A DNA stretch of 64,000 nucleotides, from assembly GCF_020991275.1 (NCBI RefSeq), contig NZ_JAJLQY010000013.1, forward strand, positions 1-64,000, written 5' to 3'. Shown here in pieces: positions 1 through 64,000 of the stretch. The notes beneath the pieces are model-generated. The model searched no databases. It had not been told where the DNA came from and was given only the letters and a program-made list of their open reading frames with translations. Numbering within the stretch: the first letter of the stretch is position 1; each line of letters begins with the position of its first letter. Position numbers and translations under genes: made by a program. The DNA comes from Actinocorallia sp. API 0066 (GTDB lineage Bacteria > Actinomycetota > Actinomycetes > Streptosporangiales > Streptosporangiaceae).

Positions 1-221
1 GAGCCAAACCCATCGGTGTTGAAACTGGCAAATGAACAAGGTCTGGCTGGTTTTAAATCCAGTACTGCCTTTGTCCGTATTGCCTCAAAGAAATCCTCAG
101 ACGAGGATGACCAGAACCGAAGTCCTGGCCTTAATTGGCACTGACTTTTAGCACGCTGTTGAGTTCTCAAGAAACGGGCCGCAGTGTGTTCCGCGCCTTT
201 CGGCGTTTCCCTCGCTGCGAT
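1..221 (-). promoter_or_regulatory. rRNA operon leader (16S upstream region)
   Basis: Read on the minus strand, bases 151-178 give the conserved actinobacterial pre-16S block TTGAGAACTCAACAGCGTGC, which is part of the antitermination and processing leader of rrn operons. The leader runs towards base 1, so the 16S gene should start just outside the window. The stretch is clearly lower in GC than the coding DNA around it, as expected for an rrn leader. No mature rRNA sequence is present here. Confidence 0.8.
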
Positions 222-227
222 GTCTCT

Positions 228-255
228 AATTTAGCAGGCCCTTCTGGAGTGTCAA
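228..255 (-). promoter_or_regulatory. rRNA operon promoter
   Basis: On the minus strand a perfect TTGACA -35 hexamer (250-255) is followed after 16 bases by TAAATT (228-233), which is preceded by an extended TGC. It drives transcription into the rRNA leader. Bases 256-612 hold no convincing gene; further rrn promoters could lie there but none was as clear. Confidence 0.7.
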
Positions 256-612
256 ACCGGCGCGTTTTCCGCGACGTTTTCCCACACCCAGCCCATTTCC
301 GCGCACAGCAGTAACCCCGAACTTCGAGAAGTCCGCTTGTTCCTACCGGAGTGGAGTCCCACCGGGGCCGGCCGCCTGTGGCGTCCTGCATCCCCTCAAC
401 GGGCTGGCCTGACCAGGGTAACCCGCGGACGCTGAGGTTCGCAGGGGTTTTCCGTGGATCGGCTCGCTGAGCTTACGCAACCGCTCGCGAGGGGTCAAAC
501 CGAACGAGGGTGGCGCCCGACACATCCGATTCTGTACCTTCTGCTGGTCTCGGGGACCACACAGGTCATGGGGTCCGGACCGCCTCGCGGGGCGCCGGAG
601 AGAGGGGTCGCG

Positions 613-1317
613 GTGTCGTCGGTGGCCGTCGCGGGCGCGCTCAACGAGCGCAACGCCAGCCGTTTTGTGGTCGCCGGAGCGCTCGCGCCCGCCCTGCCCG
701 AGATCCGGGGCGCCCGGCTCGTCGCGCTGCCCGGCTCCGTCGAGGTCCACGCCGACCGCTCGCGGATGCCCGCGGCGGCGTCCGCCGACCCCAGCGGCAG
801 GTCCCTTCACCTCAGCGCGGGCGCGGCGCTCTTCAACCTCCGCCTTTCGGCGGCCCAGGTCGGCTACTCCCCCGTGGTCCGGCTTCTCCCCGCCGCAGGC
901 CACCCCTCGCTCCTGGCCTCGGTCCGCCTGACCGGACCGCGCCGCTCCCGTCCCGTCGAGCGCCTCCTCTACGCGGCCAGCCTCCAGCCGCTCCCCACCC
1001 GGCAGCCCTACGGCGACCAACACCCCCCGCTCCCCGTCCTCCAGGAGCTGGCCGAAGCCGCGCGCCTGGAGGGCACGACCCTCCACTGGCTCCCCAGAAG
1101 CGGCGGCCCCCAGACGGCCGTGCTCACCACCCCCGCCAACACGCCCACCTCCTGGCTCCGCGCCGGCCAGGCCCTCCAGAGCCTCCTCCTCAACGCCACC
1201 ATCCGCTCCGTCTCCCTCTCCTTTGTCCAGACCCCCACCGCCCTCCCCCTTCCCCCCACCCTCACCCCCGGCGAAACCCCCCAACTAGCCCTGGAACTAG
1301 CCCGAACCGCCCGCTGA
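613..1317 (+). CDS. Acg-like nitroreductase-fold protein (short)
   Basis: The protein is about 234 aa and resembles the Acg family of nitroreductase-like flavoprotein homologues found in actinobacteria. Visible family features are the block GRSLHLSAGAALFNLRLS, a stretch around ARLEGTTLHWL and the C-terminal WLRAGQALQSLLLNA. I chose the GTG at 613 because a purine-rich site, GGAGAGAGGGG, lies just upstream (597-607); an ATG at 568 is in the same frame. Family members usually have about 320 residues and an N-terminal HNTQPW motif. Here the motif is replaced by NASRF and both ends are short, so flavin binding is doubtful. It may be a degenerate or regulatory member. A biological role cannot be read from its neighbours. 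Confidence 0.6.
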   Translation: MSSVAVAGALNERNASRFVVAGALAPALPEIRGARLVALPGSVEVHADRSRMPAAASADPSGRSLHLSAGAALFNLRLSAAQVGYSPVVRLLPAAGHPSLLASVRLTGPRRSRPVERLLYAASLQPLPTRQPYGDQHPPLPVLQELAEAARLEGTTLHWLPRSGGPQTAVLTTPANTPTSWLRAGQALQSLLLNATIRSVSLSFVQTPTALPLPPTLTPGETPQLALELARTAR

Positions 1318-1391
1318 ACCACCCCGCACGGGGCCCGCGTGGCCGACTGGTGACAGTTCTGTGGCCTGCGGAGATCTGTGGCCTGCGGAGG

Positions 1392-2198
1392 TCAGGTGGG
1401 CGTGTACAGGGTGAGGTGGACGTGGGCCGTGGCTTGGAGCGGGGTGGAGGTGGGGAGCCGGGCTCGCAGTTCGGCCTCTGGGAGGTGGTGGGCGTTGGGG
1501 GTCATGGTGATGAGGGTGGTGGCTTCGGCGGGGGTGAGGGTGAGGGGGACGCGGATGGTGGTCGTGTCCTGGAGGGTGAAGTGGGGGTGAAGGGTCTCGG
1601 CCAGGCGGGTGGATTTGTGGGGGTCGACCTTCAGGAGGCCGAGGGGGGTGGTGAGTTCGGCGAGGTGGTCGGGCCGGGGGGTGACGACGAGGAGGCGGCC
1701 GGTGGGGCGGAGGACGCGGCGGTACTCGGGGGCGTTGCGCGGGGCGAAGACGTTCAGGAGGGTGTCGGCGACGCCGTCGCGGACGGGCAGCGGACGCCAC
1801 AGGTCCGTCACCACGGCGCCGATCCGCGGGTGGGCGCGGGCCGCGCGGCGCATCGCGTGCTTGGAGATGTCCAGCGCCAGCCCGGGGGCGTCGCGGAGGC
1901 ACGCGCCGAGGTAGTGGCCGGTGCCCGCACCGGCGTCGAGCACGGTGCCGGTGGACAGCCCGGCCAGCGCGTCGGCCAGGGGCCGGTAGTGGCCCGCGTC
2001 GAGGAAGGCCGCGCGGGCGGCGACCATGGCGGGGGTGTCGGCGGTGCCGGTGTGCGCGTTGCCCGGCAGGAGGCTCACGTACCCCTGCTTCGCCACGTCG
2101 TAGGAGTGCCCCGACGGGCAGCGCAAGGCCCGCTCGTCCAGGGCGAGGCCCTCCCCGCACACGGGACAGGCAAGGAGGTCAACGACGTCGCTCAGCAC
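1392..2198 (-). CDS. 23S rRNA (guanine-N1)-methyltransferase, RlmA/TlrB type
   Basis: This 268-aa SAM-dependent enzyme has an N-terminal zinc finger (CPVC near residue 11, then C and H around residues 28-31) and a Rossmann methyltransferase domain with motif LDAGAGTGHYL near residue 86. That architecture is typical of RlmA-I/II, which methylate G745 or G748 in helix 35 of 23S rRNA; the actinomycete enzyme TlrB gives tylosin resistance. The start is a GTG at 2198. The last third is C-rich on the coding strand, giving a Thr/Pro-rich tail. A role in macrolide self-protection is possible, but no macrolide genes are in the window, so housekeeping rRNA modification is as likely. Confidence 0.8.
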   Translation of the reverse strand: MLSDVVDLLACPVCGEGLALDERALRCPSGHSYDVAKQGYVSLLPGNAHTGTADTPAMVAARAAFLDAGHYRPLADALAGLSTGTVLDAGAGTGHYLGACLRDAPGLALDISKHAMRRAARAHPRIGAVVTDLWRPLPVRDGVADTLLNVFAPRNAPEYRRVLRPTGRLLVVTPRPDHLAELTTPLGLLKVDPHKSTRLAETLHPHFTLQDTTTIRVPLTLTPAEATTLITMTPNAHHLPEAELRARLPTSTPLQATAHVHLTLYTPT

Positions 2199-2210
2199 GT
2201 CCCAAGGCTA

Positions 2211-2253
2211 GGGCCCGCGGCGACCGGGCAACCCGCGCGGCGCTCGCGGGCCC
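2211..2253 (-). terminator. Hairpin terminator after thioredoxin gene
   Basis: Perfect 9-bp arms GGGCCCGCG (2211-2219) and CGCGGGCCC (2245-2253) flank a 25-base loop between the thioredoxin stop and the methyltransferase start. There is no T tract, which is common for actinomycete terminators. Confidence 0.45.
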
Positions 2254-2262
2254 CGGGGACGG

Positions 2263-2619
2263 TCAGCCTTCGGCGAGGCGCTTGCGGACGTCGTCCATGT
2301 CGAGGCCGCGGACCTGGCTGATGATGTCCTCCAGGGCGTCCTCGGGCAGCGCTCCGGGCGCGGCGTAGACGATGACGCCGTCCCGCACCGCCATGACGGT
2401 GGGGATGGAGCGGACGTCGAAGCGGGCGGCGAGTGCCTGCTCGGCCTCGGTGTCGACCTTCGCGAAGGTGATGTCCGGGTTCTTCTCCGACACCTTCTCG
2501 TAGACTGGGGCGAAGCGTACGCAAGGGCCACACCAGGAGGCCCAGAAGTCGATCAGGACGATGCCGTCGCGCTGGGCCACCTCGTCGAAGGTGGCGTCCG
2601 TCAGCTGGACCGTTGCCAT
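2263..2619 (-). CDS. Thioredoxin
   Basis: This 118-aa cytoplasmic thioredoxin has the redox-active WCGPC motif (Cys30 and Cys33) and the cis-proline loop SIPTVMAV. It reduces protein disulfides using electrons from thioredoxin reductase. Length and motif order match classical thioredoxins, with a slightly extended C-terminus. It is read divergently from the sigma factor gene at 2782, and the gap contains a small inverted repeat (ATTCCC near 2702 and GGGAAT near 2718) that could be regulatory. In some actinomycetes a disulfide-stress regulon joins sigma factors and thioredoxins, but nothing here proves that link. Confidence 0.9.
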   Translation of the reverse strand: MATVQLTDATFDEVAQRDGIVLIDFWASWCGPCVRFAPVYEKVSEKNPDITFAKVDTEAEQALAARFDVRSIPTVMAVRDGVIVYAAPGALPEDALEDIISQVRGLDMDDVRKRLAEG

Positions 2620-2781
2620 GATGCGGTTCTCTCCCGTTCTGGGCGGTATTGGAAGCCCCTCGAAGTGGGCACCCCGTAGAGCAGCGGTACGGCGCTTGGC
2701 TATTCCCTGACGAAAACGGGAATCACAGAGCCGTAATTAACGTTGGCAGTGTAGGGAACCCTCAAGCAGAGAAGGGCCGGG

Positions 2782-3759
2782 ATGGCTGCAACTCGTGGCG
2801 CGACAGTGGACACTCCGGACAAGGACCTCGTCGGCGCCTACCTCGACAGGATCGGGCGACGCCCCCTCCTCGACGCGGTCGAGGAGGTCGAGCTGGCCAA
2901 GGCGATCGAAGCGGGCCTGTTCGCCCAACAGTTGATCGACGGCGTGCTCGTCGACGGGGAGTCCCTGCCCGAAGGCGTCCGGCTGGCGGAACTCCAGGAG
3001 GTCGCGGACCTCGGCCTGCGGGCCAAGCAGCGCTTCGTGGAGGCGAACCTGCGGCTCGTGGTGTCGATCGCGCGCAAGTACCCGACGGAGTCGCTCCCCC
3101 TCATCGACCTCATCCAGGAAGGCAACCTCGGCCTCATGCGGGCCGTGGAGAAGTTCGACTACCAGCGCGGCTACAAGTTCTCCACCTACGCGACGTGGTG
3201 GATCAGGCAGGCCATCGGCCGTGGCCTGTCGCACACCGCGCGGGCGATCCGGCTCCCCGTGCACGTCGAGGAGGAACTGTCGCGGCTGCGCAGGGCCGAG
3301 CGGACCCTCGGCCGCGAGCTGGGCCGTGATCCGCTGCGGGAGGAGCTGGCGGACGCGCTGGACACCACGCCCGAGCACGTTGACGAGCTGCTGAGCTGGC
3401 GGCGCGATCCGGCGAGCCTGGACGCGAGCGTGGACGAGGAGGGCGAGACCCCGATGGGCACGCTGCTCCAGGACCCGGACGCGATCACCCCCGAGACCGA
3501 GGTGGTGGCCGCCGACGACCTCCAGGGCCTTGCCCGGATGCTGGAGCGCCTTCCGGCACGCGAGCAGGCGATCCTGCGGGCGAGGTTCGGGATGGAGAGC
3601 GGCGAGCCGCAGTCGTACGCGCAGATCGGCGCGCGGTACGGGCTGAGCCACAACCGCGTCCGCCAGATCACCGACCGTTCGTTGCGCCGCCTGCGTCAGT
3701 TGGTGCTGGAATCGACGGTTGAGCGCCATGTGGAGACCAAGACCCCGGCCGCCGCGTAG
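2782..3759 (+). CDS. RNA polymerase sigma factor, group 2 (sigma-70 family)
   Basis: The 325-aa protein has the order of a principal-like sigma factor without region 1.1. Region 1.2 is at about residues 12-45, region 2 at 90-165 with the -10 recognition helix FSTYATWWIRQAIGR, region 3 at 175-250, and region 4 at 255-315 with the HTH that reads the -35 element. Length and motifs fit the Hrd/SigB-type group 2 sigma factors of actinobacteria, which are used in stationary phase or stress. The ATG is preceded by AGAAGGG. It lies 1.4 kb from an anti-sigma/anti-anti-sigma module, but group 2 factors are not the usual target of RsbW-like kinases, so that association is only positional. Confidence 0.92.
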   Translation: MAATRGATVDTPDKDLVGAYLDRIGRRPLLDAVEEVELAKAIEAGLFAQQLIDGVLVDGESLPEGVRLAELQEVADLGLRAKQRFVEANLRLVVSIARKYPTESLPLIDLIQEGNLGLMRAVEKFDYQRGYKFSTYATWWIRQAIGRGLSHTARAIRLPVHVEEELSRLRRAERTLGRELGRDPLREELADALDTTPEHVDELLSWRRDPASLDASVDEEGETPMGTLLQDPDAITPETEVVAADDLQGLARMLERLPAREQAILRARFGMESGEPQSYAQIGARYGLSHNRVRQITDRSLRRLRQLVLESTVERHVETKTPAAA

Positions 3760-3790
3760 CGTCGCCGTGACGAGCACTCGGGGCCTGATC

Positions 3791-3796
3791 TAACCT
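3791..3796 (+). promoter_or_regulatory. -10 element of a probable leaderless mRNA
   Basis: TAACCT lies exactly 6 bases before the GTG start of the DAHP synthase gene and no good ribosome-binding site is present, which places the transcription start at or next to the start codon. Confidence 0.45.
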
Positions 3797-3802
3797 GAGT
3801 CG

Positions 3803-5149
3803 GTGAGCATTCAGAGCACCCCGACGCCCGACCTCGACGCCTGGCGGAACCTGACAGCCCTGCAGCAGCCGGAGTGGGACGACCCGGCGGAGCTGGCCGC
3901 GGTGACGGCCGAGCTCTCCGGCCAGCCGCCCCTGGTGTTCGCCGGCGAGTGCGACCAGCTCAAGGAGCGGCTGGCCGCGGTGACGCGGGGCGAGGCCTTT
4001 GTGCTCCAGGGCGGTGACTGCGCGGAGACGTTCGACGGGTCCAACGCCGACGCCGTCCGGAACAAGATCAAGACGCTGTTGCAGATGGCGGTCGTCCTCA
4101 CCTACGCCGGGCGGGTCCCGGTGGTGAAGATCGGGCGCATGGCCGGCCAGTTCGCCAAGCCGCGCTCCAAGCCGACCGAGACGCGGGACGGCGTGACGCT
4201 CCCGGCCTATCGGGGCGACATGGTCAACAGTGTGGAGTTCACTCCGGAGTCCCGTAGGAACGATCCGCAGAGGCTGTTGCGCGCCTACTTCTCGGCCGCC
4301 ACGACGCTGAACCTGACGCGCGCGTTCACCAAGGGCGGGTACGCGGACCTGCGTCAGGTGCACGCCTGGAACCAGGACTTCGTGTCGGCGAGCCCGGCCG
4401 GGCGCCGCTACGAGCTGCTGGCCGCCGAGATCGACAGGGCGCTGGCGTTCATGCGGGCGTGCGGGATCGAGCCGGAGGAGTTCTCCGAGGTCGACTTCTT
4501 CTCCAGCCACGAGGCGCTGCTGTTGGACTACGAGCGGGCGCTGACCCGTATCGACGCGCGGACGGGCCTGCCCTACGACGTCTCGGCCCACTACCTGTGG
4601 ATCGGCGAGCGGACTCGTCAGCTCGACGGGGCGCACGTGGAGTTCCTGCGGCACATCCGCAACCCGATCGGCGTGAAGCTGGGCCCGACGACCACGCCGG
4701 ACGACGCGCTCGCGCTGATCGACAAGCTGAACCCCGAGGGCGAGCCGGGCCGGCTGTCGTTCATCACCCGGATGGGCGCGGGCAAGGTCAGGGACGTGCT
4801 GCCCGACCTCGTCGCCAAGGTCACCGATTCGGGCGCGCCGATCGCGTGGATCTGCGACCCGATGCACGGCAACACCTTCGAGGCGCCGTCCGGCCACAAG
4901 ACGCGCCGCCTGGACGACGTCGTCAACGAGGTCGCTGGCTTCTTCGAGGTGCACCGTGAGCTGGGCACCCACCCGGGCGGCGTCCACCTGGAGTTCACCG
5001 GCGACGACGTCACCGAGTGTGTGGGCGGCGGCAACGAGATCGCCGAGAGCGACCTGCACGAGCGCTACGAGACGGCCTGCGACCCGCGCCTGAACCGGCA
5101 GCAGTCGCTGGACCTGGCCTTCATGGTCGCGGAGATGTACCGCGGCTGA
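3803..5149 (+). CDS. aroF: Class II 3-deoxy-7-phosphoheptulonate (DAHP) synthase
   Basis: This enzyme condenses phosphoenolpyruvate and erythrose 4-phosphate, the first step of the shikimate pathway. The 448-aa length and motifs such as LVFAGECDQLKERLA, QGGDCAETF, GRMAGQFAKPRS and DPMHGNT identify the plant-like class II family, as in Mycobacterium AroG. The metal-binding Cys, His, Glu and Asp residues sit in these blocks. The GTG start has no clear Shine-Dalgarno site but follows a -10-like TAACCT by 6 bases, suggesting a leaderless transcript. The 3' end overlaps the convergent RsbW-like gene by 29 bases, so transcription of the two may interfere. Confidence 0.95.
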   Translation: MSIQSTPTPDLDAWRNLTALQQPEWDDPAELAAVTAELSGQPPLVFAGECDQLKERLAAVTRGEAFVLQGGDCAETFDGSNADAVRNKIKTLLQMAVVLTYAGRVPVVKIGRMAGQFAKPRSKPTETRDGVTLPAYRGDMVNSVEFTPESRRNDPQRLLRAYFSAATTLNLTRAFTKGGYADLRQVHAWNQDFVSASPAGRRYELLAAEIDRALAFMRACGIEPEEFSEVDFFSSHEALLLDYERALTRIDARTGLPYDVSAHYLWIGERTRQLDGAHVEFLRHIRNPIGVKLGPTTTPDDALALIDKLNPEGEPGRLSFITRMGAGKVRDVLPDLVAKVTDSGAPIAWICDPMHGNTFEAPSGHKTRRLDDVVNEVAGFFEVHRELGTHPGGVHLEFTGDDVTECVGGGNEIAESDLHERYETACDPRLNRQQSLDLAFMVAEMYRG

Positions 5150-5540
5150 CGTCGGGGCCGGGGTCGAGTTCGACCTCGGCCCACACGACCTTGCCCCCGC
5201 CGGGCGCGCCCTCGGCGCCCCAGCGGGTGGAGTAGACCTCGACGAGGAACATGCCGCGGCCGCCCTCGGCGAGGATGTCGGCGACGCGCGGGACGGGCAG
5301 CCTGTCGTCGCGGTCGCGGACCTCGATGCGGACCTTGCCGTCCAGCAGGGCCAGGCGCAGCTCCAGCGGCGTGCAGGCGTGCTGGACGACGTTGGCGACG
5401 AGTTCCGCGACGATCGCGGTGACGGCCTCCTCGGCCTTCACGAGGTTCCAGGAGCGCATGGTGCGGGCGGCGAGGCGCCTGGTGAGTTCCACGGCCTCGG
5501 TGCTGGGCGCCGCGCGCAGGCTCGTCTCCGTGGTCGGCAT
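5121..5540 (-). CDS. RsbW/SpoIIAB-like ATP-binding anti-sigma kinase
   Basis: The 139-aa protein has a single HATPase_c domain of the GHKL superfamily. The N box is AIVAELVANVVQHA (about residues 43-56), and the Bergerat-fold glycine segment is GGRGMFLV (near residue 92). Proteins of this type bind a sigma factor or phosphorylate a STAS antagonist. It is the last gene of a three-gene minus-strand run after a SpoIIE-type phosphatase and a STAS protein, 11 bases behind the latter. The expected cycle is kinase phosphorylates STAS, phosphatase removes the phosphate, and sigma is freed or sequestered. Its partner sigma factor is not identified by position. Confidence 0.85.
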   Translation of the reverse strand: MPTTETSLRAAPSTEAVELTRRLAARTMRSWNLVKAEEAVTAIVAELVANVVQHACTPLELRLALLDGKVRIEVRDRDDRLPVPRVADILAEGGRGMFLVEVYSTRWGAEGAPGGGKVVWAEVELDPGPDVSRGTSPRP

Positions 5541-5551
5541 GGCGTTCCCGC

Positions 5552-5863
5552 TCAGCTCTGCCGGATGAGGAAGCGGTCGAGCCCGGTGGTGCGCAGGACG
5601 TTCTCGACCCTGCCGTAGGCGCCCGTCACGGACAGGGCGGCGCCTTCGGCGCGGGCGTGCTTGTAGGCCCGGACGAGCACGTTGAGGCCCGAGGAGTCGC
5701 AGAAGTCGACGGCGGTGAGATCGAGGACGATCTCGTTGTGGCCCGAGTCGACGAGTTCCACGAGACAGCCGCGCAGGCTCTCGGAGGAGTGCAGGTCGAT
5801 CGAGCCGCGCGCCGTCACCAGCGCCCGGGCTTCCGTGCGTGTCGTCTGCAAGGCCAAACCCAC
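5552..5863 (-). CDS. STAS-domain anti-sigma factor antagonist
   Basis: The 103-aa protein is a single STAS domain like SpoIIAA and RsbV. The phosphorylation loop is DSSGL, with the predicted phosphoacceptor Ser57. When unphosphorylated it should bind the neighbouring RsbW-like kinase and release the sigma factor; phosphorylation by that kinase would switch it off. It lies 17 bases after the SpoIIE-type phosphatase gene, so the three proteins are probably made together. Length is normal for the family. Confidence 0.9.
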   Translation of the reverse strand: MGLALQTTRTEARALVTARGSIDLHSSESLRGCLVELVDSGHNEIVLDLTAVDFCDSSGLNVLVRAYKHARAEGAALSVTGAYGRVENVLRTTGLDRFLIRQS

Positions 5864-5880
5864 GGGACCAACATATCCGG

Positions 5881-7062
5881 TCAGCCGTTGGCCCGCAGAA
5901 CCACGATCGCCATATCGTCGTGACCCGGCTCGGCGGAGAACTCGTCGACGGCCCGTTCGACGGCGGCGGCGACCGCGCCCGCGGAGAGGCCCGCGCAGCG
6001 CGCCAGGATCGTCTCCAGGCCGTCGGCGTCGCCCAGGAGGACGTCTCCGTCGCGGCGCTCGGTGACGCCGTCCGTGCAGGAGAACAGGACGTGTCCGGGC
6101 CTCAGGGTGAGGTTGTCGACGGTGAACTCGATCTCCTCGATGACGCCGAGGAGCGGCTGGGGGTTGGCGGCCTCGGTGACGGTGCCGTCGGGGGCGAGGA
6201 TCAGGGGCAGCGGGTGCCCTGCGCAGACGAGGGTGAGGGCGCCGGACGCGGTGAGTTCGCCGTGCAGGAGGGTGAGGAGCCTTCCGCGCGGCCCTTCGTC
6301 GATGATCAGCCGGTTGAGCCGTTCGACGACGTCGGGCAGCGGCATGCCCTCACCGGACAGGATGCGCAGGGCGTGCCGGGCGAGGCCGGTGACGGAGGCG
6401 GCCTCGGGGCCTGTGCCGCACACGTCGCCGATGGCGAAGCGCCAGCGGGGTTCACCGTCGGGGCCCGGCGGGCAGGTGAACACGTCGTAGAAGTCGCCGC
6501 CTACTTCGGCGCCTTCGCCGGCGGGCCTGTAGCTGACGGCCACGTCGAAGCCGGGCAGGTCCGGGAGGCCGGGCGGGAGGAGGCTGCGCTGGAGGGCGAG
6601 GCTCGTGGCCTTCTGTTCGGCGTACAGGAGCGCGTTGTCCAGGGCGAGGGCCGCCCTTCGGACGATCTCCTCGGCGAGCTCGTAGTGGTCGGGCGGGAAC
6701 TTGACGGACCTTCCCACGCAGATCACGCCGAGGGTACGTCCACGCGCGACCAGGGGTATCGTGCAAGCGAGATCCGTGTTCCCCCAGGGCACGGGCGGGC
6801 CTTCTGCGGGCCGGCCTTCCACGGCCAGCAACTCCTTGAGCGCGTCGGACCTGTCCTCGTCGGTGTGCCAGACGTAGGCGGGCGATGTGCTTTCCGCGGT
6901 GTAGGCGACACACCAGTCGGCCAGGCGAGGGACGACGATCTGTGCGGTCAGGGCGACGATTCCACCGGGGTCGAGCGTTCCCGCGAGCAGTTCGCTGGCC
7001 TCGGCGACGTACGTCATCCATCCGCGCCAGGTCCGGTCGGCGAGTTCCGCCGAAGTGGTCAT
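5881..7062 (-). CDS. GAF-domain SpoIIE/PP2C-type serine phosphatase
   Basis: This 393-aa protein has an N-terminal GAF sensor domain (about residues 20-155) and a C-terminal SpoIIE/RsbU PP2C domain (about 180-390). Metal-binding motifs are visible: VGGDFYD, GDVCGTG, LFSCTDGVTE and GHDDMAIVV. It should dephosphorylate the STAS protein encoded next to it in response to a ligand sensed by the GAF domain. It is first in a three-gene run and divergent from the multi-HAMP kinase at 7131, with 68 bases between them. In Streptomyces, OsaC joins RsbW-like kinase, PAS/GAF and PP2C domains in one chain. Here the corresponding functions are separate proteins. Confidence 0.88.
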   Translation of the reverse strand: MTTSAELADRTWRGWMTYVAEASELLAGTLDPGGIVALTAQIVVPRLADWCVAYTAESTSPAYVWHTDEDRSDALKELLAVEGRPAEGPPVPWGNTDLACTIPLVARGRTLGVICVGRSVKFPPDHYELAEEIVRRAALALDNALLYAEQKATSLALQRSLLPPGLPDLPGFDVAVSYRPAGEGAEVGGDFYDVFTCPPGPDGEPRWRFAIGDVCGTGPEAASVTGLARHALRILSGEGMPLPDVVERLNRLIIDEGPRGRLLTLLHGELTASGALTLVCAGHPLPLILAPDGTVTEAANPQPLLGVIEEIEFTVDNLTLRPGHVLFSCTDGVTERRDGDVLLGDADGLETILARCAGLSAGAVAAAVERAVDEFSAEPGHDDMAIVVLRANG

Positions 7063-7130
7063 GGTTCGGTCCCGTCGTCGACTCGATCAGTGGCAGACTG
7101 CCTAACTGGACTTCTTAGGAGCTTCAGCCT

Positions 7131-10100
7131 ATGCCTCGGACCACCGCTTCGGACTCACGGCTTGACCACAGCCCGCGTTACAGCGACGCCGATCTGGAGC
7201 CTCTGCTGATCGCGCTGACCCGGCTGCGCGATGGTGACCTGCGCGAGCACGCGGCGGCGTCGTCCCAGGGCGGGGTCGCGACGGGGCTGCTGCTGCTCGA
7301 CCAGATCCGGGAACGCGCGGCGCACCAGCATCAGGAGATGACGCGGGTGCGCAAGGAGGTGTCGCGCGAGGGGCGGATCGAGGAGCGGCTGACGCACGGT
7401 CCCGGCGGCGGGTCGTGGGCGGGCACGGTGGACGCCGCCAACGCCCTCCTGGACACGCTGACGGGCCAGGCGACGGCGATGGCGCGGGTCGTGGAGGCGG
7501 TGGCGGGCGGCGACCTGTCGCGGAAGGTGGAGCTGCGCTGGGGTGGTCGGCAGTTGCGCGGCGAGCTGTTGCGGATGGCCAGGTCGGTCAACCTGATGGT
7601 GGACCAGCTTGACGAGTTCACCTCCGAGGTCACCCAGGTGGCCCGTGAGGTCGGGATCGAAGGGCGGCTGGGCGGGCAGGCGTCGCTGCGTGGCATGTCG
7701 GGCCGCTGGCGGGACGTGACGAGCGCCGTCAACACGATGGCGGGGAGGTTGACGGCGCAGGTCCGTGACATCGCCGTGGTGACGACGGCGGTGGCGAAGG
7801 GCGACCTGACCCGGCAGGTCACCGTCGAGGCGGCGGGTGAGCTGCAGGAGCTGAAGCTCACGGTGAACACGATGGTGGACCAGCTCTCGGCGTTCGCGGA
7901 CGAGGTCACCCGGGTGGCGCGTGAGGTGGGCACGGAAGGGCGGCTCGGGGGCCAGGCGAACGTGCGCGGCGTCTCGGGCGTCTGGAAGGACCTCACCGAC
8001 AACGTCAACAACATGGCGTCGAACCTGACGAGCCAGGTCCGTGGGATCGCCGGGGTGGCGACGGCGGTCGCGAAGGGCGACCTGTCGCGGAAGATCACGG
8101 TGGACGCGCAGGGCGAGATCCTCGAACTGAAGCTGACCCTGAACACGATGGTGGACCAGCTCTCGGCCTTCGCGGACGAGGTCACCCGCGTCGCCCGAGA
8201 GGTCGGCACCGAAGGCAACCTCGGCGGGCAGGCCCAGGTACGAGGTGTCTCGGGCGTCTGGAAGGACCTCACCGACAACGTCAACTTCATGGCGACGAAC
8301 CTGACCTACCAGGTGCGCAACATCGCCCAGGTGACGAAGGCCGTGGCTTACGGCGACCTGTCGAAGAAGATCACGGTGAACGCCCAGGGTGAGATCCTGG
8401 AACTGAAGGACACCGTCAACACGATGGTGGACACCCTGTCGGCGTTCGCGGACGAGGTCACCCGCGTCGCCCGAGAGGTGGGCACCGAAGGCAACCTCGG
8501 TGGGCAGGCCAACGTAAGGGGCGTCTCCGGGGTCTGGAAGGACCTGACGGAGAACGTCAACAACATGGCCACCAACCTGACCGGACAGGTGCGCAGCATC
8601 GCCCAGGTGGCCACCGCGGTGGCGCAGGGCGACCTCACCAAGAAGATCGACGTGGACGCGCAGGGCGAGATCCTCCAGCTCAAGCTGACCCTGAACACGA
8701 TGGTGGACCAGCTCTCGGCCTTCGCGGACGAGGTCACCCGCGTCGCCCGAGAGGTCGGCACGGAAGGACGGCTCGGGGGCCAGGCGCAGGTACGGGGCGT
8801 CTCGGGCGTCTGGAAGGACCTCACCGAGAACGTCAACAACATGGCGACCAACCTGACCGGACAGGTCCGGAACATCGCCCAGGTGACGACCGCCGTCGCG
8901 CACGGCGACCTCACCCGCAAGATCGACGTGGACGCGCGCGGCGAGATCCTCGAACTCAAGACCACGATCAACACCATGGTGGACACGCTCTCGTCGTTCG
9001 CCTCCGAGGTGACCCGTGTCGCCCGTGAGGTCGGCTCCGAAGGGCGGCTCGGCGGCCAGGCCGAGGTGGCCGGCGTGTCCGGGACGTGGAAGCGGCTGAC
9101 GGAGAGCGTCAACGAACTGGCGTCCAACCTGACCACCCAGGTCCGGGCGATCGCCGAGGTCGCGTCCGGCGTGGCCAGCGGCGACCTGACCCGCGAGATC
9201 GACGTGGCGGCGCGCGGCGAGGTCGCCGAACTCAAGGACAACGTCAACCTCATGGTGGCGAACCTCCGCGAGACCACACGGGCCAACACCGAGCAGGACT
9301 GGCTGAAGACCAACCTGGCGCGGATCACCGGCCTCATGCAGGGCCACCGCGACCTCCTCCAGGTCGCCCAGCTCATCGTCAACGAGCTGACGCCGACCGT
9401 CGGCGCGCAGTACGGGGCGCTGTACCTCGCGGACGAGGCGGAGGTCGTCCTGACGGCCGGGTACGGCATCCCCGCCGACCGGCTGGGCCGGGCGCGGTTC
9501 TCGCTCGGCGAGGGCCTCGTCGGGCAGGTCGCGGCCGAGCGGCGGGCCATCATCGTGGCGAACGTGCCGCGCGGGTACCTGCGGATCGAGTCCGGTCTCG
9601 GCGAGGCGGACCCGGCGAGCGTCATCGTCATGCCGATCGTGTTCGAGGACGACCTGCTGGGCGCGATCGAGCTCGCGTCGTTCGGCGGGTTCACCCCGGT
9701 GCACCGCGACTTCCTCGACCAGTTCACCGAGACGATCGGCGTCACCATCAACGCGATCATCGCGACGACGAGGACGGCGGCGCTGCTCGAGGAGTCGCAG
9801 CGGCTCACGCGGGAGTTGCAGGAACGCTCCGATGAGCTGCAGCGGCAGCAGGCCGAGCTGCGCCGCTCCAACAGCGAACTGGAGGAGAAGGCGGCGCTGC
9901 TGGCCAAGCAGAACCGGGCGATCGAGATCCAGAACTTCCAGATCGAGCAGGCCCGCCGCACCCTGGAGGAGCGCGCGGAGCAGCTCGCCGTCTCCTCGCG
10001 GTACAAGTCGGAGTTCCTCGCGAACATGAGCCATGAGCTGCGCACGCCGCTCAACAGCCTCCTCGTGTTGGCCAAGCTGCTGTCTGAGAACGGCGAGGGC

Positions 10101-11231
10101 AACCTGACGGCCAAGCAGGTCGAGTTCGCCAAGACGATCTACGACTCGGGCACCGACCTGCTCCAGCTCATCAACGACATCCTCGACCTGGAGAAGGTCG
10201 AGGCGGGCAAGATGGATGTCCATCCGCAGCCGCTGGAGCTCGCGAAGCTCGTCGAGTACGTGGACGCGACGTTCCGGCCGCTGGCCGTCGACCAGGGGCT
10301 CGGGTTCGACGTCAGGATCGAGCCGGGCACGCCGCAGATGCTCATCGCCGACGAGCAGCGGCTCCAGCAGGTGCTGCGCAACCTCCTGTCGAACGCCGTG
10401 AAGTTCACCGAGGACGGCGAGGTGCGGCTTGTCATCGAGGCGGCCTCGACGTCGGAGGTGGCCTCTCCGGCGCTCCAGGGCGCGGACGGGCTCGTCGCCT
10501 TCCGCATCGCCGACACCGGCATCGGCATCAGCGAGGACAAGCTCCAGCTCATCTTCGAGGCGTTCCAGCAGGCCGATGGCACCACCTCGCGCCGCTACGG
10601 CGGGACGGGCCTGGGCCTGTCGATCAGCCGGAACATCGCGCGGCTGCTGAACGGTGAGATCCGGGTGGAGAGCAGGCCGGGCCAGGGGAGCACCTTCTCG
10701 CTCTATCTGCCCGTGGAGTTCGGCGGGCAGCTTCCGGACACGCTGCTTCCGCCGCTGCCGCCTGCGCCGCCCGCCTCCGAGCTGTCGCCTTACGCGAACC
10801 TGCTCGACGACGAGACCCCGTCGGACTACACCGACGTCGTGCTCACCGGGCGCAAGGTGCTCATCGTGGACGACGACGTACGCAACGTCTTCGCTCTCAC
10901 CAGCGTCCTTGAGGGGTACGGGATGGACGTCCTGTACGCCGAGGACGGGCAGGCGGGCATCGACGTGCTCCAGCACAACCCGGATGTGTCACTTGTCCTG
11001 ATGGATGTGATGATGCCGGGCCTGGATGGGTATGCCACCACAGCCGCCATCCGCGACATGCCCCAGTTCGCCGATTTGCCGATCATCATCATCACCGCCA
11101 AGGTGATGCAGGGAGACCGGGAGGACAGCCTGGCGTCCGGCGCGTCGGACTACGTGCCCAAGCCCGTCGACGTCGACCATCTGCTGAGCGTGATGCGCAC
11201 CTGGCTGCAACGCACGGAGGCGAGTGAGTGA
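7131..11231 (+). CDS. osaA: Multi-HAMP hybrid sensor histidine kinase, OsaA-like
   Basis: The 1366-aa protein has no clear transmembrane segment. Residues ~90-735 contain about seven poly-HAMP units of 92 residues, each with a GDL..K/R turn and a REVG.EG.LGGQA segment. GAF (~740-880), a coiled coil (~885-955), HisKA with His968 in [10 protein letters not shown], HATPase (~1075-1190, motifs DTGIGI and GGTGLGL) and a receiver with Asp1292 follow. Tandem HAMP repeats are the hallmark of Nik1-type osmosensing kinases. In Streptomyces coelicolor the adjacent OsaA/OsaB pair controls osmoadaptation. The gene overlaps the response regulator start by four bases (GTGA), so the two are coupled. It should autophosphorylate His968 and pass the phosphate to its own Asp or to the neighbour. 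Confidence 0.9.
7615..9270 (+). repeat. Six in-register 276-bp repeats encoding HAMP units
   Basis: Equivalent blocks recur at 7615, 7891, 8167, 8443, 8719 and 8995, exactly 276 bp (92 codons) apart. The central copies are nearly identical over long runs of DNA, while the first and last are more divergent. This fits recent duplication or gene conversion inside the coding region, and copy number could change by recombination. Confidence 0.9.
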
Positions 11232-11728
11232 ACGACCGCGTGAACGAGAAGGTCAAGATCCTCCTGGTGGACGACCGGGAGGAGAACCTCATCGCCCTGG
11301 AGGCGATCCTGTCGTCCCTGGACCAGGAACTCGTGCGCGCGCGGTCGGGCGAGGAGGCGCTGAAGGCGCTTCTGACCGACGAGTACGCGGTCATCCTCCT
11401 CGACGTCGTCATGCCGGGCATGGACGGCTTCGAGACCGCCCGCGACATCAAGCGGCGCAAGCGGACCCGCGACGTCCCCATCATCTTCTTGACCGCCGTG
11501 AACAGCGACCCGGACTACGCGTTCCGCGGCTACCAGGCGGGGGCCGTGGACTTCATCTCCAAGCCGTTCGACCCGTGGGTGCTGCGCGCGAAGGTGTCGG
11601 TCTTCGTGGAGCTGCACAACAAGAACCGGCAGCTGCGGAGGCAGGCCGCGCAGCTACGGGAGCAGGCGGCGCTGCTCCAGGGGCGGCTGGACGGTGACGC
11701 ACGTCCCAGGACGGGCGAAAACCAGTAA
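11228..11728 (+). CDS. osaB: Response regulator with C-terminal coiled coil, OsaB-like
   Basis: This 166-aa protein has a receiver domain at residues 8-125, with phosphoacceptor Asp59 in LLDVVMPG and the conserved Lys in SKPFDP. A short coiled coil follows at about 130-155, rich in Gln, Arg and Leu. There is no DNA-binding or enzymatic output domain. That architecture and its position directly after the poly-HAMP kinase match OsaB of Streptomyces, a regulator needed for osmotic adaptation. The GTG start overlaps the kinase stop as GTGA. It probably acts through protein contacts made by the coiled coil, perhaps dimerisation. Confidence 0.88.
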   Translation: MNDRVNEKVKILLVDDREENLIALEAILSSLDQELVRARSGEEALKALLTDEYAVILLDVVMPGMDGFETARDIKRRKRTRDVPIIFLTAVNSDPDYAFRGYQAGAVDFISKPFDPWVLRAKVSVFVELHNKNRQLRRQAAQLREQAALLQGRLDGDARPRTGENQ

Positions 11729-11739
11729 TTCGGTCTTGC

Positions 11740-12822
11740 TTGTATGGAAAAATCACTTTCGTGATCGCGCTACGTCAAATCAAGCTTGTCTTCGGCAGTG
11801 AGAGCCGGGCGGCCGAGACCCACACGAACCTGTCGGCCGTGCGCCGCGACGGCCGCTGCCTCTGGGTGGCGGGCGACGAGACGGCGACGATCGAGCGGCT
11901 GACCGAGGTACGCGGGCCTGACGGCGCCGTCACGGGGTACTCCTCGCAGGTCACCTACCGGCTCGCCGACTTCGTCGACCTGCCTGCGGGCGCCGACGAG
12001 GAGGCCGACCTCGAAGGGCTCGCCAGCGGGGACGGGTGGCTGTGGGCCGTCGGGTCGCACAGCCTGAAGCGCAAGCGGGTCAAGCAGGAGCACTCCGCAG
12101 GCAAGTCCCGGAAGCGGCTCGCGACCGTCGTGCGGGAGGAGAACCGGTACATCCTTGTGCGGCTCCCCCTGGAGCAGGGGCCTGACGGGCTGCCGGTGCC
12201 GGTGCGTGAGGCCGCGGACGGGCGTCGGGCGGAGGTGCTCGGCGGGCGGGGCGACTCCCTGGCGGAGCTGCTGGCCGACGATCCGCACCTGGGGCCGTTC
12301 TTCGCGATCCCGTCCAAGGACAACGGGGTGGACGTCGAGGGCGTCGCGCTGCACGGGGACCGGATCTACGTCGGCTTCCGCGGGCCCGTCCTGCGCGGTT
12401 GGGCCGCCCTCGTGGAGATCTGGCCCGAATCCGACCCGGCGGCCCCCGGACGGCTGCGGCTGCGCGCGCTGAACGGCGCCCGGTACCACACGCACTTCCT
12501 CGACCTGCGCGGCCTCGGCATCCGTGACCTGTGCCCCGACGGCGACGACCTCCTCGTCCTGGCGGGCCCCTCCATGTCGCTGAGCGGGCCGGTGCGCCTC
12601 TTCCGCTGGCCCGACGCCGTCAAGGCCGACGCCCCCGCCTTTGTGCCCGCCCTGGACCACCTGGGCGACCTCCCCCACGGCGACGGCGAGGACCACGCCG
12701 AAGGCATCGCCATCATCGACGACACCCTCCTCGTCGTCTACGACAGCCCTTCGGAATCCCGGCACACCGAAGGCGGCGGCATGCTCGCCGACCTTTTCCC
12801 CTTCCCCCTCCCTCCCTCCTGA
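11740..12822 (+). CDS. DUF3616 family protein
   Basis: This protein of about 353-360 aa matches the DUF3616 pattern: an N-terminal ESRAAETHTNLSAV segment, repeated LWVAGDE-like strands and a central NGVDVEGVAL motif. Together these suggest a beta-propeller-like fold. No signal peptide is seen, so it is likely cytoplasmic. Function is unknown for the family. The start may be the ATG at 11740 or the GTG at 11761; neither has a strong ribosome-binding site. It lies just downstream of the OsaB-like gene in the same direction, so co-transcription is possible. A strong hairpin follows the gene. Confidence 0.7.
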   Translation: MYGKITFVIALRQIKLVFGSESRAAETHTNLSAVRRDGRCLWVAGDETATIERLTEVRGPDGAVTGYSSQVTYRLADFVDLPAGADEEADLEGLASGDGWLWAVGSHSLKRKRVKQEHSAGKSRKRLATVVREENRYILVRLPLEQGPDGLPVPVREAADGRRAEVLGGRGDSLAELLADDPHLGPFFAIPSKDNGVDVEGVALHGDRIYVGFRGPVLRGWAALVEIWPESDPAAPGRLRLRALNGARYHTHFLDLRGLGIRDLCPDGDDLLVLAGPSMSLSGPVRLFRWPDAVKADAPAFVPALDHLGDLPHGDGEDHAEGIAIIDDTLLVVYDSPSESRHTEGGGMLADLFPFPLPPS

Positions 12823-12856
12823 CCCCCACCCGGATTGCCGGGCGATCAGGTCGATG

Positions 12857-12888
12857 CGCTGTGTCTCCGCTGCGGCGGAGGCACAGCG
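12857..12888 (+). terminator. Strong hairpin terminator
   Basis: Two 14-base arms (12857-12870 and 12875-12888) pair along their whole length with a single T-G wobble, closing a TGCG loop. A T/G-rich tract follows about 15 bases later. It lies 35 bases after the DUF3616 stop, which makes a terminator the simplest reading. Confidence 0.65.
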
Positions 12889-13005
12889 GGGGCGAGTGGC
12901 GGGTTTGGGTTGGTTTGTTGGTGGTCGGGCTTTTCCTGGTTGCTCTGTGGTGATGGTTTCGTTACCGAGGGTTGAGGGTGGCGGTCGGGCGGGCAGGTAG
13001 GGCGA

Positions 13006-13941
13006 GTGAGTGCGGCGGTGCTGTTCGGTACCGGGGCGGGCATGGGAGTGCTCGCGGGGGCCACGACGTGCGGGGTGTTGCACACGGGGCTGCTGGCGGG
13101 GGTGGTGCGGGACGGGGAGGTCGGCAGGCATGTCGCGGGATTTCTGGGGGCGAAGGTGGTGGTGCACGTGATCTTGGGGGTGCTGCTCGGGCTGTTGGGG
13201 AGTCAGGTGAAACCGGGGGCTGAGGTGCGCGGGATGCTGTTGCTGGTGTCGGGGCTCGTGGTGGTCTACTTCGCGCTCGATCTGCTCGGGGTCGTGCGGC
13301 GGGAGCGGGCCTGCGCGAAGCCGTCGCGGCTGCGGAGCGGGTGGCTCGTGGGGGCGGCGACGGTTTTTGTACCGTGCGGGCTGACGGTGTCGGCGGAGCT
13401 GCTCGCCGTCGCGTCCGGCTCGCCGGTTCAGGGGGCCGCGGTGATGGGCGGGTTCGTGCTCGGGACGGCGCCGATGACCGGGGTCCTGGGCTTCGGGGCG
13501 GGGCTGTTGCGGGGGCGGCTCGCGCGAGTGCTGGGCGTGGTGCTGCTGGGCGTCGCGGCCTGGACCGTCGTCGGCGGCCTCCGGCTCACGGGCTGGGCCT
13601 CCGGAGCGCGCGCCCCGACCGCGATCGACGCCCGGTTCGTCGCCCTGGGCGCCACCGGCCAGACCATCACCGTGCACGCCCTCGACCGGGGCTACCGCCC
13701 GGCACTGCTGGCGGCCCGCGCGGGCGTGCCGACCACCCTGGTGCTGCGCACGGACGGAACCCAAGGCTGTACCCGGGCCTTCGAGATCCCGTCCCGCGAC
13801 GTGACGCTCGCCCTGCCCGTCACCGGGGAACAGCGGCTGGATCTCGGTTCTCCCCCGCCCGGCCGCCTCCCCTTCACCTGCTCCGCCGGCCACTACCCCG
13901 GCTCCATCACCTTCCGCTTATCCCCGCCCGGCGTCGGCTAG
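13006..13941 (+). CDS. TauE/SafE-type membrane protein with C-terminal cupredoxin-like domain
   Basis: The first ~200 residues of this 311-aa protein form about six membrane segments of the TauE/SafE or DsbD-like (UreH-type) transporter family, including a conserved VPCGLT motif near residue 124. Residues ~210-308 form an extracytoplasmic domain resembling copper-binding cupredoxins: a Cys in GCTRAF near 250 and FTCSAGH with Cys and His near 290. Copper or other metal handling at the membrane is the likely role. The GTG start follows AGGTAGGG. The two C-terminal codons overlap the convergent lipoprotein gene. The pairing of transporter and metal-binding domain in one chain suggests metal transfer across the membrane, but the ion is not established. 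Confidence 0.75.
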   Translation: MSAAVLFGTGAGMGVLAGATTCGVLHTGLLAGVVRDGEVGRHVAGFLGAKVVVHVILGVLLGLLGSQVKPGAEVRGMLLLVSGLVVVYFALDLLGVVRRERACAKPSRLRSGWLVGAATVFVPCGLTVSAELLAVASGSPVQGAAVMGGFVLGTAPMTGVLGFGAGLLRGRLARVLGVVLLGVAAWTVVGGLRLTGWASGARAPTAIDARFVALGATGQTITVHALDRGYRPALLAARAGVPTTLVLRTDGTQGCTRAFEIPSRDVTLALPVTGEQRLDLGSPPPGRLPFTCSAGHYPGSITFRLSPPGVG

Positions 13942-14594
13942 GGGGTGGTCTCCGGAGTGGGAGTGGTCGCGGCTGACGTGGTGGGTTCGGGGGTGCCGGG
14001 TCCGGGGGTGGGGGTTGTGTTGGGGCTGGTGGTGAAGTGAAGGGACTGGTCGGCCAGGGTGGAGGCGAGGGTCGTGCAGGGGACGTCGCCGCTCTGGGCC
14101 AGGCAGGGGAAGGGCCAGGTGGGGGTGCCGGTCTTGGGGTTGTGGAGGTGGTGACCGGGTTCGGGGGTGAAGGTGACCGGGAGGGTGGTGGAGGTGGCCA
14201 CGTACTCACAGGTGCCCGAGCAGAGGGAGGGCTCCGAGGCGGCCGCGCCGCTCTCGACGTAGACGCCGCCCGGACCCGAGACGGTGACGGTGAAGGCGGG
14301 CTGTCCGTCGCCCCATTCCGGGCGGACGGGTCCGTTGCAGAGGGTGGGGACGTCCTTGGAGCACGGCGCCTCGGACGTGGTGCGCACACCGGTCGGCACC
14401 GGGTCCGACGAGACGCAGACCGGAGGCACGTCGTCGCCTCCGATGTCCGCGCCGCACGGGTCGGACACGCTCGGGCCCGGCGTCGGATCGGCGCCGTCCC
14501 CGGCCGAGGCGCTGTCCCTGGTCGGCGTGCCGCAGGCGGCCAGAAAGAGCACGGCGAGGGCGGCGGCGAGGACACGCACCAGAAATTCCGACAT
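13938..14594 (-). CDS. Secreted lipoprotein, unknown function
   Basis: This 218-aa protein starts with a classical lipoprotein signal: a basic start, a hydrophobic core LAAALAVLFL and lipobox LAAC with the lipidated Cys at residue 21. The mature part has several Cys residues (for example near DPCGAD, VCVSS, APCSKD, TLCNG, LCSGTC and FPCLAQ) that could form disulfide bonds outside the cell. It ends in a Thr/Pro-rich tail of about 35 residues. No known domain is recognised. It overlaps the convergent TauE-cupredoxin gene by four bases, so both may act at the outer face of the membrane, but a functional link is speculative. Confidence 0.7.
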   Translation of the reverse strand: MSEFLVRVLAAALAVLFLAACGTPTRDSASAGDGADPTPGPSVSDPCGADIGGDDVPPVCVSSDPVPTGVRTTSEAPCSKDVPTLCNGPVRPEWGDGQPAFTVTVSGPGGVYVESGAAASEPSLCSGTCEYVATSTTLPVTFTPEPGHHLHNPKTGTPTWPFPCLAQSGDVPCTTLASTLADQSLHFTTSPNTTPTPGPGTPEPTTSAATTPTPETTP

Positions 14595-14672
14595 TCACCA
14601 CCTCCGACCATGAGCCACTCCCTAATGTACCGAAATGACACACCATCGCCATCGCTCCCAGGAGAAAGCGCC

Positions 14673-15527
14673 ATGGCTGCGGAACGCACTTTCAACGCGG
14701 AACGGCTGGCCGGAATCCTCACCGCGCATATCTCGCTCGCCGTCGCCGTGCTCTTCTACATGGGCTGGGCTTATACGAACGCCGTCCACCGGTACTTCCA
14801 GCTCAACCCGCTCGATCTCGAAATAGGCGTGACCGAATATGTGCTGCGCAGTAGCGCGACGGTCTTCTCCTCGCTGCTGATAGCCCTGGCGGCCGGGTGG
14901 CTCGTCGTCACCGGCGCGCTCCGGCTCAGGCCGTCCCCGCCCGTGTGGGCGCGGCGGCTCGTCCCGGAGCGGGTGGCACGGCTCTTGCGCCGGGTCGTGG
15001 ACCTGGCGCGCAGCGAGACGGCGCTCGGCAGGCTGGGGCTGGTCCTGCTGGTCGGCGCCGCCGGGCTCGTCGCCCTGGCCCGTGCGGGCGTGGCCGACCC
15101 GCTCTACCTCGCGCTCGCGCTGACGGCCGCGGGGGCCGTCCTCGTCACCCGTGCCGCCGACGCGTTCCACCGTGCGCTCGGCCTCGCCGTCGCGGCGGCC
15201 TGCGCGCTGTGGGCGGCGGGGGCCTACGCGTCACAGCAGGGCGCCGCGGAGGCCGAGAACATCGCCGCGCACCTGTCCGAGCGCACCGCCGTCGTCGTCT
15301 ATTCGGCCAAGCCTCTCGGCCTCTCGGGCCCCGGCGTCAAGGACACGCCGCTGCCACGAGGGCACGCCTACAGCGTTCGCTATACGGGGCTGCGGCTGCT
15401 GTTCTCCCGCGCGGGTCGCTATTACCTGCTGCCCGAGGGATGGCGGCCGGGCGTGAACGCCACGTTCCTCATCCGGGAATCCGACGGTGTGCGACTGGAA
15501 TTCCTTCCTGGGGGACGGAGCGGCTGA
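14673..15527 (+). CDS. Multi-pass membrane protein, unknown function
   Basis: This 284-aa protein has hydrophobic segments near residues 12-32, 50-75, 110-130, 135-152 and 162-182. A C-terminal domain of about 95 residues follows that is probably outside the membrane. It starts at an ATG eight bases after GGAGAA; longer in-frame readings run through the antisense of the lipoprotein gene and are not credible. I recognise no family. It is divergent from the lipoprotein gene at 13938-14594 with 78 bases between starts, which suggests a shared control region. Confidence 0.7.
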   Translation: MAAERTFNAERLAGILTAHISLAVAVLFYMGWAYTNAVHRYFQLNPLDLEIGVTEYVLRSSATVFSSLLIALAAGWLVVTGALRLRPSPPVWARRLVPERVARLLRRVVDLARSETALGRLGLVLLVGAAGLVALARAGVADPLYLALALTAAGAVLVTRAADAFHRALGLAVAAACALWAAGAYASQQGAAEAENIAAHLSERTAVVVYSAKPLGLSGPGVKDTPLPRGHAYSVRYTGLRLLFSRAGRYYLLPEGWRPGVNATFLIRESDGVRLEFLPGGRSG

Positions 15528-15540
15528 CGGGTGGGGCCGG

Positions 15541-16596
15541 TCAGGGCTGAGGGAGGGCGCTACGGAGGAGGGCGGCGGCCTGTTCTGGGCGGACGTCGTT
15601 GACGAAGGCGCCCATGGCGGATTCGGAGCCGGCGAGGTACTTGAGTTTGGTCGCGGCGCGGCGGATGGTGAAGAGCTGGAGGTGGAGGTGGTAGGTGTCG
15701 CGGGCCAGGCGGACGGGGGCCTGGTTCCAGCCGGCGATGTAGGGCATCTCCGGGACGTCGAAGAGGCAGTTCAGGGCCTTGAGGACGGGGAGGTAGACGG
15801 GGGCGAAGGCGTCGCGTTCGGCGGGCGTGAGGGCGGTGAGGTCGGGGACGCGCCGGTGCGGGTAGACGTGGACCTCGAACGGCCAGCGGGACGCGTAGGG
15901 CACGAACGCCGTCCAGTGGTCATTGGAGACCAGGACGCGGCCGCCCGCGCGTTCCCGGTCGAGGAGCCTGGTGAAGACGTCGGCGTCGCGCTCAAGGGCC
16001 GCCAGGTGCTGTGCCGTGTGGGGCGTGACGTACGGGTAGCCGTAGATCTGGCCGTGCGGGTGGGCGAGGGTGACGCCGATCTCCTCGCCCCGGTTCTCGA
16101 ACGGGAAGACCTGCTCGACACCGGGCGTCGCCGAGAGGGCCTCGGTCCGGTCCGCCCACGCGTCCATGACGAGCCGGACGTCCTCATGCGGCAGGTCGGC
16201 GAAGGAGCCGTCGTGGCGGGGTGTGAAGCAGACGACCTCGCAGCGCCCCTGGCCGGGACGTAGGCCGGGCCCGGTGGGCGACCCCTCGATCCGCTGCGAG
16301 AAGGACGGGAACCGGTTCTCGAAGGTGACGACCCGGTACGGCCCGGGGATCTCGGTCGCGAACCCCGGCCGTGACGGGTCGAGCGGGCACTCGGAGGCGG
16401 GCGGCTGGAAGGTCCGGGCCTGGCGGTGCGCGGCGATCGCCACCCACTCGCCGCGCGGCTCGTCGTACCGCAGTTCGGACGCCTGGGGCGGTTCCGGCAG
16501 GTCCCGGACGTCCCGGGTCTCCCGCGGCGGATCGGACGGCAGGTCGAAGTAGATGAGTTCCCTGCCGTCCGACAGCGTGATCGGAGTACGCCTCAT
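15541..16596 (-). CDS. galT: Galactose-1-phosphate uridylyltransferase
   Basis: This 351-aa enzyme of the Leloir pathway exchanges UDP between UDP-glucose and galactose 1-phosphate. The active-site motif HPHGQIY is present, with the second His forming the uridylyl intermediate, and the N-terminal part has the family segment FENRFPSF. Length matches bacterial GalT. It is a HIT-superfamily protein. No galK or galE gene is adjacent; the nearest gene upstream on the same strand is gltX, whose stop is 50 bases from the galT start on the opposite side, so galT appears to be transcribed by itself. Confidence 0.95.
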   Translation of the reverse strand: MRRTPITLSDGRELIYFDLPSDPPRETRDVRDLPEPPQASELRYDEPRGEWVAIAAHRQARTFQPPASECPLDPSRPGFATEIPGPYRVVTFENRFPSFSQRIEGSPTGPGLRPGQGRCEVVCFTPRHDGSFADLPHEDVRLVMDAWADRTEALSATPGVEQVFPFENRGEEIGVTLAHPHGQIYGYPYVTPHTAQHLAALERDADVFTRLLDRERAGGRVLVSNDHWTAFVPYASRWPFEVHVYPHRRVPDLTALTPAERDAFAPVYLPVLKALNCLFDVPEMPYIAGWNQAPVRLARDTYHLHLQLFTIRRAATKLKYLAGSESAMGAFVNDVRPEQAAALLRSALPQP

Positions 16597-16646
16597 ACCG
16601 GAAGATCTCTCCCTGACGCCGTCAACCCACCCTCAACCGGGGCCGA

Positions 16647-18035
16647 TCAGGACGCCAAACGCGCCCGTGCGGCGGCGATCCTGGCGAGGGTACGGTCGCG
16701 GCCGAGCACCTCGAGGGACTCGAACAGGGGCAGCCCGACCGTCCGGCCGGTGACGGCGACGCGGACGGGCGCCTGCGCCTTGCCGAGCTTCAGCCCGAAC
16801 GTCGTACCGACCGCCTCAAGGCGGGTCTTCAGCTCTTCGGCGTTCCAGGGCGCGTCGCGGTAGGCGTCCTCGGTGGCGGCGAGCAGTTCGGCGGCGGGCT
16901 CCTTCATCGCCTTGTTCCAGGACTGCTCGTCGAAGACCGGTTCGTCCAGGAACGCGAAGTCCGCCAGGTTGTGCACCTCGGACAGGACGGCGACGCGCGT
17001 CTGCGCCAGCTCGGCGAGCCGCTTCCACACCTCGCGGTCCCACGACGGGTCGAGGAACGGTTCGGCGGCCTCGGTGAACGCCTCCAGGGACAGCGCCCTG
17101 ATGTACTCGCCGTTGATCGCGCGCAGCTTCTTGACGTCGAAGAACGCGGGCGAGCTGTTGATGTCGGAGACGGCGAACTCGCCCACCATCTCCGCCCACG
17201 GGACGATCTCGCGGTCGCCGGACGGCGCCCAGCCGAGCAGCATCAGGTAGTTCACCATCGCGTCGGCAAGGTAGCCCTCGGCCTTGTAGTCCTCCAGGGC
17301 GACCTTGTCGCGGCGCTTGGAGAGCTTCTGCCGCTTCTCGTTGACGATGACCGGCACATGCGCCCAGACCGGCGGGAAGTGGCCCAGGGCCTCCCAGAGC
17401 AGCTGCTGCTTGGGCGTGTTGGACAGGTGCTCGTCGCCGCGCAGCACCTCGGTGATGCCCATCTCGATGTCGTCGACGACGTTGGCGAGGATGAACAGCG
17501 GGGAGCCGTCGCTGCGGGCGATGGCGAAGTCCTCCATCGCGGCGTTGGGGAACTCGACGGTGCCGCGCACCCTGTCGTCGACGGTCGTGGCGCCCTCGTC
17601 GGGGGTGCGGAAGCGGACGAGGCCCTCGGTGAGGCCGCGGTCGCGGCAGAAGCCGTCATAGCCGCGGTTGGGGTCGCCGGTGCGGGCGATGACCTCTTCG
17701 CGGGTGCAGGCGCAGTGGTAGGCGCGGCCGCGCTCCAGCAGCCCGGCGACGGCGGCGCGGTGCTGCGGCTCCTGCGCGGACTGCATGAGGGGGCCTTCGA
17801 AGTGCGGGCTGTCGGCGTTGATGCCGATCCACGCCAGCGCGCTGATGATGCCCTCGGTCCACTCGGGGCGGTTGCGGTTGGCGTCGGTGTCCTCGATCCG
17901 CAGCACGAAGGTGCCGCCGGTCTGCTCGGCGATCGCCCAGTTGAACAGGGCGGAGCGGGCGCCGCCGACGTGGAACATGCCGGTGGGCGAGGGCGCGAAG
18001 CGCACCCGGACCTTCGAGGAGACGGAAGAAGACAT
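16647..18035 (-). CDS. gltX: Glutamyl-tRNA synthetase
   Basis: This 462-aa class I aminoacyl-tRNA synthetase charges tRNA-Glu. The HIGH-like signature is [14 protein letters not shown] near residue 13 and the KMSKS-like loop is KLSKRRDK near residue 237. The N-terminal Rossmann fold and the C-terminal anticodon-binding helical domain are both full length. There is no ribosome-binding site before the ATG, but a TAGGCT -10 hexamer sits six bases upstream, so the mRNA is probably leaderless. Confidence 0.97.
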
Positions 18036-18041
18036 GGGGAA

Positions 18042-18047
18042 AGCCTA
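18042..18047 (-). promoter_or_regulatory. -10 element of a probable leaderless gltX mRNA
   Basis: On the minus strand TAGGCT is followed by TTCCCC and then the ATG of gltX. A weak TTCTGT lies 16 bases further upstream as a possible -35. The absence of any purine-rich site supports leaderless translation. Confidence 0.45.
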
Positions 18048-18139
18048 GCGCTGGTCCAGGCTGACAGAAGATTTTCCTTTCTAGTACGGTATAGCCCGTA
18101 AGATCTATTGTAGGCAGTGGCTTGATCGGGAGGTTCGCC

Positions 18140-20221
18140 ATGGGTGGACGAGGCTTCGCACGTGTGCTGTTCGACGAGGCGCACCGGGAGGCGTGGAGCA
18201 TCAGGCCGGACGCCGTCCGCGCCATGAATCCCGGGCACCCCGCCGACGCGGGCTACACGCGCGCGGCGGAGCTGCTCAGGGCGGCGGGCCACGGGATCGA
18301 GCCGCACACCGAAGGGCCGCTCACCCAAGCCGCACTGGAGGGCAACGACGTCCTGGTGATCGCCCACCCCGCCGAGGACAGGTGGGAGCGCACGACCGGC
18401 CTGGGCTCCCCCGTCTTCACCGCCGGGGAACTCGACGCGATCGAGGCGTTCGTCAGGGCGGGCGGCGGCCTCGTCGTCCTCGCCGAGTGCGAGCAGGACA
18501 AGTACGGGACGAACCTCGACGAGCTCCTCGCCCGGTTCGAGGTCGGCGTCGTCTCCACGACGGTCCAGGACCCGCGCCGCCGCCACCGCGACTCCGCGCA
18601 CTGGGTGCTCGCCGAGCGCGCCGCGCCGTCCGAGGGTGACGACGTGCTCGCGGGCGTCGGCTCCGTCTGCTTCTACCGGGCGGGCGCGCTGACGGCACCG
18701 GTAGGCGGCGAGGTGCTCTTGCGGACGTCGCCCAGCGCCGACCCGGCCGGTGCGCCCTTGGCCGTCGCGCTACGCGCCGGTGCGGGGCGCGTAGCGGTGT
18801 TCGCTGATTCGGACCTGTTCGGCGACGACTCCATCGACGAGCTCGACCACGCCGCCCTGTGGAAGGGCATCGTCACGTGGGCGGCCGGGGAGCCTACGAC
18901 GTCCTCGGGTGCCATCGCCTCCGAGGCGGTAAGGCATCCCGCGTGGACGGACCTCAAGGAGGCCGTCGAGGAGCTGCGTCCGTTGCAGTTGAAGGACGGG
19001 TCGGTGCCTGCGGCGTCCGTCCCCGAGGCGCGCAAGGCGGTCGAGCGGATCGTCGGTGCCGTCCAGGCGCTCGCGCCGCTGTTCCCGCACGACGCCGCCT
19101 ACCTGGACGCCTGCGTGGCCGACCTGCGCCGCTGGGACGCCGACGGCCTGGGCGTCCCGGACTTCCTCGACTCCCTGCTGGCGTTCCAGCCGCAGGAGCG
19201 CCGCGAGGACGGCCTGGAGCACCTCGTGGTCTTCCCGATGTACACGCAGAACGGCAACCCCGACCGGAACGTCGAGGCGGTCCTGCTGCGCGTCGTCTGG
19301 CCGGACTGGCTGGCCGAGCTGGAACGCGCCAGGTACGACAACCCGATGTTCGTGCCGGTCGCCTTCACGGACTTCACCGCCGGTTATGACACGAACTCGG
19401 CTGTGCTGTTCCCGGAGACGGTCGCCGTCCGGGAGACGCCCGCGCGGTTCACGTGGGGCGGCATCTTCTGCGACCGGGAGGCGGCCCGCTTCCGTCGCGT
19501 CGCTCTCGCCGCCGCTGACACGCTCCGCCTACCGCTCCCGCCTGACGCGGCCCGCCTGTTGGCGTCGCAGGAGCTCGCCCAGGACACGTTCGTCCTGTGG
19601 GACCTCATCCACGACCGCACGCACAGCCACGGCGACCTCCCCTTCGACCCGTTCATGATCAAGCAGCGGATGCCGTACTGGATGTACGCCCTGGAGGAGC
19701 TGCGCTGCGACCTGAACACGTTCCGGGAGGCCACCCGCCTCGACGTCCCGCACGCCCCGCTCGTGCGGTACGCGATACTGTTCGACAGGCTGTTCCGCTT
19801 CCCGATCACCGGGGCGCGGGTGCGCAACTACGACGGCCTCGGCGGCCAGCTGCTGTTCGCCTACCTGCACAAGCACGGCGTGCTGCACTGGACCGACAAC
19901 CGGCTTACGCTCGACTGGGAGCGGCTGCCCGCGACCGTCACCGCGCTGTGCGAGGAGGTCGAGGAGCTGTACCGGGACGGCATCGACAGGCCGAAGCTCG
20001 CCCACTGGCTCGCCGCCCACGACCTCGTCGCGCGCTACGTAGAACCGCACCCGGGCTCCACGTGGGCGCGGGGCGCGGACGCGCTGCCGCTCGCCGAGCC
20101 GCCCAGGGCGTGGGTGGACGCGGTGCTGCCCGACGAGTTCCCGCTCAGCATGTTCTACGAGGCCCTGGCCAAGCGCCTGGGCGACGTCATCGACTCCACG
20201 AAGGGGATCCGGGCCGCATGA
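18140..20221 (+). CDS. DUF6421-type protein with putative metal-binding core
   Basis: This 693-aa protein has an N-terminal region (about residues 1-250) resembling a GATase-like/DUF4350 fold, with segments DVLVIAHP and GAGRVAVFADSDLF. The C-terminal half (about 280-690) corresponds, as far as I can recognise, to DUF6421. A striking cluster of potential ligands is His491, Asp492, His495 and His497 in IHDRTHSHGD, followed by EELRCD (Glu519, Glu520, Asp524). That looks like a metal site, perhaps of a hydrolase. The ATG at 18140 follows CGGGAGG. Its stop overlaps the threonine aldolase start as ATGA, so the two are translated together. Function is unknown; the context suggests amino-acid metabolism. 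Confidence 0.7.
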   Translation: MGGRGFARVLFDEAHREAWSIRPDAVRAMNPGHPADAGYTRAAELLRAAGHGIEPHTEGPLTQAALEGNDVLVIAHPAEDRWERTTGLGSPVFTAGELDAIEAFVRAGGGLVVLAECEQDKYGTNLDELLARFEVGVVSTTVQDPRRRHRDSAHWVLAERAAPSEGDDVLAGVGSVCFYRAGALTAPVGGEVLLRTSPSADPAGAPLAVALRAGAGRVAVFADSDLFGDDSIDELDHAALWKGIVTWAAGEPTTSSGAIASEAVRHPAWTDLKEAVEELRPLQLKDGSVPAASVPEARKAVERIVGAVQALAPLFPHDAAYLDACVADLRRWDADGLGVPDFLDSLLAFQPQERREDGLEHLVVFPMYTQNGNPDRNVEAVLLRVVWPDWLAELERARYDNPMFVPVAFTDFTAGYDTNSAVLFPETVAVRETPARFTWGGIFCDREAARFRRVALAAADTLRLPLPPDAARLLASQELAQDTFVLWDLIHDRTHSHGDLPFDPFMIKQRMPYWMYALEELRCDLNTFREATRLDVPHAPLVRYAILFDRLFRFPITGARVRNYDGLGGQLLFAYLHKHGVLHWTDNRLTLDWERLPATVTALCEEVEELYRDGIDRPKLAHWLAAHDLVARYVEPHPGSTWARGADALPLAEPPRAWVDAVLPDEFPLSMFYEALAKRLGDVIDSTKGIRAA

Positions 20222-21267
20222 GCACCCTGCACGATCCGTCTACGCGCGGCTTCGCGAGCGACAACTACTCGGGCATCCACCCCGAGGTGCTCGACGCGAT
20301 AGCCGAGGCCAACGGAGGCCACCAGGGCGCCTACGGGGGCGACGACTACACGGCCCGCCTCCAGGACGTCGTCCGCGAGCACTTCGGGGCGCGCGCCGAG
20401 GCGTTCCCGGTGTTCAACGGGACGGGCGCGAACGTCGTCGCGCTGTCGGCCGCGACAAGCCGCTGGTCGGCGGTGGTGTGCGCGGAGACGGCCCACGTCA
20501 ACGTGGACGAGGGCGGCGCGCCGGAGAAGGTCTCGGGGATCAAGCTGTGGACCGTGCCGACACCCGACGGCAAGCTCACGCCCGCGCTGGTGGACCGGCA
20601 GGCGTGGGGCTGGGGCGACGAGCACAGGGCGCAGCCGCACGCCGTCTCGATCAGCCAGACGACGGAGTTGGGCACCTGCTACACGCCCGAGGAGATCGCC
20701 GAGTTGGCTGTGCACGCGCACGAGCGCGGCATGCTGCTGCACGTCGACGGCGCGCGGATCGCCAACGCGGCGGCCACGCTCGACCTGCCGCTGCGCTCGT
20801 TCACGACGGACGCCGGGGTGGACCTCGTGTCGCTGGGCGGTACGAAGAACGGGGCGATGCTGGGCGAAGCGGTCGTCGTGCTCAATCCGGAGCTGACCGG
20901 GCCGATCAAGTACCTGCGGAAGTCGGCGATGCAGCTGGCGTCCAAGATGCGGTTCGTCTCCGCGCAGCTCATCGCGCTCTACGAGGGCGATCTGTGGCTG
21001 CGGAACGCCCGGCACGCCAACGCGATGGCGCGGCGCCTTGAGGAGGCCGTCAGGGGCCTGCCGGGGCTGACCGTGCTGCGGCCCGTCCAGTCGAACGCGG
21101 TGTTCGCGGTGCTGCCGCGCGAGGCGACCGAGCGGCTGCAGAAGCGGTTCCGGTTCTACACCTGGGACGAGCGGACGGGCGAGGTCCGGTGGATGGCCTC
21201 GTTCGACACGACAGAGGCAGACATCGACGCGTTCGCGGCGGCCGTCGCCGCGGAGCTGCGCGGCTGA
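20218..21267 (+). CDS. ltaE: Low-specificity L-threonine aldolase
   Basis: This 349-aa PLP enzyme of fold type I cleaves threonine or allo-threonine to glycine and acetaldehyde. The Schiff-base lysine is Lys210 in GGTKNGAM, and the aspartate that binds the PLP nitrogen is in LLHVDGARIANAA. The start ATG overlaps the preceding DUF6421 gene stop (ATGA), and the next gene begins two bases after this stop. Such tight packing indicates one transcript. The substrate could be another beta-hydroxy amino acid. Confidence 0.9.
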   Translation: MSTLHDPSTRGFASDNYSGIHPEVLDAIAEANGGHQGAYGGDDYTARLQDVVREHFGARAEAFPVFNGTGANVVALSAATSRWSAVVCAETAHVNVDEGGAPEKVSGIKLWTVPTPDGKLTPALVDRQAWGWGDEHRAQPHAVSISQTTELGTCYTPEEIAELAVHAHERGMLLHVDGARIANAAATLDLPLRSFTTDAGVDLVSLGGTKNGAMLGEAVVVLNPELTGPIKYLRKSAMQLASKMRFVSAQLIALYEGDLWLRNARHANAMARRLEEAVRGLPGLTVLRPVQSNAVFAVLPREATERLQKRFRFYTWDERTGEVRWMASFDTTEADIDAFAAAVAAELRG

Positions 21268-21269
21268 CG

Positions 21270-22100
21270 GTGCTGTCCGACGTCCCGCCAACGCCGCTCG
21301 TGGAGGTCTTCGACGCGCGGCTCGGCGGGGTCAGGCTGCTGCTGAAACGGGACGATCTGATCGATCCGGAGATTCCCGGGAACAAGTGGCGGAAGCTGCG
21401 GTACAACCTCGCGGAGGCGGCCGCGCTCGGGCACGACACCCTGCTGACGTTCGGCGGCGCCTACTCCAACCACATCCGCGCGACGGCGGCGGCCGGGGCG
21501 CGGTTCGGGTTCCGGACGATCGGCGTCATCCGTGGCGAGGAGCACGTTCCGCTCAATCCGGTGCTGGCGTTCGCGGCGGCGCGCGGGATGGAGCTGCGGT
21601 ACGTCTCGCGGACGGCCTATCGGGACAAACCGGTGCCTCCCGGGCGGTTCTATGTGTTGCCGGAAGGCGGCTCGAACGGGCTCGCGGTGCGGGGATGCGC
21701 GGAGCTCGCCGCCGAGATCACCGTCCCGTACGACGTGCTGTGCTGCCCCGTCGGAACGGGCGGGACGCTCGCGGGGCTGGCGCTCGGCCTGCGTCCCGGC
21801 GCCCGCGCGCTCGGCTTCGCGGTGCTGAAGGGCGGCGGGTTCCTCGCCGACGAGGTCCGCCGCCTCCAGGACGAGTACGGGCGCGCCTGCGCGGCCTGGT
21901 CCCTGCGGACCGACTTCCACCACGGCGGCTACGCGCGCACGACCCCTGAACTGGACGCCTTCGTCACCGACTTCGCCGCCCGCCACGGGGTCGCCCTGGA
22001 TCCGATCTACACCGGCAAGATGCTTTACGGCGTGTACGCGATGGCCGCCTCCGGCGAGTTGCCTACCGGCACGACGGTCGTCGCCGTCATCACCGGCTGA
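21270..22100 (+). CDS. ACC deaminase / D-cysteine desulfhydrase family PLP enzyme
   Basis: This 276-aa protein belongs to the fold type II PLP family. The PLP lysine is Lys39 in IPGNKWRKLRYNL, followed by the FGGAYSNHIRA block and the phosphate-binding GTGGTLAG loop. Members deaminate 1-aminocyclopropane-1-carboxylate or desulfurate D-cysteine. At 276 residues it is shorter than most (about 330), mainly near the N-terminus, as in several actinobacterial relatives. The GTG start lies two bases after the threonine aldolase stop; longer in-frame starts overlap that gene. Together with its neighbours it suggests degradation of small amino acids. Exact substrate not deducible. Confidence 0.82.
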   Translation: MLSDVPPTPLVEVFDARLGGVRLLLKRDDLIDPEIPGNKWRKLRYNLAEAAALGHDTLLTFGGAYSNHIRATAAAGARFGFRTIGVIRGEEHVPLNPVLAFAAARGMELRYVSRTAYRDKPVPPGRFYVLPEGGSNGLAVRGCAELAAEITVPYDVLCCPVGTGGTLAGLALGLRPGARALGFAVLKGGGFLADEVRRLQDEYGRACAAWSLRTDFHHGGYARTTPELDAFVTDFAARHGVALDPIYTGKMLYGVYAMAASGELPTGTTVVAVITG

Positions 22101-22151
22101 GACGGGGCCTTCCAGGGGCCACCGTCCCCTTCCGTCGGTCCCGGCGTCCCG

Positions 22152-23057
22152 TCAGGGGGCGCGTAGGAGGTCGAGGAGCCCCGCGTCGCCGTCCTTCTCC
22201 CTGCCCTCTCTGAGGGCGCGTTCCATCAGGGCCAGGTAGGGGGCGACGAGCTCCGGCGAGACCCGCCGCTCGGCGGCGGTGCGCAGCAGGGTGGCGGCGC
22301 CCGCCACCTGCATGCGCAGACCGGAGTCGGTGTCCGGTTCGGGCGCGCCCGCCGCCAGTCGGGCGGCGGTCTCGTGGACGGAACCGGCCATCGCCGTCAG
22401 GAAGCCGGCGAGCAGGTCGGCGAAGGCGGGCAGGTCGAGGCCCTCGTCGCGGACCAGGGCGAACGCGTGGGTCGTGCCGCCGAACATGCCGTACATGGCG
22501 CTCAGGAGGGCGACGTCGAGCAGCGCCGCGCGGCCGGGCGCCGCGCCGGTGTAGTGCGGCTCGGCCGGGACCGCCAGCGTGTCCCGGTGCGCGGCGAACA
22601 CGTCGTCGTCGCCGCTGTAGAGGACGAAGGCGCCGCTTCCGGGCACGCCGATCATCGGCGGGACCGCCATGACGCCGCCGCTGAGGAACCGGGCGCCGCG
22701 CCCGTGCGCCCACGCGGCCCGTCCCCTGGCGTCCTCGGGCGTGCCGGTGGTGAGGTCGACGAGGGCGCGTCCGGTGAGGTCGGCGCCGTCGAGCGCCGTC
22801 CCGACCGAGGCGTCGTCCCACAGGACGGTCACGACGAGGTCGGCGGCCGCGACGGCGGCCGCGGCGGTCCGCGCGACGTCGGCGCCCGCCGCGGCGAGGT
22901 CACGGGTGCGCTCGGCCGTGCGGTTCCAGACGGTGAGGGGATGGCCGGCGGCCAGCCAGGCCCGCCCGAACGCGGTGCCCATCGCCCCGGTTCCGAGCAG
23001 GCTCACCCTGGCTGCCGGTGTGTCGTGCGGTGTCGTCGGGTGCGCGAAGATCGTCAT
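22152..23057 (-). CDS. NAD(P)-binding 6PGDH-like / imine reductase family oxidoreductase
   Basis: This 301-aa protein has an N-terminal Rossmann domain with the dinucleotide motif LLGTGAMG and a C-terminal helical domain. The segments DVALLSAMYGMFGG and LRMQVAGAATLLRTA are characteristic of the imine reductase and related beta-hydroxyacid dehydrogenase branch. It would reduce a carbonyl or imine with NADPH. The ATG at 23057 has a good site, GAGGGTGAGGGC, just upstream; an earlier in-frame start is less likely. It is divergent from an HxlR regulator with a 94-base gap holding a small palindrome, a common arrangement for oxidoreductases controlled by HxlR. Confidence 0.82.
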   Translation of the reverse strand: MTIFAHPTTPHDTPAARVSLLGTGAMGTAFGRAWLAAGHPLTVWNRTAERTRDLAAAGADVARTAAAAVAAADLVVTVLWDDASVGTALDGADLTGRALVDLTTGTPEDARGRAAWAHGRGARFLSGGVMAVPPMIGVPGSGAFVLYSGDDDVFAAHRDTLAVPAEPHYTGAAPGRAALLDVALLSAMYGMFGGTTHAFALVRDEGLDLPAFADLLAGFLTAMAGSVHETAARLAAGAPEPDTDSGLRMQVAGAATLLRTAAERRVSPELVAPYLALMERALREGREKDGDAGLLDLLRAP

Positions 23058-23090
23058 GCCCTCACCCTCGTGCGGCCCGTACCCGGTCAC

Positions 23091-23102
23091 AAGTACGCAC
23101 TT
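23091..23102. promoter_or_regulatory. Candidate HxlR operator
   Basis: AAGT-ACGC-ACTT is a short inverted repeat in the middle of the divergent gap between the reductase and the HxlR gene. HxlR family proteins bind as dimers to similar small palindromes. Support is only position and symmetry. Confidence 0.35.
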
Positions 23103-23151
23103 CAAGGTGGGTGGTTACCTTGGGGAAAGCGACAAGCTCAGGAGGCACCCG

Positions 23152-23484
23152 TTGCGCACGACAGGCCGACCCGCCGCCCACCACTGCGGGACCGCCGCAG
23201 CTCTCGACGTCATCGCGGGCCGCTGGAAGGTCGCCATCCTCTGGGAGCTCGACAACGGAGTCCGCCGCTTCGGCGCCCTCCGCCGGGCCCTGGACGGCGT
23301 CACCGAGAAGGTGCTCGCCGCCCAGCTCCGCGAACTCGAGGCCGACGGCATCGTGCGCCGTGAAGTCCACCCCGAGACCCCGCCGCGCGTCGAGTACTCC
23401 CTCACCCCCGTCGGGCAGGCCCTCAACAAGGCGCTGGACCCCCTGGGCGCCTGGGCCGACGACCACCTCCGACCGGCCTCGTAG
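23152..23484 (+). CDS. HxlR family transcriptional regulator
   Basis: This 110-aa winged-helix protein has the family core LDVIAGRWKVAILWEL, a recognition helix region around VTEKVLAAQLRELEADGIV and the wing PRVEYSLTPVGQ. A single N-terminal Cys12 occupies the place where many HxlR/YodB/HypR proteins carry a redox- or electrophile-sensing cysteine. The TTG at 23152 is chosen because AGGAGGC lies six bases upstream and because an upstream start would add antisense-derived sequence. It probably controls the divergent reductase gene and itself through the short palindrome between them. Confidence 0.85.
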   Translation: MRTTGRPAAHHCGTAAALDVIAGRWKVAILWELDNGVRRFGALRRALDGVTEKVLAAQLRELEADGIVRREVHPETPPRVEYSLTPVGQALNKALDPLGAWADDHLRPAS

Positions 23485-23513
23485 CCGCCGGGTAGGGACG
23501 GCCCGGGGTTGGT

Positions 23514-24686
23514 TCAGGTGGCGAGGCGGATGGGGGACATGAAGGCGTTGCGGGCGCTGGCGGTGGCGAGCGGGGCTGGGGGCGGGGCAGGGGTCAGGGT
23601 GGGGGCGGGGAGGTCGAGGGCGGTGGACAGGAGTGCGGCTTCGGCCTCCAGGGCGGGGAGCAGGGTCGGTGGAGTGTCGGGGAAGAGGGCGTGGCGGAGG
23701 GTGAGGGATTCGGGGGTGGCGTCGAAGTCCCAGACTCCGGCGACGACGCCGTCGTGGAGGATGACGGAGGTGCCGTTGCCGGACTTGTCGTAGACGTGGG
23801 GATGGGTGTCGGGGGTGGTGAGGCGGGGGGCGCGGTTGGGCAGGGCGTAGCCCATCATCAGGGCGTCCCAGTACGGCAGGAGGCGGACGCCGGTGGGCGG
23901 GGCGGCGTCGCGCAGGTCGGGGAGGTCGGCGGTGAGGACGAGGGCGGGCGCGCCCGCCACGCTGACCTCCGTGGTGTCGAGTTCGGCGAGGGCGGCCTTG
24001 GTGTCGCGGACCGTCCAGCCCGCCCACCACCTGAGGTCGGCGACGGTGGCGGGGCCGAACCCGTGCAGGTAGCGGCGGGCCAGCTCGACCCGCGCCTCCT
24101 CCGGCTCCGCCCTGGTCGGCGGCGTGCCCGTCCAGGACTCCCAGGCGGTGTAGGCGTAGGCGTCGCTGCGCCAGCCGCCGCGCACCTCGGCGCGGACCAG
24201 GCGGCACTCCCTGCCCATGAGCGCGATGACGTACTGGAAGTCCTTGACGACGTCGCCCAGGGCGGCCCGGATCTCGGCGCCGGTGGCCGACGGCACGGAG
24301 GCGAGGTGCGCGAGGACGCGCGCGGAGAGCGCCTCGTACTCGTCCTCGGTGATGCCGATCTGCTTGAGCAGGCGGGCCCGCGCGCGTGGCCCTCCCGCGT
24401 GTGTGGCGGCGAGCACGACGGGCAGGTCGGCGGCGCCGACCGCGAAGTTCATCTCGTGCATGGCGCGGACCCGCACGAGGCTGCGCTCGGTGTACAGCGC
24501 GCGATCCAGATCGGCCAGCCGGAACCCCTCGACGCGCGCGGCGAACGTCAGGTAGCACGTGGGCGCCGAACCGAACGCGCCGACGACGACCCGCGCCGCG
24601 TCCTCGACCGAGGCCAGCCGCTGCCCCGCCAGCCCCTGCCGCCGCGCCACAAGGCCGCGTGCCTGCGCGTACGTGAACTCTTCCAC
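23514..24686 (-). CDS. Winged-helix (HTH_42) protein, AlkZ-like but without the catalytic Gln motif
   Basis: This protein of about 390 aa belongs to the winged-helix HTH_42 family that includes AlkZ/YcaQ DNA glycosylases. Family segments seen are FAARVEGFRLADLDRAL, MHEMNF, WWAGWTVRDTKAAL and LLPYWDALMMGY. In AlkZ homologues the catalytic QxQ or QxD stands just before the xxxWARVxGF segment; here that place reads GSAPTCYLTFAARVEGF and has no Gln. Glycosylase activity is therefore doubtful and a DNA-binding role may remain. The start is either the GTG at 24686, with a TAGCCT -10 seven bases upstream and no ribosome site, or an ATG at 24716. Confidence 0.75.
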   Translation of the reverse strand: MEEFTYAQARGLVARRQGLAGQRLASVEDAARVVVGAFGSAPTCYLTFAARVEGFRLADLDRALYTERSLVRVRAMHEMNFAVGAADLPVVLAATHAGGPRARARLLKQIGITEDEYEALSARVLAHLASVPSATGAEIRAALGDVVKDFQYVIALMGRECRLVRAEVRGGWRSDAYAYTAWESWTGTPPTRAEPEEARVELARRYLHGFGPATVADLRWWAGWTVRDTKAALAELDTTEVSVAGAPALVLTADLPDLRDAAPPTGVRLLPYWDALMMGYALPNRAPRLTTPDTHPHVYDKSGNGTSVILHDGVVAGVWDFDATPESLTLRHALFPDTPPTLLPALEAEAALLSTALDLPAPTLTPAPPPAPLATASARNAFMSPIRLAT

Positions 24687-24794
24687 GCCCGCCAGGCTAA
24701 CGACCCCCACCGACATTCTCCGGCCCTGCCCGAACGGACCTAACCGGCGAACCACACCAAAGCGCCGTTCGGCTAGGTGACGGTACCCCTCCAC

Positions 24795-24813
24795 TCAGGT
24801 AAGGCTTGCCTTT
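24795..24813. promoter_or_regulatory. Orphan iron box (IdeR/DmdR-like)
   Basis: TCAGGTAAGGCTTGCCTTT matches 13 of 19 positions of the DtxR/IdeR consensus TTAGGTTAGGCTAACCTAA. It lies in a 360-base region without an obvious long gene. The nearest targets are the minus-strand AlkZ-like gene (start 24686 or 24716) and a possible 32-codon ORF on the plus strand at 24827-24925. Confidence 0.55.
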
Positions 24814-25018
24814 CTTTACCGAAAGCATGGTGTCGGAGACGCGCCGCTTGGGCATCCTTGGATCAGCGGAAAGACTCCCACCGGTTCCCAGACCAGCGGA
24901 TGACGGTCCTCCGGGGCCAGGGTGAGGGACGGTGTGGACACGGCCGGGTCACTCAGTGCAGCCCCCTGGTGCTGAGCGGCCCGGCCTCCTTACGTCTCGA
25001 CACGTCTCGACGTCTCGG

Positions 25019-25063
25019 CTCAGCCCGTCTCGTCTCAGCCCGTCTCGTCTCAGCCCGTCTCGG
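25019..25063. repeat. 15-bp tandem repeat, three copies
   Basis: CTCAGCCCGTCTCGT occurs at 25019, 25034 and 25049, the last copy with one change. The third copy overlaps the final codons of the ABC ATPase gene, so the array looks like slippage duplication of its 3' end. Related TCTCGACACGTCTCGAC sequence precedes it from about 24993. Confidence 0.85.
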
Positions 25064-25871
25064 CCACGGGGCGCGGCGTGCGCAGGCGGCTCAGCGGGAT
25101 GACGAGCGGGGTGCCCGAGGACGGGTCGCTGATGATCTGCGCCTCGAGGCCGAACACGTCGCGGACAAGATCGGCGGTGAGCACCTCGGCCGGCTCGCCC
25201 TGCGCGGCCAGGGCGCCGTCACGCATCGCGACGAGGTGGTGGGCGTAGCGGGCGGCGAGGTTCAGGTCGTGCAGCACCATGACGACGGTGTGACCGTCGT
25301 CGTTGAGCTCGCGGACGAGGTCGAGCACGTCGATCTGGTGCGCCAGGTCGAGGAACGTGGTGGGTTCGTCGAGCAGCAGCAGGTCGGTGCCCTGGGCGAG
25401 GACCATCGCGATCCAGGCGCGCTGCCGCTGGCCGCCCGACAACTCGTCCACCTGGCGTTCGCGTAGGTCGAGCAGTTCGGTGCGGGCGAGGGCGGCGGTG
25501 ACGGCGTCCTCGTCGGCCTGCGACCACGGCCGGTACCAGCTCTGGTGCGGATGCCTGCCGCGCGCGGCGAGTTCGGCGACGGTGAGGCCGCCGGGCGCGA
25601 TGGGCGACTGCGGCAGCACGCCGATGGTGCGGGCGACGTCGCGGGTGGGCAGCCTCTCGATGAGCTCGCCGTCGAGGATGACGCTTCCGGCGCGCGGCTT
25701 CAGCAGCCTGCCCAGCGCGCGCAGGGTGGTGGACTTGCCGCAGCCGTTGGGACCGATGACGGCGGTGACCTTGCCGTCGGGGATCTCCAGGTCGAGCCCG
25801 TCCACGACGATCCGGCCGTCGTACGCGAGGCGCAGCCCTTCGGCGCGCAGCCGTGTCGTCGTCTTGGTCAT
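25050..25871 (-). CDS. Ferric-siderophore ABC transporter ATP-binding protein
   Basis: This 273-aa ATPase is of the FepC/FecE/FhuC type. It shows Walker [10 protein letters not shown] (about residue 39), the Q loop [10 protein letters not shown], signature [15 protein letters not shown] and Walker [14 protein letters not shown]. It would power import of ferric siderophores or heme across the membrane. No permease or binding-protein gene is adjacent, so it must work with components encoded elsewhere. An iron box lies 50 bases upstream of the start, which indicates repression by an IdeR/DmdR protein when iron is plentiful. It is divergent from an FhuF-like reductase gene. Confidence 0.93.
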
Positions 25872-25920
25872 CGGCGTACCTTCCGCGTCCCGTCGGCCGC
25901 CCGGGACGAGCGGATGTCAC

Positions 25921-25939
25921 TTAGGCAAGCCTTGCCTCA
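25921..25939 (-). promoter_or_regulatory. Iron box upstream of siderophore ABC ATPase
   Basis: TTAGGCAAGCCTTGCCTCA contains a perfect palindrome, AGGCAAG-C-CTTGCCT, and fits the DtxR/IdeR/DmdR operator. It stands 50 bases before the ATPase start on the minus strand, in promoter position. Confidence 0.8.
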
Positions 25940-26016
25940 GCCACGAGCATAGCGAGGAGGTAAGACCTTCGGCGAGGCGGGAGACGTGATGACTCAGCGT
26001 CCGCAGGCATGCTAAC

Positions 26017-26035
26017 TTAGGTTAGCCTCACCTAA
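26017..26035 (+). promoter_or_regulatory. Iron box upstream of FhuF-like gene
   Basis: TTAGGTTAGCCTCACCTAA is nearly identical to the IdeR/DmdR consensus and ends 16 bases before the FhuF-like start codon. Repressor bound here would block transcription start or elongation. Confidence 0.88.
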
Positions 26036-26051
26036 GTCCTCGGAGACCCCC

Positions 26052-26756
26052 ATGACGCTTCAGCCACTGCTGTCCCTTCTGGGGACACTCGCCGCGTCCG
26101 GCGACCTGCCCGGCACGGCGCCCGGCCTTCGCGAGACCGGAGGCACCACCGTCACCCAACTCGCCACCACCCACCGCGACACCCTCGACGCGATGGTGAC
26201 CCGGCACTCAGCGCGCTGGAACGCCCCCCGCCACGTCGGCGCGACACTGTGGTGGAAGGGCTATGCGTACTGGACGACCGTACCGATCGCGCTCTCCTGG
26301 TCGCTCACCGGGATGTTTCCGGCGTTCACCCCCGACACGCTCCGCGTGCGCGACCTCGGCGAGGAAGAACCGCACATGCGTATCGGAACGGCCTCCGACG
26401 TCGGTACCACGACGGACTTGGCGGGGCTCCTCTCCACCCTGCACGGGCCGCTCATAGACGCGCTCGCGGAGGTGGCCCGTGCGGGCCGCCGAAACCTGTG
26501 GGGTTCGGTGGCCGAATCCCTCACCCGGCCCGTCACCGCCTACGCGCACCTGCTACCGCCCGCCGACCCCGCCGAGCTCTTGGCACTCGCCGGACGGCCC
26601 GTCCGCGACCTCATGGAACTCGACCCGCCACGGCGCAGAACCTGCTGTCTGTGGGTCACCCTGCCGGAGACGGAGGCGTGCGGAACGTGCTGTCTCACAT
26701 CCCGTCCGGCGCGGTCGGCGCGGGCCGCCGGGGCGCTCGACGGAGCCGCCGCCTGA
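26052..26756 (+). CDS. FhuF-like ferric-siderophore reductase ([2Fe-2S])
   Basis: This 234-aa protein ends in the FhuF signature CC-x10-C-x2-C (Cys198, Cys199, Cys210, Cys213), which binds the unusual [2Fe-2S] centre of siderophore-iron reductases. The rest of the chain is the typical weakly conserved FhuF body, with a LWWKGYAYW segment. It reduces ferric siderophores in the cytoplasm to release iron. The near-consensus iron box just upstream and the divergent siderophore ABC ATPase agree with this role. GGAG lies about 10 bases before the ATG. Confidence 0.88.
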   Translation: MTLQPLLSLLGTLAASGDLPGTAPGLRETGGTTVTQLATTHRDTLDAMVTRHSARWNAPRHVGATLWWKGYAYWTTVPIALSWSLTGMFPAFTPDTLRVRDLGEEEPHMRIGTASDVGTTTDLAGLLSTLHGPLIDALAEVARAGRRNLWGSVAESLTRPVTAYAHLLPPADPAELLALAGRPVRDLMELDPPRRRTCCLWVTLPETEACGTCCLTSRPARSARAAGALDGAAA

Positions 26757-26858
26757 CCCGTTGTCGGAAATCTCTCCCGACACATCCGAAACCCCCTGCC
26801 AGAGGGGCATTTCAGGGCTTATCGTCAAGGGATACCCAAGCCCCGTTAGAGGAGTGCC

Positions 26859-28727
26859 ATGCTGGTGGTGTTCTTGGTCGTCGCGTGCCTGGCGGTCGCC
26901 GGTGCCGAGCTCTACCTGGCCTTCGGCCGGACCAGACGCGAGACGGCCGAACGCACCGCCCAGCGGGAGTCGACCGAGCGCGCCTCCGAACGGCTGCGCG
27001 AGGCCCTCGAGGCGCTCGACACGCTCCGCGCGGACCTCGCCGGGCGCCCGGACGCCGCCGACCTCGCCCGGCTCACCAAGCGCACCACGGAGCTCGCCCA
27101 GACCCAGGAGGACCTCGTCTCGGCCCTGCGCCGCTACGACGAGCTCGCCGGGTACATGACGAGGGTCGAGGAGCAGACCAGCCGCCTGGAGACGTCCGTC
27201 GCCGAGGTCCGCCGAGGGCAGGGCGCGAAGATCGACGCGGCCCTGGCCCACCACGAGGCGACCCTCACCGAGCTGCGCGCCGAGGCACAGGCCGCGCTCG
27301 CCGAGGCCCGCCGCGTCGCCGCCGACCAGAACGCGCTCGCCGACACCGTCACCGCCGAGCACGCCCGCCAGGGCGCCGCCCTGGAGACCGCCCTCGACGA
27401 CGCCCGCCGCGCCACCGACCAGCGCGTCGGCGAACTCGCCGAGACCATCCGCATCGCCACCCTCCGCCTCAACGGCCTGACCGACGCGCTCCGCGCCACC
27501 GACGCCCGCCTGGAAACCCTCACCGAAGACACCCGCGCCACCACCGCCCACGTCGAAACCCTCGCCGAGACCGTGCAAGCGGCCGACGCGCGGGTGGACG
27601 GGCTCGCGGAAGACGCGCGCGCGGCTGCCGTGCACGTCGAGACCCTCGCCGAGACGGTGCAGGCGGCGGACGCGCGAGTGGACGACCTTGCGGGGGTTGT
27701 GCGGGGGGCTGAGGAGACGGTCGGGGAGTTGGCTCGGGTGGTGCGGGAGGACGGGGAGCGGCTGGCGGAGGCCGTCGCGCGGGCTCGGCAGGCCGACGAG
27801 GCGGCGGAGGCGCGGATCGAGGAGCTGGCGGCCGGGCCACGGAACGACACGGCGGTGCGGGAGCTGGCCGCCGAGCTGGCGGAGCTGCGGGCCGCGAGCG
27901 ACGAGCACACGGTGCGGCTCGCGGACGCGCTGTCGGAGCTGCGGCTGACGCGCGCCGAGCAGGCCGAGCGGCTGGACGAGGCGGTGGCCGACCTGCGTGA
28001 GCGGGTCGCGAGGCCGGAACGCCTCCCCGAGCTGCCCCGCCGCCTGGAGGAGCTGGACGACCCGGCCGCCCTGGAGGTGATCCGCACGGAGCTCGTCGCC
28101 CTGCGCGGAAGGACCGACCTCGCCCTGGACCGGCTCGACGAGCTGGACGCCGAACGCGACAGGGACCTGGAGCGCTACCGCGACCTCGCCCAGGCGCTGG
28201 ACGCCGTCGAGGACCACATCGCGGGCCAGCGCGCGGCGGGCGACCAGGAGCCGACGACGGTCAGGGGCGGCCTCGTGGGGGCGCGCCCGCTCTCGCACGA
28301 GCTGCTGTCGAAGTCCTACGAGAACCTGGTGGACGCCGTCGACCTGCGGGTCCGGATGCAGGTCCCGGCGGGCGAGTCGCCCTGGCGCACCCAGTACTAC
28401 CTCGCGGGCAAGAACCCGGCGCGGCTGCGGCGCGACTTCGTGGCGCTGCTCGACGGCCTGCGCGGCACCGCCGCCGACCCGCGCCGCGACGCCCTGCACG
28501 CGCTCGCCGTCGAGCTCCAGGCCGCCGGTGACGCGTTCGCGCAGATCGGCCCGTTCATCCTGGTCCACGTGCAGGGCGCGCTGCTGTGCGGGGTGCTGAC
28601 CGTCGCGGAGTCCCGGCGCTTCGACATGGACAGGTTCCTCGGCGACCCGGCGGCCGCCGCGAGCGGCCTGCGCCTCCTGCCCGAGCAGCGGTTCCGCGAC
28701 CTGAGCAGCTGGCCCCAGACGGCCTGA
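26859..28727 (+). CDS. Membrane-anchored long coiled-coil protein
   Basis: This 622-aa protein begins with one membrane segment (about residues 2-22). Residues 30-470 are almost entirely Ala/Glu/Leu/Arg-rich coiled coil. It ends in a compact domain at about 480-620 with segments SYENLVDAVDLRVRM and YYLAGKNPARLRRDF. A 28-residue unit, VETLAETVQAADARVD, is duplicated (DNA period 84 bp from 27549), equal to four heptads. The architecture recalls RmuC-like or polar-growth scaffold proteins, but I do not recognise a family. GAGGAG precedes the ATG. The gene stands alone between the iron genes and the convergent peroxiredoxin. Confidence 0.75.
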   Translation: MLVVFLVVACLAVAGAELYLAFGRTRRETAERTAQRESTERASERLREALEALDTLRADLAGRPDAADLARLTKRTTELAQTQEDLVSALRRYDELAGYMTRVEEQTSRLETSVAEVRRGQGAKIDAALAHHEATLTELRAEAQAALAEARRVAADQNALADTVTAEHARQGAALETALDDARRATDQRVGELAETIRIATLRLNGLTDALRATDARLETLTEDTRATTAHVETLAETVQAADARVDGLAEDARAAAVHVETLAETVQAADARVDDLAGVVRGAEETVGELARVVREDGERLAEAVARARQADEAAEARIEELAAGPRNDTAVRELAAELAELRAASDEHTVRLADALSELRLTRAEQAERLDEAVADLRERVARPERLPELPRRLEELDDPAALEVIRTELVALRGRTDLALDRLDELDAERDRDLERYRDLAQALDAVEDHIAGQRAAGDQEPTTVRGGLVGARPLSHELLSKSYENLVDAVDLRVRMQVPAGESPWRTQYYLAGKNPARLRRDFVALLDGLRGTAADPRRDALHALAVELQAAGDAFAQIGPFILVHVQGALLCGVLTVAESRRFDMDRFLGDPAAAASGLRLLPEQRFRDLSSWPQTA

Positions 28728-28902
28728 GCCGGGGTCGGTTCCGGCCGGGCGGCGCGCCGCGTGCGGGTTCTCGGCGGGCCCGCCCGGGTCGCCCCAGGAG
28801 GCGCTCAGCGCCGCCCAGCGGCGCCGGGAAGTGCCCGGCGCAACTCGGAGCGCCTGAGGGTGTGCGCGGGGCCCTGCGGCGAACTGGGGGCGTTCCGGCT
28901 GG

Positions 28903-29358
28903 TCAGGCGCCGCGCTGGCGGAGCGCGGCGAGCGCGCGGTCGGCGTGCACGTTCATGCGCAGCTCGCTCTTCACGACCTCGAGCACGGTCCGGTCGGTGT
29001 CGATGACGAACGTGATCCGCTTGGTCGGCGCGAGCGCGATGTTGCGGGCGACGCCGAACAACCGGCGGACCTCGCCGTCCGGGTCGGCGAGCAGCGGGTA
29101 GCCCAGGTCGTACTTGCCGCTGAACTCCGCCTGCCGCTCGACGCTGTCGCCGCTGATGCCGACGGGGCTCGCGCCGAGCGCCTTGAACTCGCCGACGATG
29201 TCGCGGAAGTGGCACGCCTCCGCCGTGCAGCCCGGCGTGAAGGCCGCCGGGTAGAAGAACAGGACCACAGGCCCGTCGGCGAGCAGTCCGCCCAGCGTGC
29301 GCGGGGTCCCCGTCTCATCCGGCGCCGTAAAATCCGGCACCACTTCACCGATCTTCAT
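28903..29358 (-). CDS. Peroxiredoxin, Bcp/PrxQ-like (AhpC/TSA family)
   Basis: This 151-aa thiol peroxidase reduces hydrogen and organic peroxides. The peroxidatic Cys44 is in FTPGCTAEACH and Cys49, five residues later, is the likely resolving cysteine, the PrxQ arrangement. The catalytic Thr41 and Pro42 are present. It has no signal peptide and acts in the cytoplasm, regenerated by thioredoxin. It appears to be transcribed alone. Confidence 0.92.
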   Translation of the reverse strand: MKIGEVVPDFTAPDETGTPRTLGGLLADGPVVLFFYPAAFTPGCTAEACHFRDIVGEFKALGASPVGISGDSVERQAEFSGKYDLGYPLLADPDGEVRRLFGVARNIALAPTKRITFVIDTDRTVLEVVKSELRMNVHADRALAALRQRGA

Positions 29359-29416
29359 CCCGTCACGCTAGCGCGCCCCGTCCGCGCCGACCAGACCGGC
29401 CCGGTCTTCCGGGCGG

Positions 29417-30271
29417 TCAGGCAAGGGCGGTGAGGTTGGCGACCTGGTCGGGGGTCAGGGTGACCGAGACGGACGCCATGTTCTCCTCCAGGTGGGTGGT
29501 GGAGGACGTGCCGGGGATCGGCAGGATGACCGGGGAGCGCGCCAGGAGCCACGCCAGGGAGATCTGGGCGGGGGTGGCGCCGGTGGACTCCGCGACGGTC
29601 AGCAGCGGGCTGTCCGGGCCCGCCAGCTCGCCCGCGGCGATCGGGTACCACGGGATGAAGCCGATGCCCTGGGCCTCGCAGTACTCCAGTACGTCAGCCG
29701 AGCCTCTGTCTGTGAGGTTGTAGCGGTTCTGCACGGTCGCGATGTCGGCGGTGCGGCGCGCCTCGACGACCTGCTCGACCGTCACCTCGGACAGGCCGAT
29801 AGCGCCGATCTTGCCCTCGACCACCATGTCGCGCAGCACCCCGACCTGGTCGGCCACGGGGAACCTGGGGTCGATCCGGTGGAGCTGGAACAGCTCGATC
29901 CGCTCCAGGCCGAGCCTGCGGAGGCTCAGTTCGACCTGCTGGCGTAGGTAGTTCGGGTCGCCCAGGACGTGCCACTCCCCCGGGCCCGTCCGGACGAATC
30001 CGGCCTTCGTCGCGATGAGGATGTTGTCCATGTACGGGTGCAGGGCCTCGCGGATGATCTCCTCGCTGACGTACGGCCCGTAGGAGTCGGCCGTGTCTAT
30101 GAGGTCGACGCCCAACTCGACGGCGAGGCGGACGACCCGGACGGCCTCCGCGCGGTCCTGCGGCTCGCCCCAGACGCCGGGCCCGGTGATCCGCATCGCC
30201 CCGAATCCGAGGCGGCGCACCTCCTTGCCCGCGATCCTGAACGTGCCTGACGGGTTCAACAGCGACGTCAC
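29417..30271 (-). CDS. Aldo/keto reductase
   Basis: This 284-aa TIM-barrel NADPH-dependent oxidoreductase shows the catalytic Asp and Tyr in DTADSYGP, the Lys in IATKAG and the His in FQLHRID. It reduces aldehydes or ketones; the substrate is unknown. The GTG start follows GAGGGGG. It stands 58 bases upstream of the peroxiredoxin gene on the same strand, so they may form an oxidative-stress or detoxification pair, but that is only suggestive. Confidence 0.92.
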   Translation of the reverse strand: MTSLLNPSGTFRIAGKEVRRLGFGAMRITGPGVWGEPQDRAEAVRVVRLAVELGVDLIDTADSYGPYVSEEIIREALHPYMDNILIATKAGFVRTGPGEWHVLGDPNYLRQQVELSLRRLGLERIELFQLHRIDPRFPVADQVGVLRDMVVEGKIGAIGLSEVTVEQVVEARRTADIATVQNRYNLTDRGSADVLEYCEAQGIGFIPWYPIAAGELAGPDSPLLTVAESTGATPAQISLAWLLARSPVILPIPGTSSTTHLEENMASVSVTLTPDQVANLTALA

Positions 30272-30399
30272 GGCGGCACCCCCTCGTCGTTACCCTTGAT
30301 CGATTACATCAGGCGTACCCCGTCGCCCACCACGCCGGGTCCCAGGGGTGACCGGTCCGGCGCCGGGCGTAGGGGAATCGCCGCTCTAGGGGCGACGTT

Positions 30400-30813
30400 A
30401 TGCGCGGTATGGACGATGCGCCTGATCAGGAGCCCGGCGGCGCCGAGGCGGTGCCCGAGGACGTCAGGCGCGGAGCCGTCGCCCAGGTCGCGCGGGCCAG
30501 ACGCGAGACCGTCACCCTGATCGCGTCGCTGACGCGGCTGTGGGACGAGCTGGTGGCCTCCGCGGAGCAGAGCAACATCGACGACGAGCACGACCCCGAG
30601 GGCGCCACCGTCGCCTGGGAGCGCGCGCAGCTCGACGCGTCCCTCAGCCGGGCCCGCGCGGACCTCGACGCGCTCGACCAGGCGGCCGAGAGGCTACGGA
30701 CCGGAGCCTTCTGGACGTGTGAGAGCTGCGGGGACGCGATCCCTCCGGCCCGGCTCCAGGCCCGGCCGACCACGCGGCTGTGCCTTCCCTGCGCCGCCCG
30801 TCCGCGGCGCTGA
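30400..30813 (+). CDS. DksA/TraR family C4 zinc-finger protein
   Basis: This 137-aa protein has a helical, acidic N-terminal part (about residues 20-100) and a C-terminal four-cysteine zinc finger, CESC near 107 and CLPC near 128. That is the DksA/TraR layout. Such proteins can enter the RNA polymerase secondary channel or act as small regulators; actinobacterial versions such as RbpA-unrelated DksA homologues are poorly studied. The coiled-coil tip aspartates needed by true DksA are not clearly recognisable, so transcriptional activity is uncertain. It is convergent with the NarL-type regulator, with five bases between stops. Confidence 0.8.
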   Translation: MRGMDDAPDQEPGGAEAVPEDVRRGAVAQVARARRETVTLIASLTRLWDELVASAEQSNIDDEHDPEGATVAWERAQLDASLSRARADLDALDQAAERLRTGAFWTCESCGDAIPPARLQARPTTRLCLPCAARPRR

Positions 30814-30818
30814 CGCGG

Positions 30819-31484
30819 TCAGGGGGTGTCGTCGGAGGAGTCGGCGTCGTGGACGAGCAGGGCTATCTGGACGCGGTTGTTGAGGTCGAGGCGGGTCAGG
30901 ATCTGCGAGACGTGGGTCTTGACCGTGGACAGCGCCAGGTGCATCTCACGGGCGATCTCGGCGTTCGACAGGCCGCGTCCCACGGCCCGTGCCACCTCGC
31001 GCTCGCGGTCGCCCAGCCGGGCGAGGCGGGCCCGCGCGGCGGCCGCCCTGTCGTCCCGGCCGGGGCCGCCCGCGACATGCCGCATGAGCCGCCTGGTGAC
31101 GGCCGGGGACAGCACCGGGTCGCCCTCGGCGACGGCGCGGATGGCGGCGACGAGGTCGGCGGGCGGCGTGTCCTTCAGGAGGTAGCCCGCCGCCCCGGCC
31201 CGCAGCGCGCGGAGCACGTGCGCGTCGGTGTGGAACGTGGTGAGGACGAGCACCTCCGGCGCGCCCGGACGGGCACGCAACGCCTTCGTAGCGGCGAGGC
31301 CGTCTACGACCGGCATACGGATGTCCATGAGCACGAGGTCGGGGGCGTGCGCGGCGACCAGCGCGGGCACCTCCGCGCCGTCGGCGGCCTCCCCGACGAC
31401 GTCGATGTCGGGCGCGCCGCCCAGCATGAGGCGCAGGCCCGCCCGCACCAGGGGGTCGTCGTCGACGAGCAGGACGCGGATCAC
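30819..31484 (-). CDS. NarL/FixJ-type response regulator
   Basis: This 221-aa protein has a receiver domain with phosphoacceptor Asp54 in VLMDIRMP and Lys in LLKD, followed by a LuxR-type HTH at about 155-215 (LGDREREVARAV and STVKTHVSQIL). It is phosphorylated by the histidine kinase encoded just upstream, whose stop it overlaps as GTGA. The GTG start is set by this overlap. Targets are unknown. Confidence 0.95.
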   Translation of the reverse strand: MIRVLLVDDDPLVRAGLRLMLGGAPDIDVVGEAADGAEVPALVAAHAPDLVLMDIRMPVVDGLAATKALRARPGAPEVLVLTTFHTDAHVLRALRAGAAGYLLKDTPPADLVAAIRAVAEGDPVLSPAVTRRLMRHVAGGPGRDDRAAAARARLARLGDREREVARAVGRGLSNAEIAREMHLALSTVKTHVSQILTRLDLNNRVQIALLVHDADSSDDTP

Positions 31485-32647
31485 CCGTCCACCCTCTCAT
31501 CGGCGTCCTTGCCGACGGGCCACGGGAGGCGCGCCGACACCCGGAAGGCGTCTCCCGCCGGGCCTGCCGTGAGGCGGCCCCCGGCGAGCTTGGCACGCTC
31601 GGCGAGACCGAGCAGGCCGTGCCCGTCGTCGTCTGGCGGCGTCCAGCCTTCCGGCAGCGGATTACTCACCCGGACGGTGAGCCCCTCTCCCGGCCCTCCT
31701 TCGACGGCCACGGTGACGGGCTCGTCCGGGGCGTGCTTACGCGCGTTCGTGAGGGCCTCCTGGACGATCCGGTAGGCGGCCCGTCCAATGGCCGGTGGTG
31801 GCACGGCGTCGTTGGGCGGGCCCTCCAGGCGGATCTCCGCGCCCGCCGCGCGGGCCTCCCCGACGAGCCGGGCCAGGTCGGACAGGTCGGGTTGGGGGCG
31901 GTCGGCCTCGTCCGGGTCGGCGCGTAGCAACCCGATGACCTCGTGGAGGTCTGACAGGGCGAGCCTTGCGTTCTCCCGGATGAGCCCGGCTGCGCGCGCG
32001 ACCTCCTCATGCGAGGCCCCTGCGTTGAACTCCAGCGCACCCGCGTACACGCTGAGCAGGGAGAGGCGGTGCCCGAGCACGTCGTGCATCTCGCGGGCTA
32101 TCTCCTCGCGCGCTTCACGGCGCGCGCCCTCCGCGCGCAGTTCGGCGCGCGCCTCGGCGAGTTCCGCGCGCTCCCGCAGCGACGCCAGGAGCTGCACGCG
32201 CGACCTGCGGAACAGCCCCCACCCGAACGCGGCGACGACGGCGGCCAGGTAGGTCAGCGCGCTACTGAGCCTCTCCTCCGTGTAGTCCGGCAGCCGCAGC
32301 AGGACGGCGGGGACGGGCGCGACGGCCACGACCGCGACCCACACGACGGCCCGTGCGCGCGCGGTGGCCGCCGCGGTGTACACCGCGACGACGACCGGGG
32401 CGAGCAGGTAGTGGGCCTGGCTCGCGGCGAGCATCAGCACGATCGCGAGCGGGGCGGGCCAGCGCCGACGCAGGAGCAGCGCCGCGCAGCCGAGCGCGGC
32501 GGCGGCGTACTCGGCGTTCCTGGCGACCGGGCCCGGATCGCCGGGCAGCGGGAGCTCCGCGGCGATCTGCAGGGTGACCAGGGCGGCCAGGGCGACGAGC
32601 CCGAGATCGATGGCCCACTCGCGGCGGGTCCGGCGGACATGGCCCAT
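31481..32647 (-). CDS. Sensor histidine kinase (HisKA_3, NarL partner)
   Basis: This 388-aa kinase has about five hydrophobic segments in residues 12-145, a HisKA_3 dimerisation domain with the phosphoacceptor His in REMHDVLGHRLS (about residue 190), and a C-terminal HATPase with EALTNARKHAP and HGLLGLAER. It resembles the DesK/LiaS-type kinases that sense the membrane or cell envelope. The ATG at 32647 is preferred: a TACATT -10 hexamer lies seven bases upstream, suggesting a leaderless mRNA. It is followed by its regulator with a four-base overlap. Confidence 0.92.
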   Translation of the reverse strand: MGHVRRTRREWAIDLGLVALAALVTLQIAAELPLPGDPGPVARNAEYAAAALGCAALLLRRRWPAPLAIVLMLAASQAHYLLAPVVVAVYTAAATARARAVVWVAVVAVAPVPAVLLRLPDYTEERLSSALTYLAAVVAAFGWGLFRRSRVQLLASLRERAELAEARAELRAEGARREAREEIAREMHDVLGHRLSLLSVYAGALEFNAGASHEEVARAAGLIRENARLALSDLHEVIGLLRADPDEADRPQPDLSDLARLVGEARAAGAEIRLEGPPNDAVPPPAIGRAAYRIVQEALTNARKHAPDEPVTVAVEGGPGEGLTVRVSNPLPEGWTPPDDDGHGLLGLAERAKLAGGRLTAGPAGDAFRVSARLPWPVGKDADERVDG

Positions 32648-32757
32648 GACCTGCAATGTATGCGGGCTGCCGGGCGCGCGGGATCACGCAAGGCGAACGC
32701 CGTACTTAAGTAGGCCCCGTTCCCGTCGCAAGGACGACCCGGCCGGGTCGCTCGGAG

Positions 32758-33201
32758 CTAGGCGCCCGTGGTCGACCCCGGCCGGACGATCATCAGGACC
32801 ACAACGACGGCCCAGAGCAGGTTGAACACACCCGTCACCATGCCAAGGCGGGCCGCAACGGATGGGGCCTGAGCGGGCTCGGCGAGGAGACGGCGCTGAG
32901 CCGGAAGGACGGCGAACAGGAGGAGGGCGCCCGCGACGGCCGTCAGGGCGATCGACACAAGGAGCCAGGTGTCGGTGAGCACGCCCATGGCCTGCGCGGT
33001 GGCGAAGCCGAAGGCGGGGACGGCGACACCGACGACCGTGTAGACGCGGCAGATCCGGTGCAGGAAGGCCGCGGTCCCGTCCGTGCCGCCGCCTCCGGCA
33101 GCCTCCTTCGCGTACCGGGGGAACAGGGAGGCGGCGACGGCGACGGGGCCGATCGCCAGGATCGCGGCGATGACGTGCGCGGAAAGCAGGACCTTGGTCA
33201 C
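32758..33201 (-). CDS. Four-helix membrane protein, DUF2269-like
   Basis: This 147-aa protein has four hydrophobic segments, near residues 4-24, 50-72, 78-98 and 115-138, consistent with a small integral membrane protein like the DUF2269 group. A conserved His near the start (LLSAHVIAAI) could bind a metal or heme, but this is speculative. The GTG start follows GGAGGAG. It is divergent from a PadR regulator, and a pair of matching repeats in the gap suggests that PadR controls it. Confidence 0.7.
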   Translation of the reverse strand: MTKVLLSAHVIAAILAIGPVAVAASLFPRYAKEAAGGGGTDGTAAFLHRICRVYTVVGVAVPAFGFATAQAMGVLTDTWLLVSIALTAVAGALLLFAVLPAQRRLLAEPAQAPSVAARLGMVTGVFNLLWAVVVVLMIVRPGSTTGA

Positions 33202-33248
33202 CGGGAGCTCCTCCGAGGGGTACGGCAGCCGATCGATCGGCTACCAAT

Positions 33249-33302
33249 AGGTTGGCTGCCTGACTGTCTATCACGCGACCGTCCGGTTAGGTAGGCTGCC
33301 TA
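33249..33302. promoter_or_regulatory. Repeated operator between membrane gene and padR
   Basis: AGGTTGGCTGCCT (33249-33261) and AGGTAGGCTGCCT (33289-33301) are direct repeats 40 bp apart, differing by one base. The second contains the perfect palindrome TAGGC-T-GCCTA and lies just before the padR ATG. This is a good candidate for PadR binding and control of both divergent genes. Confidence 0.55.
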
Positions 33303-33305
33303 TCC

Positions 33306-33635
33306 ATGAAGGCGGATTCCGTCCGGGGGCATCTGGACGCCCTGCTGCTCGCCGCGCTCGAAGGCGGCCCGCTGCACGGCTACGCGATCATCACGGCCGT
33401 CGAGGAGCGCAGCGGCGGCGCCCTGGAGCTGCGCAAGGGCACGGTCTATCCGGCGCTCAACCGGCTGGAGCGGCTCGGCCTGCTGCGCAGCTCCTGGGAG
33501 GCCACCGGCGAGCGGCGCCGCCGCCGCTACGCCCTCACCGACGCGGGCCGCCGCGCCCTCACCGACGAACGCACCGCCTGGCGGGAGTTCACCCTCGCCA
33601 TCGGCTCCGTCCTCAACCCCTTCCCCACGCCGTGA
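33306..33635 (+). CDS. PadR family transcriptional regulator
   Basis: This 109-aa winged-helix protein shows the PadR block LHGYAIITAVEERSGG, the recognition segment GTVYPALNRLERLGLL and the wing ERRRRRYALTDAG. PadR proteins usually repress a nearby membrane or efflux gene until a small molecule binds. Its stop overlaps the start of the next gene (GTGA), a membrane protein with a permease-prefix domain. That is a frequent partnership of PadR genes, in which the partner acts in the same sensing unit. Confidence 0.92.
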   Translation: MKADSVRGHLDALLLAALEGGPLHGYAIITAVEERSGGALELRKGTVYPALNRLERLGLLRSSWEATGERRRRRYALTDAGRRALTDERTAWREFTLAIGSVLNPFPTP

Positions 33636-34279
33636 CCCTCCCCAGGGCCGACGCGCCCAGCTCGACCGTGGGCGAGTACGTGCGGGAGCTTGAGAGCGCG
33701 TTGCACGGGCCGCAACGTGTGCGAGCGCGGTTGGTGGAAGAGATCCAGGGCGGTCTGGAGGAGGCCGTCGCGGAGCTGGCCGAGGAGGGGTGGGCCGTCC
33801 GGGACGCGGAGCGGGAGGCGGTGCGGCGGTTCGGGCCGGTCGCCGAGGTCGCGGCGGCCTGCCAGCGCGAGCTGACCGTCGCGCAGGCCCGGCACACCGC
33901 GTGGGCCGTCGCGCTGGCCGTCCCGGTGCCGCTGGCCTGCTGGGCGCCGCTGTGGGAGGGCACGGCCGCGCGGCTGCTCGCGCTGCCGTTCGCCGCCGTG
34001 GCCGCCGGGGCTGCGCTCCTGGCCGTCGCCGTGCTCGCCGCGACGGGCGGCCTCGCGCGCCGTCTCCCGGCGCCGGGCGCCCTCCCCAGGGCGATGGCCT
34101 GGACGGGCACCGCGGCGTCCGTCGCCCTCGCCCTGGGCACCGCCGCCTCCTGCCTCGCCGCACTGCGCGGAATCGACGGTCCGTTGCTCGCCCTCGCCGT
34201 CACGACGGCGCTCGCGGGCCACGGCGCGGTCGCGGCGTCCGCCCGCGCCTGCCGCGCCTGCCTCCGCCTCGCGTCCTAG
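33632..34279 (+). CDS. Membrane protein with N-terminal permease-prefix (HAAS-like) domain
   Basis: Residues 8-70 of this 215-aa protein form the helical segment typical of the permease-prefix/HAAS domain found next to PadR (YVRELESALHGPQRVRARLVEEI and REAVRRFG). Four hydrophobic segments follow, at about 88-108, 113-138, 152-175 and 182-205. The start GTG overlaps the padR stop. Such proteins are thought to work with PadR in regulating or sensing membrane stress; the exact role is unknown. Confidence 0.8.
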   Translation: MTLPRADAPSSTVGEYVRELESALHGPQRVRARLVEEIQGGLEEAVAELAEEGWAVRDAEREAVRRFGPVAEVAAACQRELTVAQARHTAWAVALAVPVPLACWAPLWEGTAARLLALPFAAVAAGAALLAVAVLAATGGLARRLPAPGALPRAMAWTGTAASVALALGTAASCLAALRGIDGPLLALAVTTALAGHGAVAASARACRACLRLAS

Positions 34280-34385
34280 GCCGCGCGCCGAGATCCGGCT
34301 CCGTCACGGTTCCCCGCCGACGGGGCTCGGCGGGTGTCCGGAATGCAACGATCTCCGGACCCACCCCCTGATGCGAGGAGACCCC

Positions 34386-34598
34386 ATGACCCCCCGGGAC
34401 CTGCGCCGTGCCGCGAGCCTTCAAGTCGCCGCCCTGCTGGTCGGCCTCGGCGTGATCCTCGCGGTGGCGCCGCCGGGCGCGCGCTGGTGGCCGCTGGCCG
34501 TCTGGACGGTCATCGCCGTCCTGTCCGCCGTCCTCGTGGTCAAGCTGCTCGACCTCGCGGGACGGCTGGAGGACCTGCCGGACGAGGACGAGCGCTGA
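34386..34598 (+). CDS. Small two-helix membrane protein
   Basis: This 70-aa protein has hydrophobic segments at about residues 10-28 and 32-52 and a charged C-terminus EDLPDEDER. The ATG follows GAGGAG by a good distance. No family is recognised. It lies 106 bases after the PadR partner gene and could be its last operon member. The codon use is typical of the region. Confidence 0.6.
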   Translation: MTPRDLRRAASLQVAALLVGLGVILAVAPPGARWWPLAVWTVIAVLSAVLVVKLLDLAGRLEDLPDEDER

Positions 34599-34605
34599 AC
34601 CCGGC

Positions 34606-34635
34606 GCGGGCCCGCGGCGGTCGGTGCGGGCCCGC
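34606..34635 (+). terminator. GC-rich palindromes after the padR operon
   Basis: Two copies of the self-complementary GCGGGCCCGC (34606-34615 and 34626-34635) can pair with themselves or with each other. They lie eight bases after the small membrane gene and probably stop transcription. Bases 34640-34936 hold no gene. Confidence 0.45.
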
Positions 34636-34706
34636 GTCCGGCGCGGTCGGGCGGTGGTGGTGCCGGTGGCGGTCTGGCGCCCGCGGAAAATGTCAGAGGC
34701 GCATGA

Positions 34707-34719
34707 TTACATTCAATCA
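34707..34719. promoter_or_regulatory. Candidate operator copy 1 (TTACATTCAATCA)
   Basis: This matches 11 of 13 bases of the site TTACATGCAATCC found before the substrate-binding protein gene. It lies in an AT-richer, gene-free stretch upstream of the ABC transporter operon. Confidence 0.45.
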
Positions 34720-34870
34720 AGGCCGGAGAAGCGTCTAGAACGCGGTGTTTTGGTGGAGTTCGGGATGCTGGGCGGTTTGTGACGTTCGCGGCTTAGGTAG
34801 CAAAGATGCAGCTTGTCGGCATGGAGAGGGGTTGGAAACACGATGTTTACCGCGCGGGGCTTCCAAGGAT

Positions 34871-34883
34871 CTACATGTAATCC
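34871..34883. promoter_or_regulatory. Candidate operator copy 2 (CTACATGTAATCC)
   Basis: The motif contains the palindrome TACATGTA followed by ATCC and stands 54 bases before the ABC ATPase start. It closely matches the copies at 41986 and 42124. Confidence 0.55.
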
Positions 34884-34936
34884 CCCAGACTGGGACATAC
34901 CGAGTCCGGGAAGCACACCGGAAGGAGCTGGATGCG

Positions 34937-35719
34937 GTGAGGGCACTGATCGACACGATGCAGGGCGTGGACGCCGGGCATCTGCTGCACGGGCAGCAGA
35001 TCTCCGTGGACCGCGTGCGCATGCGCTACGCCACGGGCACCACCGCGCTGGAGGACGTCACGCTGAGCGTCGCGCGCGGCGAGTTCGTCGCGATCGTCGG
35101 GCCGTCCGGCTGCGGCAAGTCGACGCTGCTGCGGCTCGCGGCGGGCCTGGAGCGGCCCACCGCCGGGTCGGTGGCGCTCGGCACCTCGTCGGCGGCGTTC
35201 ATCTTCCAGGATCCGACGCTGCTTCCGTGGCGCTCGGTCCGCAAGAACGTCGCGCTGCTCACGCAGCTCGCCAAGCTGCCGAAGGACGAGCGGGAGCGGC
35301 GTGTGGACGCGGCGGTGGAGGCCGTCGGCCTGACGGCGTTCGCCAAGCAGCTCCCCAGGGCGCTGTCCGGAGGGATGCGGATGCGGGTCTCGCTCGCCCG
35401 CGCCCTCGCCCTGGAACCGGAGGTGATGCTCCTGGACGAGCCGTTCGGCGCGCTCGACGAGCTCACCAGGGACGAGATGCAGTCCCAGCTGCTGGAGCTG
35501 CACCGCCGCGCGGAGTTCACCGCGATGCTCGTCACCCACTCCGTGTCCGAGGCGGTCTACCTCGCGGACCGGGTGGTGGTGATGTCGGCGCGGCCCGGCC
35601 GGATCAGCGGCGTCGTCGAGGTCGGCCTGCCGCGCGACAGGGACGCGGCGATCCGGTTCGACCCGCGGTTCGTCGCGCGGGTGTCCGAGGTGTCCGCGCT
35701 CCTGCACGGGCGGGGGTGA
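34937..35719 (+). CDS. ABC transporter ATPase, nitrate/sulfonate/taurine (NitT/TauT) type
   Basis: This 260-aa ATPase has Walker A GPSGCGKST, Q loop FQDPTLLPWRSV, signature LSGGMRMRVSLARAL and Walker B VMLLDEPFGALDE. The DPTLLPWRSV and GGMRMRV versions are typical of the SsuB/TauB/ThiZ group. The GTG at 34937 is chosen because AAGGAG lies nine bases upstream. The permease gene follows six bases after the stop. The matching binding protein is probably the NMT1-like lipoprotein at 42172, which shares the same upstream motif. Confidence 0.93.
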   Translation: MRALIDTMQGVDAGHLLHGQQISVDRVRMRYATGTTALEDVTLSVARGEFVAIVGPSGCGKSTLLRLAAGLERPTAGSVALGTSSAAFIFQDPTLLPWRSVRKNVALLTQLAKLPKDERERRVDAAVEAVGLTAFAKQLPRALSGGMRMRVSLARALALEPEVMLLDEPFGALDELTRDEMQSQLLELHRRAEFTAMLVTHSVSEAVYLADRVVVMSARPGRISGVVEVGLPRDRDAAIRFDPRFVARVSEVSALLHGRG

Positions 35720-35725
35720 GCGGCC

Positions 35726-36574
35726 ATGGCGAGCACCACGCTCCCCGCCGTGAAGACGGCCCCCGAAGCCACGTCCGCGAAGCGGCCACGCGCCGCCTGG
35801 GCGCGCCGCGCCTTCGTGCCCTCCCTGTCGATCGTGCTGGGCCTGGCCGCCTGGTACTTCGTCAGCTACGCGCTCCTGACCCCGGACCGCCGGTTCCTGC
35901 TACCGCCCGCCCACGAGGTGCTGACCAGGGCGCTCCTCGACCCCGAACACGTCAGGCCGATGCTGGAGGCGCTCGCCGTGACGGCGCGGATCACCGCGCT
36001 CGGCCTCACCGTCGCCACCCTGATCGGCGTCCTCGCGGGCATCCTCATGAGCCGGTCCCGCGTGGTCGAGCAGGTGGTGTTCCCCTACGCGGTGATGCTC
36101 CAGGTCGTACCCGTGCTCGCCCTGGTGCCGCTCATCGGCATCTGGTTCGGCTACGGCTCGTTCTCCCGCACCGTCGTCTGCGTGATCATCGCGCTGTTCC
36201 CGATCATCACCAACACCCACTTCGGGATGCGCTCCATCGACCGGAGCCTGCACGAGCTGTTCACGCTCGGCCGGGCGTCGGGGCCGCGCAGGCTCCTCAG
36301 CCTGGAACTGCCCGCCGCGCTCCCGTCGATCCTGACCGGCCTGCGGATCGCGTCCGGGCAGGCCGTCGTCGGGGCGATCATCGGCGACATGTTCTTCGCC
36401 CAGGGCGAGCCGGGCATCGGCACGCTGCTGGCCGCCTACCAGGCGACGCTGCGCTCGCACGACCTCGTCGCCGCCATCTTCCTCGCCTCCCTCTTCGGCG
36501 TCGCCGTCTTCTCGCTGTTCGCGCTCACCTCGCGGCTCGCGGTCGGACGGTGGCACTCCTCCGGCGCCCGCTGA
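35726..36574 (+). CDS. ABC transporter permease (SsuC/TauC type)
   Basis: This 282-aa inner-membrane protein has about six helices and the BPD_transp_1 fold. The cytoplasmic EAA-like loop is around ELPAALPSILTGLRIASGQAVVG (here quoted in part, near residue 195). It pairs with the preceding ATPase. A glycine/arginine-rich cytosolic N-terminus of about 35 residues precedes the first helix. Substrate is not given by the sequence; neighbouring enzymes suggest a small N-containing ring compound. Confidence 0.93.
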   Translation: MASTTLPAVKTAPEATSAKRPRAAWARRAFVPSLSIVLGLAAWYFVSYALLTPDRRFLLPPAHEVLTRALLDPEHVRPMLEALAVTARITALGLTVATLIGVLAGILMSRSRVVEQVVFPYAVMLQVVPVLALVPLIGIWFGYGSFSRTVVCVIIALFPIITNTHFGMRSIDRSLHELFTLGRASGPRRLLSLELPAALPSILTGLRIASGQAVVGAIIGDMFFAQGEPGIGTLLAAYQATLRSHDLVAAIFLASLFGVAVFSLFALTSRLAVGRWHSSGAR

Positions 36575-36598
36575 CGCCACGACAACGAAAGCAGGAGC

Positions 36599-37594
36599 AT
36601 GACCACCGACTACTCACTCGCCGAGCTCAACAAGGAGGCCCGGATGGGCGGGCTCGGGGTCGAGACGACCGACCGGCAGATCCCGGTCATCGACCTCACC
36701 GACTTCGACGCCCGCAAGGCCGAGATCACCGACGCGCTGTGGCGGGCCGCCACCGAGATCGGCTTCTTCCAGATCACCGGCCACGGCATCGACCCGGCGC
36801 TCGTCGACCGCGCGTTCGCGGAGGCCGCGCGGTTCTTCGCGCTGCCCGAGCACGTCAAGGGGAAGGTCCCGCTGGTCAAGGAGCACAACGCGGGCTGGGA
36901 GTCGCTCACCCAGGTGCGGCCGTCGATCGGGACGCCGGACCGCAAGGAGTCCTACCAGATCACCCGTCCGCACATGGCTTCCCTCTGGCCGGACAAGACG
37001 GACCTTCCGGGCTTCCAGGAGTTCATGCTGGACTTCGAGGCGCGCTGCTGGGACGTCGCCATGCGGGTCCTGTCCTGCTTCGCCGACCGGCTCGGCTTCG
37101 ACACCGGTTTCTTCGCCCGCGCCCACGACCCCGCCGGCGCGGACTACCAGTCGACGCTCCGGCTCATCCACTACTTCGCGCTGCCCGACGACTACGAGCC
37201 CGACCCGGCGGTGTGGCGGGCCGGCGCGCACACCGACTTCGACTGCCTCACCCTGCTGTTCCAGCGCGACGGACAGGGCGGCCTCCAGGTCTGCCCCGGC
37301 CGGGACGCCGACGCGCAGGAGTGGACGCCGGTGCCGCCGTCGTCGGAGGCGATCACCTGCAACATCGGCGACATGCTCATGCGCTGGTCCGACGACCAGC
37401 TCATGTCGAACTTCCACCGGGTGCGGATGCCCGTCGCCGGGGAGTACACCGGGCCGCGCTTCAGCATCCCGTTCTTCGCGCAGGCCAACCGGGACGCCCT
37501 CATCGAGAGCCCCGGCGGCAAGTACGCGCCGATCACCGCGGCGGAGTACCTGAGGCAGCGCGTCACGGCCAACTACGATGAGCGCAAAGCCTGA
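36599..37594 (+). CDS. Isopenicillin N synthase-like Fe(II)/2-oxoglutarate dioxygenase 1
   Basis: This 331-aa enzyme has a DIOX_N segment (about residues 25-130; FFQITGHGIDPALVDRAF region) and a 2OG-FeII_Oxy jelly roll. The iron ligands His211, Asp213 (AHTDFD) and His273 (FHRV) and the 2-oxoglutarate-binding Arg287-x-Ser289 are all present, so it should be active. It would hydroxylate or oxidise the compound brought in by the ABC transporter. It follows the permease by 24 bases. A second, divergent dioxygenase of the same family is at 40888. Thymine-7-hydroxylase belongs to this family and is a possible model, but substrate is unproven. Confidence 0.9.
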   Translation: MTTDYSLAELNKEARMGGLGVETTDRQIPVIDLTDFDARKAEITDALWRAATEIGFFQITGHGIDPALVDRAFAEAARFFALPEHVKGKVPLVKEHNAGWESLTQVRPSIGTPDRKESYQITRPHMASLWPDKTDLPGFQEFMLDFEARCWDVAMRVLSCFADRLGFDTGFFARAHDPAGADYQSTLRLIHYFALPDDYEPDPAVWRAGAHTDFDCLTLLFQRDGQGGLQVCPGRDADAQEWTPVPPSSEAITCNIGDMLMRWSDDQLMSNFHRVRMPVAGEYTGPRFSIPFFAQANRDALIESPGGKYAPITAAEYLRQRVTANYDERKA

Positions 37595-37670
37595 GGGACG
37601 GCAGGGGCCGCCCGGCCCGCACGGACGCCGTGACGGCCCGGCCGGGCCGTCACGGCGCGGAGGAAGGACC

Positions 37671-38333
37671 ATGGGCAGTAGCGACAACGGCGAGCTGCTC
37701 GTCGACACCGTCTATCACCGGCTCACCGAGCGGATCTTCTCGGGCGAGCTGCCACCGGGCACGCCGCTGAGCGTCCCGGCGCTGGCGGCGGAGCTGGACG
37801 TCAGCCGCAGCCCCGTCCGCGAGTCGGTGCAGCGGCTCATCTACGACGGGATCGCCGTGCACACCCCGTACGCGGGCGCGAAGGTCGCGGTGATCGACGA
37901 GGAGTCGATCTTCGACGTGATGCAGGTGCGGGAGGTCCTCGACGGCCTCGCCGCCCGCGAGGCCACCCTCAAGATCGACGACGCGGGCCTCGCCGGGCTC
38001 GCCGCGATCATCGAGCGGCAGGCCGACCTCCTGTCCCGCGAGCCCGACCCGCACACCGAGGCCGCCCTCGACCTGGAGTTCCACACAGCGATCCGCGCCG
38101 CCTCCGGCAACGCCGCCCTCCGCGACGCCCTCCACCGCCTCGACGCCCGCGCCCACCTCTACCGCTCCGGCCTCTGGTCCGTGCAACGCAACCGCGAACA
38201 CGCCCTCGCCGAACACCGAGCCATCCTCACCGCCCTGGACGCCGGCGACCCCACCGCCGCCCAGACCACCGCCGCCGCCCACGTAGCCGCCCTCACCACC
38301 CGAATGAAACGCTGGCTGACAACCCACCCCTAA
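37671..38333 (+). CDS. GntR family (FCD) transcriptional regulator
   Basis: This 220-aa protein has an N-terminal winged helix (about residues 5-72, with LSVPALAAELDVSRSPVRESVQRL in part) and a C-terminal FCD effector domain. Possible metal ligands are Asp/His in DLEFHTAI, His in AEHRAIL and His in AAAHVAAL. FadR-type FCD regulators usually repress nearby catabolic genes until the substrate binds. The ATG follows GGAGGAAGG. It ends the plus-strand transporter/dioxygenase operon and is the best candidate to bind the TTRCATGYAATCC motif found upstream of both halves of the cluster. Confidence 0.9.
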   Translation: MGSSDNGELLVDTVYHRLTERIFSGELPPGTPLSVPALAAELDVSRSPVRESVQRLIYDGIAVHTPYAGAKVAVIDEESIFDVMQVREVLDGLAAREATLKIDDAGLAGLAAIIERQADLLSREPDPHTEAALDLEFHTAIRAASGNAALRDALHRLDARAHLYRSGLWSVQRNREHALAEHRAILTALDAGDPTAAQTTAAAHVAALTTRMKRWLTTHP

Positions 38334-38376
38334 CCCCCTCCGCCGACCGGTTGACCACCTCAAACCGACCACCCAC

Positions 38377-38508
38377 CTACTCCTCCGAATAACCCGCCCG
38401 ATTCCCCAACACCAACACCACGACGTTCACCACGACCGACCAGGAAATCACCACCACCCCGAACACCACCACCGGCAACGGCACCCCCCAACCCCGACCC
38501 GACACCAC
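38377..38508 (-). CDS. Possible small single-helix membrane peptide
   Basis: A 43-codon frame encodes a very hydrophobic stretch (VPLPVVVFGVVVISWSVVV) and ends NRAGYSEE, which looks like a small membrane peptide. It begins with two GTG codons directly after GGGGGGAGG, an unusually short spacing. The local DNA is G/T-rich, which alone can give many Val codons, so the call is weak. It follows the tandem paralog pair on the same strand. Confidence 0.25.
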   Translation of the reverse strand: MVSGRGWGVPLPVVVFGVVVISWSVVVNVVVLVLGNRAGYSEE

Positions 38509-38544
38509 CCTCCCCCCCGAAGCCTTCTCCGAACTGACGCGACA

Positions 38545-38925
38545 TCACCGTTCCTCGTCCGGCGGGATCTTTTCCAGGCGGTTGGTACCGTTCGGTTCGA
38601 TGATCCAGAGGTCGCCCGGGCAGGCCGGGCCGTCGATCTGCGCCAGCCTTTCTTCGCTCTCGGCATCGACGAGGAAGACCCGCACGCCTCTGCAGGAGGT
38701 GAGCAGGCGCTTTTCCGACTTGGCGTGGACCCTCAGGAGGCGGAAAGGACGTCGCCCGTCTCCCTCGTCCACCATCACCACGACCAGCCTGTCCATGCCG
38801 TTGCGCACCTGGAAGTACTCCTCCGGCGCGGGAACACTGTTGTAGGGCAGCACACAGCCGCCGACCAGCCAGGCCCCCGAAAGCGGCCCCCACACCTTTC
38901 GCCAGCTTTCCCACACGCCGCTCAC
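38545..38925 (-). CDS. Small protein, paralog B of a tandem pair, unknown family
   Basis: This 126-aa protein has a moderately hydrophobic N-terminus (GPLSGAWLVGGCVLPYN), possibly an anchor or signal. The main part is a beta-rich domain with FQVRNGMDRLVVVMVDEGDGR, a Cys in TSCRG, a second Cys in PACPGD and LWIIEPNGTNRLE. The same pattern occurs in the preceding gene, so the two are tandem duplicates that have diverged. The GTG start overlaps the paralog stop (GTGA). I recognise no known family. Confidence 0.6.
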   Translation of the reverse strand: MSGVWESWRKVWGPLSGAWLVGGCVLPYNSVPAPEEYFQVRNGMDRLVVVMVDEGDGRRPFRLLRVHAKSEKRLLTSCRGVRVFLVDAESEERLAQIDGPACPGDLWIIEPNGTNRLEKIPPDEER

Positions 38926-39344
38926 CGCCTTTCTCCGTTCGAGGTGGACCCGGCTCCCACGCGCGCCCCTCGGGTCTCTCCGGCCGGACGGTCCAGGTGG
39001 GTGGTGCCGTCGGGGTCGATGACCCAGACGGAGGCCGGGCAGAGAAGGCCGTACGCCTCGGCGACGAGGGCGCCGCCAGCGGTCCGCAGTGCGGAGCGGT
39101 GGCCGCGACAGCCGTCGGCGAGCATCGCGCTCCGCGGACCGGGACGGATCGGGCCGAGTTCCAGCCTCCCGTCCGTGTCCTCCACCACGAGGAGGACCGG
39201 CCTGTCCCACTCGTTGAGCACCGAGAAGGACACCCCCACGTCCTCCCCCTCATCAATCGGCACCAGAAAACACCCCGCACCGAACACCAGAACCCCCGCG
39301 AGCGCGGCACACCCGGCGAATGCCCTCACCCACCCCCTCCCCAC
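38922..39344 (-). CDS. Probable lipoprotein, paralog A of a tandem pair, unknown family
   Basis: This 140-aa protein starts with an arginine and a hydrophobic stretch ending in VFGAGC near residue 25, a marginal lipobox. The domain that follows contains FSVLNEWDRPVLLVVEDTDGR, a Cys in DGCRG, a Cys in LLCPAS and VWVIDPDGTTHLD. The equivalent segments in the next gene are clearly related, at roughly one third identity by eye. A small extracytoplasmic disulfide domain is likely. Function unknown. Confidence 0.65.
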   Translation of the reverse strand: MGRGWVRAFAGCAALAGVLVFGAGCFLVPIDEGEDVGVSFSVLNEWDRPVLLVVEDTDGRLELGPIRPGPRSAMLADGCRGHRSALRTAGGALVAEAYGLLCPASVWVIDPDGTTHLDRPAGETRGARVGAGSTSNGERR

Positions 39345-39354
39345 CGCACTCTCC

Positions 39355-39726
39355 TCACCCAGCCCCGAATCCGAACATTCCGGTCAGCGTCGCGCCCTCG
39401 TCACGCAGCTCCGGTTCGCCGACGACCTGTACCTGTGCGACCACGGCCGCGAGGGCGGGCTGGGCGGTCGGCTTGTCCGGGGCCGCGCCGGTGAACAGGG
39501 TGAAGGTGGTGGAGCGGTCTCTACGGTGCCATCCGGGCGGCGAATCGGCGTCGTAGTCGGCGGAACTGCCGGTCCTTCCGCAGGAGATCGTGCCGTCCGG
39601 CGGGTTGACCGATGGCTCGCCATCGCTCCGCGTCGGCGGGGCGGCGGGCTGTCGTGCGGGATGTCGGGTGGGGGTGGGGTTAGAGGTGGAGGGTTTGGTT
39701 GAAGGAGGTGGTGGTGGTGGTTTTTA
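39355..39726 (-). pseudogene. Start-less coding remnant
   Basis: An open minus-strand frame runs from after a TAA at about 39727 to a TGA at 39355. From 39640 onward its codons look truly coding (GC third positions), for example DGTISCGRTGSSADYDAD and TTFTLFTGAAPDKPTAQP, and it ends GMFGFGAG. The open frame has no ATG, GTG or TTG before the coding-like part. Its upstream end runs into the low-complexity 3' end of the FAD oxidoreductase gene. It may be the C-terminal end of a broken gene. Confidence 0.4.
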
Positions 39727-40885
39727 GGTCGGGTAGGGGGAGGGGGGTGGGTGGGGGGTGTGGGGGGAAGGTGAGGGTTTGGAGGGTTTTTTGGGGGGTG
39801 CGGTGGAGTTCCAGGTGGTGGAAGTGGGGGGCGCAGGGGCGGAGGGTGGTGGAGTGGAGTTGGGCCAGGAAGAGGGGCTCCTGGTGGGGGGAGTATTCGC
39901 CTTCCAGCCAGGGGAGGCGGGGGGTTGAGGGGTGGGGCCAGAGGGTGGGGTGGCTGTAGGGGAGGTGGGAGGGGGATTCGGGCCAGGGGGTGAGGAGGCC
40001 CGCGTGGGTGGCGGCTCGGGCGGCCAGTTCGGGGAGGGCGTTGGTGTCGGGGAGGAGGAGGGTGATGGGGGCGTCGGGACAGAGGTCGGGTGAGGTGAGG
40101 GGGAGGGAGGTTCTGGGGTGGCGGTGGAGGGAGAGGAGGCGGGTGGGGATGTCGCTGGTGGCTACGGACCAGGCGAAGCGGCAGCAGGAGTCGAAGGACG
40201 GGAAGACGGCGCACACCGGCGTGTAGGAGCGGGCCGGGACCAGGCGGAGTTCCACCCGGGTGAGGACGCCGGGGCGGCCGTGGGAGCCCAGGACGGGTAG
40301 GACGTCGGGGCCCTCCAGGCGGACGTGGCGCGGGGTCGGCTCGCGGGTGAGGAGTTCGACGGCGAGGACGTTGCCGTCGCGGAGGGCGCCGTGCGAGGCC
40401 GAGCCGAGCGCGACGGGGCCGCCGCCGCACACGAAGCCGGAAGCCGTCGCGACGTCGGCGGAGCCGGGCAGGAGGGCGAGCTCCTGCCCGGTCGCGCGGG
40501 CCGCCTCCTCCGCGACGCGCAGCACCGTGCCGGGCAGCAGCGAGATCCGGCCCGGCTCGACCGCCAGCACCCCCGCCACGCCCCTGACGTCCACGACGAG
40601 CCCCGCTCCCCCGACACCCGGCCGACCCGCACCGCCCGGCCGCAGGACGCCTCCCAGACGCCCGCCGAGGTACTCCCCCGGATCGCCGGGCCGGACCGGG
40701 ACGGGTGGGGCCGTGCCCGCGCCGTGGACGGTCAGGGGCATGCCGTGCCGGGCGGCGCGGGCGACGAGCGCGGTGAGTTCGGCGACCGTCCGTGGGCGTT
40801 CCCCGGACGGCGGCGCGAGGCCGTCGGGTGAGGGGAACGGGCGGTCGGGGGTGCGGAGGAGGCCGTCGAGGGTGGTGCGGGGCAT
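39680..40885 (-). CDS. FAD-binding (PCMH-type) oxidoreductase
   Basis: This protein of about 401 aa has an FAD_binding_4-like N-terminal half with RTVAELTALVARAARHGMPLTVHG (in part), a GSADVATASGFVCGGG loop and a following strand-rich region. It would oxidise a small molecule with bound FAD. The C-terminal 120 residues are rich in His, Pro and Leu and become low in complexity (TFPPHPPPTPLPLP), so the true C-terminus may be lost or the gene decayed here. The start ATG lies two bases after the stop of the second dioxygenase, so the two are one operon. Confidence 0.72.
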   Translation of the reverse strand: MPRTTLDGLLRTPDRPFPSPDGLAPPSGERPRTVAELTALVARAARHGMPLTVHGAGTAPPVPVRPGDPGEYLGGRLGGVLRPGGAGRPGVGGAGLVVDVRGVAGVLAVEPGRISLLPGTVLRVAEEAARATGQELALLPGSADVATASGFVCGGGPVALGSASHGALRDGNVLAVELLTREPTPRHVRLEGPDVLPVLGSHGRPGVLTRVELRLVPARSYTPVCAVFPSFDSCCRFAWSVATSDIPTRLLSLHRHPRTSLPLTSPDLCPDAPITLLLPDTNALPELAARAATHAGLLTPWPESPSHLPYSHPTLWPHPSTPRLPWLEGEYSPHQEPLFLAQLHSTTLRPCAPHFHHLELHRTPQKTLQTLTFPPHPPPTPLPLPDLKTTTTTSFNQTLHL

Positions 40886-40887
40886 GG

Positions 40888-41919
40888 TCAGCGGGCGGCC
40901 CGGACGCGGTCGGTCTCGCGGAGCGGGGTGGAGACGGCGCCGGTGCCCTTGAGGCCCGCGACCTTCATGGCGATGTTCTCCGCGATGGTGATGGGCGGGT
41001 AGCCGGGGGACGCGGTGTCGGCGCAGCCGGGCAGCGTCTCGATGACGGCGTCGTGGTCGCCGTCGAAGAAGAACGCGGCGGAGCGGCGCCGGACGATCGA
41101 GCCTCCGACGACGGGCGGGTCGACCCGGTGCACGGTGGACAGCCAGCGGTCGTTCGTCCACCGGGCCATCGCGTCGCCGAGGTTCACCAGGAAGGCGCCT
41201 TCGGCGGGCTGGACGTCGTGCCAGACGCCGTCGGTGTCGAGGACCTGGAGGCCGGGCACCCGGTCGGCCCACAGGACGGTGAGGATGCCGAAGTCGGTGT
41301 GGGCGCCCATACCGAGGACTTCTCCGGCGACGGCCTCTCCTTCGGGGAGCGCGTAGTTGTTCATCTTGAGCGCGTCGATGGAGCGGCCCGTCATGCCGTC
41401 GAAGTAGCCCTGCGGTAGGCCGAGCGCGTCGGTGAAGACGCGGAGGAGGGTCCGTGAGAGCGTCCGTACCTCCGCGAAGTACCTTTCGACGGCCGGGCGG
41501 AACGTGCTCGCGGCGTCCGGCCACGTGTTGTCCGCGTAGCTCGCCTCCGGCAGGTCCGGGTCGGCGTACCAGGAGCGCTCGCTCCCGACGGTGAAGGACT
41601 CGTAGAAGTCGTTCATGGCGGTGGTGATGCCGAGGCTGCGGCTCAGGGACTCGGACTTGGGCGGGGAGTAGCCGCGGTTCTCCCCCGGCCTGCGGTACGC
41701 CTTCTTGGCTTCCAGCGGCAGGCCGAAGAACGTGTCGAGCGCGGCGCCGAGGCCGTCGATGACGGCGTCGGGCACCCCGTGCCCGGTGATCTGCACAAAG
41801 CCGACCTCGCGGCAGGCGCTGTCGAGTTCGGCGGCGACGCGCGCGCACTCGGCCGAGGCGCCCGCGTGCGCGCCGGGCGCGCGGTAGGGGCTGATGTCCA
41901 GGACGGGAACGGTGAACAT
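40888..41919 (-). CDS. Isopenicillin N synthase-like Fe(II)/2-oxoglutarate dioxygenase 2
   Basis: This 343-aa enzyme has the same fold and family as the dioxygenase at 36599. Iron ligands are His207 and Asp209 (AHTDFG) and His264 (VHRVD); the 2-oxoglutarate Arg is in RRRSAAFFF. N-terminal family motif GFVQITGHGVPDAVIDGL is present in part. It is first in a minus-strand pair with the FAD oxidoreductase and divergent from the substrate-binding lipoprotein. Upstream lies a motif shared with the ABC operon. The two dioxygenases probably catalyse successive or alternative oxidations. The ATG follows GGGAAGAG. Confidence 0.9.
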   Translation of the reverse strand: MFTVPVLDISPYRAPGAHAGASAECARVAAELDSACREVGFVQITGHGVPDAVIDGLGAALDTFFGLPLEAKKAYRRPGENRGYSPPKSESLSRSLGITTAMNDFYESFTVGSERSWYADPDLPEASYADNTWPDAASTFRPAVERYFAEVRTLSRTLLRVFTDALGLPQGYFDGMTGRSIDALKMNNYALPEGEAVAGEVLGMGAHTDFGILTVLWADRVPGLQVLDTDGVWHDVQPAEGAFLVNLGDAMARWTNDRWLSTVHRVDPPVVGGSIVRRRSAAFFFDGDHDAVIETLPGCADTASPGYPPITIAENIAMKVAGLKGTGAVSTPLRETDRVRAAR

Positions 41920-41985
41920 GGGCTCTTCCCTCTCTCGTGACGGGGCCGGCGGTACGAGAGGCGCCCGGTCCGGCAACTTCAGGGG

Positions 41986-42136
41986 TTGCATGTAATCCCT
42001 GGTTCCGGGAACCAGCCTGCGACCTCGGTATGTCATCCAGGTAACACCAGGTTAAGCCCATGTGTGCAATCCAGGGATCCTGCTCGGATCCAGCGATTTA
42101 ACGGCACCGACACAAACCCATGTTTACATGCAATCC
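41986..42136. promoter_or_regulatory. Divergent control region with three operator copies
   Basis: Between the dioxygenase (minus) and the binding protein (plus) lie TTGCATGTAATCC (41986-41998), ATGTGTGCAATCC (42060-42072) and TTACATGCAATCC (42124-42136), all versions of TTRCATGYAATCC with a TTRCATGYAA palindromic core. A perfect palindrome CTGGTTCC-G-GGAACCAG (41999-42015) directly follows the first. Two GGATCC sites nearby form another small repeat. Confidence 0.6.
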
Positions 42137-42171
42137 ACCCACCAACATTCCCCAGAGAGCGAGCGTTGCAC

Positions 42172-43332
42172 ATGAGACGGTTCACCACGATGCTGGCCGC
42201 GGGCGCGGTCGGCGCCCTCGCCCTCACCGCCTGCGGCGCCGACGAGACGGCGGACGGGGCCCCCTCCGCCGCGCTGGAGGCGGCCCCGCAGGAGCAGCGC
42301 CTGGACGGCGCCTGCCCGGCCGAGGTCGTCGTCCAGCTCCAGTGGCAGCCGCAGTCCGACATGGGCGCGATGTTCCAACTGCTCGGCCCCGGCGCGAAGG
42401 TCGACTCGGACGCCAAGGCGATCACCGGCCCGCTCGTGGCGGGCGGCAAGGACACCGGCGTGAAGCTGACGCTGCGGGCGGGCGGCCCGGCCATCGGCTT
42501 CCAGTCCGTGCCGTCCCAGATGTACGTGGACGAGAAGATCTCGTTCGGCCTCGTGCACGGCGACCAGCTCGTCGCGGCCGCCGGAGAGCAGCGCGTCGTA
42601 GGGGTGACGCCGCTCCTGTCGCACACCCCGGCGATCCTGCTGTGGGACCCCAAGACGTACCCGCAGTGGAAGACGATCGCGGACATCGGCAAGACCGACG
42701 CGTCCGTCGTCGTCTCGAAGGGCCAGTACTACCCTCAGTGGCTCGTCGCGCAGGGGCTGGTGAAGAAGTCGCAGATCGACGAGAGCTACGACGGCTCGCC
42801 CGCGCGCTTCGCCAGCCGTCCGGACATCGCCCTCCAGGGCTTCGCCAACTCCGAGCCCTACACGTTCGAGAAGCAGACGCCGGCCTGGAACAAGCCTGTG
42901 GCGTACCAGCTTCTCAAGGACGCGGGTTATGACATCTACGCGTCCAACCTCTCGGTCCGCGCGGACAAGCTGGAGAAGCTGGCGCCCTGCCTGGAGAAGC
43001 TCGTCCCGCTCGTGCAGCAGGCGGGCGTGGACTACCTCACCTCCCCCGACGCGACGAACAAGGTGATCATCGACATGGTCGCCGAGGTCGTCTCCTTCTT
43101 CCCCTACAGCGAGGGCGAGGCGACCTACAGCGCCCAGCTCCTGAAGGACAAGGGGCTGATCGGGAACGAGGCGGACGGCTCCCTGGGCACCTATGACACC
43201 AAGCGCGTCACGGAGCAGGTGGAGATGCTTGCGCCCGTCCTGAAGGCGGCGGGTATCGACGTACCCTCTGACCTCAGGCCGGAGGACTTCTTCACCGACC
43301 GGTTCACCGACCACAAGATCGGCATCAAGTGA
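42172..43332 (+). CDS. ABC transporter substrate-binding lipoprotein (NMT1/THI5-like)
   Basis: This 386-aa protein starts with a lipoprotein signal (lipobox LTAC, Cys near residue 22). The mature part is a two-lobe periplasmic-binding fold with LQWQPQSDMGAMFQLLG and YVDEKISFGLVHGDQLVAA. NMT1/THI5-type binding proteins carry pyrimidines, taurine, nitrate or aromatic sulfonates, and pair with NitT/TauT transporters such as the ATPase and permease at 34937-36574. It is tightly coupled to the amidohydrolase that follows, with GTGA overlap. The start ATG has only a weak purine-rich site (GAGAGCGAGCG). Confidence 0.9.
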   Translation: MRRFTTMLAAGAVGALALTACGADETADGAPSAALEAAPQEQRLDGACPAEVVVQLQWQPQSDMGAMFQLLGPGAKVDSDAKAITGPLVAGGKDTGVKLTLRAGGPAIGFQSVPSQMYVDEKISFGLVHGDQLVAAAGEQRVVGVTPLLSHTPAILLWDPKTYPQWKTIADIGKTDASVVVSKGQYYPQWLVAQGLVKKSQIDESYDGSPARFASRPDIALQGFANSEPYTFEKQTPAWNKPVAYQLLKDAGYDIYASNLSVRADKLEKLAPCLEKLVPLVQQAGVDYLTSPDATNKVIIDMVAEVVSFFPYSEGEATYSAQLLKDKGLIGNEADGSLGTYDTKRVTEQVEMLAPVLKAAGIDVPSDLRPEDFFTDRFTDHKIGIK

Positions 43333-44651
43333 CCGCGCAGCACCACAGCCCCGGCGCCGTCGTGGACGCCACCGTCTACCGCGACGGCGCCTGGGCGCCC
43401 CACCAGGACGTCCTGTTCGAGGACGGGGTGGTCACCGCCGTCCGCGACCACGTGCCCGGCACGGCGGGGATCGACGGCGCGGGCGCCCACGTGATCCCGG
43501 GCTTCGTCAACACCCACACGCACCTCCAGCAGGCGCTGATGCGGGGCGTCGGGGAGGGGCTGCCGCTGCTTTCGTGGCTGCTGTCGGTGGCCGAGGAGAC
43601 GGTCGCGCTCACTCCCGAACGGGCCTACCTGGCCGCCGCCGCAGGGGCGCTGGAGGCGCTCAGGAGCGGCACCACGACGCTCGTGGAGCACATGTGGCCC
43701 TCGCCGTCGCCGGAGCTGCACGACGCCGTCCTGCGGGCGCTGGAGGACGTCGGGATCCGCGCGGTGTTCGGCCGCGGCGTCACCGACCGGGTGGACGCTA
43801 CTCGCAAGTGGGGTTCGGACCCCCGCCTGGTCCAGCCGCTCGGCGAGGCGCTCGCGCACACCGACGAGCTGGCCGCGCGCGCCGCCAAGGGCGACGGCCG
43901 GATCACCATGGCGCTCGCGGTGCCCAACCCGCGCTGCCTGACGCCCGAGGGCATGGCCGTGGTCCGTGAGTTCGCCGAGGCCCGTGGCATGACCGTCTCC
44001 ATCCATCTGCTGGAGACGACGACGGACGACGACATGTGCCGCGCGCACACGGGCCTGGGCGCGGTGGAGTTCCTGGAGGCGTCCGGCTTCCTGTGGGACA
44101 GGCTGCTGGCCGTCCACTGCGTCGAGCTGTCGGCCGCCGGGATGCGGACGTTGGCGGCGCATGGGGTGGCGGTCTCCTACAACCCGGTGAGCAACATGCG
44201 TCTGGGCAGCGGTGTGGCTCCCGTCCCGGAGATGCTGGAGGCGGGTCTACGCGTCGGGCTCGGGGTGGACGGCGCCGCCAGCAACGACACCCAGGACATG
44301 CTGGAGGCCCTGCGGCTCGGCTCCTACGTGCAGCGCGCCCTGCACCGGCGCGCGGATCTGCTGCCCGCGCCCGCGATGCTCGACCTGGCCTGCGCGGGCG
44401 CGAACCGCGTGCTCGGCCTCCCCTCCCCGACGAGCGGTGTCACGCCCGGCTCCCCGGCCGACCTCACGCTCCTCCGGTTCGACCGTGACTACGCGGTCCT
44501 GCCCGTCCGCGACCCTTCGGCGACGCTGCTGACGACGGGCACCCCGCGCCTCGTCGACACGGTGCTCGTGAACGGCGACCCCGTCATCCGCGACGGCAGG
44601 AGCACCCGCCTGGACGAGGCGGACCTGACGGCCCGTCTCCTGGCGCTCTGA
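43329..44651 (+). CDS. TRZ/ATZ-type amidohydrolase
   Basis: This 440-aa metal-dependent deaminase/hydrolase is of the cytosine-deaminase / S-adenosylhomocysteine-deaminase / chlorohydrolase group. Metal ligands are His63 and His65 in VNTHTHLQQ, a His in SIHLLET, a His in AVHCVEL and an Asp in GLGVDGAASND. Such enzymes remove amino or chloro groups from N-heterocycles (guanine, cytosine, triazines). The GTG start overlaps the binding-protein stop. It may act on the imported compound before or after the dioxygenases. The C-terminus returns to the composite beta-domain typical of the family. Confidence 0.9.
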   Translation: MTAQHHSPGAVVDATVYRDGAWAPHQDVLFEDGVVTAVRDHVPGTAGIDGAGAHVIPGFVNTHTHLQQALMRGVGEGLPLLSWLLSVAEETVALTPERAYLAAAAGALEALRSGTTTLVEHMWPSPSPELHDAVLRALEDVGIRAVFGRGVTDRVDATRKWGSDPRLVQPLGEALAHTDELAARAAKGDGRITMALAVPNPRCLTPEGMAVVREFAEARGMTVSIHLLETTTDDDMCRAHTGLGAVEFLEASGFLWDRLLAVHCVELSAAGMRTLAAHGVAVSYNPVSNMRLGSGVAPVPEMLEAGLRVGLGVDGAASNDTQDMLEALRLGSYVQRALHRRADLLPAPAMLDLACAGANRVLGLPSPTSGVTPGSPADLTLLRFDRDYAVLPVRDPSATLLTTGTPRLVDTVLVNGDPVIRDGRSTRLDEADLTARLLAL

Positions 44652-44654
44652 CGG

Positions 44655-44687
44655 GCCGGGGCAGGCGCACGCGCGACCCGCCCCGGC
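44655..44687. terminator. Bidirectional hairpin terminator
   Basis: Arms GCCGGGGC (44655-44662) and GCCCCGGC (44680-44687) are perfectly complementary, with adjoining AGG and CCC. The hairpin lies between the convergent amidohydrolase and DoxX genes and could stop both transcripts. Confidence 0.6.
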
Positions 44688-44699
44688 GTAGGGCACCGG

Positions 44700-45218
44700 T
44701 CAGGAGGAGGGGGTCTCCGCCGGTGCGCGGGAGGGCCGCCAGCAGGCGGCCAGAAGCAGTAGGCCGCCCACACCGCCGCCAGCGGCGACGAGCAGACCCC
44801 ACGGGCCGTCCAGGGCGAGGCCGACGAGGTGGTCCACGGACCAACGGCCGGGCCCCAGCGCGGCCAGGGCGCAGGCCGCCAGGATGATCATGAGGACGTA
44901 CTCGTAGCCCTCGCCCGGACGGAAGATGAAGAACCCGTTCCTCAGGTGGTTGGCCACCAGGGCGACGACCATCGTGCCGACCACGGCGGCGGTGGCGAGC
45001 GCGTTCAGGAGTCCCGCCAGGAGGAGGACGCCCGCGCCCAGTTCGGTGACCGTCGCGAGCAGCGCGTGGACCCGGCCCGGACGGATGCCGATGGACTCGA
45101 ACCAGCGGGCCGTCCCCGAAAGGCGGCCGCCGCCGAAGGCGTGGTTCCAGCCGTGCGCGACCATCGTGACGCCCAGGGTGAGCCGCAGCAGGGCGGCGGC
45201 CAGATCAGTCTCGATCAT
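44700..45218 (-). CDS. DoxX family membrane protein
   Basis: This 172-aa protein has four hydrophobic helices and the DoxX segments GVTMVAHGWNHAFGG and TELGAGVLLLAGLL. DoxX-like proteins are small membrane oxidoreductase-associated proteins, in some cases parts of thiosulfate:quinone oxidoreductase or redox-stress complexes. It is the last gene of the long minus-strand catabolic operon, seven bases after the ferredoxin reductase, so it may help pass electrons to or from that system, but direct evidence is lacking. Confidence 0.82.
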   Translation of the reverse strand: MIETDLAAALLRLTLGVTMVAHGWNHAFGGGRLSGTARWFESIGIRPGRVHALLATVTELGAGVLLLAGLLNALATAAVVGTMVVALVANHLRNGFFIFRPGEGYEYVLMIILAACALAALGPGRWSVDHLVGLALDGPWGLLVAAGGGVGGLLLLAACWRPSRAPAETPSS

Positions 45219-45225
45219 CGTGCCC

Positions 45226-46422
45226 TCACCGTCCGGCCTGGGCGAGGACGGCGGACCGTGACGCCCCGGCGGCGACGAGCGCCCGATAGCGGACGAACAA
45301 AGCGGGCGCACCGAAGGAGGCGACCCCGCTGAGCGCGTCCCCGGTGAAGTAGCCAAGAACCGTCCCCTTCACGGGGCCTCCTTCCAGCCCTGCGCCGTGC
45401 AGGGTGAGCACCTCGTCGGCGGCGCCGGTGCGGCCGACGGTCTGGATCTTCATGCCGAACTGGTCGGACCAGACGTACGGGGGCGCCGCCTTGGGGAGCG
45501 GCGCGCCGAGCACATCGCACGCCACGGCCGCCGCCTGGTCAAGGGTCGTGGTCCAGTGTTCGCCCCGGTGGTGGGCGAGGGCGGCCGGGTCCCACCAGGC
45601 GGCGGCGTCGCCGACCGCCCAGACGGACTCCGCGCCCAGCGCGCGGCCGCGCTCGTCACACGCGAGGCCGCCTTGCGCGCGGCTGCCCGTGCCGTCGAGC
45701 CAGGCGAGGTCGGGCGCCGCGCCGACGCTCACCAGGACGGCGTCCGCGCCGAGCGTCGTGCCGTCGGCGAGGGTGACGGTGCGGGCGTCGGCGAAGCCGG
45801 TGAGCGCGGTTCCGCAGCGCAGGGCGACGCCCGCCTCGGTGAACAGCCGCGCCGCCAGCATGCCCGCGCGGGGCCCCAGTGCCCGCTCACACGGCACGGC
45901 GGCCGTTTCCAGGACCATCACCGCGACTCCGGCCTCGGCGGCCGCACAGGCGACCTCGGCGCCGATGAAGCCGCCGCCGACGATGAGCAGCGACCGCGCC
46001 GGGCCGAGCGCGTCGCGCAGCGCGAGCGCGTCGCCCAGGGTGCGCAGGGTGTGCGCGCCGTCCGGCTGGCCGGGCAGGGTGCGCGGCACAACGCCGGTCG
46101 CGACGACGACGGCGTCGCCCGCGACCTCCGAACCGTCCGCGAGGCCGACCGTGGTGCCGCGCAGCGACGTCGCCCGGACCCCGAACCGCGTCTTCACGCC
46201 GAGTTCGGCGAGCGCCACGTCGTCGCGCAGCACGACCCGCTCAGGCTCCCACTGCCCCTTGAGGATCTGTTTGGACAGCGGCGGCCTGTCGTAAGGCGGA
46301 TGCGCCTCACCCCCGACGAGGGTGATCGCCCCGCCGTACCCCTCGGCCCGCAGCCGCTCGACGGTCTTCACCCCGCCGAGCCCGGCCCCGACCACCACAA
46401 CATGCGAAGGCACGCCTTTCAC
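45226..46422 (-). CDS. Ferredoxin reductase-like FAD/NAD(P) oxidoreductase
   Basis: This 398-aa flavoprotein has two dinucleotide-binding motifs, VVVGAGLGGVKT near residue 9 and LIVGGGFIGAEVA near residue 146, and the FAD motif in SVWAVGDAAAW. It matches the rubredoxin/ferredoxin/putidaredoxin reductase family with a C-terminal reductase domain. In this operon it most likely carries electrons from NAD(P)H to the ferredoxins at 49972 and 51754, and thence to the P450 at 50340. Confidence 0.92.
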   Translation of the reverse strand: MKGVPSHVVVVGAGLGGVKTVERLRAEGYGGAITLVGGEAHPPYDRPPLSKQILKGQWEPERVVLRDDVALAELGVKTRFGVRATSLRGTTVGLADGSEVAGDAVVVATGVVPRTLPGQPDGAHTLRTLGDALALRDALGPARSLLIVGGGFIGAEVACAAAEAGVAVMVLETAAVPCERALGPRAGMLAARLFTEAGVALRCGTALTGFADARTVTLADGTTLGADAVLVSVGAAPDLAWLDGTGSRAQGGLACDERGRALGAESVWAVGDAAAWWDPAALAHHRGEHWTTTLDQAAAVACDVLGAPLPKAAPPYVWSDQFGMKIQTVGRTGAADEVLTLHGAGLEGGPVKGTVLGYFTGDALSGVASFGAPALFVRYRALVAAGASRSAVLAQAGR

Positions 46423-46437
46423 CTCTCCCCCCGCCGG

Positions 46438-46740
46438 TCAGTCGGAGGCGGGGAGGGGCTTGGCGGTCTTCTGGGCGACCTCGGCGCCGTTGACGGCGAC
46501 CGGGTGGGTGCCGGGCTGGACGCAGAGGAGTTCGATGTCCACGCCGTCGGCGGTGTAGCGCTTGCCCAGGAGGGCGCCTGCGCCGGGGTCGGCGAGGGCC
46601 GGGGCCTGGGCGGGGGCCTGCTCGTCGGTCATGGCGCGGCCGCCGCAGGTGACGGTGAGGTCGTCGGCGGGGCAGCGGACGACGACGAGTGCGGTGCCGT
46701 CCACGGTGCTGCGGAGGGTCTGCCCTACGCGGAGTTTCAT
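46438..46740 (-). CDS. Small hypothetical protein
   Basis: This 100-aa soluble protein has a beta-rich start (VGQTLRSTVDGTALVVVRCP) with Cys in VVRCPAD, VTCGGR and ELLCVQP. No family recognised. The three Cys residues and a conserved-looking TCGGRAM segment might bind a metal. It is in the catabolic operon between the ferredoxin reductase (15 bases) and an aldehyde dehydrogenase, so a role in electron transfer or substrate handling is possible. Confidence 0.65.
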   Translation of the reverse strand: MKLRVGQTLRSTVDGTALVVVRCPADDLTVTCGGRAMTDEQAPAQAPALADPGAGALLGKRYTADGVDIELLCVQPGTHPVAVNGAEVAQKTAKPLPASD

Positions 46741-46774
46741 GCGGGTGCTCCTTGCTGTTGCGGAAGTCGGGGGT

Positions 46775-48223
46775 TCAGCGGGCGACGAGGCCGACGAGTT
46801 TCACGTCCAGGTACTCCTCGATGCCCTGCGCGCCGCCCTCGCGGCCCAGGCCGCTGGCGCCGACGCCGCCGAAGGGCGCGGCCGCGCCGGTCGGGTCGAT
46901 GTCGTTGACGCCGACGATGCCGAAGCGCAGCGCCTCGCTGACGCGGACCGCCCTGCCGAGATCGTTGGTGTAGACGTAGGAGGCGAGGCCGTATTCGGTG
47001 TCGTTGGCGCGCCGGACGGCCTCCTCCTCGGTGTCGAAGGGGATGACGGCGGCGACGGGCCCGAACGTCTCCTCGTGGTAGACGCGCATGGTCTCGTCCA
47101 CCCCGGTGAGGACGGTCGGCGCGTAGAAGCGGCCGGAAGACAGCCCGTCGGAGGTGAGCCGGTGCCCTCCGGCCAGCAGGCGGGCCCCGCGCGCGACCGC
47201 GTCCTCGACCTGCGCGGCGACCTTGGCCAGCGCCGCGTCGTCGACGAGCGGCCCGATCGCGACGCCGGGACGGTCGCCGGGCCCGGCCTCCAGCCGGGAG
47301 ACGCGGGCGACGAGTTCGGCGGTGAACGCGTCGAGGACCGACCGGTGGACGAAGATCCGGTTCGGGCTGATGCACGCCTGCCCGGTGTTGAGGAACTTGA
47401 CGAGGGCGGCGCCCTTGGCGGCGTGCGCCGGGTCAGCGTCGGGGAACACGAGCAGGGGCGCGTGCCCGCCCAGCTCCATCGAGACCCGCTTCATGGTGGC
47501 GGCCGCGCGCGCTGCGAGCCGCTTGCCCACGGCGGTCGAGCCGGTGAACGTCAGCTTCCGGACCGTGGGCGCGTCCAGCAGCCGGTCGCCGACGGCCTCG
47601 GGCCGCGCGGCGGTGACGAGGTTGGCGACGCCCGCCGGGAGCCCCGCCTCGGCGAGCAGGTCGAACACGGCGACGGCGCACAGCGGGGTCTGCTCGGCGG
47701 GCTTGAGGACGACGGTGCAGCCGGCGGCGACGGCGGGTGCCACCTTCCGGGTGATCATCGAGACCGGGTAGTTCCACGGGGTGATCGCCGCGACGACGCC
47801 GACCGGCTGGCGTAGCACGGTGAGCCGCTGGTCGGCGCGGGCTGACGGGATCGTGCCTCCGTAGACGCGCTTGGCCTCCTCGGCGAACCAGCTCAGGAAG
47901 CTCGCGGCGTAGCGCACCTCGTTGCGGGCCGCCTTCAGTGGCTTGCCCTGCTCGCGCGTCATCAGCGCGGCGAGGGATTCGGACCGCTCCAGCATCAGGT
48001 CGTGCGCCTTCCACAGCACCTCCGCGCGCCGGTAGGCGGTCTCCCTGCTCCAGGAGGGGAACGCCGCGGTGGCGGCGGCGAGCGCCCGGTCGGTCTCGGC
48101 GGCGCCGGCGTCGGCGGCCGTGCCGACGATGTCGCCGGTGGCCGGGTCGGTGACGTCGAAGGTCGCGCCGTCGTCGGCACCCTGCCACTTGCCGTCGATG
48201 AACAGGGTGTCCCCGTCCCGCAC
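46775..48223 (-). CDS. NAD(P)-dependent aldehyde dehydrogenase 1
   Basis: This 482-aa enzyme has the Rossmann motif FTGSTAVGKRLAA, the catalytic Glu in MELGGHAP and Cys in NTGQACISPNR, all as in succinate-semialdehyde-type dehydrogenases. It oxidises an aldehyde to an acid. The GTG at 48223 is preferred since GGAGGAG lies just upstream; an ATG at 48256 is also in frame. It is in the P450 operon, 78 bases after the DUF35-thiolase fusion gene. A second aldehyde dehydrogenase lies at 52875. Confidence 0.95.
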   Translation of the reverse strand: MRDGDTLFIDGKWQGADDGATFDVTDPATGDIVGTAADAGAAETDRALAAATAAFPSWSRETAYRRAEVLWKAHDLMLERSESLAALMTREQGKPLKAARNEVRYAASFLSWFAEEAKRVYGGTIPSARADQRLTVLRQPVGVVAAITPWNYPVSMITRKVAPAVAAGCTVVLKPAEQTPLCAVAVFDLLAEAGLPAGVANLVTAARPEAVGDRLLDAPTVRKLTFTGSTAVGKRLAARAAATMKRVSMELGGHAPLLVFPDADPAHAAKGAALVKFLNTGQACISPNRIFVHRSVLDAFTAELVARVSRLEAGPGDRPGVAIGPLVDDAALAKVAAQVEDAVARGARLLAGGHRLTSDGLSSGRFYAPTVLTGVDETMRVYHEETFGPVAAVIPFDTEEEAVRRANDTEYGLASYVYTNDLGRAVRVSEALRFGIVGVNDIDPTGAAAPFGGVGASGLGREGGAQGIEEYLDVKLVGLVAR

Positions 48224-48301
48224 GTCTCCTCCGATCGACGTTTCTACATGTCTCATATCGTCAATGATTCCCGATCCGCGACCGCCGGACGGAGCCGGGG
48301 G

Positions 48302-49972
48302 TCACCGGTCGGCCCGCAGCAGCATGGCGCCGCTGGGGGTGAGGCCGCCGCTGCTCACCACGGCCACCCGCGCGTCGGGCACCTGCCGTTCCCCGGCGTC
48401 GCCGCGCAGTTGCACGATCGCCTCGTGCAGCAGGCCCATCCCGTGCGTCCGGCCGTGCGAGAGCTGCCCGCCGTGCGTGTTCAGCGGCAGGATCCCGTCA
48501 CGGGCGATGTTCTTGCCGCCCGCAAGGAAGTCCTTCGCCTCACCGAGGCCGCAGAACCCGAGCGCCTCGATCCACGAGAGGCAGTTGAACGTGAATCCGT
48601 CGTAGAGTTCCGCGACGTCCACGTCCGACGGCCGCAGCGACGTCCGTGTCCACAGGTGCGCGGCGGGGCCGAGCACCTGGGGCTCGTGCGTCGAGGTGCT
48701 CTGATCCCATTCGAGGCGCTCGATGATCTGCGTCCCGACCGCCTCGACCCGCACCGGCCGCACCCGCAGGTCCCCGGCCGTCTCGGCGGCCGACACTACG
48801 ACGGCGATCGAACCATCACACGGGACGTCGCAGTCGTACAGCCCGAACGGCGTGGTGATCGGCCGCGCCGACAGGTAGTCGTCCATCGTCATCGGATCGC
48901 GGTACACGGCACTCGGATCAAGCGCCGCGTTGGCCCGCTGGTTCAGGGCGATCCACCCGAGCGTCTCCCGCGTCGTCCCGTACCGGTGGAAGTGGCGCTG
49001 CGCCGTCTGCGCGAGCGTGTGCGCCGCCGAGGTGGCCCCGAAGGGCATCCCCCAGCCCATGTCCCCGGTCACACGCCCCCGTGACGGCACGCCCAAGGCG
49101 CCCTGTCGTAGCAGCGTGTCGTGGGTGGACTGCCACACCGTCCGGAAGCACAGCACGTGCCGGGCGAGGCCGGCCGACACCGCGAGCATCGCCGCGACGA
49201 CCGACCCGCCGGGCCCGAACGTCTCCCCGCCGCCGTTGAACCAGGTGGGACGCAGCCGCAACGCGGCCTCCAGGGCTGTCACGCCGCCCTCGCCCATGCC
49301 GTGCTCAAGCCCGCCGCCGGGGTACGTGGACAGCCCGTCGATGTCGTCCATCGTGAGCCCGGCGTCCGCCACGGCGGCCCGGCAGGCCGCCACCGTCAAC
49401 GCCAGCGGATCGGTCATCAACCGCCGCCCGATCGCCGACCTCCCGATCCCGGAAAGCACAGCGTCGTCCTCAAACCGTTTGACGACCCGTGCGGGCCGCA
49501 CCAGAGAGGCCACCCGCTCAGCGGTCAGCTCATCGTCCGGCAGGGGGGACGGCGTCTCCGGCTGAGCCGCGCCGGGCCGGAAGAGCGGCAGCCACACGTC
49601 CTCGACCCGCTCGAAGACGACCTCCACCGCCATCCCGAGTTCGAGGTCGGCCTCCCCACAGTCCACCAGCCGCGTGGTGAGCCGAACCCGGGGATCCTCC
49701 TCCAACGCCACCTGAGCCACGATCAAAGGCCCAGGAACCCCCGGCAACAAGAACCGGTGGCTCACGGTGAAACCGAACAGGATCCCCCTCCCGGACACCT
49801 CGCGCACGCCGGGCCCGTCAACCCGGCACGAAGGGCACACCGGCTTGGGCGGATGGATGAGAGCCGAACAGGAGGCACACTCCTGAATCCGCAGCCTTCC
49901 GTCAGCCCCGGAGCGCCAATAGAACTCCGTCCACGGTGTGACGAAGGGAAGCGGCCGTCCCGACGCGCTCAT
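48302..49972 (-). CDS. DUF35 (zinc ribbon/OB)-thiolase fusion, SCP2/Ltp2-like
   Basis: This 556-aa protein joins two domains. Residues 1-135 are a DUF35 domain with zinc-ribbon cysteines Cys32, Cys35, Cys46 and Cys49 and an OB-fold. Residues ~170-556 are a thiolase-superfamily domain of the lipid-transfer-protein type, with STYPGGGLEHG, ELYDGFTFNCLSWIEALG and NTHGGQLSHGR. In sterol side-chain catabolism such domains occur as separate partners (Ltp2 aldolase with a DUF35 of ChsH2), where they cleave a beta-hydroxyacyl-CoA. Fusion implies a constitutive complex. The ATG overlaps the preceding ferredoxin stop by one base (TGATG). Confidence 0.88.
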   Translation of the reverse strand: MSASGRPLPFVTPWTEFYWRSGADGRLRIQECASCSALIHPPKPVCPSCRVDGPGVREVSGRGILFGFTVSHRFLLPGVPGPLIVAQVALEEDPRVRLTTRLVDCGEADLELGMAVEVVFERVEDVWLPLFRPGAAQPETPSPLPDDELTAERVASLVRPARVVKRFEDDAVLSGIGRSAIGRRLMTDPLALTVAACRAAVADAGLTMDDIDGLSTYPGGGLEHGMGEGGVTALEAALRLRPTWFNGGGETFGPGGSVVAAMLAVSAGLARHVLCFRTVWQSTHDTLLRQGALGVPSRGRVTGDMGWGMPFGATSAAHTLAQTAQRHFHRYGTTRETLGWIALNQRANAALDPSAVYRDPMTMDDYLSARPITTPFGLYDCDVPCDGSIAVVVSAAETAGDLRVRPVRVEAVGTQIIERLEWDQSTSTHEPQVLGPAAHLWTRTSLRPSDVDVAELYDGFTFNCLSWIEALGFCGLGEAKDFLAGGKNIARDGILPLNTHGGQLSHGRTHGMGLLHEAIVQLRGDAGERQVPDARVAVVSSGGLTPSGAMLLRADR

Positions 49973-50292
49973 CAGCGGTCCTCCTTCAAAGGCAGCCCCA
50001 CCACGGAGGCGTGGTCGGGCAGGGAACCGAGCGCGGAGGCGCCGCCGGGCGACCCGACCTCCGCGAAGACGTCCGCGTTGATCCGCGTGTAGTCCTTCCA
50101 CTCCTCCGGGAGGTCTTCCTCGTAGTAGATGGCCCCGACGGGGCACACCTGCTCGCAGGCGCCGCAGTCGACGCACTCGTCCGGCTGGATGTAGGCCATC
50201 CGCTCGCCCGGATAGATGCAGTCGACGGGACAGGCGTCCACACAGGATCTGTCGAGGACGTCGACACAGGGTTGGGCCACCACGTAGGCCAC
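49972..50292 (-). CDS. fdxA: 7Fe-type ferredoxin (FdxA-like)
   Basis: This 106-aa ferredoxin has Cys9, Cys17, Cys21 and Cys25 in PCVDVLDRSCVDACPVDC and a second set in ECVDCGACEQVCPVG. That pattern fits [3Fe-4S][4Fe-4S] FdxA proteins. It is about the usual length. It should carry electrons for the P450 or for another enzyme in the operon. It precedes the DUF35-thiolase gene, with one-base overlap, and lies 48 bases after the P450 gene. Confidence 0.92.
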   Translation of the reverse strand: MAYVVAQPCVDVLDRSCVDACPVDCIYPGERMAYIQPDECVDCGACEQVCPVGAIYYEEDLPEEWKDYTRINADVFAEVGSPGGASALGSLPDHASVVGLPLKEDR

Positions 50293-50339
50293 GACGCACT
50301 CCCCTTCGTCTCACTCGCTGGTGTTGTGGACCCGGCGGC

Positions 50340-51716
50340 TCAGAGCCTGGCCGTCGTGGCCCGGACGGTGATCGGCTCGGCGAGGCGCTGCTCGTCGCAG
50401 ACGCGCTGCATCCGCTCGATCGTCTCGGCCAGGCCGGGGCCGAGCCTCCGGCCTGGCGTGAACGTCGCCGGTAGGTGCTTCATCCCGTTGATGACGCCGG
50501 TGGTGTCGTAGTGCACGGCCCCGCCGGGGGCGCACACGTAGTCCGGCAGCCGGTCCATGACGGCGGTGACCATGGTCTTGAAGACCGACCGCGCCACGTT
50601 CGACCCGATGCACCGGTGGATGCCGAGGCCGAAGCTGGCGTGCCGGTTGCCCTTCCGGTCGAGCTGGACGTGGTGCGGGTCGGCGAAGACCTTCGCGTCA
50701 CGGTTGGCCATCGCCCACGACAGCCACAGCCGGTCGCCCTCCTTGAACTCCGTGCCGTTGATGACGCAGTCCTGGGAGACGGTGCGGCCGTCGCCGACGG
50801 CGGGGGTGAAGAACCGCAGGAACTCCTCGGTGGCGCTGTCCAGGAGGGTGTCCCGCTCCCGGCTGAGCCGCTCCCGCTCGGCGGGGTTCTCCGACAGCCA
50901 CTCCAGCGAGTGGGCGGTCAGCGCCGTGGTGGTGTCGAAGCCGCCGCCGATGAGCAGCATGACGACGCCGAAGACCTCCATCTCGTCCGGCCTGCGGCCG
51001 TCGATCTCGACGTTGAGCAGCTCGTTGATGAGCCCCGGCCGCGGGTCCGCCCGGACCGCCAGCATGTTCCGCATCAGGTGCTGGCCCATCACCATCTGGA
51101 GTTCCCGCATCCTGTCGTACTCCGGCGTGCCGGGCGGGGTGTAGACGGCCGCGTGCGTGGGCTCGCAGTAGACCGTCCAGTCCTTCAGCGGCAGGCCGAG
51201 CATCGCCAGGGTGAACACCGCCGGGACGATGTTGGCGAGGTCGTCGACGAAGTCGATCCGTCCTGATTCGATCACCTCGTCCAGGCAGGCCCGGGTGATC
51301 TCCTCGATGACCGGCTTCCACCGGGCGACGGCGGCGGGCGACAGGTACGGGTTCAGCGCCTGCCGGTAGTACCGCTGGTCGGGCGGGTCCATCTCCAGGA
51401 AGCCGCCGCGCTGCCGCTTCCCGCCCGCCGAGGCGGAGGCGGGCGGGATGCTGATCCCGACGTACCCGTTCCGCACGCCGTCGACGTCGTTGTCGTTCGA
51501 CAGGACGTCGGCGCGCCTGGCGATGTCGAACAGCTCGTTGTTGCCGCTGGCGAACCAGTACCCGCCGTGCGTGTCGTTCCAGGCGACCGGGCACTTAGCG
51601 TGGAACTCGGTCGCGAGCTCCGCGAACTCCAGCCGGTAGCGGGGGCTGTGCCGGTCGAGGCTGATGACGTGCTTCTTGCGCTCCGCGTCCGCGGTAGGCG
51701 CCTGTTCAGTGCTCAC
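50340..51716 (-). CDS. Cytochrome P450
   Basis: This 458-aa P450 has the heme Cys in FGLGIHRCIGSNVAR, the ExxR in EEFLRFF and the oxygen-binding I-helix GGGFDTTTAL. It has no membrane anchor, as usual for bacterial class I P450s, and should hydroxylate a hydrophobic substrate using electrons from the adjacent ferredoxins. Its upstream partner is a [3Fe-4S] ferredoxin gene 37 bases away. The GTG at 51716 follows AGGAGAAGA. The rest of the operon suggests that it opens oxidation of a terpenoid, sterol or branched compound. Confidence 0.95.
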   Translation of the reverse strand: MSTEQAPTADAERKKHVISLDRHSPRYRLEFAELATEFHAKCPVAWNDTHGGYWFASGNNELFDIARRADVLSNDNDVDGVRNGYVGISIPPASASAGGKRQRGGFLEMDPPDQRYYRQALNPYLSPAAVARWKPVIEEITRACLDEVIESGRIDFVDDLANIVPAVFTLAMLGLPLKDWTVYCEPTHAAVYTPPGTPEYDRMRELQMVMGQHLMRNMLAVRADPRPGLINELLNVEIDGRRPDEMEVFGVVMLLIGGGFDTTTALTAHSLEWLSENPAERERLSRERDTLLDSATEEFLRFFTPAVGDGRTVSQDCVINGTEFKEGDRLWLSWAMANRDAKVFADPHHVQLDRKGNRHASFGLGIHRCIGSNVARSVFKTMVTAVMDRLPDYVCAPGGAVHYDTTGVINGMKHLPATFTPGRRLGPGLAETIERMQRVCDEQRLAEPITVRATTARL

Positions 51717-51753
51717 TCTTCTCCTACGCGTGCTGCTTGTGGGCGGCCCGGCG

Positions 51754-51945
51754 TCAGAACAGGACGACCGCCTGCTCGGGACAGGACCGGGCGGCCTCCT
51801 TGGCCTGCGGCTCCAGGTCGGCGGGGACGTCCTCACCGAGGGCGTAGGCGTGGCCGTCCTCGTCGCGCAGGGCGAAGAGGTCGGGCGCGTTCATGGCGCA
51901 CAGGGTGTGGCCCTGGCAGAGCTGCGGGTCGACGCGAACCTTCAC
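51754..51945 (-). CDS. [3Fe-4S] ferredoxin, P450 partner
   Basis: This 63-aa protein has Cys10, Cys16 and Cys55 in QLCQGHTLC and ARSCPEQ, the three-cysteine pattern of P450-associated [3Fe-4S] ferredoxins in actinobacteria. It is 37 bases upstream of the P450 gene in the same direction and should reduce it. Confidence 0.95.
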   Translation of the reverse strand: MKVRVDPQLCQGHTLCAMNAPDLFALRDEDGHAYALGEDVPADLEPQAKEAARSCPEQAVVLF

Positions 51946-51970
51946 GATGAGCCTCCTGTCGGGTGCCGGG

Positions 51971-52831
51971 TCAGAGGTGGAAGTCGTGGAACTTGAGGTA
52001 GGAGCCGCCGTCCACGCGCAACTGGAGGCCGGTGACGTAGCGGGACTCGTCCGAGGCCAGGTAGACGACGGCGTTGCTGACGTCGCCGGGCTCGATGAAC
52101 GGGATCGGCATGGCCTGCTGGGCGGGGAAGGCCAGCAGCGCGTCCTCGCGGGTCGGGTTCTCCAGGTCGGGCCGGAACGCCCGGTACATCGGCTCGCTGT
52201 TGAGCATGTCGGTGTTGCAGTTCGTCGGGTGCACGGCGTTCGCGCGGATCATCCGGGGCGCGAGGTTCCTGGCCATCTCGTGGATGAACTCCGACAGCGC
52301 CCGCTTCGCGTAGGAGTAGCCCGCGCCGCCCGGGTTGGCGCCCGGCTGCGCGACCTGCTGGCCGACCATGAACGCGGCGGCCGAGCCCGTCGCGATGACG
52401 GACGCGCCGTCGGGCAGGTGCGGCAGCGCGGCGTGCACGGCGTTGACGACGCCGAGCAAGTTGGTGTCCACGACGTCGGTCCACGCCTGGAGCTTGGGCT
52501 CGCCGCCCAGCGGCATGATCCCGGCCTGGGCGACGACCACGTCGAGCCCGCCGAGCGTCGCCACGCCCTGGCCGAGCGCGTCCACGAGCTGGGAGCGCTC
52601 GCGCACGTCGGCCTCCAGCGCGACGATCCGGCGGCCGTGCGCCTCGACGAGCCGGACGGTCTCCTTGAGGTCCTCGGCGGTCGCGAGGGGGTAGTCGTTA
52701 GTCGCGACGTCGCGGCACAGGTCGACCGCGATGATGTCGGCGCCCTCCTCCGCGAGGCGGACCGCGTGGCTGCGGCCCTGCCCGCGCGCGGCTCCGGTGA
52801 TGAAGGCGACCTTGCCCTCTACTCGGCCCAT
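51971..52831 (-). CDS. Mycofactocin-coupled SDR dehydrogenase
   Basis: This 286-aa short-chain dehydrogenase has TGAARGQGRSHAVRLAEEGAD and the YxxxK active site in YSYAK, with the insertion (DVATNDYPLATAEDLKET in part, residues ~38-58) that defines the mycofactocin-coupled subgroup. Such enzymes hold NAD(H) tightly and pass electrons to mycofactocin. No mft genes are in this window. In the operon it probably oxidises the alcohol made by the P450. The ATG at 52831 is used because earlier in-frame starts have poor context. It lies 25 bases before the ferredoxin gene. Confidence 0.9.
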   Translation of the reverse strand: MGRVEGKVAFITGAARGQGRSHAVRLAEEGADIIAVDLCRDVATNDYPLATAEDLKETVRLVEAHGRRIVALEADVRERSQLVDALGQGVATLGGLDVVVAQAGIMPLGGEPKLQAWTDVVDTNLLGVVNAVHAALPHLPDGASVIATGSAAAFMVGQQVAQPGANPGGAGYSYAKRALSEFIHEMARNLAPRMIRANAVHPTNCNTDMLNSEPMYRAFRPDLENPTREDALLAFPAQQAMPIPFIEPGDVSNAVVYLASDESRYVTGLQLRVDGGSYLKFHDFHL

Positions 52832-52874
52832 GGTGGTACCTCTCTTCTTCCTGGGTGGGGTGGTGCGGCCGGGG

Positions 52875-54341
52875 TCAGCCCACGGCCGGGGGGAAGGCGA
52901 TCGTCTTGACCTCAAGGAAGTCCTCAAGGCCCTCGGTGCCCCATTCGCGGCCTATCCCGCTCTGCTTGTAGCCGCCGAAGGGCGACTCGACGTCGAACCA
53001 CATCGCGCCGTTGACGCCGACGGTCCCGGTGCGGAACCGGCGGGCGACGGACATCGCGCGGTCCACGTCGGCGCCGTAGACGGCGGCGGACAGGCCGTAG
53101 GGGGTGTCGTCGGCGATCCGGACCGCGTCCTCCTCGTCGTCGTAGGGCAGCACGACGAGGGCGGGGCCGAAGATCTCCTCCTGGGCGACGGACGCCTTGG
53201 GGTCGACGTCCGTGATGAGGGTCGGCTCCACGTAGTACCCGCGCGAGAACCTCTCGGTGGGCTTGCCTCCGAACACGATCCTTCCGTCGCGTCCGGCGGA
53301 CTCGTAGTAGCGCAGGATGCTGTCCCGCTGCCGCGCGTTGATGACGGGGCCCATGAGGTTGGCCGGGTCGGTGGGGTCGCCCCAGGGGATGCGCTCCATG
53401 GTGCCCTTGGCGTAGGCGAGCGCCTCGTCCAGGCGGGTGCGTGGCACGAGCATCCGGGTGAGCTGGGTGCAGCCCTGCCCCGCGTGCGCGCAGATCGAGC
53501 CCGCCAGCATGGGGATCGCCGCCATGAAGTCGGCGTCCTCCAGCAGCACGGCGGCGGACTTGCCGCCCAGCTCCAGGGTGACGCGCTTGATGGTGTCGGC
53601 GGCTGCGGCCATCACCTTGCGGCCGGTCAGGGTGGAGCCGGTGAGCGTCACGCCGTCCACGTCGGGGTGTGCGGTGAGCAGCCCGGCGATCCGGTTGTCG
53701 GAGGTGGTGACGACGTTGAGCACCCCGGCCGGGAGGTCGGTGTGCGCGGCGGCGATCTCGCCGAGCGCGAGCGCGCTCCACGGCGAGTCGGGCGCGGGCT
53801 TGAGGACGACGGTGCAGCCCGCCGCGAGGGCGGCGCCGACCTTGCAGATGTTCAGGTAGAACGGGTAGTTCCACGGGGTGATCGCGGCGATGACCCCGGC
53901 CGCCTCGCGCCGCACGACGCGTTCGGTGGGCGCGCCGCCGATCGTCTTGGTCGGCAGCCTGCGTTCGAACTCGTACGTCTCCAGCAGGCCGATGTAGTGG
54001 TCGAGGTAGCCGATGGCGTCCTCCAGCGCGACGCCGCCCGTCAGCCGGACCGGTGTGCCGGTCTCGGCGACGAGGCCCGCCCGCAGCTCCTCGACGTTGG
54101 CGCGCAGCGCGTCCCGGAGCTGGACGAGGCAGCGGCGGCGCAGCTCGGTGTTGGTGGACCAGTCGGTGGTGTCGAAGGCGCGGCGGGCGGCGCCGATGGC
54201 GCGTTCGACGTCGGTGGCGTCGGCCTCGGGGGCGGCGCCGACGACCTCCTCGGTGGCCGGGTTGACGTTGTCGAAGGCGCCGCCGCGTCCGGCGGAGACG
54301 AGGTCGCCGCCGATGAGCATGCGCTCGCCGAGTCTGTTCAC
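52875..54341 (-). CDS. NAD(P)-dependent aldehyde dehydrogenase 2
   Basis: This 488-aa protein has LTGSTLTGRKVMAAA, catalytic Glu in LELGGKSA and Cys in HAGQGCTQLTR, and is full length. It would oxidise an aldehyde from the P450/SDR steps. Its GTG start overlaps the stop of the preceding 3-hydroxyisobutyrate-like dehydrogenase gene (GTGA). It is distinct from the aldehyde dehydrogenase at 46775 and may act at another chain length. Confidence 0.95.
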   Translation of the reverse strand: MNRLGERMLIGGDLVSAGRGGAFDNVNPATEEVVGAAPEADATDVERAIGAARRAFDTTDWSTNTELRRRCLVQLRDALRANVEELRAGLVAETGTPVRLTGGVALEDAIGYLDHYIGLLETYEFERRLPTKTIGGAPTERVVRREAAGVIAAITPWNYPFYLNICKVGAALAAGCTVVLKPAPDSPWSALALGEIAAAHTDLPAGVLNVVTTSDNRIAGLLTAHPDVDGVTLTGSTLTGRKVMAAAADTIKRVTLELGGKSAAVLLEDADFMAAIPMLAGSICAHAGQGCTQLTRMLVPRTRLDEALAYAKGTMERIPWGDPTDPANLMGPVINARQRDSILRYYESAGRDGRIVFGGKPTERFSRGYYVEPTLITDVDPKASVAQEEIFGPALVVLPYDDEEDAVRIADDTPYGLSAAVYGADVDRAMSVARRFRTGTVGVNGAMWFDVESPFGGYKQSGIGREWGTEGLEDFLEVKTIAFPPAVG

Positions 54342-55186
54342 TGCGGGCTCCCGGGGTTCAGGTGGGGTGGGGTGGGGGCGCGGTCCGGCCAGAGCAGGTG
54401 CGCGAGGACGTCGTGGGCGGCGGTCAGCGCGCCCAGGTCGGCGCCGAGGTCGGCGGCGGTCTCCCGGACGACGGTGAGGTCCTTGCCGAGGAACTCCGCG
54501 ACGGCGGAGGCGAACCCGGCGACGGAGCCGCGTCCGGCGATCCCGGCCAGGGCCCGGCTGCCGCCGCTGCCGTGCTCCAGCGCGGTGAGCAGCGCCGTCT
54601 CGGAGACGCCGAGCCGTCGCGCGACGGCGACGGCCTGGCCGACGACGCCGATGTTGGCGGCGAACACCGCGTTGTTGAGGAGCTTGATCCGCTGGCCGTC
54701 GCCGAGTCCGCCGAGGTGGAGGATCGGGTCGCCGTACGCGGCGAGGAACGGCCTGACCCGCTCGACGTGCTCGTCCGCGCCGCCGACGAGCAGGGTGATC
54801 CGGCCCGCCGCGACGTCGTGCGGACCGCCGCTGATCGCGGCGTCCACGACCGCGATGCCGCGTTTGCGGGCGTAGCTCCCGAGCAGTTCGACGGTGCGGG
54901 GGCTGCACGTGGTGTGCACGACGAGAGCGGAGCCCTCGGCCATGGTGTCGAGGAGGCCGCCGTCCAGGCAGGCCGCCCGCACCTGCGCGTCGGTGTGCAC
55001 GCAGATCCCGACGATCGCGGCGGGCGCGAGGTCGGCGACGTCGGCGGTGGTCCGCGCGCCCGCTTCGGCCAGTTCGGCGCGGGCCGCCTCGGATGCCTCC
55101 AGGACGGTCACCTCGTGCCCGGCGGCGAGCAGCCGCCGGACCATCTGGCCGCCCATCCGTCCGGCGCCCACGAACCCGAGCCTCAT
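54338..55186 (-). CDS. 3-Hydroxyisobutyrate dehydrogenase-like oxidoreductase 2
   Basis: This 282-aa protein has an N-terminal FVGAGRMGGQMVRRL dinucleotide motif, a substrate segment DAAISGGPHDVAAGR and the catalytic Lys in GDGQRIKLLNNAV. That is the beta-hydroxyacid dehydrogenase family. Its start overlaps the stop of a paralog directly upstream (ATGA). The two have diverged considerably, so they may act on different hydroxy acids or form a heterodimer. Confidence 0.88.
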   Translation of the reverse strand: MRLGFVGAGRMGGQMVRRLLAAGHEVTVLEASEAARAELAEAGARTTADVADLAPAAIVGICVHTDAQVRAACLDGGLLDTMAEGSALVVHTTCSPRTVELLGSYARKRGIAVVDAAISGGPHDVAAGRITLLVGGADEHVERVRPFLAAYGDPILHLGGLGDGQRIKLLNNAVFAANIGVVGQAVAVARRLGVSETALLTALEHGSGGSRALAGIAGRGSVAGFASAVAEFLGKDLTVVRETAADLGADLGALTAAHDVLAHLLWPDRAPTPPHLNPGSPQ

Positions 55187-56016
55187 CGGGCGCACCCCAT
55201 CGAGGCGAGGGCCGCGTCGGCGGCGTCGAAGACCGATCCGGCCTCGGCGCCCGTGGCTTCGGCCAGCTCGGCGGCGATGCGGACGTCCTTGCGGAGCAGC
55301 GGGCCCGCCTTGTCGCCCATCGGGCCGAGCACAAAGCCGGACCTGCCCATCATGCCGGTGGCGAAGCTGGAGCCCGAGCCGCGCGCCAGCACGACGGCGA
55401 GCTGTTCCGGATCGACGCCCAGGTCGCGGGCCAGGGCGAACGCGCTTTCGGCGACGCCCAGGTTGGCGGCCAGAAGCAGGTTGTTGATGAGCTTGGCGCG
55501 CTGTCCCGCGCCGACAGGCCCGAGGTGCACGGGCTCGCCGTAGGCGGCGAACACGGGGCGGCAGCGTTCGGCCGTCGCGGTGTCGCCACCGACCAGGACG
55601 AGCAGGGTGCCCTGCTCGGCGGCCGGTCCGCCGCCGCTCACCGGGGCGTCCACGAGACGCACGCCGCGCTCGGCCGCGCGGGCTGCCAGGGACGCGCAGG
55701 TGTCGGGGTGGACCGTGCTGTGCACGGCGATCACCGAGCCGGGCCGCATGCCCTCCAGGAGGCCCTGAGGGCCGGAGACGACCTCTTCGACGCCCGCGTC
55801 GTCCAGGACGCACACGCAGGCCAGGTCGCTGGCCGCGCCGAGTTCGGCGGGCGCGGACGCGAGCGCGGCGGACGTCCCGGCGAAGGGGTCGAGGGTGGCG
55901 GGGCGGCGGGCCCACAGGGTGGTGCGGAACCCGGCGTCGATGATCCGGCGGGCCATCGGCGCGCCCTGGCTGCCCAGGCCGATGAAGCCCACTTTTCCGA
56001 TCGGGGCGGTGCTCAT
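55183..56016 (-). CDS. 3-Hydroxyisobutyrate dehydrogenase-like oxidoreductase 1
   Basis: This 277-aa protein has FIGLGSQGAPMARRI near the start, DAPVSGGGPAAEQGT and the catalytic Lys in GAGQRAKLINNL, all typical of the beta-hydroxyacid dehydrogenase family. It follows the CoA-transferase gene with ATGA overlap and is followed by a paralog in the same way. The likely reaction is oxidation of a 3-hydroxy acid with NAD(P). In this block it could handle a short branched acid released from the main substrate. Confidence 0.88.
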   Translation of the reverse strand: MSTAPIGKVGFIGLGSQGAPMARRIIDAGFRTTLWARRPATLDPFAGTSAALASAPAELGAASDLACVCVLDDAGVEEVVSGPQGLLEGMRPGSVIAVHSTVHPDTCASLAARAAERGVRLVDAPVSGGGPAAEQGTLLVLVGGDTATAERCRPVFAAYGEPVHLGPVGAGQRAKLINNLLLAANLGVAESAFALARDLGVDPEQLAVVLARGSGSSFATGMMGRSGFVLGPMGDKAGPLLRKDVRIAAELAEATGAEAGSVFDAADAALASMGCAR

Positions 56017-57245
56017 GTGACGGCACCCGCGATCTTCAGGTTGATCAGTTCCTCATCGGTGACGCCCAGCTCGCGGAGGATCTCGTCGGTGTGCTCGGCG
56101 AACTGCGGGGCCCGCTTCAGCGTGATCGGCTCACGGTCGAACTGGACGGGGCTGGCAACGAGCTTGCGGAGCCTGCCTTCGGCGTCCACCACGTCGGCGA
56201 TCTGGCCGACCGCGTGCAGCGCCGGGTCGTTGCCGACCTCGTGGTTGTTCTGGACGACCGACCACTGGCCTTCCATCTCGGCGAACGCCTTGACCCACGC
56301 GTCCTTGGACCGCCGCCCGATGATCTCCTTGATGATCTCGACGGCCTCGGCGGAGTTGGCGGTGAGCTTCTGCGCCGTGTCGAACCGCTCGTCCGTGGCC
56401 AGCTCGGGGTGGCCGACCTTCTCGCAGAAGTCGGCCCAGTAGCGGCCCGGCTGGAGCATGATCAGGCTGAGCCAGCGGCCGTCGGCGGTCAGGTAGTTGT
56501 TGGACAGCGGGTTGGGCACCGCCTGCGCCTGGCGCGGGTCGTACTTGGGCAGCGGCTTCCCGGCCAGCAGCGCCATGTTGACGTTGAGCTGGTTGGCCCA
56601 GGCGCCGACGCCGAGCAGCGAGATGTCCACGGTCGGCGCGCCCTGGCCACGGCCCCTGGCGAACAGCGCGGCGGCGATGCCGCCCGCGATCGTCATGCCG
56701 CCGATGTTGTCGCCGAACGCGCCGCCGGGCTGGGAGATCACCCTGTCGTAGCCGGGCGGGGTGGAGCTGTCGGCGTTGCCCGCGCGGGCCCAGAAGGCGG
56801 TGCCGTCGTAGCCGCCGCTGTCGGCCTCCGGGCCGCTGTGCGCGAAGCTGGTGCCGGACGCGTAGACGATCTCGGGGTTGATCGCGCGCACGTCGTCGAT
56901 GTCGATGCCGAGCCTGATCCTGGCGTTCGGCAGGAAGTTGGTGAGGAAGACGTCGGCGGAGCGGATCAGCTCCGCCAGGATCGCCTTCGCCTCGGGCTTC
57001 TCCAGGGCGAGGCCGAGACTGCGCTTGCCGCGGTTCGGCCCGTCCATGATCGGCGCGAAGGTGGAGCTGTCGTCCACGACGCTCTGGCCGAAGACCTTGA
57101 CCAGGCCGCGCTGGGCGTCGCCCTTCTCCGCGTGCTCGATCTTGATGACGTCGGCGCCCCAGTCGGCCAGGACGGCGCCCGCCGACGGCACGAACGTGAA
57201 CTGGGCGACCTCGAGGACGCGGACGCCTTGCATCGGTAGGAACAC
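56013..57245 (-). CDS. CaiB/BaiF-type CoA transferase
   Basis: This class III CoA transferase of about 410 aa shows VLADWGADVIKIEH, GPNRGKRSLGLAL and the catalytic Asp in TVDISLLGVGAWANQ. It moves CoA from one acid to another. It is the first gene of the main minus-strand operon and is followed with ATGA overlap by two 3-hydroxyisobutyrate-like dehydrogenases. The start is uncertain: GTG at 57245 (with GAGG upstream), GTG at 57269 or ATG at 57233. Confidence 0.9.
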   Translation of the reverse strand: MFLPMQGVRVLEVAQFTFVPSAGAVLADWGADVIKIEHAEKGDAQRGLVKVFGQSVVDDSSTFAPIMDGPNRGKRSLGLALEKPEAKAILAELIRSADVFLTNFLPNARIRLGIDIDDVRAINPEIVYASGTSFAHSGPEADSGGYDGTAFWARAGNADSSTPPGYDRVISQPGGAFGDNIGGMTIAGGIAAALFARGRGQGAPTVDISLLGVGAWANQLNVNMALLAGKPLPKYDPRQAQAVPNPLSNNYLTADGRWLSLIMLQPGRYWADFCEKVGHPELATDERFDTAQKLTANSAEAVEIIKEIIGRRSKDAWVKAFAEMEGQWSVVQNNHEVGNDPALHAVGQIADVVDAEGRLRKLVASPVQFDREPITLKRAPQFAEHTDEILRELGVTDEELINLKIAGAVT

Positions 57246-57340
57246 AGGAAGAGACCTCGGCTTCCCCACGCCGGTGGGGGCCCGGCGCGGACTGCGGAAT
57301 CGGAGTGGAGGGGCGGACGCTGGTGCGTTCGGCGCCCCTC

Positions 57341-57430
57341 AGTTCGATAGAACCATATACATCGAACTATTTAGTGAGCAAGACCTCATTGACGTTGTCT
57401 TGCCGGATATTTCGAAGACAGTCGAACTGT
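57341..57430 (-). promoter_or_regulatory. Operon promoter with overlapping inverted repeats
   Basis: On the minus strand TTGCTC (57376-57381) and TATATG (57354-57359), 16 bases apart, form a likely promoter for the CoA-transferase operon. A perfect inverted repeat AGTTCGAT-N12-ATCGAACT (57341-57368) covers the -10. A second palindrome ACAGT-CGA-ACTGT (57418-57430) lies upstream. The stretch is clearly AT-richer than its surroundings. The remaining 57246-57505 holds no gene. Confidence 0.6.
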
Positions 57431-57505
57431 TGGAACGCGCACACCCGCCCGGGGCGTCGGCGGGACGCCCTGGACGGGTGTGCGGGAGCTCGCGCGGGCG
57501 AGCGG

Positions 57506-58273
57506 TCAGACGTTGAAGCGGACGGCGCCGTCGACGCGGATCACCTCGCCGTTCAGGTAGTCGTTGTCCACGATGTGCAGGGCGAGGCGGGCGTACTCGT
57601 CCACGTGGCCCATCCGCTTCGGGTTGGGCACGCCGGGGCCCCACCTGGCCTGTGCCTCCTCCTCGGCCATCCGGAACGCCGGGGTGAAGAACGTGCCGGG
57701 CGCGATCGTCACGACCCGCACACCGGTCGGCGCGAGGTCGCGGGCGGCGGCGAGGGTCAGGCTGATGACGCCGCCCTTGGCCGCCGCGTAGTCGGTCTGC
57801 CCGACCTGGGACTCGAAGCCCGCGATCGACGCCGTCATGACGACGACGCCGCGCTGGCCGGATTCGAGGGGCTCGTTCCGCGTCATCGCGGCGGCGGCCT
57901 GGCTGAGCACGTTGTAGGTGCCGCCGAGGAAGATGTCCGTGGTCCGCCGGAACACCTCAAGCGGGTAGAACTCGCCGTTCCGGTTCACCATGCGCCGTCC
58001 GGCCGCCGGGCCGCCGTGCACGATGACGACGACCCGCAGCGTGCCCAACTCCTGGGCCGCCCCGACCGCCGCCGCGACGGACTCGGTGCTGGTGACGTCC
58101 GTCGCCAGGAACCGCACGGCGTCGCCCAGATCGGCTTCCAGCGCCTTTCCCTTGTCCTCGGCCAGGTCGGCCACCAGCACCCTCACCCCCTCCCCCACGA
58201 GCCTCCTGACCGTCGCCTCACCGAACCCGCCCGCCCCGCCGACCACCAGCGCCGACGCTCCGTCAAGCCGCAT
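57506..58273 (-). CDS. SDR, 3-hydroxyacyl-CoA dehydrogenase (HSD17B10) type
   Basis: This 255-aa short-chain dehydrogenase has [16 protein letters not shown], catalytic Ser in TASIAGFE, and Tyr/Lys in DYAAAKGG. Its overall sequence resembles type II 3-hydroxyacyl-CoA dehydrogenases of the HSD17B10/2-methyl-3-hydroxybutyryl-CoA kind. It would oxidise a 3-hydroxyacyl-CoA to the 3-ketoacyl-CoA. It is the last of a run with the acyl-CoA ligase and two acyl-CoA dehydrogenases, 84 bases after the ligase. Confidence 0.88.
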
Positions 58274-58357
58274 CGCTTCCTCCTCTTCCCGGGCTCCCGC
58301 CCGAACCGCGACGCCCTTCCGGCGCCGCCCAGAATCACTCCCCCTGACGGCCCCGGC

Positions 58358-59857
58358 TCAGGTCGGCACAGGGGTGTCGGGGTGGACGAGGGCCACCAGG
58401 TCACGGCGGACGATCTTGCCGGTCGGGTTGGTGGGGAACTCGCGGACGAACTCGACGTAAGCCGGGGTCTTCGAGCCGCGCAGGCGCTCCCTGACCCAGG
58501 CGCGCAGCTCGTCGGCGGCGACCTCCGCGCCGTCCCGGACGATGACGAACGCGGCGATCTGCTGGCCCCACTCCAGGTCGGGCACCCCTGCGACGACCGC
58601 CTCACGCACCGCCGGATGGCCGCTCAGCACGTCCTCGATCTCTGCGGGCGCGATGTTCTCGCCGCCCCTGATGATGGTGTCGTCGGCCCGGCCCCGGACG
58701 TGGAGGTAGCCGTCGGCGTCCAGGTAGCCGCGGTCGCGGGTGGGGAACCAGCCGTCCGCGCCGACCCTGCTGCCCGCCTCCAGGTACTCGCCGGAGACCT
58801 GCGGGCCGCGCACCACGATGTCGCCGACGACGCCGGGCGGGCACGGCTTCCCGTCCTCGTCCCACACCTCGATCTCGACCGAGGGCAGCGCCCGCCCCAC
58901 CGAGCCGAGCCGCGCGCGCACGGCCGGGTCGGTGGAGGCGACGGCCGTCCTGTGGTCGTCGGGCCCGAGGACCGCGATGGACGAGGCCGTCTCGGTGAGC
59001 CCGTAGGCGTTGACGAACCCTGTGCCGGGGAAGAGCGCGAGCGCGTCCTCGACCACTTCCGGGGCCACCTTCGCGCCGCCGTAGGACAGCGAGCGCAGGC
59101 AGGACGGCCCCTGGGCGTCCCGCGCCCGCAGCTCCGCGACGATCCTGGCGAGCATCGTCGGCACCACCATCGCGTGCGTCACCTTCTGTTCCGCCACGGT
59201 GTCCAGCCATCCGTCCGGCGTGAAGCGGTCGAGGTAGACGATCCGCCTTCCGCTGTAGAGGTTGGACAGCGCGTTGGCGACGGCGGCGATGTGGTACGGC
59301 GGCACGCTCACGAGGGTCGCGTCGTCCTCGGGCACCGAGGCGAACTCGACGGAGCCGAACAGATAGGCGGTGAGGTTCTGGTGGCGCAGCACGGCGCTCT
59401 TGGGCGCCGCCGTCGTCCCGCTGGTCATGAGCAGCACCGCGACCGACTCGGGGGCGGCGAACACGGCGGACTCGGCGGTGTGCGCGGGCTCGGGCAGCGC
59501 CAGGAACTCCGCGACGCCCAGCGTGGCCGCGCCCGGCACCCGCTCGGGCGCGTCGGTGACGACGAGCGGCGCGGCCTGGCGCGCCATGACGTCGGCGAGC
59601 TGCTCGGCGCCGAGCCGGTAGTTCACCGGCAGGAACGGCACACCCGCGAGGCTCGCCGCGAAGAGCGCGACGGGGAAGGCGGGCCCGTTCGGGCCGAGGT
59701 AGACGAGCCGGTCAGCGCCCGAGGCCGCGATCCGGGCCGCCCCGGCCCGCGCCCGCGCGCGCAGGGCGGCGCCCGTAAGCCCGGTCTCGGGGTGGCCGAC
59801 GAGGACGCGGTCGGCCAGGCCGTCGGCGACCATGTCGAGGATCAGCGCGAGGTTCAT
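58358..59857 (-). CDS. AMP-forming acyl-CoA synthetase/ligase
   Basis: This 499-aa adenylate-forming enzyme has the P-loop LMTSGTTAAPKSAVL, AYGLTETASS, the hinge DRGYLDADGYLHVRGRADD (in part) and the final catalytic Lys in NPTGKIVRRDL. It activates a carboxylic acid to its CoA ester. Gene order after an acyl-CoA dehydrogenase pair suggests that it supplies the acyl-CoA. Its start is 12 bases after the second dehydrogenase stop. Confidence 0.93.
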   Translation of the reverse strand: MNLALILDMVADGLADRVLVGHPETGLTGAALRARARAGAARIAASGADRLVYLGPNGPAFPVALFAASLAGVPFLPVNYRLGAEQLADVMARQAAPLVVTDAPERVPGAATLGVAEFLALPEPAHTAESAVFAAPESVAVLLMTSGTTAAPKSAVLRHQNLTAYLFGSVEFASVPEDDATLVSVPPYHIAAVANALSNLYSGRRIVYLDRFTPDGWLDTVAEQKVTHAMVVPTMLARIVAELRARDAQGPSCLRSLSYGGAKVAPEVVEDALALFPGTGFVNAYGLTETASSIAVLGPDDHRTAVASTDPAVRARLGSVGRALPSVEIEVWDEDGKPCPPGVVGDIVVRGPQVSGEYLEAGSRVGADGWFPTRDRGYLDADGYLHVRGRADDTIIRGGENIAPAEIEDVLSGHPAVREAVVAGVPDLEWGQQIAAFVIVRDGAEVAADELRAWVRERLRGSKTPAYVEFVREFPTNPTGKIVRRDLVALVHPDTPVPT

Positions 59858-59869
59858 CGGTCGTCTCCC

Positions 59870-61105
59870 CTAGCGTCCGCGCTTGACCTGCTTGAACGGG
59901 ACGTCGCGGTCCAGCGCGGCCTCCCTGGGCATGCCGAGCAGCCGTTCACTGATGACGTTCCGCGACATCTCGGTGCTGCCGCCGCCGAGGCTGCCGCCCT
60001 GCCGCATGAGGAAGCCGACGCCCGCCTTCCCGGTGACGCCCGGTGTTTCCGCGTTTCCAAAGCCCGCGCTCGATCCCGCGATCTTCAGCGAGAGATCGTC
60101 GTTGAGCTGGGAGACCTCAGCGTGCAACAGCCGCAACAGGGAGGCGGCGGTGGGCGGCAGCGCGCCGGACGCGATCGCCCGGGTGACCCGCGCCGACGTC
60201 TGCCGCGCGACCGTCTCCAGGGCGATGCCGCGCCCGACCAGCTCGCGCACCCGAGGGTCGCCGCTCCGCCGCAGCGCCGCCGCGACGGCGGCCGGGCCGA
60301 CGTGCGACATGCCGCCGTGGCCGCGCTTCCCGCTGACGTAAGGGGAGCCGCCGCCCATCGCGTTGCGCTCGTGGAAGAGCTGCCGTGACGCGACGGCCCA
60401 GCCGCCGTCCACCTCACCGACGACGGCCGAGGCGGGCAACACGACGTCGTCGAAGAACTCCTCGCAGAACTCCAGCGACCCGTTCACCATCCGTACCCGG
60501 TTCATGGTGACGCCCGGTGCTTTGGTCGGCATGAGGAACATCGTCAGGCCGTGGTGCTTGGGCACGTCCCAGTTGGTGCGTGCGAGGCACAGCGCCCAGT
60601 CCGCCGCGTAGGCGGACGTGCTCCATGTCTTGGCTCCGTTGAGGACCCAGGTGTCGCCGTCACGGTCGGCGCGGGTGATGAGCCCCGCGAGGTCGGATCC
60701 GCCGCTGGGCTCGGAGAGGAACTGGCAGAGCACCTCGTCGCCCCGGATGGCCGCGCCTATCCGGTCGCGCTTCTGGTCCTCGGTGCCCGCGTCCAGGATC
60801 GTCGGCGCGCAGATGGCGAACGTCGGCAGGTTGAGCGGGAGCGGCATCTCGTAGCCGTCGCTCTCGTCGGTGAACGCGCGCTGGTGCGCGGGCGTCAGGC
60901 CGAGGCCGCCGTACTCCGTGGGGAAGCAGATCCCGGCGAAGCCGCCGTCGTACAGCTTCTTCTGGAGCTCGCGCGCGCGCAGCCACTCGCCGATGTCGTC
61001 CTCGTCCGACGCGGGCGGAGGCACGTCCGCAAGGCGCGGCATGTTCACGGCGAGCCAGGCACGGGCCCGCAGGCGGAAGGACTCGACGCTCTCGGTCTCG
61101 GTCAT
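59870..61105 (-). CDS. Acyl-CoA dehydrogenase, large subunit type
   Basis: This 411-aa flavoprotein has FPTEYGGLGL, CQFLSEPSGGSDLAG for FAD/substrate contact and a C-terminal helical domain ending STEMSRNVISERLLGMPRE in part. Sterol-type dehydrogenases in actinobacteria often work as alpha2beta2 pairs encoded by adjacent genes, such as FadE28-FadE29. This one lies 15 bases after another acyl-CoA dehydrogenase gene, so a heteromer is likely. It introduces a 2,3 double bond in an acyl-CoA. Confidence 0.92.
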   Translation of the reverse strand: MTETESVESFRLRARAWLAVNMPRLADVPPPASDEDDIGEWLRARELQKKLYDGGFAGICFPTEYGGLGLTPAHQRAFTDESDGYEMPLPLNLPTFAICAPTILDAGTEDQKRDRIGAAIRGDEVLCQFLSEPSGGSDLAGLITRADRDGDTWVLNGAKTWSTSAYAADWALCLARTNWDVPKHHGLTMFLMPTKAPGVTMNRVRMVNGSLEFCEEFFDDVVLPASAVVGEVDGGWAVASRQLFHERNAMGGGSPYVSGKRGHGGMSHVGPAAVAAALRRSGDPRVRELVGRGIALETVARQTSARVTRAIASGALPPTAASLLRLLHAEVSQLNDDLSLKIAGSSAGFGNAETPGVTGKAGVGFLMRQGGSLGGGSTEMSRNVISERLLGMPREAALDRDVPFKQVKRGR

Positions 61106-61120
61106 GTGCGTGATCAGCCC

Positions 61121-62254
61121 TTACAGGTCGGGGGTGGCGAGGTCGGCGAGGCGCAGCCGGTGGTCCTCGGGGGTGCCGTAGAGCGCCTGGTCGAGGGTGG
61201 CGCGGCGGAGGAACAGGTGTAGGTCGTGCTCCCAGGTGACGCCGATGCCTCCGTGGATCTGCACGCAGTCCTGGAGGATCAGCAGCGACCTCTCCCCCAC
61301 GAACGCCTTGGCGACCGACACCAGCGTCGCCGCCTCCGGTGCCCTCTCCTGGACGGCTGCGGCCGCCGCCTGGGTGGTGGCGTGGCACGCCTCCAGCCAC
61401 GTCCGCATGTCGGCGAACCGGTGCTTGAGCGCCTGGTAGGAGGCGAGCGGACGGCCGAAGGAGTACCTGTCGAACCCCCACTGGACCGTCATGGCGAAGG
61501 CCCGCTCCAGCACCGCGCAGACCTCCGCGCACTGGACGATCGCGGCTATCTGGAGCTGCCTCTCGACGGGCCCGGTAGCGCCCGGCTCGCCTACGAGCGT
61601 GTCCGGGCCGACCCGGACCCCGGTGAAGGTGACCTCGTTGAAGGTGCGGGAGAGGTCCAGCGACCACTGCGGCGCGGCCGTGACGCCCGGCGTCCCGGCC
61701 GGGACGAGGAACTGGGCCGGCCCGTCCGGGGTGGCCGCGGTGACGAGCAGGAGGTCTGCCTGGTCGGCGTCCTGGACGCGGTCCTTGACGCCGTCGAGGA
61801 GGTAGCCGTCGCCGTCACGGGAGGCGCTGAGGGACGGCGTGAGCGGGTTCCACTCGCCGCCCGGCTCGTACACCGCCCACGTCGCGACGCGCTCGCCCGC
61901 GACGAGCGCCTCGATCGTGTCCGTGTGGTCGGAGCCGGTGCCGTGCGCCTCGACGAGCCCGGCGAGCACCACGTTCACCGGCAGCAGCGGGCCGGGGCCG
62001 ACGCCCGTACCGAGCTCCTCGGCGAGCAGGACGAGGTCCCGCACGCCCTCGCCGGAGACGCTGCCACCGCCGAGCTCCTCCGGCACGATCGTGGCGGCCC
62101 AGCCGAGTTCGGCACCCTGCCGCCACCAGTCGCGGCTCCAGCGGGGCTCACCGTCCTTGAGGCCGCGGACGCGGTCGAGGGGGTACTCCTTTTCGAGGAG
62201 CCTTCTGGCCGAGGTCTGGAAGAGCTTCTGATCCGACGAGAGCTCCAGCTCCAT
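61121..62254 (-). CDS. Acyl-CoA dehydrogenase, second subunit
   Basis: This 377-aa acyl-CoA dehydrogenase has VPEELGGGSVSGEG, DRYSFGRPLASYQALKHRFADM in part and GGIGVTWEHDLHLFLRRA in part. The mid-domain is shortened and lacks the clear SEP motif of the partner, typical of one half of a heteromeric pair. The ATG at 62254 follows GAGGAG by five bases; a start 15 bases earlier is possible. It begins the minus-strand run that ends with the SDR at 57506. Confidence 0.9.
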   Translation of the reverse strand: MELELSSDQKLFQTSARRLLEKEYPLDRVRGLKDGEPRWSRDWWRQGAELGWAATIVPEELGGGSVSGEGVRDLVLLAEELGTGVGPGPLLPVNVVLAGLVEAHGTGSDHTDTIEALVAGERVATWAVYEPGGEWNPLTPSLSASRDGDGYLLDGVKDRVQDADQADLLLVTAATPDGPAQFLVPAGTPGVTAAPQWSLDLSRTFNEVTFTGVRVGPDTLVGEPGATGPVERQLQIAAIVQCAEVCAVLERAFAMTVQWGFDRYSFGRPLASYQALKHRFADMRTWLEACHATTQAAAAAVQERAPEAATLVSVAKAFVGERSLLILQDCVQIHGGIGVTWEHDLHLFLRRATLDQALYGTPEDHRLRLADLATPDL

Positions 62255-62327
62255 CGAGACTCCTCTCATGCGCTGGGAAGGGGGAAACGTCCCTTACTGA
62301 ACACGAGTGGACTACACTTGTCAATGT

Positions 62328-62460
62328 ATCGAAGTATTAACCGGACCGCAGGCCACGAACCCCCGTCCCAGGAGGCCCCGGGCTGTGGGACGGGTCACGC
62401 CGAAGGCGAAGGTCGTATGCTTTCGGGGTGGGATAAGTTCATGGTTGCCGAATACTCGAA
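62328..62460. promoter_or_regulatory. Divergent control region with ATCGAAGTATT-like sites
   Basis: ATCGAAGTATT (62328-62338) resembles ATCGAACTATT at 57361-57371, and AATACTCGAA (62451-62460) is an inverted relative of the same motif. They lie between the divergent acyl-CoA dehydrogenase and ArsR genes and could be its operators. The 259-base gap has no other gene. Confidence 0.45.
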
Positions 62461-62513
62461 ACGTCAATACCTGACGTACCGACCCGTCGACCCGGTCGAG
62501 AGGAGGGGCCGTC

Positions 62514-62909
62514 ATGCCGCGCGAGTCCGTCGCCGCCACCGAGGTGCTGAAGGCGCTGAGCGACCCGATCCGGTGGAACATCGTCCAGCAGATCGCGCAG
62601 GAGGAGGAGTTCGCCTGCAGCGTCCTGGAAGACACGCTGCCCGTCTCCAAGACCACGATCTCCTACCACACCAAGATCCTCACCCAGGCGGGGCTGATCG
62701 AGGTGCACAAGCGCGGCCGCAACTACTTCTACACGCTGCGCCGCGACGTGCTGCGCGGCGTGATCGACGAGCTGTGGAAGCTCGCGCCCGGCCCGCGCCT
62801 GGTGGAGAGCGCGGCACCCGAGCGGCCCGCCGCGCCGCCCGCCGAAGAGCCGCGCCTCGCCGCCGCGGCCGGGGACACCGACACCTCCTCCGGCCTGCTC
62901 ACCTGGTAG
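62514..62909 (+). CDS. ArsR/SmtB family transcriptional regulator
   Basis: This 131-aa winged-helix protein has LKALSDPIRWNIVQQIAQ, the recognition helix SKTTISYHTKILTQAGLIEV (in part) and the wing KRGRNYFYTL. A 45-residue Pro/Ala-rich tail follows. The metal-binding cysteine pair of ArsR/CzrA is absent, so it may sense an organic ligand such as an acyl-CoA. A strong ribosome site, GAGAGGAGGGG, precedes the ATG. It is divergent from the acyl-CoA dehydrogenase operon and likely controls it. Confidence 0.9.
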   Translation: MPRESVAATEVLKALSDPIRWNIVQQIAQEEEFACSVLEDTLPVSKTTISYHTKILTQAGLIEVHKRGRNYFYTLRRDVLRGVIDELWKLAPGPRLVESAAPERPAAPPAEEPRLAAAAGDTDTSSGLLTW

Positions 62910-62996
62910 CCCCGCGCGGCGGCGCGCCCCGTCGGGTCCCGCGCGGGCCCGGCGCCGCTGTAGCGTGTCGGGCCTGACGACAGAAGGGATCCGTTC

Positions 62997-63794
62997 ATGG
63001 CGGCCGCCTCCAGCGACGCGGTGGTGCTCACCGAACCGGGGCCGGGGGTCCGCCTCGTGACCCTGAACCGGCCCGGCGTGCGCAACGCGATGACCGCGGA
63101 GATGACCGCGGCCTGGGACACCGCGATCGACGCCGTCGCCGCCGACCGCGAGACCCGGGTGCTGGTGGTCACCGGCGCGGGCAGCTCGTTCTGTTCCGGC
63201 GCCGACCTCTCCTGGCTCGACCAGGGTTCCGCCGACGACGTCACCATCGACCGGCTGCGCGACCGGATGCTCCCGTTCTACCGGAGCTGGCTGCGGCCGC
63301 GCGCCCTGCCGTTCCCGGTGATCGCCGCCGTCAACGGGCCCGCCGTAGGCGCGGGGGTCTGCCTGACGCTCGCCTGCGACCTGCGTTACGCGTCGCGCAC
63401 CGCGCGCTTCAGCACCCCGTTCATCTTCCGGGGCACCCACGGCGGCATGGCTTCGACGTGGCTGCTTCCCGAGGCGATCGGCGTCACCCGCGCCCGCGAG
63501 ATGCTCTTCACCGGCCGCGAGGTGGAACCCGGCCAGGCGCTCGACTGGGGCCTGGTGACGGGCGTCGCCGACGACGCGCTGGCCGCCGCGCTGGAGTCGG
63601 CGGCCCGGATCGCCGAGGCCGCCCCGATCGCGCTGCGCCTCACCAAGACGGGCCTGGAGCAGTCCGCCGCCGGGCTGGAAGCCTCGCTCCAGTGGGAGGC
63701 GCTCGCCCAACCCGTCACGATGACCACCTCCGATCTGCACGAGGGCATCGCCGCCTTCCGCGAGAACCGCCCGCCCCGCTTCCGCGGCCGCTAG
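62997..63794 (+). CDS. Enoyl-CoA hydratase/isomerase
   Basis: This 265-aa crotonase-fold protein has the oxyanion-hole segment SSFCSGADLSWL and the second one NGPAVGAGVCLTLACD, with FRGTHGGMASTWLLPEAIG (in part) at the active site. It hydrates a 2-enoyl-CoA to a 3-hydroxyacyl-CoA, the step after the acyl-CoA dehydrogenases. It follows the ArsR gene by 87 bases in the same direction. The usual catalytic Glu pair is not clearly visible, so isomerase activity is possible. Confidence 0.88.
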   Translation: MAAASSDAVVLTEPGPGVRLVTLNRPGVRNAMTAEMTAAWDTAIDAVAADRETRVLVVTGAGSSFCSGADLSWLDQGSADDVTIDRLRDRMLPFYRSWLRPRALPFPVIAAVNGPAVGAGVCLTLACDLRYASRTARFSTPFIFRGTHGGMASTWLLPEAIGVTRAREMLFTGREVEPGQALDWGLVTGVADDALAAALESAARIAEAAPIALRLTKTGLEQSAAGLEASLQWEALAQPVTMTTSDLHEGIAAFRENRPPRFRGR

Positions 63795-63804
63795 CCGGAG
63801 CCCG

Positions 63805-64000
63805 TCAGCCGACGGCGCGGATGCCGGGGCCGTGGCGGGCGTCGATCTCGCTGACGGCGCTGAGGGCCGCGCGGCGTCCGGCGGCCATGACGGCGTGCGC
63901 GTCCGGCGGGGCGGCGTCGGCACGGTGCGGGGCGTGCGCGGCGTAGAGGCCGGGGACGGCGGGGCGGCCGCCCATGAGCACGGCGCCGGTCTCCTCGTCG
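63805..64000 (-). CDS. C-terminal part of a gene running off the window
   Basis: An open minus-strand frame enters from base 64000 and stops at 63805, giving at least 65 residues. It has TGAVLMGGRPAVPGLYAAH and HAVMAAGRRAALSAVSEIDARH in part, and codon use typical of real genes here. The GGxPxVPGLYAA pattern recalls the C-terminal FAD-binding segment of FAD-dependent dehydrogenases (for example 3-ketosteroid-dehydrogenase-like), but too little is visible to assign it. The 5' end is outside the window. Confidence 0.6.
   Translation of the reverse strand, partial: DEETGAVLMGGRPAVPGLYAAHAPHRADAAPPDAHAVMAAGRRAALSAVSEIDARHGPGIRAVG

Follow-up and report, generated by a model that had tools for sequence, protein, structure and literature searches.

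Purine oxidation and related enzyme systems

In bacteria, the oxidation of purines is usually ascribed to molybdenum hydroxylases, with the Rieske system HpxDE as an exception. The classical set for purine catabolism consists of guanine deaminase, XdhABC, uricase, hydroxyisourate hydrolase (HIUase), UraD and allantoinase; to our knowledge it includes neither Fe/2OG dioxygenases nor a NitT/TauT-type importer, and its downstream steps are linked to the loci described here. A precedent for Fe/2OG-dependent purine oxidation is XanA of Aspergillus, a 2OG-dependent xanthine hydroxylase, which belongs to the TauD family, whereas the lineage of the two dioxygenases presented here, DIOX1 and DIOX2, is that of the isopenicillin N synthase (IPNS)/thymine-7-hydroxylase (T7H) family. 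As far as we know, databases call this dioxygenase family 'isopenicillin N synthase-like' and nothing more. Deaminases of the COG0402 type (TRZ/ATZ group) carry a motif of metal ligands, HxH, His, His and Asp, together with HxxE. The T7H of Neurospora crassa acts on the methyl group of an oxopyrimidine ring and contacts thymine by N87, E122, R190, Y217, F292 and N294 (PMC4787775).

Gene content and conservation of the locus

The window analyzed here, i.e., the whole stretch of 64,000 nucleotides from Actinocorallia sp. API 0066, contains eight genes, which apart from the FAD oxidoreductase form a single unit. On the forward strand the locus starts with the ATPase (34937..35719) and the permease (35726..36574) of a NitT/TauT-type ABC importer, matching ABC_tran and BPD_transp_1 in Pfam; the ATPase start is our reading of a GTG at 34937 behind an AAGGAG-like site, and the analyses of this protein were run from a start at 34955. 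DIOX1 (36599..37594) and a GntR-FCD regulator (37671..38333) follow on the same strand. An FAD oxidoreductase matching FAD_binding_4 (39680..40885) and DIOX2 (40888..41919) lie on the reverse strand, and a binding lipoprotein (SBP; 42172..43332) and an amidohydrolase (AMH; 43329..44651), which overlaps the SBP stop and matches Amidohydro_1, are again on the forward strand. Both dioxygenases match DIOX_N and 2OG-FeII_Oxy. All eight genes listed in the sequence-only reading, which had named the importer ATPase and permease, two IPNS-like dioxygenases, an FAD oxidoreductase, a lipoprotein, an amidohydrolase and a GntR-FCD protein, are thus present.

A genome of the same genus (locus L040) carries the identical eight genes in the same order, with 81–88% identity except for the FAD gene, and the core of importer, deaminase and DIOX1 is found again in Actinomycetota and Pseudomonadota. 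Together, the conserved order and the recurrence of the core exclude a chance arrangement. The locus is probably a self-regulated gene set for the import of an amino-purine, its deamination and its oxidation toward uric acid by Fe-dependent dioxygenases. The gene set is compatible with the logic of import, deamination and oxidation that was proposed from the sequence, and the accompanying claim that the genes act together, which would have fallen without co-occurrence in other genomes, was upheld in the loci of relatives.

Co-occurrence of genes around DIOX1

For the comparison, the best 80 of at least 521 confirmed relatives were used, each with a neighbourhood of 8 kb; L042 and L117 are one locus, as are L041 and L067, and a contig end within 8 kb shortens 17 of the 80. 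DIOX1 is rare, yet it is accompanied by both a transporter and a deaminase in 60 of these 80 best loci, irrespective of whether general ABC ATPases below 45% identity are counted. Taken singly, a deaminase is found within 8 kb in 63 and a transporter in 67 of the best 80 (65 without such ATPases). SBP, ABC importer, AMH and GntR occur all together in 24 of the best 80 loci, seven of which also have a DIOX2 ortholog. Nine of the best 80 show no partner gene, among them L139, where this is a miss of ORF calling. Moreover, DIOX1 stays constant while deaminase and transporter are replaced by unrelated types: a CDA-fold deaminase and an NMT1 SBP beside DIOX1, a PRK12393 amidohydrolase (over cut-off in L122, L171 and L165) or, in Streptomyces L071, a PbuX-type permease (450.4 versus 414.15 bits).

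An AlkZ-like DNA glycosylase is linked to DIOX1 in 18 of the best 80 loci, which is attractive for a methylguanine substrate; as all 18 are from Nocardia, this link may be plain synteny and was set aside.

The FAD oxidoreductase had been counted as a pathway member, but it falls outside the conserved set: no ortholog was found within 8 kb of DIOX1 in the best 80 of at least 521 loci. It covers only positions 43–131 of the 139 of FAD_binding_4 and is shorter at both ends than its 42%-identical counterpart in L040. It was therefore rejected as a core enzyme and is probably accessory or decaying. Other FAD_binding_4 proteins of 26–34% identity occur in 12 of the best 80 loci at a distance of at least 8 kb, and further ones lie about 4 kb from DIOX1 in L061 and within 8 kb in L072; since such proteins stand near DIOX1 in some relatives, an oxidase of this family may have a role there.

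Importer and amidohydrolase

The binding lipoprotein had been labelled NMT1-type. Its structure model (pLDDT 92) has the type II periplasmic-binding fold of ThiY, and the nearest structures in Foldseek are ThiY, a thiamin-binding protein and Thi5 (top match 3ix1, E 1.9e-13; also 4nmy). At E 1e-3 the sequence matches no Pfam family, NMT1/THI5 (PF09084) included, so that the label holds for the fold and not for the sequence family. SBP (aligned in 32 sequences chosen from a larger set) differs from ThiY/NMT1-THI5 proteins and ThiXYZ by an identity of at most 16% among the matches listed and by its gene partners.

AMH has the metal-ligand motif of the TRZ/ATZ group, and H63, H65, H226, E229, H263 and D314 are kept in 20 of 20 chosen orthologs. 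It is a predicted deaminase of the COG0402 type, sharing metal ligands and overall family with 8-oxoguanine deaminase/AtzA-type amidohydrolases (7ww2, 4v1x). It stays under the cut-off for all 25 NCBIfam families listed of 35 matched; the nearest of those listed is 8-oxoguanine deaminase (PRK08203), with less than half the cut-off score (234.3 versus 532), and the over-cut-off 8-oxoguanine deaminase of L071 is just 34% identical to AMH. Of the individual PDB entries, AMH matches atrazine chlorohydrolase best, which might suggest an uptake locus for another amino-heterocycle, e.g., a triazine, a pterin or a creatinine-like compound, with a loose link to purines. Creatininase-family genes near DIOX1 in 12 of the best 80 of at least 521 loci point in the same direction. 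However, the match of AMH to AtzA is at the superfamily level and the creatininase genes are part of a second set, mainly in Acidovorax, and such a substrate is improbable.

Active sites of DIOX1 and DIOX2

The iron ligands are invariant in both dioxygenases, i.e., H211/D213/H273 in 24 DIOX1 sequences chosen from a larger set and H207/D209/H264 in four DIOX2 sequences. In the same 24 sequences the 2OG-binding R287 and the pocket residues N97, R188 and F293 are invariant, and S289 and F214 are kept in at least 90%. The sequence-only reading had pointed to thymine hydroxylase, and correctly so: T7H accounts for each of the 11 top-ranking PDB matches of the DIOX1 model. DIOX1 shares with the N. 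crassa enzyme (PDB 5c3o–5c3s; PMC4787775) the fold, the His-Asp-His triad, the 2OG residues R287/S289/Y192 and the ring-binding N97, R188 and F293. The identity is 30–33%, and the set of thymine contacts is incomplete in DIOX1, T7H E122 and N294 being Q120 and Q295, while F214 was tolerated. Unlike N. crassa T7H, DIOX1 is bacterial and has a purine gene context in relatives.

This similarity in sequence and fold, with the pocket Asn, Arg and Phe kept, would also fit a pyrimidine pathway, in which 5-methylcytosine is deaminated to thymine and then oxidized by DIOX1 as in fungi. RutR-like regulators in Acidovorax-type loci agree with it, as do CodA-like genes (cytosine deaminase family) near DIOX1 in 14 of the best 80 of at least 521 loci, an observation that runs against a purine reading, as do the pyrimidine used by the nearest characterized dioxygenase and the SBP fold nearest to pyrimidine/thiamin binders. 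Nevertheless, we consider the pyrimidine pathway improbable: no iso-orotate decarboxylase is among the genes that were annotated, the L071 permease is of the xanthine-permease family, and Rhodococcus has urate genes in the DIOX1 unit.

A palindrome ahead of the transcription units

A palindrome resembling GATTRCATGYAATC stands ahead of every transcription unit at the locus. Operator-like sites with one mismatch are GATTACATTCAATC (34705..34718), GGTTGCATGTAATC (41984..41997, between DIOX2 and SBP) and GTTTACATGCAATC (42122..42135, upstream of SBP); they are the only three sites genome-wide with at most one mismatch to the core. The site TCTACATGTAATC (34870..34882) upstream of the transporter operon has two mismatches, and two-mismatch sites are no commoner in this genome than those of the reversed pattern (18 versus 17 total matches), so that it is the position which speaks for this site. 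None of the four is assigned to a strand. The palindrome also precedes the same genes in relatives, where 1.93 Mb of sequence contain 26 sites compared to none for the reversed control; one site is counted twice, under both L041 and L067. Among the best 80 of at least 521 loci, a palindrome with at most two mismatches accompanies 27 of the 28 that have a GntR ortholog versus four of the 52 others; with at most one mismatch it is 19 of 28 versus one of 52. The regulator has both the GntR helix-turn-helix and the FCD domain (Pfam) and is the presumed binder of the palindrome, a putative GntR operator.

Link to urate and xanthine genes

In two Rhodococcus loci, DIOX1 and the amidohydrolase are followed by genes for OHCU decarboxylase, urate oxidase, HIUase, allantoicase and allantoinase. 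In L087 the order is SBP-DIOX1-AMH, a UraD-urate oxidase fusion, HIUase, an unassigned gene, allantoicase and PuuE, the urate genes beginning 4 bases before the AMH stop and the five named functions scoring over cut-off; L091 has the same set with UraD and urate oxidase unfused. In Streptomyces L071, urate oxidase and the 8-oxoguanine deaminase, both over cut-off, lie about 9 kb from DIOX1. In the proteobacterium G861, xdhABC is divergent from SBP-ABC-CDA-DIOX1 (XdhA by Pfam domains; XdhB 1145.7 versus 849.5 and XdhC 237.7 versus 161.6 bits), and the Burkholderiales loci L107, L111 and L129 carry PuuE, the latter two also HIUase. In Actinocorallia sp. API 0066 itself, by contrast, no such physical link exists: its genes for urate oxidase and HIUase, together with one that resembles XDH but scores below cut-off, are on a different contig.

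Among 398 Pseudomonadota, HIUase occurs in 14 of 14 DIOX1 genomes versus 147 overall (hypergeometric p 5.8e-7, uncorrected for relatedness or genome size). HIUase or XDH lies within 50 kb of DIOX1 in seven of 31 genomes, a minority, with D-hydantoinase as the only comparator; the latter is within 50 kb in none of the 31, though 24 encode one, and pyrimidine degradation was rejected as the context. HIUase was not found in two of the 31, G031 and G113, and the uricase family PF01014 occurs in only eight; the other DIOX1 genomes may use other urate oxidases. The neighbours and the phyletic pattern indicate purines on the way to urate and lend no support to a pyrimidine, triazine or taurine substrate; judged from sequence data, the pyrimidine/triazine class proposed earlier is probably wrong.

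Two types of purine oxidation come into question. First, the dioxygenases might hydroxylate the ring independently of molybdenum, converting guanine to 8-oxoguanine, which AMH deaminates to urate, or xanthine to urate. The two Rhodococcus operons, which include urate oxidase but in which XDH was not observed, and the similarity of AMH to 8-oxoguanine deaminase, below cut-off among the NCBIfam models listed and with a match to 7ww2, fit such a reaction, but a Mo-hydroxylase match is present in 31 of 31 DIOX1 genomes, XdhB is over cut-off in 21, and a separate contig of R. triatomae carries an XDH-like set (ORF reading). XDH replacement at the genome level was rejected because of these matches, and ring hydroxylation is rather unlikely.

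Second, the substrate might be a methylguanine, e.g., 7-methylguanine from RNA/DNA turnover, whose N-methyl groups are hydroxylated by DIOX1 and DIOX2 and which is deaminated by AMH to give xanthine for XDH. T7H oxidizes a methyl group on an oxopyrimidine ring (PMC4787775), two dioxygenases could match two positions, XDH is over cut-off in 21 of the 31 genomes and adjoins the DIOX1 operon in G861. Moreover, the hemiaminal would decay unaided, and therefore the core set would need no further enzyme. In Rhodococcus, however, urate oxidase follows directly in a unit where XDH was not observed, and N-demethylation can be proposed only tentatively.

Conclusion

As a summary, we favour, with moderate confidence, a dedicated and self-regulated purine-catabolic locus for the import and deamination of an amino-oxopurine and its Fe/2OG-dependent oxidation toward xanthine/urate. 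Gene content, co-occurrence, the palindrome, the similarity in fold and active site and the urate/xanthine gene link in relatives are computed; from these we infer substrate, order of steps and site of oxidation. The ThiY-like lipoprotein and the ABC importer would take up guanine or one of its derivatives, the likeliest substrate being an N-methylated or otherwise modified base, and AMH would deaminate it. DIOX1 and DIOX2 would hydroxylate either a carbon of the ring, for instance C8, or an N-methyl group with loss of formaldehyde, and the resulting xanthine or urate would enter the urate pathway encoded elsewhere in the genome. The GntR-FCD protein might control all units via GATTRCATGYAATC.

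In the titles and abstract openings searched, with partial coverage and few subscription journals, we found no description of this gene set or of purine breakdown by it. A molybdenum-free route from purine to urate is possible; that importer, deaminase and ring-hydroxylating Fe/2OG dioxygenases of the thymine-hydroxylase lineage form a second, Mo-independent (amino)purine-to-urate route in at least two phyla, wired to urate oxidase in some Rhodococcus, is doubtful. If the purine reading is true, two phyla would possess an Fe/2OG-based purine set with its own importer and operator, serving either as a metal-independent route to urate or for the salvage of methylated bases from RNA/DNA, and a dioxygenase family so far labelled 'isopenicillin N synthase-like' would gain a function.

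Gene organization and predicted active sites

The eight genes of the uptake-and-oxidation cluster proposed in the sequence-only reading (34707-44651) were all found at the locus. An ABC ATPase, a permease, the thymine-7-hydroxylase-like Fe(II)/2-oxoglutarate dioxygenase DIOX1 (36599..37594) and a GntR-FCD regulator occupy 34937-38333 on the plus strand, the second dioxygenase DIOX2 (40888..41919) and then an FAD oxidoreductase run from 41919 down to 39680 on the minus strand, and the binding lipoprotein SBP and the amidohydrolase AMH, a predicted deaminase, lie at 42172-44651 on the plus strand with overlapping start and stop. The previously assigned iron ligands of both dioxygenases are the same here and unchanged in the aligned relatives (24 chosen for DIOX1, four for DIOX2), and an alignment of 20 chosen orthologs shows that the five metal ligands and the HxxE motif of AMH are kept. 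Against NCBIfam, AMH stayed under the cut-off for all 25 families listed of the 35 matched. The FAD oxidoreductase (39680-40885) misses the first part of the FAD domain match, is shorter at both ends than its relative in L040, a genome of the same genus, and has a third-position G+C content slightly below that of its neighbours; it looks like a gene in decay.

Conservation and partner genes

In L040 all eight genes are kept, with identities of 81-88% and of 42% for the FAD gene. DIOX1 of this kind is rare, occurring in 3/396 sampled genomes of its own phylum (its own included, E 1e-60) and in 14/398 genomes of Pseudomonadota at the same threshold. The partner genes were counted in the best 80 of at least 521 confirmed DIOX1 loci; at 17 of these 80 the contig ends less than 8 kb away. 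Within this distance, a transporter gene is present at 67 loci (65 without weakly similar ABC ATPases), a deaminase at 63 and both at 60, and nine loci have none of the partner genes sought. A DIOX2 ortholog is found at 8/80 loci and a more distant DIOX2-like enzyme at 15/80; an ortholog of the FAD gene was found at none of the 80, and other FAD_binding_4 proteins lie near DIOX1 in L061 and L072. In Pseudomonadota the partners are an NMT1 binding protein with a CDA-fold deaminase or a PRK12393 amidohydrolase, and in Streptomyces a carrier of the xanthine permease family (above cut-off). The partners are replaced by unrelated proteins of the same role while DIOX1 remains, which strongly indicates that importer, deaminase and dioxygenase form the functional core. 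The gene set as first described is real, conserved and unusual.

Several further arrangements were observed. The same genome carries a paralogous SBP-permease-ATPase-amidohydrolase cluster (C44:310201-330200; identities 39, 45, 56 and 32%). A contig labelled Acidobacteriaceae bacterium BOG_194 (L065) encodes ABC-DIOX2-DIOX1-GntR genes 59-74% identical to actinobacterial ones, reflecting horizontal transfer or a binning error. In two Streptomyces loci the AMH ortholog is seen only as short ORF pieces (L078, near 8500-9900; L088, near 9277), possibly due to a frameshift or a pseudogene. Left of DIOX1, Acidovorax-type loci (L089, L092-L094, L096, L098-L100, L118, L119, L123, L138) carry a second set composed of an NMT1 SBP, a creatininase family protein, a CodA-like deaminase, an FMN reductase and a RutR-like regulator, and in 11/12 sets a FAD_binding_4-type relative of the FAD protein of the window; this set probably belongs to a related nucleobase or creatinine-type pathway.

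A shared palindrome and the GntR regulator

A 14-base palindrome, GATTRCATGYAATC, precedes the transporter operon (site 34705 and a weaker one at 34870) and recurs at 41984 and 42122 in the divergent DIOX2/SBP gap. In the own genome (7.0 Mb), the 13-base core matches three sites with no more than a single mismatch (each of them on both strands), and all three lie at this locus. Allowing two mismatches brings no excess over a reversed control (18 vs 17 total matches), and therefore only the better sites count. The four-site layout is repeated in L040, two sites having one mismatch and two having two. Across 98 stretches (1.93 Mb), the palindrome occurs 26 times with up to one mismatch, one site being counted twice (L041 = L067), and the reversed pattern not once. 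Where a GntR ortholog is present, 27/28 loci carry the palindrome with up to two mismatches and 19/28 with up to one, compared to 4/52 and 1/52 of the remaining loci; the GntR protein is presumed to bind it. The one locus without a GntR ortholog that has up to one mismatch is the lone DIOX1 of Nocardia sp. alder85J (L074:9926-10990), which has no other cluster genes nearby and whose called start is preceded, at 45 bases, by a perfect palindrome.

Following AMH on the opposite strand (44703-48256) are genes for a DoxX protein, a ferredoxin-reductase-like flavoprotein and an aldehyde-dehydrogenase-like protein; no palindrome with up to two mismatches precedes them, and they were not seen within the cluster of L040.

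Substrate class

The SBP model (pLDDT 92) is similar to ThiY and Thi5, and the eleven best PDB matches of the DIOX1 model (pLDDT 88) are all thymine-7-hydroxylase. In the Neurospora crassa enzyme, the uracil ring is held by N87, F292 and Y217 and, via waters, by E122, R190 and N294 (PMC4787775). DIOX1 has N97, F293, F214 and R188 at the corresponding positions and, unlike the fungal enzyme, glutamines (Q120, Q295) in place of E122 and N294. Judged from these residues, this suggests a pocket that would accept a uracil-like ring face with changed contacts. Such a face is also part of xanthine and, partly, of guanine. A pyrimidine substrate is kept alive by this pocket and by CodA-like deaminases near DIOX1 at 14/80 loci; the neighbouring genes of relatives point to purines.

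In Rhodococcus triatomae (L087:8791-17418), SBP-DIOX1-AMH is followed by a UraD (OHCU decarboxylase)-urate oxidase fusion, hydroxyisourate hydrolase (HIUase), one further gene, allantoicase and the allantoinase PuuE. All five named urate-pathway functions score above their cut-offs in NCBIfam, and the UraD-urate oxidase gene begins 4 bases ahead of the AMH stop. The further gene reads as HpcH/malate-synthase-like. Rhodococcus sp. RD6.2 repeats this gene set with UraD and urate oxidase as two separate ORFs, and in both strains DIOX2, GntR and the transporter run divergently from the same palindrome-bearing gap. Moreover, Streptomyces himalayensis encodes urate oxidase and 8-oxoguanine deaminase (above cut-off) about 9 kb from DIOX1, in the proteobacterium G861 xdhABC is divergent to an operon SBP-ATPase-permease-CDA-DIOX1, and PuuE is present at three Burkholderiales loci, two of which also have HIUase. 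In the Pseudomonadota sample, HIUase is encoded in 14/14 DIOX1 genomes vs 147/398 genomes overall (hypergeometric 5.8e-7, a value that ignores relatedness); of 31 DIOX1 genomes, 29 encode it, two being without it; HIUase or XdhB lies within 50 kb of DIOX1 in 7/31, and D-hydantoinase within this distance in 0/31, although 24/31 encode one. These links make purines en route to urate the best-supported class. Since the urate genes of the own genome lie on another contig, the purine link comes from relatives and from a minority of their loci. The pathway logic of the sequence-only reading, which had assumed a nitrogen heterocycle, was right, and its substrate class is to be revised to what is most likely a purine.

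A gene for an AlkZ-like DNA glycosylase (PF06224) is found no more than 8 kb from DIOX1 at 18/80 loci, every one of them from Nocardia (L068 and L074 are examples). AlkZ enzymes free N7-alkylguanine; this neighbourhood may be only local synteny.

Possible chemistry of the dioxygenase step

For a purine substrate, two chemistries would fit the dioxygenase step. The enzyme might hydroxylate an N-methyl group, which would leave as formaldehyde; we consider this a tentative possibility, consistent with xanthine dehydrogenase being encoded in the same genomes and adjoining the operon in G861, but the Rhodococcus operon is without a visible xanthine dehydrogenase. Alternatively, hydroxylation of a ring carbon (C8) would agree with this Rhodococcus operon, and the xanthine dehydrogenase in the same genomes, next to the operon in G861, speaks for the N-methyl reading; we consider ring hydroxylation somewhat less likely than that reading. 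While purine catabolism itself is of a known kind, thymine-hydroxylase-like dioxygenases would be a new element in it.
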